Part shown: positions 1 to 32,824 of the stretch, one piece after another
Layout of the letters: each line of letters starts with the position of its first letter
Position numbering within the stretch: the stretch's first letter is position 1
Source of the DNA: Bacillota bacterium
Lineage (GTDB): Bacteria > Bacillota > Desulfotomaculia > Desulfotomaculales > JAJYZD01
Direction of reading: 5' to 3'
Length of the DNA stretch: 32,824 nt
Assembly: GCA_021800315.1 (NCBI GenBank)
Contig: JAJYZD010000003.1
Span: 1-32,824, forward strand
Program-made: the position numbers and the translations under genes
The notes under the pieces: model-generated
Seen by the model: the letters and a program-made list of their open reading frames with translations, nothing else
What the model was told of the DNA's origin: nothing
Database searches by the model: none

Positions 1-665
1 GCCAACTGGCTGGCACCGTCCGGTTTGGCGGCTTCCAGCCGTGCAGCGTATTGGGCCAGTTCGTCCAACATGATCAGAGCCTTTCGCTCACCCAGGACTT
101 TCTCAAAAAAAGGTTTCCCGGGGGCGGCATAAGAGCCGGCCTCGTCCTCCACCTCGCGGTAAAGGGCCTCCCCGCCCACCTGGTAAGCGATTTCCCCCCA
201 GAGGGTATAAGGTGTGAGGGCGTCACCCTTCGGTTTGTGAACCGGAATTTCGTCACCGGCCACCCCGACGACCACCACCGACCCGGGCCGGGGCAAAAGA
301 CCCGCATCGATAAGGCCGGCGGTTACACCCGCCAACTCCGTTCCCCTGCGCGCCACGTGCGTACAGGCCAGAAGGCTGTGCGTCTTACCGCCGCCAAAGG
401 CGGTTTCCAGGCGGTGGATGGCCGGTACGGTAAGGTCCCCCGCAATGCGCCCCAAAACCTCCGCCAGGGTGGTCCGGAGCCCCTGGGTCGCAAAAGTGAG
501 GTCCCGGAAAAAGATCTCCGCGTCGGCATAAACGGTATCGGGGGATTGCCGGCCGCCCCGGTAGCTCTCAATGACCGGTGTCAGCGAGGCCGTAAAAACC
601 TCCGGGTTAAACGTTCCGGCAAGTATTTCCGCTCGCGGTTCGCAGGCCTCAAATATAGATCGCAC
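1..665 (-). CDS. DUF499-family ATPase, N-terminal part (runs off the left edge)
   Basis: Reverse-complement translation from GTG at 665 (in-frame TGA 15 nt upstream, GAGGA upstream): VRSIFEACEPRAEILAGTFNPEVFTASLTPVIESYRG...FFRDLTFATQGLRTTLAEVLGRIAGDLTVPAIHRLETAFGGGKTHSLLACTHVA...KALIMLDELAQYAARLEA. Walker A GGGKTHS and Walker B LIMLDE in the typical DUF499 context. The ORF track lists only wrong-frame ORFs here. Confidence 0.75.
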   Translation of the reverse strand, partial: MRSIFEACEPRAEILAGTFNPEVFTASLTPVIESYRGGRQSPDTVYADAEIFFRDLTFATQGLRTTLAEVLGRIAGDLTVPAIHRLETAFGGGKTHSLLACTHVARRGTELAGVTAGLIDAGLLPRPGSVVVVGVAGDEIPVHKPKGDALTPYTLWGEIAYQVGGEALYREVEDEAGSYAAPGKPFFEKVLGERKALIMLDELAQYAARLEAAKPDGASQL

Positions 666-1098
666 CTTACACCATCCTCAACCAGTTTAGTTCTTATTCC
701 AAAGCCGGACGAAAGCCGGATAAAACTGATGTATACCGGGATCGCCTGGCGAAGCATAAAGGTCAAATTCGACGGGAACCAATGATATCCTTTCTCTTGT
801 GGATTTTCACTCCGTTCTTCCTGGTAAACTTCGGCCGCATTCACCCCGCCAGACGGTCCCGCCGGCGTGGGAACAGGCCCACGGGCGCTCCAGGTGGTCG
901 CGGGAATCGTCCGGCAAACGAATTCTCCACGAAAACTCCTTCAGTTCCCTCATTCGGTCAATCAGCAGCCGGGCATCTTCCGAAACCGGGAAAGGAGTTG
1001 CCACCGTAGCGGAGAAGTAATAACCCGGCCCGGCGGCGCCCACGGTCCCGGCCGGTGGTCGGACGCCGGAACCCTTTCACTTCCCGGAGGTATATTTC

Positions 1099-2052
1099 TT
1101 GAACTGTTACCTGGGCATCGACGTAGGGTCGGTGAGCATCAACATCGTGGCCGTGGACGAAGCGGGGCAGGTCATATCCGGCCTCTACCTGCGCTCCCGG
1201 GGCCGTCCCCTGGAAGTCATCCTGGAGGGGCTCAAAGATACCGCATCCCGTCTCGGCGGGAACGTGACCGTGGCCGGCTGCGGCACGACGGGGAGCGGCC
1301 GATACCTGGCCGGGGTGATGACCGGGGCCGACGTCATCAAGAACGAGATCACGGCCCACGCCGTGGCCTCCTCCCTCGTCCGTCCCGACGTCCAGACCAT
1401 CCTGGAGATAGGCGGTCAGGACTCCAAGATCATCGTGCTGCGCCAGGGCATAGTCACCGATTTCGCCATGAACACCGTTTGCGCCGCCGGCACGGGATCC
1501 TTTCTGGACCAGCAGGCCGCCCGCCTGGGGATCCCCATCGAGGAGTTCGGATCCCTGGCGCTGGAATCCGGCAACGCGGTCCGCATCGCCGGACGCTGCA
1601 CCGTTTTCGCCGAATCGGACATGGTCCACAAACAACAACTGGGCCACCGGGTCCACGATATCATCCGGGGACTGTGCGAGGCCCTGGTACGCAACTACCT
1701 GAACAACGTGGGCAAGGGCAAGGAGATCCTCCCGCCGGTGCTGTTCCAGGGGGGCGTGGCCGCCAACATCGGTATCGTGGCCGCCTTCGAGCGCGCCCTG
1801 GGAATCCCCGTGCAGGTGCCGGACCACCACGACCTGATGGGTGCCCTCGGAGCCGCCCGCCTGGCCCGCGAGGCCGTGGAGCGCTCGGGAAGGACATCCT
1901 TCAAGGGCTTCGGCGTCAACGCCCTGCCCCACCGGACCAGCGGCTTCGAGTGCCACGGCTGTTCCAACGTGTGCGAGATCGTGGAAATCTACGAAGGAGA
2001 ACAGGTCATCGGCCGCTGGGGCTCGCGTTGCGGCCGGTGGGACATCTTTTGA
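1099..2052 (+). CDS. acyl-CoA dehydratase activase (BadF/BcrA/HgdC-type ATPase)
   Basis: LGIDVGSVSINIVAVD, GGQDSKII, CAAGTGSFLDQQAARLGIP and RCTVFAESDMVHKQQLGH, plus a Cys-rich tail ECHGCSNVCEIVEIYEGEQVIGRWGSRCGRW. TTG start preceded by GGAGG. Confidence 0.9.
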   Translation: MNCYLGIDVGSVSINIVAVDEAGQVISGLYLRSRGRPLEVILEGLKDTASRLGGNVTVAGCGTTGSGRYLAGVMTGADVIKNEITAHAVASSLVRPDVQTILEIGGQDSKIIVLRQGIVTDFAMNTVCAAGTGSFLDQQAARLGIPIEEFGSLALESGNAVRIAGRCTVFAESDMVHKQQLGHRVHDIIRGLCEALVRNYLNNVGKGKEILPPVLFQGGVAANIGIVAAFERALGIPVQVPDHHDLMGALGAARLAREAVERSGRTSFKGFGVNALPHRTSGFECHGCSNVCEIVEIYEGEQVIGRWGSRCGRWDIF

Positions 2053-2179
2053 GTTTGGTGTATACTATCGTTTACACTACGAGCCGTTTCTTTCGACCGG
2101 AGACCGCCAAATCCCTTCCCCCCCGGGTTGGTATATCTTTTGCATAAGTACTCGCAAACAGATTTTGGGGGCGTGTTTC

Positions 2180-3316
2180 ATGTTTGAAATGAGCGAAGAA
2201 CAGCAACTGGTCCTGGAGACGGTCCGGCGTTTCGCCCGGGAGGAAGTGGCCCCCCGGGCCGCCCGCGTCGACCGGGAACATCTTTTCCCGCGCGAGAACC
2301 TTGAAGGCGCCAGGCGCCTGGGCCTGATGGGCATGCCGATACCGGAGCGGTGGGGCGGCGCCGGCTACGACTTCCTGTCCTACATGCTGGCCGTGGAGGA
2401 AATAGCGAAAGCCTGCGCCTCCACTGCGGTCATCCTGGCCGTCCACACTTCGATGGCCTGCTTTTCCGTCCTCAACTTCGGCACCCCGGCCCAGAAGGAA
2501 AAATACCTGACCCAACTGGCCGGCGGATCGCTCCTGGGCGCCTTCGCCATCACCGAGCCGGAGGCCGGCTCGGACGCCGGGGCATTGTCCATGCGTGCCG
2601 TACGCAAGGGTGACCGCTACATCGTCAACGGCACCAAGATTTTCATCACGTCCGCCGGAGCGGCCGACCTGTACGTCACCTTCGTGTCCACCGATCCCTC
2701 CCGCGGCGCCCGCGGCATCACGGCGCTGCTGGTGGAAAAGGACACCCCCGGTTTCCGGGTGGGTCGCCTGGAGGAAAAAATGGGGCTGCACGGCTCCCCG
2801 ACCGGCGAACTGATCTTTGAAAACGCGGAAGTTCCCGTAGAAAACATCCTGGGCGAGGAAAACAAGGGCTTTTCCTTGGCCATGTCCCTGTTGGAAGGCG
2901 GACGCATCGGCATCGGCGCCCAGGCGGTGGGCATCGCCACGGCCGCCCTGGAAACCGCCGTGGCCTACGCCCGTCAGCGGGTGCAGTTCCGCCAGAACAT
3001 CGCTTCCTTCCAGGGTATCCAGTTCATGCTGGCCGACATGGCCACCGCCGTGGACGCCGCCCGTCTCCTGGTCTACCGGGCCGCCTCCCTCAAGGACCGC
3101 GGCCAACCCCACGGCAAAGAGGCCTCCATGGCCAAGCTCTTCGCCACCGACACGGCCATGCAGGTGACGACGAACGCCGTCCAGGTGCTGGGCGGCTACG
3201 GCTACTGCCGCGAGTACCCGGTGGAAAGGTACATGCGCGACGCCAAGGTGACCCAGATTTACGAAGGAACCAGCCAGATCCAGCGCCTGGTCATCGCCAG
3301 GCATTTGACCAAATAG
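2180..3316 (+). CDS. acyl-CoA dehydrogenase (short-chain/butyryl-CoA dehydrogenase class)
   Basis: Starts MFEMSEEQQLVLETVRRFAREEVAPRA; AITEPEAGSDAGAL, TKIFITSAG, VQVLGGYGYCREYPVERYMRDAKVTQIYEGTSQIQRLVIARHL. The catalytic Glu is in the C-terminal IYEGTSQIQ position. Confidence 0.93.
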   Translation: MFEMSEEQQLVLETVRRFAREEVAPRAARVDREHLFPRENLEGARRLGLMGMPIPERWGGAGYDFLSYMLAVEEIAKACASTAVILAVHTSMACFSVLNFGTPAQKEKYLTQLAGGSLLGAFAITEPEAGSDAGALSMRAVRKGDRYIVNGTKIFITSAGAADLYVTFVSTDPSRGARGITALLVEKDTPGFRVGRLEEKMGLHGSPTGELIFENAEVPVENILGEENKGFSLAMSLLEGGRIGIGAQAVGIATAALETAVAYARQRVQFRQNIASFQGIQFMLADMATAVDAARLLVYRAASLKDRGQPHGKEASMAKLFATDTAMQVTTNAVQVLGGYGYCREYPVERYMRDAKVTQIYEGTSQIQRLVIARHLTK

Positions 3317-3327
3317 GGGGAGTAGGT

Positions 3328-3858
3328 TTGGCGGAGAAACAGCCAGGATTGGTGCAGGTATACACAGGCAACGGCAAGGGCAAGACCACCGCGGCCCTGG
3401 GGCTTGCCTGGCGGGCGGCGGGCCACGGCAAGCGGGTATTCATGCTGCAGTTCATGAAAGGCAGTCCGGATTACGGCGAAGTCAGGGCGGCCTCCCTGCT
3501 ACCCGGCTTTACCCTGGTTCAGAGCGGCCTGCCCACCTTCGTGGACAAGGTCCATCCCTCGCCGGAGGATCTGAGGCTGGCCGCCGAAGGACTGGACCGG
3601 GCGCGGCGGGAAATAAGCGAAGGGGACTGGGACCTGGTCATCCTGGACGAGGTTAACGTGGCCCTGGACTACGGCCTCATCCGGGCGGAGGATGTGGAGG
3701 CGATGATCCGCCAAAAACCGGCCGGGCTGGAACTGGTCCTGACCGGCCGTTACGCCCCGCGATCAATCGTCGCCCTGGCCGACCTGGTCAGCGAGGTCAC
3801 GCTGGTCAAACACCCTTACTACCGCGGGATCCAGGCCCGCCAAGGTATTGAGTACTAG
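3328..3858 (+). CDS. cobO: cob(I)alamin adenosyltransferase, CobO/BtuR type
   Basis: VQVYTGNGKGKTTAALGLAWRAAGHGKRVFMLQFMKG, DLVILDEVNVALDYGLI, ELVLTGRYAP; TTG start. Confidence 0.92.
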   Translation: MAEKQPGLVQVYTGNGKGKTTAALGLAWRAAGHGKRVFMLQFMKGSPDYGEVRAASLLPGFTLVQSGLPTFVDKVHPSPEDLRLAAEGLDRARREISEGDWDLVILDEVNVALDYGLIRAEDVEAMIRQKPAGLELVLTGRYAPRSIVALADLVSEVTLVKHPYYRGIQARQGIEY

Positions 3859-3879
3859 CCGCGAAGGAGGTTTTTATTC

Positions 3880-5541
3880 GTGGGTCAAGACGACTTGAAA
3901 CCGGATCCGGAAAGGGAAGCCTGGCGGGCCAAACGATCCCAATTGCCCGACCGTCCGGTTGACTTCACATCCCTTTCCGGCCTGGAGCTTGCCGAACTCT
4001 ATACGCCGGAGGACCTTTCCGGCTTCGATTACGGACGCGACCTGGGCTATCCCGGCCGGTATCCCTACACACGCGGCGTGCAGACGAACATGTACCGGGG
4101 ACGCCTTTGGACCATGCGCCAGTTCGCCGGCTTCGCCTGCGCGGCGGAGAGCAACGCCCGTTACAAGTTCCTGTTGGAACGGGGCACCTCCGGCCTCTCC
4201 GTGGCTTTCGACATGCCCACCATCATGGGATACGATTCCGACCACCCGCGGGCCTGCGGCGAGGTCGGCCGGGTCGGAGTGGCCATCGACTCCCTGGCCG
4301 ACATGGAGACCCTGTTCGCCGGCATTCCCCTGGACCGGGTCAGCACCTCCATGACCATCAACGCCCCGGCCCCGGTCATCTGGGCCATGTACATCGCCAC
4401 GGCGGAAAGGCAGGGCGTGAGCCCCGGGAAGCTGACCGGCACCATCCAAAACGACATTCTGAAGGAATACATGGCGCAGAAGTCCTGGATCTTCCCGCCC
4501 GAACCCTCCCTGCGCCTCATTACCGACATTTTCGCCTTCGCCGCCGACTTTGTTCCCCACTGGAACACGGTCAGCATCAGCGGTTACCACATCCGGGAAG
4601 CCGGCTCCACCGCCGCGCAGGAACTGGCCTTCACCCTGGCCGACGGCTTCGCCTACGTGGAAGCGGGCATCAAGGCCGGTCTTTCCGTGGACCGCTTCGC
4701 CCCCCGCCTCTCCTTCTTCTTCAACTCGCACATTGATTTCTTCGAGGAGATCGCCAAGATGCGGGCGGCCAGGCGCATCTGGGCCCGGCACATGAAGGAG
4801 AAATACGGGGCCAGGGATCCCCACTCGCTGCTCCTGCGCTTCCACACCCAGACCGCCGGCTGCAGCCTGACCGCCCAGCAGCCGGAGAACAACGTGGTTC
4901 GCACCGCCTACCAGGCGCTGGCCGCGGTTTTAGCCGGCACCCAGTCCCTGCACACCAACTCCCTGGACGAGGTCCTCGCCCTGCCGACGGAAAAGGCAGT
5001 CCAGATAGCGCTGCGCACCCAGCAGATCATCGCCCATGAAACCGGCGTGACCAACGTCATCGACCCCCTGGCCGGCTCCTACTTCGTTGAATCTTTGACC
5101 AACCGGATGGAGGAGGAAGCCGAAAGGTACTTCGCCGAAATCGAACGCCGTGGCGGCGTCATCGCCGCCATCGACCAGAATTTCTTCCAGCAGGAGATCG
5201 CCGACGCCGCCTACCGCTTCCAGCAGGCCGTGGACAACGGCCGGCGCATCGTGGTTGGAGTGAACGACTTTGTCGATCCGGCGGAAAACATCGATATCGA
5301 GCTTTTGCGCATCGACCCGGCCGTAGAGCGCGACCAGGTGGAGCGACTCCACCAACTGCGGACGGGCCGGGACAACCTGACGGTCGGCGAAAAACTGGAC
5401 GACCTGCGGCAGGCCGCCGAAGGCACCGCCAACCTGATGCCCTTCATTCTGGCGGCCGCACGGGTCTACGCCACTGAGGGCGAGATCATCCAGGTCTTCC
5501 GCGAGGTATTCGGAGAATACCGGGAGAAGCCGGTATTTTGA
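3880..5541 (+). CDS. B12-dependent acyl-CoA mutase, large (catalytic) subunit; annotators would likely say methylmalonyl-CoA mutase, but substrate residues look isobutyryl-CoA-mutase-like
   Basis: [125 protein letters not shown]. The family call is secure; the substrate is inferred. Confidence 0.95.
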
Positions 5542-5554
5542 GGGGGCATAACAC

Positions 5555-5956
5555 ATGACGGTGAGAAAGATAAGGGTGTTAATGGCCAAACCGGGCCTGG
5601 ACGGCCATGACCGGGGGGTCAGGGTGATTGCCCGGGGCCTGCGGGACGCCGGCATGGAAGTGGTTTACACCGGGCTGCACCAGACCGCCGAACAGGTGGT
5701 AACCGCCGCCGTCCAGGAGGACGTGGACGTGGTGGGACTCTCTATCCTCTCCGGCGCCCACATGACCTTCTTCCCCCGGGTCAACGAACTCCTCAGGGAA
5801 AGGGGAGCCGGGGACATCATGGTCATCGGCGGCGGCACCATTCCCGAGGCCGATATCCGGGAGTTGAAGGAGAAAGGCTGGGCCGCCGAGATCTTTACGC
5901 CGGGCACCAGTCTGGAGAAGATTGTGGGGTGGATCCAGGCCAACGTCAAAGTCTAG
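5555..5956 (+). CDS. B12-binding small subunit of acyl-CoA mutase
   Basis: [37 protein letters not shown] (DxHxxG motif), [24 protein letters not shown]. Confidence 0.95.
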
Positions 5957-5966
5957 CGAGCGGGCT

Positions 5967-6001
5967 TGGGGAGGGCCGGGCACGATGCCCGGCCCTCCCC
6001 A
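5967..6001 (+). repeat. perfect 16-bp inverted repeat / hairpin with 3-nt loop, intergenic
   Basis: TGGGGAGGGCCGGGCA-CGA-TGCCCGGCCCTCCCCA read directly. No U-tract follows; next ORF starts at 6021. Confidence 0.9.
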
Positions 6002-6020
6002 GCAGAAGGTGGTGACCGCC

Positions 6021-6941
6021 ATGCTTCAGCAGATCACCGGCAATTTCCACTTCGTGGAACGCGGCTGGCTCAGTGCCAACCACTTTGTCTACAACGGCAG
6101 GCGCAGGATGCTGATCGATACCGGTTACCAGACGCACCTGGGCCAAACCCTGGACCTGATACGGCAAACCGGCCTCGACCCCCGCTCGGTGGATTTGATT
6201 GTCTCGACCCACGGCCACTGCGATCATGTCGGCGGCAACCGCTTCATCCAGGAGTTGTCCGGCTGCGAAATAGCCATGCACGCCATAGACCGGCGGTTCA
6301 TCGAAGCCCGGGACGACTACCATACATGGTGGAGCTATTACGACCAGCAGGCCGACTTTTTCCCCGTCCACCGCTCCCTGGCGGACGGCGAGAACATCGA
6401 CCTGGACGATCTCACCCTGGAAGTGTTGCACGTGCCAGGGCACGCCGCCGGTCAGATCGCCCTGTACTGCCCGAAGTTCCGCTTTCTGATCGCCGCCGAC
6501 GCACTCTGGCAGGGCGACTTCGGCGTCCTGACCCCCGCCGTCGACGGCCCCGCGGCTCCCCTCCTGCAGCAAAGCACCTTGGACCGGTTGGCCGCCCTAC
6601 CGCTCGCCGTCATCTATCCCGGCCACGGCCCCGTCATTCGCGACTCGCGGCTGGCCATCGACCGCTGCCGGAGAAGGATTGAACGGTTCCTCGCCGAACC
6701 GGCCGCCATGGCCCGCGACCAGGTGAAGAAGATCATCCTCTATGCCCTGCTCATGAAAGAAGGCTGTCACGAGGCGGACTTCTTCCCTTACCTGATGACA
6801 ACCCCCTGGTACCCGCAAACGGTCGATCTTTTCTTTCCCCAACGCTACCGGGAACTGTACGATGACGTCATGGCGGAACTGGTGCGCCGGAATCTGGTCA
6901 TCCGGTCCGGTCAACGCCTGGCAGCGGCTTTGAGGGCCTGA
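6021..6941 (+). CDS. MBL-fold metallo-hydrolase
   Basis: STHGHCDHVGG (HxHxDH), VLHVPGHAAGQIALYCP, IAADALWQG, VIYPGHGPVI. Confidence 0.9.
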   Translation: MLQQITGNFHFVERGWLSANHFVYNGRRRMLIDTGYQTHLGQTLDLIRQTGLDPRSVDLIVSTHGHCDHVGGNRFIQELSGCEIAMHAIDRRFIEARDDYHTWWSYYDQQADFFPVHRSLADGENIDLDDLTLEVLHVPGHAAGQIALYCPKFRFLIAADALWQGDFGVLTPAVDGPAAPLLQQSTLDRLAALPLAVIYPGHGPVIRDSRLAIDRCRRRIERFLAEPAAMARDQVKKIILYALLMKEGCHEADFFPYLMTTPWYPQTVDLFFPQRYRELYDDVMAELVRRNLVIRSGQRLAAALRA

Positions 6942-7075
6942 CCCGGACGGAGCATCCTGACGCTCGGGAACCAACCTTGGTTTCCTCATCTGTCGAACCC
7001 AAACCACGTCACGATAACCACCGGAACGGTTCCATGTTCAGGACCCGGCAGCCCTAAACCGGCGAAATACCGTCG

Positions 7076-7280
7076 ATATGGACGCGACAGCCAGCCGGGA
7101 TTGCCAACCCAAACCAGCCACCAGGACGCCGGCCATGATGAAACCAAAGCCCGCCGCTTTAGCCCGGGTGAGAAAGTCCGTACCCCAAACCAGGGAGACC
7201 GGGAACGCGAACACCGACTCCAGGCTGAGAATGAGGGCGGCGTGGTGAAGCCTACCTTTGGCGATGGTGCCGATAGAGGA
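7076..7280 (-). pseudogene. C-terminal remnant of an EamA/DMT-family transporter
   Basis: Minus-frame peptide GTIAKGRLHHAALILSLESVFAFPVSLVWGTDFLTRAKAAGFGFIMAGVLVAGLG matches the typical EamA C-terminal pattern (HAALILSLEPVFA...GERLT..Q..GA.LILAGVL). No upstream transporter sequence remains. Confidence 0.6.
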
Positions 7281-7395
7281 ATTCCATAAACTGCAGGAAT
7301 CGTCCTGTAAGGATATGGGCATAGTAAGCGCATCTAATTTCCGGCCGGCAGTTCGCGAAAAACGCGAATCACAGCAGGTGAGGTGGAAAATATCC

Positions 7396-8739
7396 TTGTC
7401 TAAAGAGGCCTTTTTGGCAAAAGCCAACACCAGAAAACTGCGCCCTTTTTGCTACGTGGTAGCAATCGTCGCGGCCATTGGCGGCCTCCTTTTCGGCTAT
7501 GATACCGGGGTTGTCTCCGGAGCCATACTCTTTGTAAAACAAGGGTTCCACATGAATTATGTTCAGCAGGAACTAGCCGTCAGCTCCGTACTCATGGGCG
7601 CGGTGCCAGGGGCGGCCATGGGCGGCATGCTTTCCGACCGCTTCGGTCGCCGGTCCATGATGATCATAACCGCAGTTATCTTTTTGATTTTTGCCCTTTT
7701 GACCTCGCTTACCCAAAACACTTGGCAATTCATGGCGGTCAGATTCATAGTGGGACTGGCCATCGGCGTCGAAGCCCTGATATCACCTATGTTTATTGCC
7801 GAAATTGCACCGGCCGCTGTGCGGGGCCTGCTTGTTACCCTTGACCAACTGGCCATAACTTTCGGCATTGCCACATCCTACCTTGCCGACTATCTCGTCT
7901 CGCCCCACTGGCGCGCTATGTTTGCTTTTGCCGCAATCCCGGCCCTGGTACTGACCGTAGGCATGTTCCTTCTTCCGGAAAGCCCCCGCTGGCTGGTGGT
8001 AAACGGTAAATTAAAAGATGGCTTTGTTGCTTTGAGTAGGATAGACGGAGTTAAACAAGCTAAGGAAGACCTTAAGGAGATAGAAAACAGTATAAGGGAG
8101 AGCAAATTTGGTTGGCGCGAAATCCTAGAGAACAAACTCCGCAAACCCCTTATTATTGGTGTGCTCTTGGCTATATTTCAGCAGTTAACCGGTATCAATA
8201 CCATAATATATTACTCACCAACCATTTTTTCGATGGCCGGCTACGGGTCAGCGGCAGCCATCGGAGCAACCGCCATCGTCGGCTCGATTAATATAATTTC
8301 CACCATTATATCTCTCCTTTTAGTAGATAAATGGGGAAGAAGACCTCTTCTCCTGGCTGGTGTAAGTGGTATGGTGATATCACTTATCCTTATCGGAGCT
8401 TTCGTTGGCATTTATCATCGGGGGGGGATATTTCTCATGGTTACTCTCCTTGCTTATGTATTTTCTTTTGCTATTGGCCTTGGACCGGTTTTCTGGCTGT
8501 TTATTTCGGAAATATACCCGTCACGCATCAGGGGTACAGGAATGTCGTTTGCCAATGTGGCCAATTGGGCAACCAACTTGGCGGTTTCAATTACCTTTCT
8601 TTCTATCGTAAATAGAGTTGGAATGGGAAATACGATGTTTATCTATGCCGGCATGGGTATAGCGGCTTTGCTCTTTATCTTTTTCTTTATTCCGGAAACA
8701 AAAGGCAAGAGCCTGGAGGAAATCGAAAAACTTTTTTAG
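7396..8739 (+). CDS. MFS sugar transporter (SP family, XylE/AraE/IolT-like)
   Basis: IGGLLFGYDTGVVSGAILFVKQGF, DRFGRRSMM, PESPRWLVVNGK, QQLTGINTIIYYSPTIF, DKWGRRPLLL, SEIYPSRIRGTGMS, PETKGKSLEEIE. TTG at 7396 with AGGTGG upstream preferred over the longer 7258 ORF start. Confidence 0.9.
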   Translation: MSKEAFLAKANTRKLRPFCYVVAIVAAIGGLLFGYDTGVVSGAILFVKQGFHMNYVQQELAVSSVLMGAVPGAAMGGMLSDRFGRRSMMIITAVIFLIFALLTSLTQNTWQFMAVRFIVGLAIGVEALISPMFIAEIAPAAVRGLLVTLDQLAITFGIATSYLADYLVSPHWRAMFAFAAIPALVLTVGMFLLPESPRWLVVNGKLKDGFVALSRIDGVKQAKEDLKEIENSIRESKFGWREILENKLRKPLIIGVLLAIFQQLTGINTIIYYSPTIFSMAGYGSAAAIGATAIVGSINIISTIISLLLVDKWGRRPLLLAGVSGMVISLILIGAFVGIYHRGGIFLMVTLLAYVFSFAIGLGPVFWLFISEIYPSRIRGTGMSFANVANWATNLAVSITFLSIVNRVGMGNTMFIYAGMGIAALLFIFFFIPETKGKSLEEIEKLF

Positions 8740-8753
8740 GGGAGTGGCTTCTT

Positions 8754-11123
8754 ATGCTGGCCTTTGGTAAGCCCGGTCTCGTACCGAACTGGTCATCGTC
8801 CAAGAAAACCTGTATAGGAACGGCAATAGAAAGCAATTCACGAGTATGGTTTACAGTAGCCGACGGGATACTCACCGAGGTATTCTATCCCCGTATAGAT
8901 CAAGCCAATATAAAAGACTTTCAATTTATAGTTACTGAAACCAAAAGGAAACTTTTTTTAGAGGAGAAAAATGCTTTTCATCAAATCGAATACATAGATC
9001 AGCAGCATTTTTCCCCAGCGTACCGCATTATCAGCACAGATAAGGATAATTATTATCAATTAACAAAGTCCCTAATCACTAATCCGGAAAACGATTCCTT
9101 GCTTATGCAGGTGGAATTCAAACCATTGGTTGATGGTGAGTTTCACCTTTATGGCCTACTGGCACCTCACCTTGAAAATAATAGTCATCCCAATTCCGGT
9201 CATTTAAATCAGCACAGGGGAAGGCCTATGCTGGTCGGGTGGAGCGGGCAAACCTTCCTGTCGCTGGCTTTTTCCGCACCGGTACTCAATCGCTCCTGCG
9301 GTTATGTCGGTTTCTCGGATGGCTGGCAGGATTTGCGGTCCCATAACCGGATGGAGTGGATCTTTGACGAGGCAACCGACGGGAATATAGCGCTTACTGC
9401 TGAAATTGACCTAACTCAGAAATCGCCATTTGTTGTTGTATTAGCATTCAGTACCACTGAAAAAGGAGCCATGCACACTGCCCAAAGCACATTAAATAGG
9501 GGATTTGCCAATACCCTTCACGCTTATGTGAAATCATGGGGTCATTACCTTTCGCGGCTTGACCCGGCACTGGCCAATCGCGAATGCAAGATCAGCGCAG
9601 TTGTTCTTCGTACCCATGAAGACAAAACATTTTCCGGGGGAATGGTAGCTTCCCTTTCGATACCATGGGGAGAGTCCGCCTATGGTAATAATATTGGCGG
9701 TTACCACCTGGTCTGGCCCCGGGACTTATGCCAGTCTGCGCTGGGTCTAATCGCCTTGGGCGATATCGAAAGCGCCATGCGGGCGCTGAATTACCTGGCC
9801 ACCATTCAGAAGGAGGATGGTAGTTGGCCCCAAAATTGCTGGCTGGATGGTAGCCCTTACTGGGAGGGAGTCCAGCTTGATGAAACGGCTTACCCCATAA
9901 TTTTGGCCTTTCGGCTCCTTAAACCCGCTGCCATCAACGTGGAGGCAATATATCGCCGGATGGTGCGGGCAGCCGCCATTTATCTAACCCGTAGCGGACC
10001 GGTCACCCCGGAGGATCGCTGGGAGGAGGACAAGGGCTATTCACCTTCTACCCTGGCTGTGTGCATATCCGCTCTCACGGTGGCCGGTGAAATGGCACTT
10101 CAATCCGGGGACCTTGGGTGCGCGACTTATTTTCAGGAGGTTGCCGATTATTGGTGGAGCATGTTGGACAGTTGGACTTATACCACCAACGGAAGACTCA
10201 TGGCCGGGCATACCAGCTATTACGAAAGAATCGATGCTGTTTACCACGGTAGTGAGGAAACAGACGGGAACCCGAACAAGGGATATATACCAATTAAGAA
10301 TCTCCCGCCTAATTATGCGTCCTTATACCCTAAATACAATATTATCGACGGCGGTTTTATCGACCTTGTCCGGTTTGGTTTAAAAAGGCCCGACGACCCT
10401 CACATATTAAATAGTCTCGTCGTATATGACGCCATGCTCAAAACCGACACACCTTTTGGCCCCGTTTGGCACCGCTACAACCATGATGGCTATGGGGAAA
10501 CAAGCGATGGCTCACCCTACCAGGGTTCGGGACAGGGAAGGGGATGGCCCCTTCTTACCGGGGAAAGAGGCCAATTGGAGATAGCGGCAGGTCGATCCGC
10601 CAAGATATTTTTGGACTTTATGGAAAAGTGCGCCCAAGAATCCGGGTTGATACCAGAACAGGTATGGGACCAGTCCGACCTACCGGAAAAGAACCTCTTT
10701 CTTGGAAGAGCCACCGGATCGGCAAGACCCCTTGTTTGGGCCCACGCCGAATACATCAAGCTTTACTGGGCCCAGAATAGCAAACGGGTTTTCGATCTAA
10801 TTGATCCGGTTTACAAAAGATATATCCTCAATCAGCCAACAGTAAATTTTGTTTTTTGGAAAAAAGAAAATAAGGTAAGAAGCATGCCGGCCTCTTATCG
10901 ATTGATGATTGAATCCAGGGAACACGGGGATATAACCTGGAGTACGGATGGGTGGCAAACCAGGAATACTCAGCCATTAAGTGATTATGGATGGGGCAGT
11001 TATTACGTTAAATTTGAGGCCAATAGCTTACCCCCCGATACAAAACTTGAATTCTCCTTTAACACCGCCCATGCCGATGACGAAACTTATGTCGTGAGTC
11101 TTACCCGTCTACGCTTCGCTTAG
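8754..11123 (+). CDS. GH15 family glycoside hydrolase (glucoamylase/glucodextranase-like), no apparent signal peptide
   Basis: GTAIESNSRVWFTVADGILTEVFYPRID; GGMVASLSIPWGESAYGNNIGGYHLVWPRDLCQSALGLIALGD; GSWPQNCWLDGSPYWEGVQLDETAYPI; PEDRWEEDKGYSPSTLA; VWAHAEYIKL. Confidence 0.9.
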   Translation: MLAFGKPGLVPNWSSSKKTCIGTAIESNSRVWFTVADGILTEVFYPRIDQANIKDFQFIVTETKRKLFLEEKNAFHQIEYIDQQHFSPAYRIISTDKDNYYQLTKSLITNPENDSLLMQVEFKPLVDGEFHLYGLLAPHLENNSHPNSGHLNQHRGRPMLVGWSGQTFLSLAFSAPVLNRSCGYVGFSDGWQDLRSHNRMEWIFDEATDGNIALTAEIDLTQKSPFVVVLAFSTTEKGAMHTAQSTLNRGFANTLHAYVKSWGHYLSRLDPALANRECKISAVVLRTHEDKTFSGGMVASLSIPWGESAYGNNIGGYHLVWPRDLCQSALGLIALGDIESAMRALNYLATIQKEDGSWPQNCWLDGSPYWEGVQLDETAYPIILAFRLLKPAAINVEAIYRRMVRAAAIYLTRSGPVTPEDRWEEDKGYSPSTLAVCISALTVAGEMALQSGDLGCATYFQEVADYWWSMLDSWTYTTNGRLMAGHTSYYERIDAVYHGSEETDGNPNKGYIPIKNLPPNYASLYPKYNIIDGGFIDLVRFGLKRPDDPHILNSLVVYDAMLKTDTPFGPVWHRYNHDGYGETSDGSPYQGSGQGRGWPLLTGERGQLEIAAGRSAKIFLDFMEKCAQESGLIPEQVWDQSDLPEKNLFLGRATGSARPLVWAHAEYIKLYWAQNSKRVFDLIDPVYKRYILNQPTVNFVFWKKENKVRSMPASYRLMIESREHGDITWSTDGWQTRNTQPLSDYGWGSYYVKFEANSLPPDTKLEFSFNTAHADDETYVVSLTRLRFA

Positions 11124-11284
11124 AGGCGGGAGCCAACCCGGGGAGACGGTACGGCTGCTGTACGGGAACTCCCGTGGGCCCCCACCCCCATCCAGCATAC
11201 GAAGATAACGCTTGACGGCGCAAAGTTGCTACGGTTCGGCTGTCGGCAGAGGTTCATACGGGCATCCCATCGGAATCCACAAGG

Positions 11285-13354
11285 TCAGATCAGTCCGGCC
11301 ACTACCTGCATCAGGTCTAAAACGGGGATGTCGCTGGGATGACCCGGCTGCGTCCGGGCTAAATGCAGGCGTTCGAAGCAGGCCGGGCAGTCGATCAGTA
11401 GTTCATCGACACCCAGTTTGTCGGCGTCCAACATTACATTATTCGCCATATCAATGGACATTGGGGGATGGGCCCGCCTGATGCCGCCCCCGGCACCACA
11501 ACATTTCGCAAACCGGCCATGGTCAGGCATTTCCACCAACTCCAGACCGTGAACGTACTCCAGTACCTGCCGGGGCGGACGGATGACTTCGCGCGATCCC
11601 CGGGCCAGGTTGCACGGATCGTGGTAGGTCACCTTGCGCCTGTATTCCCGGGTGAGGACCAGCCTGCCTTGCGCCAGAGCCGGGGCCACCACCTCCGTAG
11701 TATGCACCACCTCGAACGCCAACTCCCGGCCAAGAAATACCGGCCAGTTGGGAACAATCATGTTCAGGCAACACGGGCAGGAGGTGACGAGACGCCGGAC
11801 TCCCCGCTTTTCCAAAGCCTCCACATTATGACGTACCAACTCTTCCACCAATTGATGCTCGCCGACGATCCACAGCGGGAAACCGCAGCACCACTCATCG
11901 TCCAAAATGGTAAACTCCACGCCTGCCGCCTGCAGGACCTTCACCGCTCCCGCCACCATCGGCCGGGCGGCGTAGGCTCCGGAGCAGCCCGCAAAAAAGG
12001 CCGTCCGGGCCTGCCTAAGCACCTTCACTTCCGGCGGAATAAAGGCCAGCCGGTCAGCATGCGGTTGGCCGTAGGGATTATTGGTCTGAAAGATGATGGT
12101 CCGTAAATCACGCTGCGGGCCCACGGGCCCACTTTCCAACTCAACCATCTTGTGCCGCAGCGCCGGCCACAGCCGCAGGCAATTGACGCCCACCGGACAG
12201 TGTTCCCCGCATACACCGCAAACGGTACATCGGTAAAGGGCGTCGGTGAGCCGGTCTATCTTACCTTTATCCAGGGACCGCTCCCCCCGAAGAAGGGCCC
12301 CCGCGCCGCGCTGAGACGCCAACAGGCCCTTGAAGAGGCTGATCTTCTCCGGTGGTGATATTTCCGGGGTGCCGCCGGCTTCCTGCACCGGGCAAAATTC
12401 GAGGCATTGTCCGCAGCGGGTGCAGGCATCAAGGGAAGCCAGGTTTAAAGTAGACAGCCCTTCCCATAGTTTTATCTGTCCCTTTCCGGTCCTGGAGGCC
12501 GGGAGCAGTTCCACCGCCGAGGCCGTTTTCCCGGCGCGGCTGTGGTCCAGCGACCCGGCATCCGTGGTCAGCGGCGCCACATATATATGGAACAACTTGG
12601 AGAACGGAATGTACGCGATCGTGCAAAGAGCCAGAAAAACGTGGAAAAACCACAAGTACTGATGCCATTCGCCGGCCGAGGCCGGGCCGGCCGTCAGGAA
12701 CAGCCGCCCGGCCCATGCTCCCGGCGTAGGCCAAAAAAGCTCGGGGGTAGCCGGACCCTGGGCAGCCATACGGCTGCCCTCGACCAGAAAACCCGTTCCC
12801 CCCACAAGGAAGAAAGTCAGCAGAATCCCCAGGTCTTCCGCCGCATTCACCCGCCGCCGGGCGGGCGTTAGGAAAAGGCGCCGCACCAGCATGCCCAGAA
12901 TCCCGAGGACAAAGGCCGCACCGGCCCAGTTCACGACCAGCTTATAGACATAAAAGACTTCCCCATGCAAAAAGGCCAGCCCGAAATCATGGCTGACCGC
13001 CAAAAGCAGGCTGGCGGTCAAAAGCAAAAGGAAGCCCCAAATCACCAGTATAAGGGCTATCCCCCGGAAAACGCTGTAGCGAAAAACGCGACGGGCTAAA
13101 AGGCAGTCCGCGGAGAAAAAACGGGAAAGGGACCAGACGACAAACCGCCAGCCTCTTCTACCACCGAAATCACCGGCGGCCGGCCTTCCGGACTGAAACC
13201 ATAACGAAACCCGTAGCCATACGCCCCAGGCTAATACCGCGAGCGCGAGGGCGGCAGCCAGGTAAAAAGCAACAATCACCGGACCTGAGACGCCGTAAAA
13301 GACCGGCCGGGCATAAGATGGTGCTAGGGGTTGCAAGTTTTCACCTTTTTTCAA
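11285..13354 (-). CDS. membrane-bound Fe-S oxidoreductase: NarI-like membrane domain, two [4Fe-4S] motifs and two CCG domains (HdrD/DUF224-like)
   Basis: Hydrophobic N-terminal half; CTRCGQCLEFCP, CTVCGVCGEHCP; CCGFPLWIVGEHQLVEELVRHN..SCPCC; CCGAGGGIRR...CPACFERL. Confidence 0.88.
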   Translation of the reverse strand: MKKGENLQPLAPSYARPVFYGVSGPVIVAFYLAAALALAVLAWGVWLRVSLWFQSGRPAAGDFGGRRGWRFVVWSLSRFFSADCLLARRVFRYSVFRGIALILVIWGFLLLLTASLLLAVSHDFGLAFLHGEVFYVYKLVVNWAGAAFVLGILGMLVRRLFLTPARRRVNAAEDLGILLTFFLVGGTGFLVEGSRMAAQGPATPELFWPTPGAWAGRLFLTAGPASAGEWHQYLWFFHVFLALCTIAYIPFSKLFHIYVAPLTTDAGSLDHSRAGKTASAVELLPASRTGKGQIKLWEGLSTLNLASLDACTRCGQCLEFCPVQEAGGTPEISPPEKISLFKGLLASQRGAGALLRGERSLDKGKIDRLTDALYRCTVCGVCGEHCPVGVNCLRLWPALRHKMVELESGPVGPQRDLRTIIFQTNNPYGQPHADRLAFIPPEVKVLRQARTAFFAGCSGAYAARPMVAGAVKVLQAAGVEFTILDDEWCCGFPLWIVGEHQLVEELVRHNVEALEKRGVRRLVTSCPCCLNMIVPNWPVFLGRELAFEVVHTTEVVAPALAQGRLVLTREYRRKVTYHDPCNLARGSREVIRPPRQVLEYVHGLELVEMPDHGRFAKCCGAGGGIRRAHPPMSIDMANNVMLDADKLGVDELLIDCPACFERLHLARTQPGHPSDIPVLDLMQVVAGLI

Positions 13355-13432
13355 TCGCTGATTTTTTCCAACACGTACCTGAAAATACCCCTGCCCCTGT
13401 CACTTAACCCACGCCCCTGCCAGGTGCCGACT

Positions 13433-14215
13433 TTAAAGCGCCATACTCCCCGCTCGTCGCGGACCCTGCCCCGGCGGCGGGTCTTCCCGCGCAAACGGCC
13501 GCCTGGTTATCTTCCCGGTGTAGGGGCAAGCCAAAATACAAAGACCGCAAATGGCGCGTCCCGTCTTTTCCCGGTTCGCGGTCAAACGACCGGTACAGGC
13601 CTGCACGTCTATCTGCCCGGCCGGACCGGCGCTGGACCATTCCCGGTCCGGTATGGCCTGCACCGGGCAGCCGTCGACGCAGCGACGACACTTGCCGCAC
13701 CGTCCGGACCACAGCGGGGATTGGCAGACCGCGAGGGGGGCGTTGGTCAAAACGGTGGCCAAACTCAGGAGTGGTCCGTAGCGCTCGTTGATCAGCAGCC
13801 CGCTCTTCCCGACCCAGCCCAACCCGGCGCAGGTCGCCGCGGTTTTATGGGGGAAAAGAGGATAGATCCGGGCTATGAAGCGGGAATCCCGCCGTAGGGA
13901 ATCCGGGGGTATAGCCAGGGTCCTCCATCCCCGGCTCTTCAAATAGCGGACCAGCCAGCCCTGGACCCGTTCCAGCCGCTGGTCGACGTCCGCCATTTGA
14001 TTACAGTAAGCCGTTACGCCGCCGGAAGAAACCACGTTCCCGCCGCCGGAAGGATGGGCAACCGCCAGGGACACGGCTTTATCCAAATGCCGCAATTCCC
14101 CGGCCAGACCGCGGCTGACATCGCCATACCCTACCAGGGTGACCCCCAGGGACACCAACCGGTCGCTCAAATCCCGCTGCCAGTCCACGGGCATGACTTC
14201 GCCAGCCACTGTCAT
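13433..14215 (-). CDS. QueG-like (epoxyqueuosine-reductase-related) 4Fe-4S protein
   Basis: GLGWVGKSGLLINERYGPLLSLATVLTNAPL; CGKCRRCVDGCPVQAI; CGLCILACPY. Confidence 0.83.
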   Translation of the reverse strand: MTVAGEVMPVDWQRDLSDRLVSLGVTLVGYGDVSRGLAGELRHLDKAVSLAVAHPSGGGNVVSSGGVTAYCNQMADVDQRLERVQGWLVRYLKSRGWRTLAIPPDSLRRDSRFIARIYPLFPHKTAATCAGLGWVGKSGLLINERYGPLLSLATVLTNAPLAVCQSPLWSGRCGKCRRCVDGCPVQAIPDREWSSAGPAGQIDVQACTGRLTANREKTGRAICGLCILACPYTGKITRRPFAREDPPPGQGPRRAGSMAL

Positions 14216-14262
14216 CCGTCCCCTTTTACGGTTTTTCCGGCGGCTTTCCTCCGCCGGATCGC

Positions 14263-15315
14263 CTAAAGCGCTTTCCGGGCCCAGTTCGACGCCCCGTATT
14301 GTCTAACCGTATCCACCATAGTCCGGAGATTGGCCAGGGGAGCCGTCGGCCAGATATCACAGGATGGCCAGAGGGCGTCCACCCCCCCTGCCAGGCTGGC
14401 CAGCACCGCGGCCTCAACATCCTCCGGCCGGCCGTTCACCAGGATGTTATAGGCATCGATATTGCCGAACAGCAATGGTTCACGGCCGATTTTCTCCCTG
14501 GTCTTTTTCAGGTCGTTCTTAGGCTCCACGCTCAGCGCGTCCGCTCCGCATTCATTCATCAGGTCGATCACCAGGTTGGTATCCCCGCAAATGTGCAGGA
14601 TCCGGGGTGATGCCATCGCCTTAAAGATCCGGACCAGGTGCGGTTTAATCACCTGCCGGAAGCTGCGCGGACTGAGGATGTCCGCGGTCGCCCCCATTTC
14701 CCGGATGGTGATGTAGTCGGCGCCGGCTGCCCGGTAGGCCGCCGCCATGGTGATGATGACCCCGGAGAGGGTTTCCAGGAGGGCGTTGACCTTGGCCGGG
14801 CTCCGGGCGGTCAGCTTGAAGAGGTCGTTCAAGTCCATCAACTGTCCGGCCAGGGTGTACGGTCCAAGCAACCAACTGCCGACCGGGACCGTTGCCCCGA
14901 CATCCTTCTTCAGCAATCCGATGGCTTCCATTACCAGCGGAAAGCGGCCCCGCTCCGGGAGGTCGGCGGGAACCGTCACCTTTTCCATGTCTTCCGGCGA
15001 GTGAACTATTTTCGCCTTGATCGTCGGGTAGAGCACCTGGCCGACATCTTCGTAGGCATTCATGACGCAGCCCAGCGCCTCGGCTTCAACGCACATATCG
15101 AAAGGGACCACCGCGCACTCGTAGCCAAACAGGCGGTACGAACTGGCGGCCGCGTTGGCCATTTGCACCGGATCACCGTGGATGGCCGCGAACTTGTACC
15201 CATACTCGGCCAGACCGGCTGTAGTAACGTTTCCCATCCCGCTGTAACAGGCGATCCGATCGGTTTTCCGCCCGGCGAACAAGCCCAGCACCCTGTCCCT
15301 GCTGGAGACGCTCAT
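14263..15315 (-). CDS. uroporphyrinogen decarboxylase-like (MtaA/CmuA-type) methyltransferase
   Basis: SVSSRDRVLGLFAGRKTDRIACYSGMGN; GSWLLGPYTLAGQL; ILHICGDTN; GNIDAYNIL; SCDIWPTAPLANLRTMVDTVR. HxC...C zinc-ligand pattern. Confidence 0.9.
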   Translation of the reverse strand: MSVSSRDRVLGLFAGRKTDRIACYSGMGNVTTAGLAEYGYKFAAIHGDPVQMANAAASSYRLFGYECAVVPFDMCVEAEALGCVMNAYEDVGQVLYPTIKAKIVHSPEDMEKVTVPADLPERGRFPLVMEAIGLLKKDVGATVPVGSWLLGPYTLAGQLMDLNDLFKLTARSPAKVNALLETLSGVIITMAAAYRAAGADYITIREMGATADILSPRSFRQVIKPHLVRIFKAMASPRILHICGDTNLVIDLMNECGADALSVEPKNDLKKTREKIGREPLLFGNIDAYNILVNGRPEDVEAAVLASLAGGVDALWPSCDIWPTAPLANLRTMVDTVRQYGASNWARKAL

Positions 15316-15338
15316 GAAAACATCCTCCTTGTAGTCAA

Positions 15339-16298
15339 CTAATTTGTCGCTGCCGCCGGCGGCTCTTCCAACCGGGCCGCAAAATCGGGGAAGAATCTAC
15401 GGACGGGGTGGCCGGGGCCGGCCGGCAGCACTCCCGTTTCCCCGCCGGCCAGGGTCGTCAGCAGCATACTCGCCGTAGCCACCGCGGGCAGTATTTTCGG
15501 CAGGTTTATAATGGGACCGGTAAAAAGGAGATCGGTCCACAGGAAAGCGGCAACGGCCTGCCCGGCGGCGTTCATGGCGTTGAAACCCTCGGCGCCCCAC
15601 ATTTCGCGAGCCTCTTTCCACATGTAGGTGCCGTTCGAGGAAGCGACGCCCGCCGGCCAACCGAACTCCTCCTTCATCAACCGGCAGGCGAGGCAGGAAA
15701 AAGCCGTGGAAGGAAGGTTCATCGTAGCCGCATCCACCAGGATACTGGCAAAATCATCCTCCCCGATTATCTCCAGCATCTTGCGCAGTCCGCTCACTCT
15801 GCCCGCGGCTGTCTGATCCTCCTGGTTGAAGGCCTGCACCACGACGTGCCTGACGCCCAGTTCCTTCAGACGGGCTACCTGGCCCGCTATATCCTTGTCC
15901 CACGGCGTGATGCTGTTGTACAGCAGCCGGTCATGCACACCCAGCCCGGCTGCGTAGGCCGCCGCCTCCAGACGGGTCTTCTCCACCCATACGTCGATGC
16001 CGAAAGGCTGTTCCGAGACGCCGAGGAAAAAATCAATATAGGTTTTCATCTCGTCCAGCGAATTGGCCACCAATGCCACCAGGGCCCCAACGCCAGTTTG
16101 GGCGGACAACTCTTCCTGCCGCAGGATGTAATCCCGGGCCTTGACCCGGTCAAACTTCCTTTCCTTCCTGCTTTCCAGAATTCTGTCCCCGTTGTGGAAC
16201 ATCGACGAAACAACCAGCGGCGGATTTTCCCCGGGCTGCCCGCCGACCGCCCACGGACCGATGCGGCAAACCCTTTGCTCCCGGTTCAACTTAAACAC
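15339..16298 (-). CDS. MtrH/MtgA-family (tetrahydrofolate/tetrahydromethanopterin) methyltransferase
   Basis: (V/M)FKLNREQRVCRIGPWAVGGQPGENPPLVVSSMFHNGDRIL...; NSITPWDKDIAGQVARLKELGVRHVVVQAFNQ; LPSTAFSCLACRLMKEEFGWPAGVASSNG. GTG at 16298 overlaps the RACo stop; the longer 16514 ORF start is out-of-frame shadow. Confidence 0.87.
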   Translation of the reverse strand: MFKLNREQRVCRIGPWAVGGQPGENPPLVVSSMFHNGDRILESRKERKFDRVKARDYILRQEELSAQTGVGALVALVANSLDEMKTYIDFFLGVSEQPFGIDVWVEKTRLEAAAYAAGLGVHDRLLYNSITPWDKDIAGQVARLKELGVRHVVVQAFNQEDQTAAGRVSGLRKMLEIIGEDDFASILVDAATMNLPSTAFSCLACRLMKEEFGWPAGVASSNGTYMWKEAREMWGAEGFNAMNAAGQAVAAFLWTDLLFTGPIINLPKILPAVATASMLLTTLAGGETGVLPAGPGHPVRRFFPDFAARLEEPPAAATN

Positions 16299-18276
16299 GT
16301 ACCGAGACCCCCTTTTCTTGCCACTTCGGTATCCTGTCCAAAACAGCCTGGATGTGGGGAAACCCGTCCCCGGCATGCGGAAAGGCCATCGCCGCGGCAA
16401 ACCTTTCCTGGAAGTCCGGCTCGACCGCCGTCTCGACAAACTCGACCGTTCCCGCAATCCGGACGGCCTCGCGGCGCTTCTCCACGTCGAACAGGGCCAG
16501 CCTGGCACCGTCACCGGCCGCGTTGCCCACGGGCATGACGTCCTCCAGGTCGCAGTCGGGAATCATCCCGATAACCATGGCGCTCTCCTTGTCGATATAG
16601 CTGCCGAAGGCGCCGGCCAGCGTAACACTGTTCACGGCGTCCACGCCCAGCTTTTCCATCAGGTAGCGCGCTCCCACGTACAAGGCGGCCTTGGCCAGTT
16701 GCACCGCCCGGACATCGCCCTGGGTGAAGGTGATATCGCGGCCGATGGATGTCTCCTGCGCCCACGCCAGCACGAATTCCGATTTCCCGTCCTCCCCCTT
16801 GCGTAGCCGGGGGGAAGCGATTTTCAGGTTGAAGCGGCCGCTTTTTTCCACGATCCCGCTCTTGAACAACTCAGCCATGACATCAATGATTCCGGAGCCG
16901 CAGAGTCCTTTGGCCTGCGGGTTGTTTACCCCGGGGTACCAGCCGTCCAGTCCGATCACTTTGTAGGAAACAGCCAGGGTTTCGGGATTGATACGCACCT
17001 TTTCGATGGCTCCCGGCGAGGCCCGCATACCGAACTTGATCTGGGCCCCCTCCAGGGCCGGGCCGGTCGCACAGGACGTACACAGAAGCCGCCGGGCGTT
17101 GCCGATGTCGATTTCACCGTTGGTGCCGATGTCGATGATCATGCGGATTTTTTCCGGTTCCTTGTATGGTTCTTCCGCTATAAGTACGCCTACGTTATCC
17201 GGCCCGACGAAGCCCGCTTCGACCGGCAGGGAATGCACGTTGGCGCCCCGGCACACCTTTATTCCCAGGTCCCGGGCCTTGATGTCCAGCGCGTTTTTGG
17301 TAGCCGCGGTAAACGGGGAGCGGCCCAGAAACCGTGGTTCGATGCCCAGGGCGATGTGCTGCATGGCCGTGTTGAATACCAGGGTTACCTCCAGGATATC
17401 ATCCGCCGTAAGGCCGGCCTTCCCCGCCAGGCGCCCGGCCAGGGTGTTCAGACCCTCGATGATGGCTCCGCGCATTTTCGCCAGGCCGTCGTCGTTCATC
17501 ATACCGTAGGTTATGCGGGAAAGCACGTCTTCGCCGTAGCGCACCTGCGGGTTCATCATGGAGTCGACGGCGAGCACCTGCCCGTTACGCAGGTCGCACA
17601 GGTAGGCGGCCACGGTGGTGGTGCCGATGTCCACGGCCAACCCCACGCAGTGCTCCACCAGACCGGGTTCCACCAGGATTATTTCCCGGCTGTTCCATAC
17701 GGTTACCGTAACCTTCCAGTCCCCTTCGCGGACGACGTCCGGCAGACAGGTCAATACCGAATAGTCCACGGCCAGGTCTTCCGGTACACCGTACTTGGCG
17801 GCCAGGGTCCGCCTGATCCGCTCGGCGTCACCGCGGTGATCATCCAGCGTGGCCGGCGTCATTTCAATGTAATACTTCCGGACGGCCGGGTTCAGGTTGA
17901 ACACGCGTTCCTTGCCGGTCTCCAGCACCACCTGCCTGGCTCCCCTGCTTTCCTCCGGCACGAAAACCAGGACGTCTCCCCGTACCGCGGCGCAGCAGGC
18001 CAGACGGTATCCTCCGGCCAGCTCTTCCTCCGTCAAAAATTCCCCTTCATCCCCGGCCAGGGGTGAAAGGTTCTCCATGCGCGAGTCGATACCGAATTTC
18101 TCGAAAAAACCCTCTTCAATCTTCACCTTGCACTTGCCGCATACCCGGGAGCCGCCGCAAACACTCTCGATATCCACGCCCAACTGCCGGGCCGCTTCCA
18201 AAACGGTAACCCCTTCCGGTACCTGGCCACGCCGGCCGGATGGCTGAAAAATCAAGGTCACTGAGGTCGATCCCAT
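16291..18276 (-). CDS. RACo-type corrinoid reductive activator (N-terminal [2Fe-2S] domain + DUF4445/ASKHA domain)
   Basis: CGGSRVCGKCKVKIEEG...LACC; GLAVDIGTTTVAAYLCDL; NPQVRYGEDVLSRITY; IIDIGTNGEIDIGNARRLLCTSCATGPALEGAQIKFGMRA; GLCGSGIIDVMAEL; VTLAGAFGSYID. Confidence 0.93.
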   Translation of the reverse strand: MGSTSVTLIFQPSGRRGQVPEGVTVLEAARQLGVDIESVCGGSRVCGKCKVKIEEGFFEKFGIDSRMENLSPLAGDEGEFLTEEELAGGYRLACCAAVRGDVLVFVPEESRGARQVVLETGKERVFNLNPAVRKYYIEMTPATLDDHRGDAERIRRTLAAKYGVPEDLAVDYSVLTCLPDVVREGDWKVTVTVWNSREIILVEPGLVEHCVGLAVDIGTTTVAAYLCDLRNGQVLAVDSMMNPQVRYGEDVLSRITYGMMNDDGLAKMRGAIIEGLNTLAGRLAGKAGLTADDILEVTLVFNTAMQHIALGIEPRFLGRSPFTAATKNALDIKARDLGIKVCRGANVHSLPVEAGFVGPDNVGVLIAEEPYKEPEKIRMIIDIGTNGEIDIGNARRLLCTSCATGPALEGAQIKFGMRASPGAIEKVRINPETLAVSYKVIGLDGWYPGVNNPQAKGLCGSGIIDVMAELFKSGIVEKSGRFNLKIASPRLRKGEDGKSEFVLAWAQETSIGRDITFTQGDVRAVQLAKAALYVGARYLMEKLGVDAVNSVTLAGAFGSYIDKESAMVIGMIPDCDLEDVMPVGNAAGDGARLALFDVEKRREAVRIAGTVEFVETAVEPDFQERFAAAMAFPHAGDGFPHIQAVLDRIPKWQEKGVSVRV

Positions 18277-18430
18277 ATTCCTTCTCCCCTTTGCGCTTGT
18301 GTGGACCCGGACAGACCGGCGGACGGCCTGGTGCCTTGTACATGTTGTTAACCCACAATGCTCAGCTGCTAAAGGATCCGCCGTGAACAGCCGACCACGC
18401 CGCCCAGTCGGAGGCAGCCGCCGGACTGCC

Positions 18431-19090
18431 TTAAAGCCCGCGCAGCGAACTGATCATGTTGATGGCGTCGCGCAAGGCGTTGGTGGCATCCTTGGCATAA
18501 CCGTCGGCGCCCCAGCGCTCGGCGATTTCCTCGTTGACGGGAGCGCCGCCGATCATGATTTTGGCTTTCGGATTCTTGGCCTTGATCACTTTAATGATGT
18601 CCTTCATCCCCACCATCGTTGTCGTCATCATAGCGGACAGGGCCACGATCTCGGAGTCTGTTTTCAGTTGTTCCTCGACGAACTTCTCGAGCGGTACGTC
18701 GCGGCCCAGGTCGTGCACGACGAAGCCGGCCGCATCAAACATCAGCTTTACAATATTTTTGCCGATATCATGCACGTCCCCCTGTACCACCCCCATGACA
18801 ACCTGGCCCTTCGGCTTCGAATTTTCCTTCGAAATCAACGGACGCAGAATATCCAGTCCGGCGTACAGTGCATCAGCGCACATCAACAGTTCCGGCACGA
18901 AATATTCCTGAATTTCGTAGAGACGGCCTACTTCCTGCATGCCGACCACCAGGCCGTCGAAAATGGCCTCGTGCGGTTCCATCCCTTCCCTGACGGATTC
19001 ATTCGCCGCATCGCGGGCCGCATCCTCATCGTAGTTAACTACGGCGTCGCCGAGTTTCTTCAACAGTTCCTGTTTTCTTTCCGGTGTCAT
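18431..19090 (-). CDS. methyltransferase-associated corrinoid protein (MtaC/MtvC-like)
   Basis: VVMGVVQGDVHDIGKNIVKLMFDAAGFVVHDLGRDVP; IVALSAMMTTTMVGMKDII; IMIGGAPVNEEIAERWGADGYAKDA. Confidence 0.95.
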   Translation of the reverse strand: MTPERKQELLKKLGDAVVNYDEDAARDAANESVREGMEPHEAIFDGLVVGMQEVGRLYEIQEYFVPELLMCADALYAGLDILRPLISKENSKPKGQVVMGVVQGDVHDIGKNIVKLMFDAAGFVVHDLGRDVPLEKFVEEQLKTDSEIVALSAMMTTTMVGMKDIIKVIKAKNPKAKIMIGGAPVNEEIAERWGADGYAKDATNALRDAINMISSLRGL

Positions 19091-19153
19091 AAGCTCGTAC
19101 TCCCTTCCAATATTGTTGCTTCGTTCCCCGGAGACCTGCGGGCAGGCTGCGCC

Positions 19154-20410
19154 TTAGGACGACTGCGCCACGACCGCCCCGCCGCCCGCCTGTTCTTCAC
19201 AAAAGTCCGCCAGTTGCCGCTTCGGCTCCCCGGCAATCAGGACGCCGGCGATGCTCAGCAGGAACATCAGGCTGCCCAGGCGGAAGGCCACGGGGATGGA
19301 ATAGTATTTGATCAGGATTCCCGCCACCAGGGGCGCAAAGAGAGCACCGACCCTCCCCACGGTCAAGGAGAAAGATGTCGCCGTACCACGCATCTCGGTC
19401 GGGAAGGACTCTCCGCAATACAGGATCCCGTTCACCCAGGGCCCCTGGTAGATACCGAAAACCAGGAAACCGAGAACTATCAGCAGCGGCAATGAATCCA
19501 CCCGCCGGGAAGTGAAGAAGTACATGGCCACGGCACCCGCCACGGCGGTCAGGATAGTGGCGTTTCTCCGGCCCAGGCGGTCGCCCAGCCAGCCCGAGCC
19601 GACCACGAAGACTATGGCAAGCAGGTAGATGAGGGCCATGGCGCCCGTCATCCGCCCGGGGGACAGGTGGCCTTTCTGCATCAGGTACAACGGCAGGTAA
19701 ACGGAGTAGGACCAGTAAGTGTATTCGGTCCCGATCCAGGCTATGGTGGTGCCGATTAAGGCACGGCGGGAACTTTTGCCCGCGAAAAGCTGCCTGATGG
19801 TAGTTTTTCTTTTTTCGCCGGCAAATCGCTGTTGGACCGTCTGAAAGCGGGGTGTTTCGACCAGGAACTGCCTGACGAACACGATAAGCAAACCGGGGAG
19901 CAGGCACAGAAGGAAGGCATAACGCCAGCCTTCGGCCACGTTGAGGAACAGTCCGAAAAACCCCACGGCTGCCAACGAACCCAGGCTGTAGAAGCTGTAA
20001 AACATCCCGAAACCGCGGCCGCGGCTCTTCTCCGGCCAGGTTTCCGCCAGATAGGTCGTGGCCACCGGCAGTTCCATCCCGCCGCCTAGTCCGGTGAGCG
20101 CCCGGGCGATTCCCAGCATGGCCGGGGAAGACGCCAGTCCGGTCAGCGCCGTGGTCACGGTGTAACCGAGGATGGATATGCCCAGTCCTTTCTTTCTGCC
20201 GATGTAATCAGACATCAAGCCGCCGGCGAAGGTTCCGCCGGCATAGCCCACCAGGAAAATCGTGGCGATGAGCCCGATGGTCGTGGTGGAGGCATGCAGG
20301 CTTTCCTCTATCTTCGGCACGCTCACGGCATAGAGGTTGATCACCAGGGCGTCGAAGAACCAGCCGGCCCCCGCGATCAGCAGCACAAAAACACCCAGCC
20401 CGGCGATCAC
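19154..20410 (-). CDS. MFS transporter (aromatic-acid/organic-anion symporter-like)
   Basis: GWFFDALVINLYAVSVPKI; FLVGYAGGTFAGGLMSDYIGRKKGL; GIARALTGLGGGMELPVATTYLAETWPEKSRGRG; GDRLGRRNATI; GESFPTEMRGTATSFS. Confidence 0.9.
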   Translation of the reverse strand: MIAGLGVFVLLIAGAGWFFDALVINLYAVSVPKIEESLHASTTTIGLIATIFLVGYAGGTFAGGLMSDYIGRKKGLGISILGYTVTTALTGLASSPAMLGIARALTGLGGGMELPVATTYLAETWPEKSRGRGFGMFYSFYSLGSLAAVGFFGLFLNVAEGWRYAFLLCLLPGLLIVFVRQFLVETPRFQTVQQRFAGEKRKTTIRQLFAGKSSRRALIGTTIAWIGTEYTYWSYSVYLPLYLMQKGHLSPGRMTGAMALIYLLAIVFVVGSGWLGDRLGRRNATILTAVAGAVAMYFFTSRRVDSLPLLIVLGFLVFGIYQGPWVNGILYCGESFPTEMRGTATSFSLTVGRVGALFAPLVAGILIKYYSIPVAFRLGSLMFLLSIAGVLIAGEPKRQLADFCEEQAGGGAVVAQSS

Positions 20411-20482
20411 CGGGCCGTTGCCTGTCCGGCCGCCCGTTTCCGCCTTCCTCAGATTGTCTACGATCTTTCACCTCGCCTGATG

Positions 20483-21499
20483 TCAATGCTCATCCGTTAC
20501 GGACAGAAAAGCTTCGATGTTTCGCCAAGGGGTGGCCGGGGCCAGGTCGCAACCCGGCATCAATACGAAACCCCGGTGCTCACGCAACTCCGCCAGCGCC
20601 CTCTGTACGCCGGCTCGGATTTCGGACGGCCCCGCCCCGTAGAGCAGCAACGGATCGATATTCCCGCCCATGCCCAGACCCGCCAAACCGTCGCGGGCCA
20701 GCGCCAGGCTCACCAGGCTGTCGAAACTGAACGCCGAAAGCCCCCGGATACGGGCGACCGCCTGGAGCCTGTCCGCGGTACGCCCGCAGATGTGCAAAAG
20801 ACCGGCCCGTTCTCCACCGCCGGTAAGCGAACTGAAGAGTTCACTCAACGGTTCCGCCACGAATTCGGCGAACATCCTGGGCGAAATCAGGTCGCCCGAA
20901 GCCAGTGGCTCGGCCAGGTAGACGATATCAACGCTGTCCAGCACCGGCCGGTAAAACTCCAGGACCGCCTCCTGCGCCATGGCGGTGAAGGAGCGGAGCA
21001 GGCCGGGATTACCCAGGCACAGCCGCAACAACGCCTGCGGTCCGAACACCTGGCCGGCCACGGTAAAAGGTCCCCAGGACACCATCGTGACGGGGAATTG
21101 ATCCCCCAGACGGTCCGCCACGCGCCGGGTGGCTTCCTGAACCGTCTCCACCGTACGGCTTTGCGCCAGCTCCTTCACCCGGCACCGGATGGACGGATCG
21201 ACCGGCAGGATCCGGGCCGGCACGGGCGGAGACGGGTCGGGCCAAACCAGTTCGGTACGGGCCAGCGCAGCCGGCAGGGCGTTGTTGAACCCGCCCCCGA
21301 CGAAGACTATGCCCCGGCCCAGCCGCCTTGCCGTGCTGACAATGGCGCCGGCCAGCCGAACGGGGTCAAGGGCCGCTTCCCGGAAGCCGATCCCGTTCTG
21401 GACCATGGTCCAGGCGCCCCCGCCCAGCAGGCTGACCGGCAATTGCGCCGGTGTTTGACCCCGCAGGGCCGCCAGGATATCCGCCTTGGAACCGCTCAC
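20483..21499 (-). CDS. uroporphyrinogen decarboxylase-like methyltransferase (paralog A)
   Basis: LLGGGAWTMVQNGIGFREAALDP; VSWGPFTVAGQVFG; LLHICGRTADRL; GGNIDPLLLYGAG; FVLMPGCDLAPATPWRNIEAFL. Confidence 0.88.
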   Translation of the reverse strand: MSGSKADILAALRGQTPAQLPVSLLGGGAWTMVQNGIGFREAALDPVRLAGAIVSTARRLGRGIVFVGGGFNNALPAALARTELVWPDPSPPVPARILPVDPSIRCRVKELAQSRTVETVQEATRRVADRLGDQFPVTMVSWGPFTVAGQVFGPQALLRLCLGNPGLLRSFTAMAQEAVLEFYRPVLDSVDIVYLAEPLASGDLISPRMFAEFVAEPLSELFSSLTGGGERAGLLHICGRTADRLQAVARIRGLSAFSFDSLVSLALARDGLAGLGMGGNIDPLLLYGAGPSEIRAGVQRALAELREHRGFVLMPGCDLAPATPWRNIEAFLSVTDEH

Positions 21500-21523
21500 G
21501 TCCGCCGCCTGCCGTCCATCCGT

Positions 21524-22555
21524 CTAACCCGGCGGCGTAGCGGCGGCCGTCCGCAAAAGCGCCTCTACATTCTCCCGCGGAACCGTGGGCCCGATATCGC
21601 AGCCGGGCATCAGGATGAAGCCGCCGCCCCCACCCAGCCTCTGGATGACGTCCCGCGCCTTTTGGGCTACTTGCTCCGGACCGGCCTGCAACATCACGGC
21701 CACCGGGTCGAGATTACCGGCCAGGCATCTTTTGCCGCGGAAGGCTTCCCGCGCCTTGACGAGGTCAACCTTGTGGTCGACGCTGATGATATCCGCCCCG
21801 GTCTCCAGCAGAAGATCCAGCCTGTCCGTGGTGTCGCCGCAGATGTGCAGCAGGGTTTTGACCTTCTTTTGGTGCCATCGGTCCGTCAGTTGGCGCAGGG
21901 AAGGCAGAACGAACTCGGCGAACTGTTTCCGGGAAAGCAGGTCGCCCGACGCCGTGGGATCGGCGATGGAAACCATTTCGATTAGGCCGCGCGAAATCAA
22001 CGGTTCGTAGAAACCGGTGATGAACTCCCGCGCAAAGTCGACCACGGCGTGCACCATTTCCCTGGCCTTGAACGTGCCCCGCATCAACGGTTCCACCCCG
22101 CAGATCTGGCCCGCCAGGGTGAATGGTCCCCAGGAGGTAGTGGTCACGACAAACCGGTCGCCGATGCGTCCGGACACAATTTCGGTGGTTTTCCAGACCG
22201 TTTGGATCGTTTCGTGCCCGGCCATTCTCCCTGTATCCAGGGCCCGCACCCCGGCCAGATCGTGAACCAGGGCTTCTTCCAGGTCCGGAGCACCGATCTT
22301 GCGGTACTTGATCGTCCCGCCCAACGCCGCCACATGGAGGTTGTTGTAGCCGGAGCCGCAGTAGACCATGGGATTGCCCACTTCCTCGGCCATCCGGACG
22401 AATACGCCGGCCATGCGCCGGGGATCCCGGGCCAGGGACTCAAACGTCTCCCCCGCCTGATAGAGGGTCCACATGCCCCCCCCGTAGTAGGCGGCCGGGA
22501 CCCGTTCGGTATCCTGCAAGTCGACGGCCGCCAGGATCGCTTCTTTTCCGGTCAT
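21524..22555 (-). CDS. uroporphyrinogen decarboxylase-like methyltransferase (paralog B)
   Basis: YYGGGMWTLYQAGETFESLARDP; TSWGPFTLAGQICG; LLHICGDTTDRL; AGNLDPVAVMLQAG; FILMPGCDIGPTVPRENVEALL. Confidence 0.9.
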   Translation of the reverse strand: MTGKEAILAAVDLQDTERVPAAYYGGGMWTLYQAGETFESLARDPRRMAGVFVRMAEEVGNPMVYCGSGYNNLHVAALGGTIKYRKIGAPDLEEALVHDLAGVRALDTGRMAGHETIQTVWKTTEIVSGRIGDRFVVTTTSWGPFTLAGQICGVEPLMRGTFKAREMVHAVVDFAREFITGFYEPLISRGLIEMVSIADPTASGDLLSRKQFAEFVLPSLRQLTDRWHQKKVKTLLHICGDTTDRLDLLLETGADIISVDHKVDLVKAREAFRGKRCLAGNLDPVAVMLQAGPEQVAQKARDVIQRLGGGGGFILMPGCDIGPTVPRENVEALLRTAAATPPG

Positions 22556-22599
22556 ACTATCCCCCTGTTCCTGTCAGCGCTGGCCGTGGGAACCCCTTT

Positions 22600-23049
22600 T
22601 CAGCCGATGCCCTTGTCGAAGCGGGGCGGCGGCAGGTACTCCCACGGTTCGCCTTTACGGTAGTGGTCGGCGATGTCCATCACCTTGGCCGCATATTCAA
22701 ACGCATAGGGGATGCCGGGACCGCCGGGCACGAAACCGGCGCCGATCATACCCACCGCTGCGGCCTCGAAAATCTCCTGGTCGGTGGCTCCGGCCTCAAT
22801 GGCGGGAACCACGTGAATTATGCAGCGCGGCGACAGGTACGAAACACCGATGGCCGTAAAGATCAGTTCCTTGACTTTCCGGCTCAGCGCTCCGTCGGCC
22901 CAGATGGAATTGTAGAAGTCGGCGAAAGTGCGGCCCGATTCCGGGTTCACCTGGTTGATAACTCCAAACATCCGGGGAATGAAACCCATTGTTTCCTTCA
23001 TGTACTTGTTTACTTCCTCGGCTGTCATCCGGCCTTTCTCTTCACTCAC
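22600..23049 (-). CDS. carboxymuconolactone decarboxylase (CMD/AhpD-like) family protein
   Basis: FADFYNSIWADGALSRKVKELIFTAIGVSYLSPRCIIHVVPAIEAGATDQEIFEAAAVG. Confidence 0.85.
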   Translation of the reverse strand: MSEEKGRMTAEEVNKYMKETMGFIPRMFGVINQVNPESGRTFADFYNSIWADGALSRKVKELIFTAIGVSYLSPRCIIHVVPAIEAGATDQEIFEAAAVGMIGAGFVPGGPGIPYAFEYAAKVMDIADHYRKGEPWEYLPPPRFDKGIG

Positions 23050-23131
23050 GACTATCCCTCCACCTTAAATTTTGTTCCCAACGGGTTCAGGCGCCCAAAC
23101 GGTGCCCGCGGGTCTTCCGGTACCCGGTGTC

Positions 23132-23662
23132 CTACACGAAGGACCGGTTAACGAGTTCACCCACCAGCCTGACCTCCCGGGAAAGGGTGGTACCGACCGG
23201 CGACGTCTTCCAGACCCTGCCGTGCAACTCCTCCATTCTGGACCGCGGCGCGTCGGTTTTAAGAAAAACCCTCGCCCGGATCTCGGTGAAACCGGGCAGT
23301 TCCGACTGGTCCGCCTCGGGCGCCAGGCCCAAAAAGCCCGGCAGATCAATGTTGCCTTCCAGTTCGATCTCCAGCTTCTGCACATTGATACCCATAACGG
23401 CGGCATTCATGGCGTAACCGATACACAGGCAGGAGCCGTAGGATGCCAGGACCATTTCCACCGGGTTGGGTGCCGTGTTGGTGCCGCCAAGGTCAGGCGG
23501 TTCGTCCATGGCCAGCGTAAACCCACGGATATTGCTCTCCACCGCGAAGCCGCCACGCCAGCACGACCGTGCCCGCCACAAGGTTCTCCCCAGATCGGGA
23601 TTTTCTTTTACGGCCTGGACGATCTGTCCAAGCTTTTCGGGATCAAGACCGTTGATGACCAT
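23132..23662 (-). CDS. OsmC family protein
   Basis: NTAPNPVEMVLASYGSCLCIGYAMNAAVMGINVQKLEIELEGNIDL. ATG at 23662 (MVINGLDPEKL) preferred over 23683. Confidence 0.85.
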   Translation of the reverse strand: MVINGLDPEKLGQIVQAVKENPDLGRTLWRARSCWRGGFAVESNIRGFTLAMDEPPDLGGTNTAPNPVEMVLASYGSCLCIGYAMNAAVMGINVQKLEIELEGNIDLPGFLGLAPEADQSELPGFTEIRARVFLKTDAPRSRMEELHGRVWKTSPVGTTLSREVRLVGELVNRSFV

Positions 23663-23955
23663 AGTTCGTACCCTCCCTTGCAAACTCCCCGGCCCCCCTG
23701 TCCGGAGGCCCGTTACCCTAGACTGCCCAAGACAACCGGCAGCGCTTGCCGGGCCCCGGTTGAACGGCTCCCGTATTCCCCTTCCCTGATCCCGGCGGGT
23801 TTTTCAAGACATCGCCTTTTGCTCTCCGGCCGCAGTCCTGACAGTGTGCCCCGATGGATCCTTGTGCAATTGTGTACTTTGATTATTCTAATACTAAATT
23901 ACGCTATAAAAAAATACCCCCTCGTTGAAAACTTCATTCCCCAACAACCGGAGTC

Positions 23956-23967
23956 AATGTATACATT
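23956..23967. promoter_or_regulatory. 12-bp perfect palindrome AATGTATACATT, candidate operator overlapping the -10 element
   Basis: Sequence equals its own reverse complement and overlaps the -10 box and predicted start region. The GTATAC core resembles many GntR-family operators (inference). Confidence 0.55.
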
Positions 23968-23993
23968 ATATGCCCTTTTTCGCTGCCTGTCAA
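23965..23993 (-). promoter_or_regulatory. perfect-consensus sigma-70/sigma-A promoter
   Basis: Minus strand reads TTGACA (23993-23988), 17-nt spacer ggcagcgaaaaagggca, TATAAT (23970-23965). Confidence 0.85.
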
Positions 23994-24467
23994 CACGATG
24001 ATCCTGAACAGCCGGAAACCGGGACTGCTTTGTCATAATCACAGGTCGGCCCGCATTTATTGCCGGGACGATTGACCGTTTTTCCGCTACCGCTTGAAAC
24101 AGTGAATGGTTGTATTTAACCGCAGTAATCTTGCAATTTGTCCCAGACCGGAGAGATTCCGGCCCAGGTTCAAATTCCTGCAGCTTAATTGGCTGGATGT
24201 CGCTAACCGTCGTCTGACCCTCAACCGGAAGCCACCTGTATTACCACACAAAGGAAACAGCCAGGGGATCGTCCGGCGCTTCGGCTATTGCCGGCCCGGC
24301 CCACGACCCGGCGGGGCCGCTGCATCCCGCGCCCGCAAGGACGGAGATCAGCGGCCCCTTATCCGGAAACTGCAGGCCCGACCGCGAACCGTTAACGCCA
24401 TCCGGTTGTTTGGCCGAACCAGCGCCTGGTGCCCGTCCAATTCGCCACACTTTCCCGGGCGAACTTG

Positions 24468-25493
24468 TCAGCGCGTCGTTGCCCCACTTCCTCCGAAGTT
24501 CCGCACCGTCTCCACCATGGTTTTCAGGTTGGCCGGACCGGTACCCGGAGGCACGCCGCAACCAGGCATCAGGATGAAGTTTGCCGGTCCGCCTGCCAAG
24601 ATACAGGCGTTGGTTTCGGATTCCACCGCCACCCGGTCCCCCTGCAGGAGGGTACGGACCGGATCCACATTGCCGGCCAGTACCACCGCCGGGCCCACAC
24701 TACTTCTGGCGTCTTTGAGGCTCACCTTCTGGTCGAGGCTCAAAGCGTCGGCGCCGGTATCCCGCATCTCGGGCCAGATCTTTTCCGTGGAACCGCAAAT
24801 ATGCAGAATGACCCGGCCGCCCAGGCTGTGCACGTGCTCCACCAGCGAGGTGATGAAGGGGAAGGCGAAAGACCTGCTGTGCCGGGCGGCCAGCATGTCG
24901 GCCGATACAAAGGGTTCCGGCAGGTAAAATATCCTTGCCCCACAGCGGTAGGCTTCTTCCGCCAGGCTCTTTAAGATCCCGGTTATTTCCCTGATAATAT
25001 CCTCCAGCCGGGAAGGATTCAGGAAAATTTGCCTGAGCATCCTTTCGGCTTCGAAAACCCGCATCGCGGTAGTAAAGGGGCCTTCGAAGAGCACGCCCAG
25101 AGCCTGCCCCGCCGGTTGGCGCAGGATTGACAGCGCCTCCATCATGGCGTTGACCGAGGCTGTATTCTCCCAGGAGACGTTGCCGAATCCCTTAAAGTCA
25201 TTCAGGTCGAAGACCGTATCACCGACCGGGCCGAACGGCGACATCTTCACCTTCACCCCCATTGCTTCGGGAACAGCCATGGCGTCGGCGTATACGACCG
25301 TCCAGTCCATGCCGGTCCGGGCTTGAAACTCACCCTGTATCCGGGCCATCAGGGATCCGTCGGACCGCATTGCCGAAAGCGTACAACCGGCCATGAAGGC
25401 GGCCTGGGCCGCCCCTGTAATGATTACCGGAATACCGGAGGGTTGATGAGCCCATAAATTGGCCAGATTACCGGTGAGCGTCGCTTCAACCAC
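24468..25493 (-). CDS. uroporphyrinogen decarboxylase-like methyltransferase (fourth copy)
   Basis: VVEATLTGNLANLWAHQPSGIPVIITGAAQAAFM; VLFEGPFTTAMRVF; VILHICGSTEKIWPEM; LAGNVDPVRTLLQG; FILMPGCGVPPGTGPANLKTMVETVRNFGG. GTG at 25493 with AAGGAG upstream; the longer 25802 start looks non-coding. Confidence 0.88.
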   Translation of the reverse strand: MVEATLTGNLANLWAHQPSGIPVIITGAAQAAFMAGCTLSAMRSDGSLMARIQGEFQARTGMDWTVVYADAMAVPEAMGVKVKMSPFGPVGDTVFDLNDFKGFGNVSWENTASVNAMMEALSILRQPAGQALGVLFEGPFTTAMRVFEAERMLRQIFLNPSRLEDIIREITGILKSLAEEAYRCGARIFYLPEPFVSADMLAARHSRSFAFPFITSLVEHVHSLGGRVILHICGSTEKIWPEMRDTGADALSLDQKVSLKDARSSVGPAVVLAGNVDPVRTLLQGDRVAVESETNACILAGGPANFILMPGCGVPPGTGPANLKTMVETVRNFGGSGATTR

Positions 25494-26212
25494 CTTTACC
25501 CGCCACTCCTTCCATTGTTGTCGATCTTCCCGGCGTGAGCACTGGTTGCCTTTCCCGGCGCGCGCCCGGTCTCTCCTCCCGGTCCGGCCGCGCCAGGACC
25601 CCGCCGACAGGCCATCCAGGATATTTCTGCCCGCGGACCGGCATGTCCCGGAACCATGGTGACGGTCCCGAACGGGGAGAGCGGTTAGCACCACCTTCCC
25701 AAAGGCCTGTTCAGGTACAATCCCTCCGACCCACTTCCTTGCGGAGAGGAATTCTCCCGGCCGGTCCCGCTTTCCTTCCCAGACGGGCGCCTTTGGGCCC
25801 AATGGCGGCTGAAGGATGGCGACCGGTCAGCGGCTGCCCCTCAATATTCCGAAACAACTCCTGCCCGCCTCGTTGCATCGATGAGAGGGGAAGGGAAAGT
25901 TCCCTGCTTTCAGGGCGGAAGTGTCTCACTGCCCGCCGGATAAGGCGGGGGGCCCCCACGGCCTGGTTCCACCTTCCTGCCGGCTCATTGGGCAGGCCAC
26001 GTGGCCGGACTCTCCATCCTTCCGGTGCCGGAGGGGCCCTCCTGGTTGACAGTTATCCACGGCATGAAAAGCGAGTAGACGGAGTGATAGCATGGTTTGT
26101 ATCGCGTTCAGGTTTAAACCAGGCAGGTGGTCTATTCCGTGGAAGACGTTCTCCGCCTAGAAATCTTCGATGCGCCGGCGTCTGGTGTATGTCGGGATGA
26201 CGATGTCGCCTG

Positions 26213-27127
26213 TCATTTCCAACTCGTCAGTGACGAGGGCCCCGTTGCACCTGGCCCTGACTCCCGGCCGGGCGGTTGGGCACCCCGGTCCTTTTCGCCG
26301 CTCTGGGCCATGGCCCAGCCGCCGGCGAACCAGCGACCGCCCGCGCCGGCCAGGACGACGTCCTTTAAGCCGCCAAGGGACTCCCCGGGCAGTGGAAGCC
26401 AGGCACTCTGGCTATACATGGACAACTGATCGGGGATGCTTCCGCCGCCGCTACGGTCAGCGATCCACCGGTTCCCGCCGGCGGGAAACATAGTGTACAG
26501 TCCCTGGGCGCCTCTGTCCATGATCGAAGATGGGACCGCCAGGGCGGTAACCCAGCTTCGCCCGCCACCCGCAGAGTAGAGGATGAATCCCTTGTTGTTA
26601 TTGCTGAAGATTTGGACGGGCTGATCTTGAACCACCACAAAAAACCCGCCGTCTGCGGCCCATGGTCCCTTCCCTATGTACCACGGCACGGGAAGGTGCA
26701 CCGGCCCCCAGGATCGCCCGGTGTCAGCCGACCGCCAAAGGGACGGTTGGTTCGCGCCTATGGCAGCCAGGACGACGCCGTCAGGGAGGGCGGCCAGTTG
26801 CTCGACCGCTCCCCCGAGTTCCTCCCCGGCCCGCCAGGAATCGCCCCCGTCGCCGGAGATCCAGACAGTGCCGTTAGAGTCTCCGGCTACCACCAGCCGG
26901 TCCGAAAGCATGACCAGGGCGGTGGGCTGAAAAGGCAGCAAGGTTGTGCTGAGTGCGCCTTGGCCGGAAGTCGCTGTTTGAGCGGCCCGGTTAACGGGAG
27001 CGGCCGGCAGCGGGGATGAAGGGGCCGGTTGGGCGGACGGCTTGCCGGTCCCGCAGGCGGTCACGAACAGGACGATGCCAAAGACCACGATGACGCGGGC
27101 AAGGGTGCCCGCCAACCGGGGTGTCAC
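26213..27127 (-). CDS. lipoprotein with BNR/sialidase-like beta-propeller repeats
   Basis: Signal peptide with lipobox (FGIVLFVTAC-GTG); NGTVWISGDGGDSWRAG, SLWRSADTGRSWGPV, FILYSAGGGRSWVTA. Confidence 0.78.
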   Translation of the reverse strand: MTPRLAGTLARVIVVFGIVLFVTACGTGKPSAQPAPSSPLPAAPVNRAAQTATSGQGALSTTLLPFQPTALVMLSDRLVVAGDSNGTVWISGDGGDSWRAGEELGGAVEQLAALPDGVVLAAIGANQPSLWRSADTGRSWGPVHLPVPWYIGKGPWAADGGFFVVVQDQPVQIFSNNNKGFILYSAGGGRSWVTALAVPSSIMDRGAQGLYTMFPAGGNRWIADRSGGGSIPDQLSMYSQSAWLPLPGESLGGLKDVVLAGAGGRWFAGGWAMAQSGEKDRGAQPPGRESGPGATGPSSLTSWK

Positions 27128-27579
27128 CGGGAACCCCCCTTCACCGTTCTTGCTCAGGAACCTTCTCCGATAACCGCGGGCGGCGCAGGTGCCTGCCCGG
27201 GCACGACCGCCGGGTCTTACCGGTGGACGTAGGTGTCAAGCCTGCAGTTGGCTCTGGTTTAACCGGTTGGCGGCGCCGCCCGTCCCTTCCGCGGGCGGCG
27301 CCGGACCGCCGAACTGGGTTTGGGCATTGTTCATATCCTGATGTTGAAGTCGTTCACCCTGCCTGGACACCGGCGCGCCGGAAACCGGGCGGATTGGAAG
27401 CCGGTACCGGGCCCGTGGAAAGGGAATCAACCAGGCGGATCCCGTCCCATGGCAAACAAAGACCGTGCCGGCCGGATGCCGGGACCTTGCTTTCGCGTCG
27501 AGCCCACCCCTTTTTTGCATGCGGGTGGCTTTAGTCACGCCGGTCCGGCGGAGACGGGGCGGTATACCGCCAGCCCTTC

Positions 27580-28989
27580 CTACCAGGCGGAAGATTCGGC
27601 TCCCTCTGTACCTGGAAGCTGCTTCTCTTGGCCGGTCGACAGATCCCTGAGCCAGAGGCTCCCGTCCCGTCTGAAAACAAAGGCCGTGTTGTCCGGATTC
27701 CACGCCACGAGCTTCGTCCATAGGTCTTGCGCCGGAAAGGACATAACCGTAGCGAGCCGGCCGGCCCGGATATCATAGGTATAGACCGTGGCCAAGCCGC
27801 CCGCGCTCGGCCCGCCGGCAGGCAGCACGGTGACGAACGAGAGGCGGTCCGTGCCAAGCCAATGCAGGGCGGAGACCCTGACGGGGGGCAGGTTCCAAAG
27901 CGGGGTCACCTGTCCTCCGGTGGTCACCAGGTAAATGCCGTTATTGGCCGACTGGGCCGGTCCCTGCAGGTTGTCAGTGGAACCGGCGAAAGCGATCCCC
28001 TGCCCGTCGGGACGCCAGGCGTAGCCCCCCGCCCAGAGTCCTTGGTCAGTTAAAGGGAGCAGCGGAACCGGGCTTCCGTCCCAGGGCAGGTCGTAGATCG
28101 TCACCGGTCCGACGTCGGAGCGCTGGTTTTCAAAGGCCAGGCCGCTGCCGTCCGGATTGACGGAAACGCCGCCGGCCAACCTGGTGGACAGCCGGACAAG
28201 ATGGCTTCCGTCGGCCGCGGCCACATAAAGTTTATCCCCGGGCACATACGGGTTTGGCTCTCCGGCCACCGGGTTTTTCCCGTCCGGTGACCCAAGGGCG
28301 AGGTCGAAGCCTGGGATGCTGCCGTCAGACAGGACCTCGGACGCCGAGGCAGGCAAAAGGAGGGTAGACCGGCCGGTCCGCACGTCGATACTCACCACGT
28401 CCCCGCCCGGATAGCCCTCATCGGCCTTTGGGGTTTGTAGCGGTTCGGATGCAGAGGACTTTCCCTTCCCCCGCAGGTAGTCGGCAACGGTATAGTTCCC
28501 GGTGGCCGTCAATTGCACGGCCTGGGAACCGTCCGCCGCCACCCGGTAAAGGTTACGGTCCAGGGTGAAAACAACCGGCGGCTCTCCGGGCTGAGAACCC
28601 ATGCTCTTTTCATACGCCAGTATTTTGGCGGCGTTGGCTTTCTCCAGCGGCGACAGCCCGGCGGCGATGTCTTTCTCGGTCGTGGCCGCGTCCACCGTGA
28701 TCGGAGCAGGGTGGTACCACGACTAGGACGCGAAATAATCCTTCCAAAACGGGGTCTGGAAGATCCAGCCGTGCCGGGCGTATATTTCGTTGCGCATGAT
28801 GTCCAGCCGATGCCGGGACAAACCCTGCAAATCCTGCGTCGTGACCGGCCTTGAAGCCGTCCAGGGATAAAGGACGGTGTTATGGGAGGCGGCGGGGAGC
28901 TTGACCGCGGGCGCACCGCACCCGGCCAGAACGGTCACCAGGATATTCGTCCAGAAAACGGCCCGGCCTCGCCGGCAAACAGTCTTCAC
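27580..28989 (-). pseudogene. lipoprotein with YARHG domain and TolB/WD40-like propeller, interrupted by one in-frame TAG (28725-28723)
   Basis: GTG at 28989 with GGGAGGT upstream; ILVTVLAGC lipobox; RHRLDIMRNEIYARHGWIFQTPFWKDYFAS-TAG-SWYHPAPITVDAATTEKDIAAGLSPLEKANAAKILAYE, then propeller repeats to 27580. Both halves share one frame (28723..29121 and 27580..28695 in the track). Confidence 0.82.
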
Positions 28990-29080
28990 CGCGAAACCTC
29001 CCTTCCCAAGGAACGCCGGCCGGCCGGTACGGAAACCGGTCCGGCTATTTCCAGCCAATGGACAAGGAGCCATGTTTCCC

Positions 29081-30247
29081 TCACTGTCCGCGGGGAAAGG
29101 ATACGCTGCTGAAATAGGCACTTTGCGCCTGGGATGGAAGCCCCTGCACCTGGTTCCAGGTCGTCCCTCCGTCTGTGGTCGCCAGAAAGACGCCCCGGTC
29201 GCCGACGGCCCAGCCGTCCTTCGGGTTGACGAAGTGGACGCTTCTAAGCAGGTTGCCGGAAGTTGTGGTTTGTAGCGTCCAGTTCCTCCCTCGGTCTGTC
29301 GTCGCCAGCACGCCGCCGGCCACGGCCCATCCGTCGCGCGAGTTTACGAAGTCCACCCCTTGCAAAAAAGAAAAAGAGGAAGAATCAGCGGCAGAGGGGA
29401 GCGTCTGTACCGACCAGGTTTGCCCGCCATCTGAAGTCGCCAGGATGAGGGGGGTAAAACGCATGCCGTTTTGGTAAGGCCCCGCAGTCCGGGCACCGAC
29501 AACCCAGCCGTTTTCGGCCCCGGCGAAAGAGACGCCGGCCAGCCCCGCTATCGATATGCCGGCGGGGATATTCTGCACGGTCCAGGTCCGGCCGCCGTCG
29601 GTGGTGGCCAGGATGCCGCCGCCTACGGCCCATCCGTCCCGGGGGTTGGCGAAAAATACGCTGCTCAGACCCCAGGCAACCTTTCGCAGGGCGTGCTGCG
29701 GCGTCCAGTTCGAGCCGCCGTCGGTGGTGGCCAGGATTACGGGGGAGTTGGTGTTTTGGTTAACACCCGCCACCCAGCCATCCCTGGGATTAACAAAAGA
29801 GACGGCGTTCAGGATATCTCCGGTTATCCGGTAAGGATCGGCGTACTGCTGCCTCCAGCTGGTTCCACCATCGGTGGTAGCCAGGATGATGGAGGAATCC
29901 GAACGTTCGTTAACCCCGAGAATCCATCCGTCCCGCGCGTTGACGAAATCCACCTTCTCGATTTGGGCATCCGTAAGACCCGCGCCCGGGTTTTGAGCCG
30001 TCCAGGTCCGGCCGCCGTCCCCGGTGGCCAGGATGACGGGAGTAGAGGTTTGGGGCGGCTTTCTGCCGTGGATCAAGTAGCCCGCCGCCCAGCCTACGGC
30101 TGCCTGCCTTTGGACGGGGGGAGCGCCGGCCGGCGGGGAAGGCTTAGGAACAGGCCGGCCGCCCCCGCAGCCCGCCAGACCCAGGACCAGGAGCAGGGAA
30201 GCCAGGGACAAGGCAGCCCCGGCAAAAGGCCTTGCTTTACGAAACAT
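29081..30247 (-). CDS. lipoprotein with tandem YCF48/BNR-type propeller repeats
   Basis: LLLVLGLAGC lipobox; repeated units such as VILATGDGGRTWTAQ, IILATTDGGTSWRQQ, VILATTDGGSNWTPQ, GILATTDGGRTWTVQ, LILATSDGGQTWSVQ, GVLATTDRGRNWTLQ, VFLATTDGGTTWNQV alternating with VxFVNxRDGWxxG. Confidence 0.9.
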   Translation of the reverse strand: MFRKARPFAGAALSLASLLLVLGLAGCGGGRPVPKPSPPAGAPPVQRQAAVGWAAGYLIHGRKPPQTSTPVILATGDGGRTWTAQNPGAGLTDAQIEKVDFVNARDGWILGVNERSDSSIILATTDGGTSWRQQYADPYRITGDILNAVSFVNPRDGWVAGVNQNTNSPVILATTDGGSNWTPQHALRKVAWGLSSVFFANPRDGWAVGGGILATTDGGRTWTVQNIPAGISIAGLAGVSFAGAENGWVVGARTAGPYQNGMRFTPLILATSDGGQTWSVQTLPSAADSSSFSFLQGVDFVNSRDGWAVAGGVLATTDRGRNWTLQTTTSGNLLRSVHFVNPKDGWAVGDRGVFLATTDGGTTWNQVQGLPSQAQSAYFSSVSFPRGQ

Positions 30248-30459
30248 AACCTTAAAACCTCCAAAGGTGGACTCTTACGGAGCCGAGACCAGCCTGACGA
30301 CTTCGTTACTCCCCGAGGGCACACGGGAGGTGGGCTTCAGGGGCGTTCCCTAATAAAGCATATGATTACCGGGCGGCCCAAATCAAGGTCCGCACCCGAC
30401 CGAAAGCCTCCGGTTTCGCCGCGCTACCGGTGCCTGCCGGGAGGCGGCCACGGACCGCA

Positions 30460-31140
30460 TCATTGCAGCAGGGCCTGGAACCGCGGATCATTGCGCACGT
30501 TGTCAAAATCCTTTTCCTTGGCGGCGATACCCTTGACCCCGCTCCAGATACCGATGGCCCGGCGCAGGTACTTCACAGTCATGGGCACGTTGCCCTGCCG
30601 TCCGTAGATAGCGGCTATGCCGTAATAGGTCCACTCGTCGTTCCTGTCCAGGGCGATGGCGGACTTGTAGGCGGCGATGGCCTGATCCCAGCGGCCCGCC
30701 AGTTCGTAGGCCAGACCCAGGTTGAAATGAGCGTACTCAAAATCCGGTTTCATCGTTATAGCCTGTTGAATCATCCGGATGCCTTCATCGTACCGGCCCA
30801 GGAAGGCATAGGTGGCGCCCTTGGCGTTCAGGGCCTGGTAGGATTGGGGATCCAGGACCAGCGCCTGGTTGAAAAGGTCCAGGGCCGGCTGGTAATCCCG
30901 CTGGTAATACAGCTTCAATCCCTTCCGGTACAGGTCCAGGGCGGTTGCTGTGTTGGAAGTAGCGGCGCCGCCGACCGGCTTTTTGACCGCCGGCACGGGG
31001 TGGGGTATGGAAGGAACCGCAGGCCTGCTCCGGCCCAATACAGGAAAAAACAGGTATGCCGCCACCGCTCCGGCTATGACCAACCCGGCAACCGTACCCG
31101 CTATAACCCGCCCCGGCACCTTGGACTTCATCGCCGGCAC
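30460..31140 (-). CDS. membrane-anchored TPR-repeat protein
   Basis: N-terminal TM segment (VIAGTVAGLVIAGAVAAYLFF) and TPR units DLYRKGLKLYYQRDYQPALDLFNQALVLDPQSYQALNAKGATYAFLGRYDEGIRMIQQAITMKPDFEYAHFNLGLAYELAGRWDQAIAAYKSAIALD. Confidence 0.9.
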   Translation of the reverse strand: MPAMKSKVPGRVIAGTVAGLVIAGAVAAYLFFPVLGRSRPAVPSIPHPVPAVKKPVGGAATSNTATALDLYRKGLKLYYQRDYQPALDLFNQALVLDPQSYQALNAKGATYAFLGRYDEGIRMIQQAITMKPDFEYAHFNLGLAYELAGRWDQAIAAYKSAIALDRNDEWTYYGIAAIYGRQGNVPMTVKYLRRAIGIWSGVKGIAAKEKDFDNVRNDPRFQALLQ

Positions 31141-31165
31141 CCCCTTCTCTGTGCCAACCGCCTGC

Positions 31166-32104
31166 TCAGTGTTCCGCCTCCCTAATCGCCGCCAGCATAC
31201 TCCCGGCCGAGAATCCAGGATAGACCCGGTATATGTTCCAGGTGTCCGCCCGGGGATCCGGCCGGTTGACTCCCGGTTCCTGCAGGAAGAAATAACGGTA
31301 GCCGAGTCCGGTCAGGATGTTCCTGGCCGTTGAGGTCGATCGGCCATCCGGCCAGGCGAAGTCCACCGGATCGGCGACACCCACCTTCTTTAACTCAGCG
31401 GTCATTTTGGTGGCGTCGGCCAGGATCCTCTGCGCGTATTCGGCAGTGGTTTCCATCCTGTGCTGGTCAGGCAGGTACTTTCTGACGGAATAAAACCACC
31501 CGGTCTGAGTTCCGTCCGGCCCCGTCCAGACCTGGTAATGGCCGTTGTAGGTATGTCCCCCGAAGGACCATACACCCGAGCCGAGCATTCTCTCCGCCTC
31601 AGCGGCGCTCACATAGTGCCAGTAGGCCCGCATGTGCGCGTCCGGATCCCACCAGCCCGTGATCATGAACATGGTGGCCGTCAAATTGTACTTTTCCAGG
31701 AGCGGCGTGGCGTACTTGTACGTGTCCTCGTAACCGTCGTCAAAGGTCAATAACACGGCTTGGACAGGGACGGTCGCCTCGCCGCGCAGAAACTTGTGGA
31801 AGGCGGCGAGGGAAATTACGTGGTAACCGTTGTCCAAAAGCGCCTGGAGTTGGTCGTCCAACTCCCCGGGCGTCTCAATCGCCGGATCCTGCCCGGCCCT
31901 GTGTTCATAAGGGGGATAAGAGGTGTCGGGCGAAACGTCGTGGAACTCCAGCACGATCACCTGGCTGCCTACCGGGACGGACGGGGATGGCTGCGCCGCC
32001 GCCGGCCGCTGATGCACATTGTTTTTCGGCGCGTTTGACGAACACCCCGTTAAGACCATGGTCAAGATGATTGGGAATATTCCCATAAGGCAAATCCTGT
32101 TCAT
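31166..32104 (-). CDS. polysaccharide deacetylase lipoprotein
   Basis: MNRICLMGIFPIILTMVLTGC lipobox; VIVLEFHDVSPD; AVLLTFDDGYEDTYKYATPLLEKYNLTATMFMITG; WSFGGHTYNGH; DFAWPDGRST. Confidence 0.92.
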   Translation of the reverse strand: MNRICLMGIFPIILTMVLTGCSSNAPKNNVHQRPAAAQPSPSVPVGSQVIVLEFHDVSPDTSYPPYEHRAGQDPAIETPGELDDQLQALLDNGYHVISLAAFHKFLRGEATVPVQAVLLTFDDGYEDTYKYATPLLEKYNLTATMFMITGWWDPDAHMRAYWHYVSAAEAERMLGSGVWSFGGHTYNGHYQVWTGPDGTQTGWFYSVRKYLPDQHRMETTAEYAQRILADATKMTAELKKVGVADPVDFAWPDGRSTSTARNILTGLGYRYFFLQEPGVNRPDPRADTWNIYRVYPGFSAGSMLAAIREAEH

Positions 32105-32301
32105 GCCGCCCATCCCTCCGGCACAACTATCCCCGGGATCCTACCGCCTGGTTCTTTCTCCCGCTCCGCAGTTCGCAACAAGAGGACTCCGCACCGTTGC
32201 CGCCCACCTTGGGGAACCACCTCCGCGGAGGCTCGCACGCCAGGGTCTCCGGGCCGGCTAACACCAGGGTCAAGTAATTCGAGCGAAAAGGAATCAAAAA
32301 T

Positions 32302-32315
32302 GGTTAGCGCTTACA
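32302..32315. promoter_or_regulatory. cre-like (CcpA-type) box candidate
   Basis: Minus strand TGTAAGCGCTAACC agrees with TGWAANCGNTNWCA at 13 of 14 positions by eye. Confidence 0.35.
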
Positions 32316-32406
32316 GCTTGCCGCTTCCTGAACCAAGCGGATAGGCACTTCATGCATTCTTCGAGGTGCAACAGATATTTCCATTTATTACCATATATTG
32401 TAACTT

Positions 32407-32435
32407 ATTATACCACGATGAGGATTTGCTGTCAA
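32407..32435 (-). promoter_or_regulatory. perfect-consensus sigma-70/sigma-A promoter upstream of the deacetylase/lipoprotein cluster
   Basis: Minus strand reads TTGACA (32435-32430), 17-nt spacer gcaaatcctcatcgtgg, TATAAT (32412-32407). Confidence 0.83.
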
Positions 32436-32553
32436 TAGTTTTCTTCACTAGGGGTGCACGACAGAAATATGATGTCCCATAAGGCATTGCCAAGCCCCCT
32501 AAGGTAGAACGGCGAGTGCCTGACCCAGAAGTCGGTTATATGCGGCCCCAACC

Positions 32554-32706
32554 TCATAGAAGGCTGCCCATGTACTCCCATGCCATGTGCAGCATGGTCT
32601 GTCTGTTCGTCCACCACCGTGTGGGTTGAAACTCCGGATCCGGTACTGCAACGTAAGTAAACGTTGTACCGGTGCCCTTAAAGACCCGGGTAAACATCAA
32701 GGCTCG
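32554..32706 (-). pseudogene. C-terminal fragment of a YdcF/ElyC-like (DUF218) protein
   Basis: RALMFTRVFKGTGTTFTYVAVPDPEFQPTRWWTNRQTMLHMAWEYMGSLL-stop resembles the YdcF-family C-terminus. Sequence upstream of RAL no longer fits the family. Confidence 0.5.
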
Positions 32707-32824
32707 GTCACCTCTGTCGCCCCCCTCACCCCGCTGGGCATATCCGGGTTCACCCCCTCCTTCGTGGCCGCGCCCGGGCCGGATGCGGGCGCTTCGGTGA
32801 GCATGACCGTCTACGGCTGGGGGC
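32701..32824 (+). CDS. partial ORF of unknown function running off the right edge; no obvious start
   Basis: GSVTSVAPLTPLGISGFTPSFVAAPGPDAGASVSMTVYGWG with strong G/C third-position bias in this frame only. Confidence 0.4.

Follow-up and report, generated by a model that had tools for sequence, protein, structure and literature searches.

A conserved corrinoid methyltransferase operon with a membrane Hdr-type partner and a candidate role in anaerobic methyl-sulfur demethylation

Analysis of a 32,824-nucleotide stretch of DNA from a Bacillota bacterium (the window) revealed a corrinoid methyltransferase operon, and the same core genes are found in uncultivated anaerobes, bacterial as well as archaeal, from at least six phyla. 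On balance, we favor the explanation that the operon removes methyl groups from S-methyl compounds anaerobically by way of a corrinoid protein and passes them to tetrahydrofolate, together with a membrane Hdr-type partner. Methyl-sulfur substrates, such as methanethiol and dimethyl sulfide (DMS), are suggested by the metal-binding pattern and the gene neighbours. Both compounds are consumed in anoxic sediments by bacteria including sulfate reducers; sulfate reducers that degrade them are known (Tanimoto and Bak 1994, as cited in PMC10762971), and the enzymes with which bacteria degrade DMS anaerobically have been called unidentified (PMC10689795).

The genes of the window are listed in Table 1. 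Pfam searches confirmed each part named in a first-pass annotation (four UroD proteins, a corrinoid protein, MtrH-like, RACo, MFS, QueG-like and HdrD-like proteins), which had missed the OsmC-like and CMD/AhpD-like (CMD) genes located between UroD_A and UroD_B. The four URO-D matches have E values from 3e-42 to 2e-70. Neither an MtaB- nor an MttB-type gene was seen in the operon, as also stated in that annotation. Searching the whole genome located 12 UroD places in 3.48 Mb, and at least four of the 12 fall inside 14.2 kb in 0.014% of random placements. UroD_A lies approximately 0.8 kb upstream of the rest, measured to the OsmC gene; this gap showed no recognisable gene in three frames and yielded nothing with DUF6951, DsrE, CobW or thioredoxin queries, so UroD_A may be a separate unit.

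Table 1. Genes of the operon region in the Bacillota bacterium window, with the supporting evidence.
Feature	Coordinates	Strand	Evidence
UroD_A: UroD/MtaA-superfamily methyltransferase, His-Cys-Cys	24468..25493	-	Pfam PF01208 195 bits; GTG start after GGAG
OsmC-like protein	23132..23662	-	PF02566 4e-18
CMD/AhpD-like protein	22600..23049	-	PF02627 2e-9; co-occurrence; alignment
UroD_B: probable S-methyl substrate:corrinoid methyltransferase	21524..22555	-	Pfam, tree, Zn ligands, model, profile
UroD_C: UroD_B paralogue (36%)	20483..21499	-	Pfam, tree
MFS transporter	19154..20410	-	PF07690 4e-61
Corrinoid protein (DVHDIGKN)	18431..19090	-	PF02310/PF02607
RACo-type ATP-dependent corrinoid reactivase, N-terminal 2Fe-2S domain	16291..18276	-	PF14574 5e-94
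MtrH/MtgA-like methylcorrinoid:tetrahydropterin methyltransferase	15339..16298	-	PF02007 1e-43; NF002142 above cut-off
UroD_D: MtaA-like core methyltransferase	14263..15315	-	PRK06252 259 bits, cut-off 244
QueG/reductive-dehalogenase-like protein, two 4Fe-4S motifs	13433..14215	-	TIGR00276 2e-14; PDB 5d6s; Fer4_16
HdrED-type membrane Fe-S oxidoreductase	11285..13354	-	PF02665, PF13183, PF02754 x2

Alignment with MtaA agreed with the HICG motif and downstream Cys that had been noted in all four UroDs, and the His-Cys-Cys zinc ligands are kept in each of them, in 52 of 52 UroD_B relatives and in 33 of 34 UroD_D relatives. One relative of UroD_D, L028, is without all three ligands, and this was counted against the methyl-sulfur reading. 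Within the superfamily, a His-Cys-Cys zinc site is the pattern of S/Se-methyltransferases, while O-methyltransferases have one or both Cys replaced (PMC10418091). In UroD_B the putative zinc ligands are His237, Cys239 and Cys319. MtaA is its closest solved relative both by profile (140 bits, versus 45 bits to CdmB) and by model (TM 0.86); CdmB is a solved member of the O-demethylase/haloalkane branch and is 31% identical to MtoB (PMC13222342). UroD_B has the UroD TIM barrel and the His-Cys-Cys ligands expected of the corrinoid S-methyltransferases of this superfamily, and it is probably an S-methyl substrate:corrinoid methyltransferase. Phylogenetic analysis placed UroD_B and UroD_D in separate clades (100/100 support) with UroD_C inside the UroD_B group, while UroD_A formed a long branch and had no placement. 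UroD_D is 34% identical to Methanosarcina mazei MtaA. The only other close relative of UroD_C that was seen is in genome G059, beside a genuine Xsc gene (848 bits). A Geoglobus protein (L078), considered as an Mto-type UroD with His-Cys-Cys ligands, was rejected as such, with 83 bits to MtaA versus 21 bits to CdmB.

The DxHDxGKN residues of the corrinoid protein are kept in 32–33 of 33 sequences, the 2Fe-2S Cys of RACo in 28 of 28, and eight Cys of the QueG-like protein are invariant (23/23). Searched against the PDB, the MtrH-like protein matched MtrH (141 bits) and MtgA (120 bits); the acceptor enzyme is of the folate/methanopterin type, in line with the earlier assignment to a corrinoid methyltransferase system. 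The membrane oxidoreductase, described previously as HdrD-like, was confirmed and refined to a fusion of an HdrE/NarI-type membrane (gamma) domain with an HdrD domain (HdrED; Pfam architecture Nitrate_red_gam+Fer4_8+CCG). Its Cys motifs, two cubane and two CCG, are conserved, and most of the Cys occur in 17 of 17 relatives; a NarI/HdrE-like domain joined to HdrD with two CCG motifs is the arrangement of HdrED-type thiol/disulfide:quinone oxidoreductases. CMD is 66–75% identical between phyla, with Cys76 and His79 invariant; Foldseek returned weak CMD/AhpD matches only (best E 1.4e-3), which indicated no function. The OsmC-like protein has a single invariant Cys (C85 in the 183-aa ORF opening at 23683) and is 73% and 53% identical to its counterparts in loci L031 and L040, respectively. 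The best family match of the MFS protein is TIGR00895 (aromatic acid/H+ symport), at 149 bits far under the cut-off of 419; this proximity to aromatic-acid symporters was counted against the methyl-sulfur reading.

A gene-neighbourhood search, the check proposed in the first-pass annotation, revealed that the set recurs as a conserved operon. As far as the contigs reach, 16 Nitrospirota loci share the gene order UroD_B-CMD-MtrH-UroD_D-corrinoid-QueG-RACo-DUF6951-HdrE-HdrD. The window represents a rearranged version with the additional UroD_C, UroD_A, MFS and OsmC genes, and shorter or rearranged forms occur in Nitrospinota, Bacillota, Chloroflexota, Desulfobacterota and archaea. CMD is tightly linked to UroD_B: among 198 Nitrospirota genomes each gene is present in 21 and both in 20 (p=3e-25), that is, in 20 of 22 carriers. 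Of 28 relatives, 22 have an MtrH-like gene at their loci. In Chloroflexota, two UroD_B loci (L032 and L041), near MttB-like or urocanase-like genes, are in genomes with no CMD, which was also counted against the methyl-sulfur reading. Since the QueG-like and HdrED genes lie within the conserved operon, their proposed assignment to the methyltransferase system as its own redox partners is supported.

Further evidence for the methyl-sulfur reading comes from gene neighbours. In the sister subclade, UroD_B adjoins nitrogenase-like DK genes (identity assigned via the literature) at 12 of the 18 loci, and cysK and sulfonate-type ABC genes are often there too; DK genes of that kind in Heliobacterium mobile and H. 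chlorum have been reported as methylthio-alkane reductase homologues (PMC9147875). DsrE-family genes are adjacent to CMD or close to it in Chloroflexota, Desulfobacteraceae and Hydrothermarchaeum. Of 36 genomes tested, 30 have DsrA above the cut-off, the present one among them; no ACS was found in the present genome, which is incomplete. Among ACS-positive Nitrospirota, DsrA is also present in 45 of 49 non-carriers. The enrichment of DsrA, ACS and SelB in Nitrospirota carriers is confounded with lineage and was likewise counted against the methyl-sulfur reading.

In the proposed methyl-sulfur mechanism, UroD_B would bind a methylated thiol or thioether via its His-Cys-Cys zinc and transfer the methyl group onto the corrinoid protein in its Co(I) state, while UroD_C, and perhaps UroD_A, would act on other substrates. 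MtrH would then transfer the methyl group to tetrahydrofolate (tetrahydromethanopterin in archaea), and RACo would bring the corrinoid back to Co(I). UroD_D, the second core UroD, may perform a second demethylation (e.g., of methanethiol after DMS) or a small-thiol exchange. The QueG-like protein and HdrED could be the link between the quinone pool and this system, either supplying RACo or accepting electrons from the released thiol, and CMD and OsmC may deal with the thiol. We consider it possible, though doubtful, that the operon is the missing bacterial pathway by which sulfate-reducing and related uncultivated anaerobes demethylate methanethiol/DMS anaerobically, with corrinoid S-methyl transfer coupled to a membrane Hdr-type quinone oxidoreductase and CMD as an obligate partner of new function. 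The ten-gene operon of DsrA-bearing Nitrospirota is a concrete candidate for such demethylation, and UroD_B plus CMD may serve as marker genes in metagenomes. Even with another S- or Se-methyl substrate, this core methyltransferase operon with its obligate AhpD-like partner and Hdr-type membrane module has no description among the papers that our searches found.

Comparison with known systems showed that several UroDs per corrinoid protein, regarded in the first-pass annotation as unusual, have precedents in the mec cassette for dichloromethane (three UroD-superfamily proteins; PMC9768040), type 1 mlp clusters (two or three; PMC10418091) and the Methermicoccus Mto operon (MtoB1/B2; PMC8630106), and that premise therefore fails. 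Type 1 mlp clusters (Kountz and Balskus, PMC10418091), for which a methyl-sulfur/selenium role was proposed, share with the window at least two His-Cys-Cys UroD/SCMT-like proteins (UroD-family Mlps), one corrinoid protein and RACE, and MarHDK-like genes lie near some of them. However, they have no H4folate methylase, whereas the window has an MtrH-like gene, and the CMD, OsmC, QueG-like and HdrED core is not described for them. Type 1 clusters encode an Mlp2 and an Mlp3 lineage member, from which UroD_B and UroD_D may differ, each having a clade to itself in the tree; a separate mlp-like cluster of this genome is on C295. The Methanosarcina methylthiol:CoM methyltransferase MtsA/MtsB (PMC10762971, PMC10689795), a UroD-type enzyme that partners with a corrinoid protein and takes methylated thiols as substrates, is alike in how it works, but the window has a multi-gene operon with bacterial carriers, in which MtrH would pass the methyl group to a pterin rather than CoM.

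Demethylation of methyl-selenium or methyl-metalloid compounds (e.g., methylarsenic), akin to type 1 mlp clusters or a selenocysteine-assisted organometallic set, is unlikely but has several points in its favor. The His-Cys-Cys site fits selenium too, and ClMlp2 uses selenide (PMC10418091). SelB is present in this genome and, with the lineage confounding noted above, in 22 of 22 Nitrospirota carriers; a second cluster of this genome, on C304, encodes a UroD with TGA as a zinc-ligand codon, along with CorP, RACo, MtrH and UroD_D closely similar to those of the window. CMD and OsmC weakly match families having selenoprotein members, and CMD weakly matches arsenic-associated AhpD families. Nevertheless, no selenium genes were seen in the operon, and the combination of several UroDs, MtrH and a membrane Hdr partner in one operon suggests catabolism more than trace salvage. 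Selenium as the sole explanation was rejected mainly because Hydrothermarchaeum (G064) and G067 have UroD_B and CMD with no SelB above the cut-off; the model used detects M. jannaschii SelB, and G067 is small and probably incomplete.

An aromatic O-demethylase of the Mtv/Odm/Mto kind, in which MtvB/MtoB-like UroDs would act on methoxybenzoates imported by the MFS protein, is quite improbable. The annotation had proposed such an enzyme (MtvB/MtvC/MtvA-like), and the Mto operon offers a matching part list of two UroDs, a corrinoid protein, MtrH-like MtoA, 2Fe-2S RACo-like MtoD and MFS (PMC8630106), to which the nearest family of the window MFS can be added. This reading is not supported, because the intact zinc sites are of the S/Se pattern and UroD_B is far nearer to MtaA than to CdmB, in the same branch as MtoB; the window UroDs do not show the replaced Cys ligands of MTI proteins in the MtvB/MtoB/CdmB branch. 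Moreover, MFS is missing from the Nitrospirota operons and from most relatives, and the operon has extra conserved redox genes compared with Mto.

The reverse direction, in which methyl-tetrahydropterin would methylate sulfide or a thiol for detoxification or coenzyme-M-like thiol use, is very unlikely. UroD_D passes the cut-off of the methylcobalamin:CoM methyltransferase subfamily model, and methanogen MtaA methylates a thiol, but RACo, several substrate-type UroDs and MtrH together match known catabolic systems. The sole CoM-like link found is the Xsc of G059; Xsc was not above the cut-off in the present genome, so a methyl-CoM substrate (a coenzyme M/sulfonate link) was not adopted either. 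Least probable of all is chloromethane or dichloromethane dechlorination: the mec cassette also pairs its UroD-superfamily proteins and single corrinoid protein with MTII, a transporter and reactivation proteins (PMC9768040), but no counterpart of its two-component regulators MecA/MecD is among the operon genes, the window differs in CMD, OsmC, QueG-like and HdrED genes and in its carriers, CdmB is distant, and the operon, with no organohalide link seen, occurs widely among sediment and subsurface lineages.

Pfam and NCBIfam searches recovered every part that the first-pass annotation had listed on the minus strand at 11285-25493, although its inventory proved incomplete, having overlooked two genes encoding a CMD/AhpD-like protein (CMD) and an OsmC-like protein (OsmC). 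As annotated, all four UroD/MtaA-superfamily proteins (UroD_A to UroD_D) retain the MtaA-type zinc ligands (His, Cys, and downstream Cys). UroD_A is set off from the remaining genes by 0.8 kb, within which no recognisable gene was found. The whole genome holds 12 UroD places, four of them inside 14.2 kb, a clustering reached in 0.014% of simulations, and their grouping is thus not due to chance. Separately, a plus-strand row at 1099-5541 (BadF/BcrA-type ATPase, acyl-CoA dehydrogenase, CobA/CobO adenosyltransferase, and methylmalonyl-CoA mutase large subunit) forms an adenosylcobalamin-type neighbourhood.

Genes of the corrinoid methyltransferase cluster
Gene	Position	Strand	Assignment
UroD_A	24468-25493	minus	Pfam, NCBIfam
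OsmC	23132-23662	minus	
CMD	22600-23049	minus	
UroD_B	21524-22555	minus	Pfam, NCBIfam
UroD_C	20483-21499	minus	Pfam, NCBIfam
MFS	19154-20410	minus	Pfam, NCBIfam
Corrinoid protein (CorP)	18431-19090	minus	Pfam, NCBIfam
RACo (corrinoid reactivase)	16291-18276	minus	Pfam, NCBIfam
MtrH-like	15339-16298	minus	Pfam, NCBIfam
UroD_D	14263-15315	minus	Pfam, NCBIfam
QueG-like	13433-14215	minus	Pfam, NCBIfam
HdrED-type fusion	11285-13354	minus	Pfam, NCBIfam

Searching 85,000 species genomes with UroD_B returned almost exclusively uncultivated anaerobes, from Bacillota, Nitrospirota, Nitrospinota, Chloroflexota, Desulfobacterota, Hydrothermarchaeum, and one euryarchaeote. The gene-neighbourhood search suggested earlier revealed that the gene set recurs around UroD_B in relatives, with identities to the window genes of 41-55% for UroD_D, 54-70% for CorP, 51-58% for RACo, 46-56% for MtrH, 34-41% for QueG-like, and a strikingly high 66-75% for CMD and 53-73% for OsmC. 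Sixteen Nitrospirota loci share a single order, UroD_B-CMD-MtrH-UroD_D-CorP-QueG-RACo-DUF6951-HdrE-HdrD, the incomplete ones stopping early, mostly where the contig ends. The window is a rearranged form of this operon, in which UroD_C, MFS, and OsmC are extra and HdrE and HdrD are fused. Among 198 Nitrospirota genomes, CMD occurs in 21, UroD_B in 21, and both in 20 (hypergeometric p=3e-25), the two singletons lying on or near contig ends; CMD is present in 18/20 genomes with window-type UroD_B versus 0/8 with the sister type (p=1.4e-5). CMD, QueG-like, and HdrED therefore belong to the system and are not bystanders. Within the window's own order, just 5 of 60 relatives, mostly MAGs like the other genomes compared, gave a UroD_B match at E<=1e-30, none of them window-type, so its distribution is sporadic. 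DUF6951 (PF22263; e.g. L038:17177-17533) has an invariant Cys-Cys-His-Cys across 23 aligned sequences, and the window's genome carries one copy away from the operon, on C216 (L022:7630-7947). A 616-aa family without a Pfam match (L047:10984-13384, L039, L043, L050, and L052) adjoins UroD_B at several of these loci, followed in at least L043 and L047 by a LarC-like nickel insertion gene. At two Chloroflexota loci, in genomes where CMD is absent, UroD_B is accompanied by another corrinoid protein; close by are an MttB-like and an amidohydrolase-like gene in L032 and a urocanate-hydratase-like gene in L041.

In a tree of 102 UroD sequences, none of them a named Mlp, Mts, Mec, or Mtv reference, UroD_D forms its own clade (100/100), separate from the MtaA and mlp-like clades, and UroD_B lies within a 45-sequence clade (100/100) split in two. 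The group to which the window's UroD_B belongs (88/60) is equipped with a CorP, a RACo, a UroD_D, and remaining core genes of its own. The UroD_B model (pLDDT 92) is closest to the MtaA structure (TM 0.86), and its profile score is 140 bits for MtaA versus 45 bits for CdmB. Every one of 52 UroD_B sequences keeps His237, Cys239, and Cys319, and the equivalents are kept in 33/34 UroD_D sequences. In one UroD_D relative (L028:2221-3411), all three ligands are substituted (Asn, Ser, and Ser). His-Cys-Cys marks S-/Se-methyltransferases, whereas superfamily O-methyltransferases have one or both Cys replaced (PMC10418091).

The sister group (heliobacteria, Pelotomaculum, Treponema, and others) places UroD_B beside nitrogenase-like DK genes in 12/18 loci (L049, L053, L054, L056-L058, L060, L063-L066, and L069), several also with cysK and sulfonate-type (SsuABC-like) ABC genes. 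The DK-type genes of Heliobacterium mobile and chlorum have been reported as methylthio-alkane reductase homologues (PMC9147875), that enzyme releases methanethiol (PMC12552129), and MarHDK-like genes were noted close to non-selenium mlp clusters (Kountz and Balskus, PMC10418091). In Chloroflexota, Desulfobacteraceae, and Hydrothermarchaeum, DsrE adjoins CMD or lies close to it. Because of the His-Cys-Cys site, these Mar-like neighbours, DsrE near CMD, and CMD, OsmC, and HdrD as partners of thiol type, the heteroatom is most likely sulfur. A purely selenium role, with which the same zinc site would agree, is spoken against by Hydrothermarchaeum (G064) and G067, which carry UroD_B and CMD with no SelB found above the cut-off.

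The likely route would begin with an S-methyl compound, whose methyl group UroD_B would pass to CorP, UroD_C and UroD_A being possible variants of this step; MtrH would then transfer it to a tetrahydropterin, and RACo would repair Co(II). UroD_D is a second UroD, constant across the system. HdrED combines cubane and CCG cluster motifs, two of each, with a NarI-like membrane domain, an architecture fitting a quinone-linked thiol/disulfide enzyme, and may either supply RACo or oxidise the released thiol.

Several UroDs with one corrinoid protein had seemed unusual, but three occur in the mec cassette (PMC9768040), two or three in type 1 mlp clusters (PMC10418091), and two in the Mto O-demethylase operon (PMC8630106). 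The window differs from the mlp definition in its MtrH and UroD clades, from Mto in zinc site and UroD branch, and from mec in missing the two-component pair. We file the system as a putative new form of UroD-type corrinoid methyltransferase system, outside mlp, Mto, and mec alike, that by analogy would work like MtsA-type S-demethylation; no published description of the operon was found in the open-access papers searched. DsrA exceeded the cut-off in 30/36 genomes tested, including the window's (574 bits), and Nitrospirota carriers have ACS (20/22) and DsrA (21/22). Both genes are also usual in non-carriers from those anaerobic lineages, so these counts describe the hosts and do not prove function. 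Sulfate reducers using DMS and methanethiol are known (PMC10762971), and the bacterial enzymes for this use have been described as unidentified (PMC10689795).

A second cluster in the window's genome, on C304, carries a CorP/RACo/MtrH/UroD_D quartet 72-82% identical to the window's. Since the UroD that it accompanies has TGA as a zinc-ligand codon, this quartet probably acts as a common core, with specificity coming from the other UroDs. The in-frame TGA replaces the downstream Cys (APG-TGA-D) at L018:12514-13566 (minus) and in a second genome, G059 (L025:18713 onward); in each, a SECIS-like hairpin follows the gene and HUIPC thioredoxin-like genes lie downstream, with CobW genes too on C304, which makes a selenocysteine UroD probable. 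The G059 cluster (C132:65000-84999) also contains GlcD-like, HdrD-like, UroD_C-related, MFS, OsmC, corrinoid protein, Xsc (sulfoacetaldehyde acetyltransferase), EtfBA, and AckA genes, and possibly serves C2-sulfonate/CoM-like catabolism. On C295 of the window's genome (L017), two UroDs and a corrinoid protein group with mlp-like clades, probably representing an additional, mlp-type cluster.
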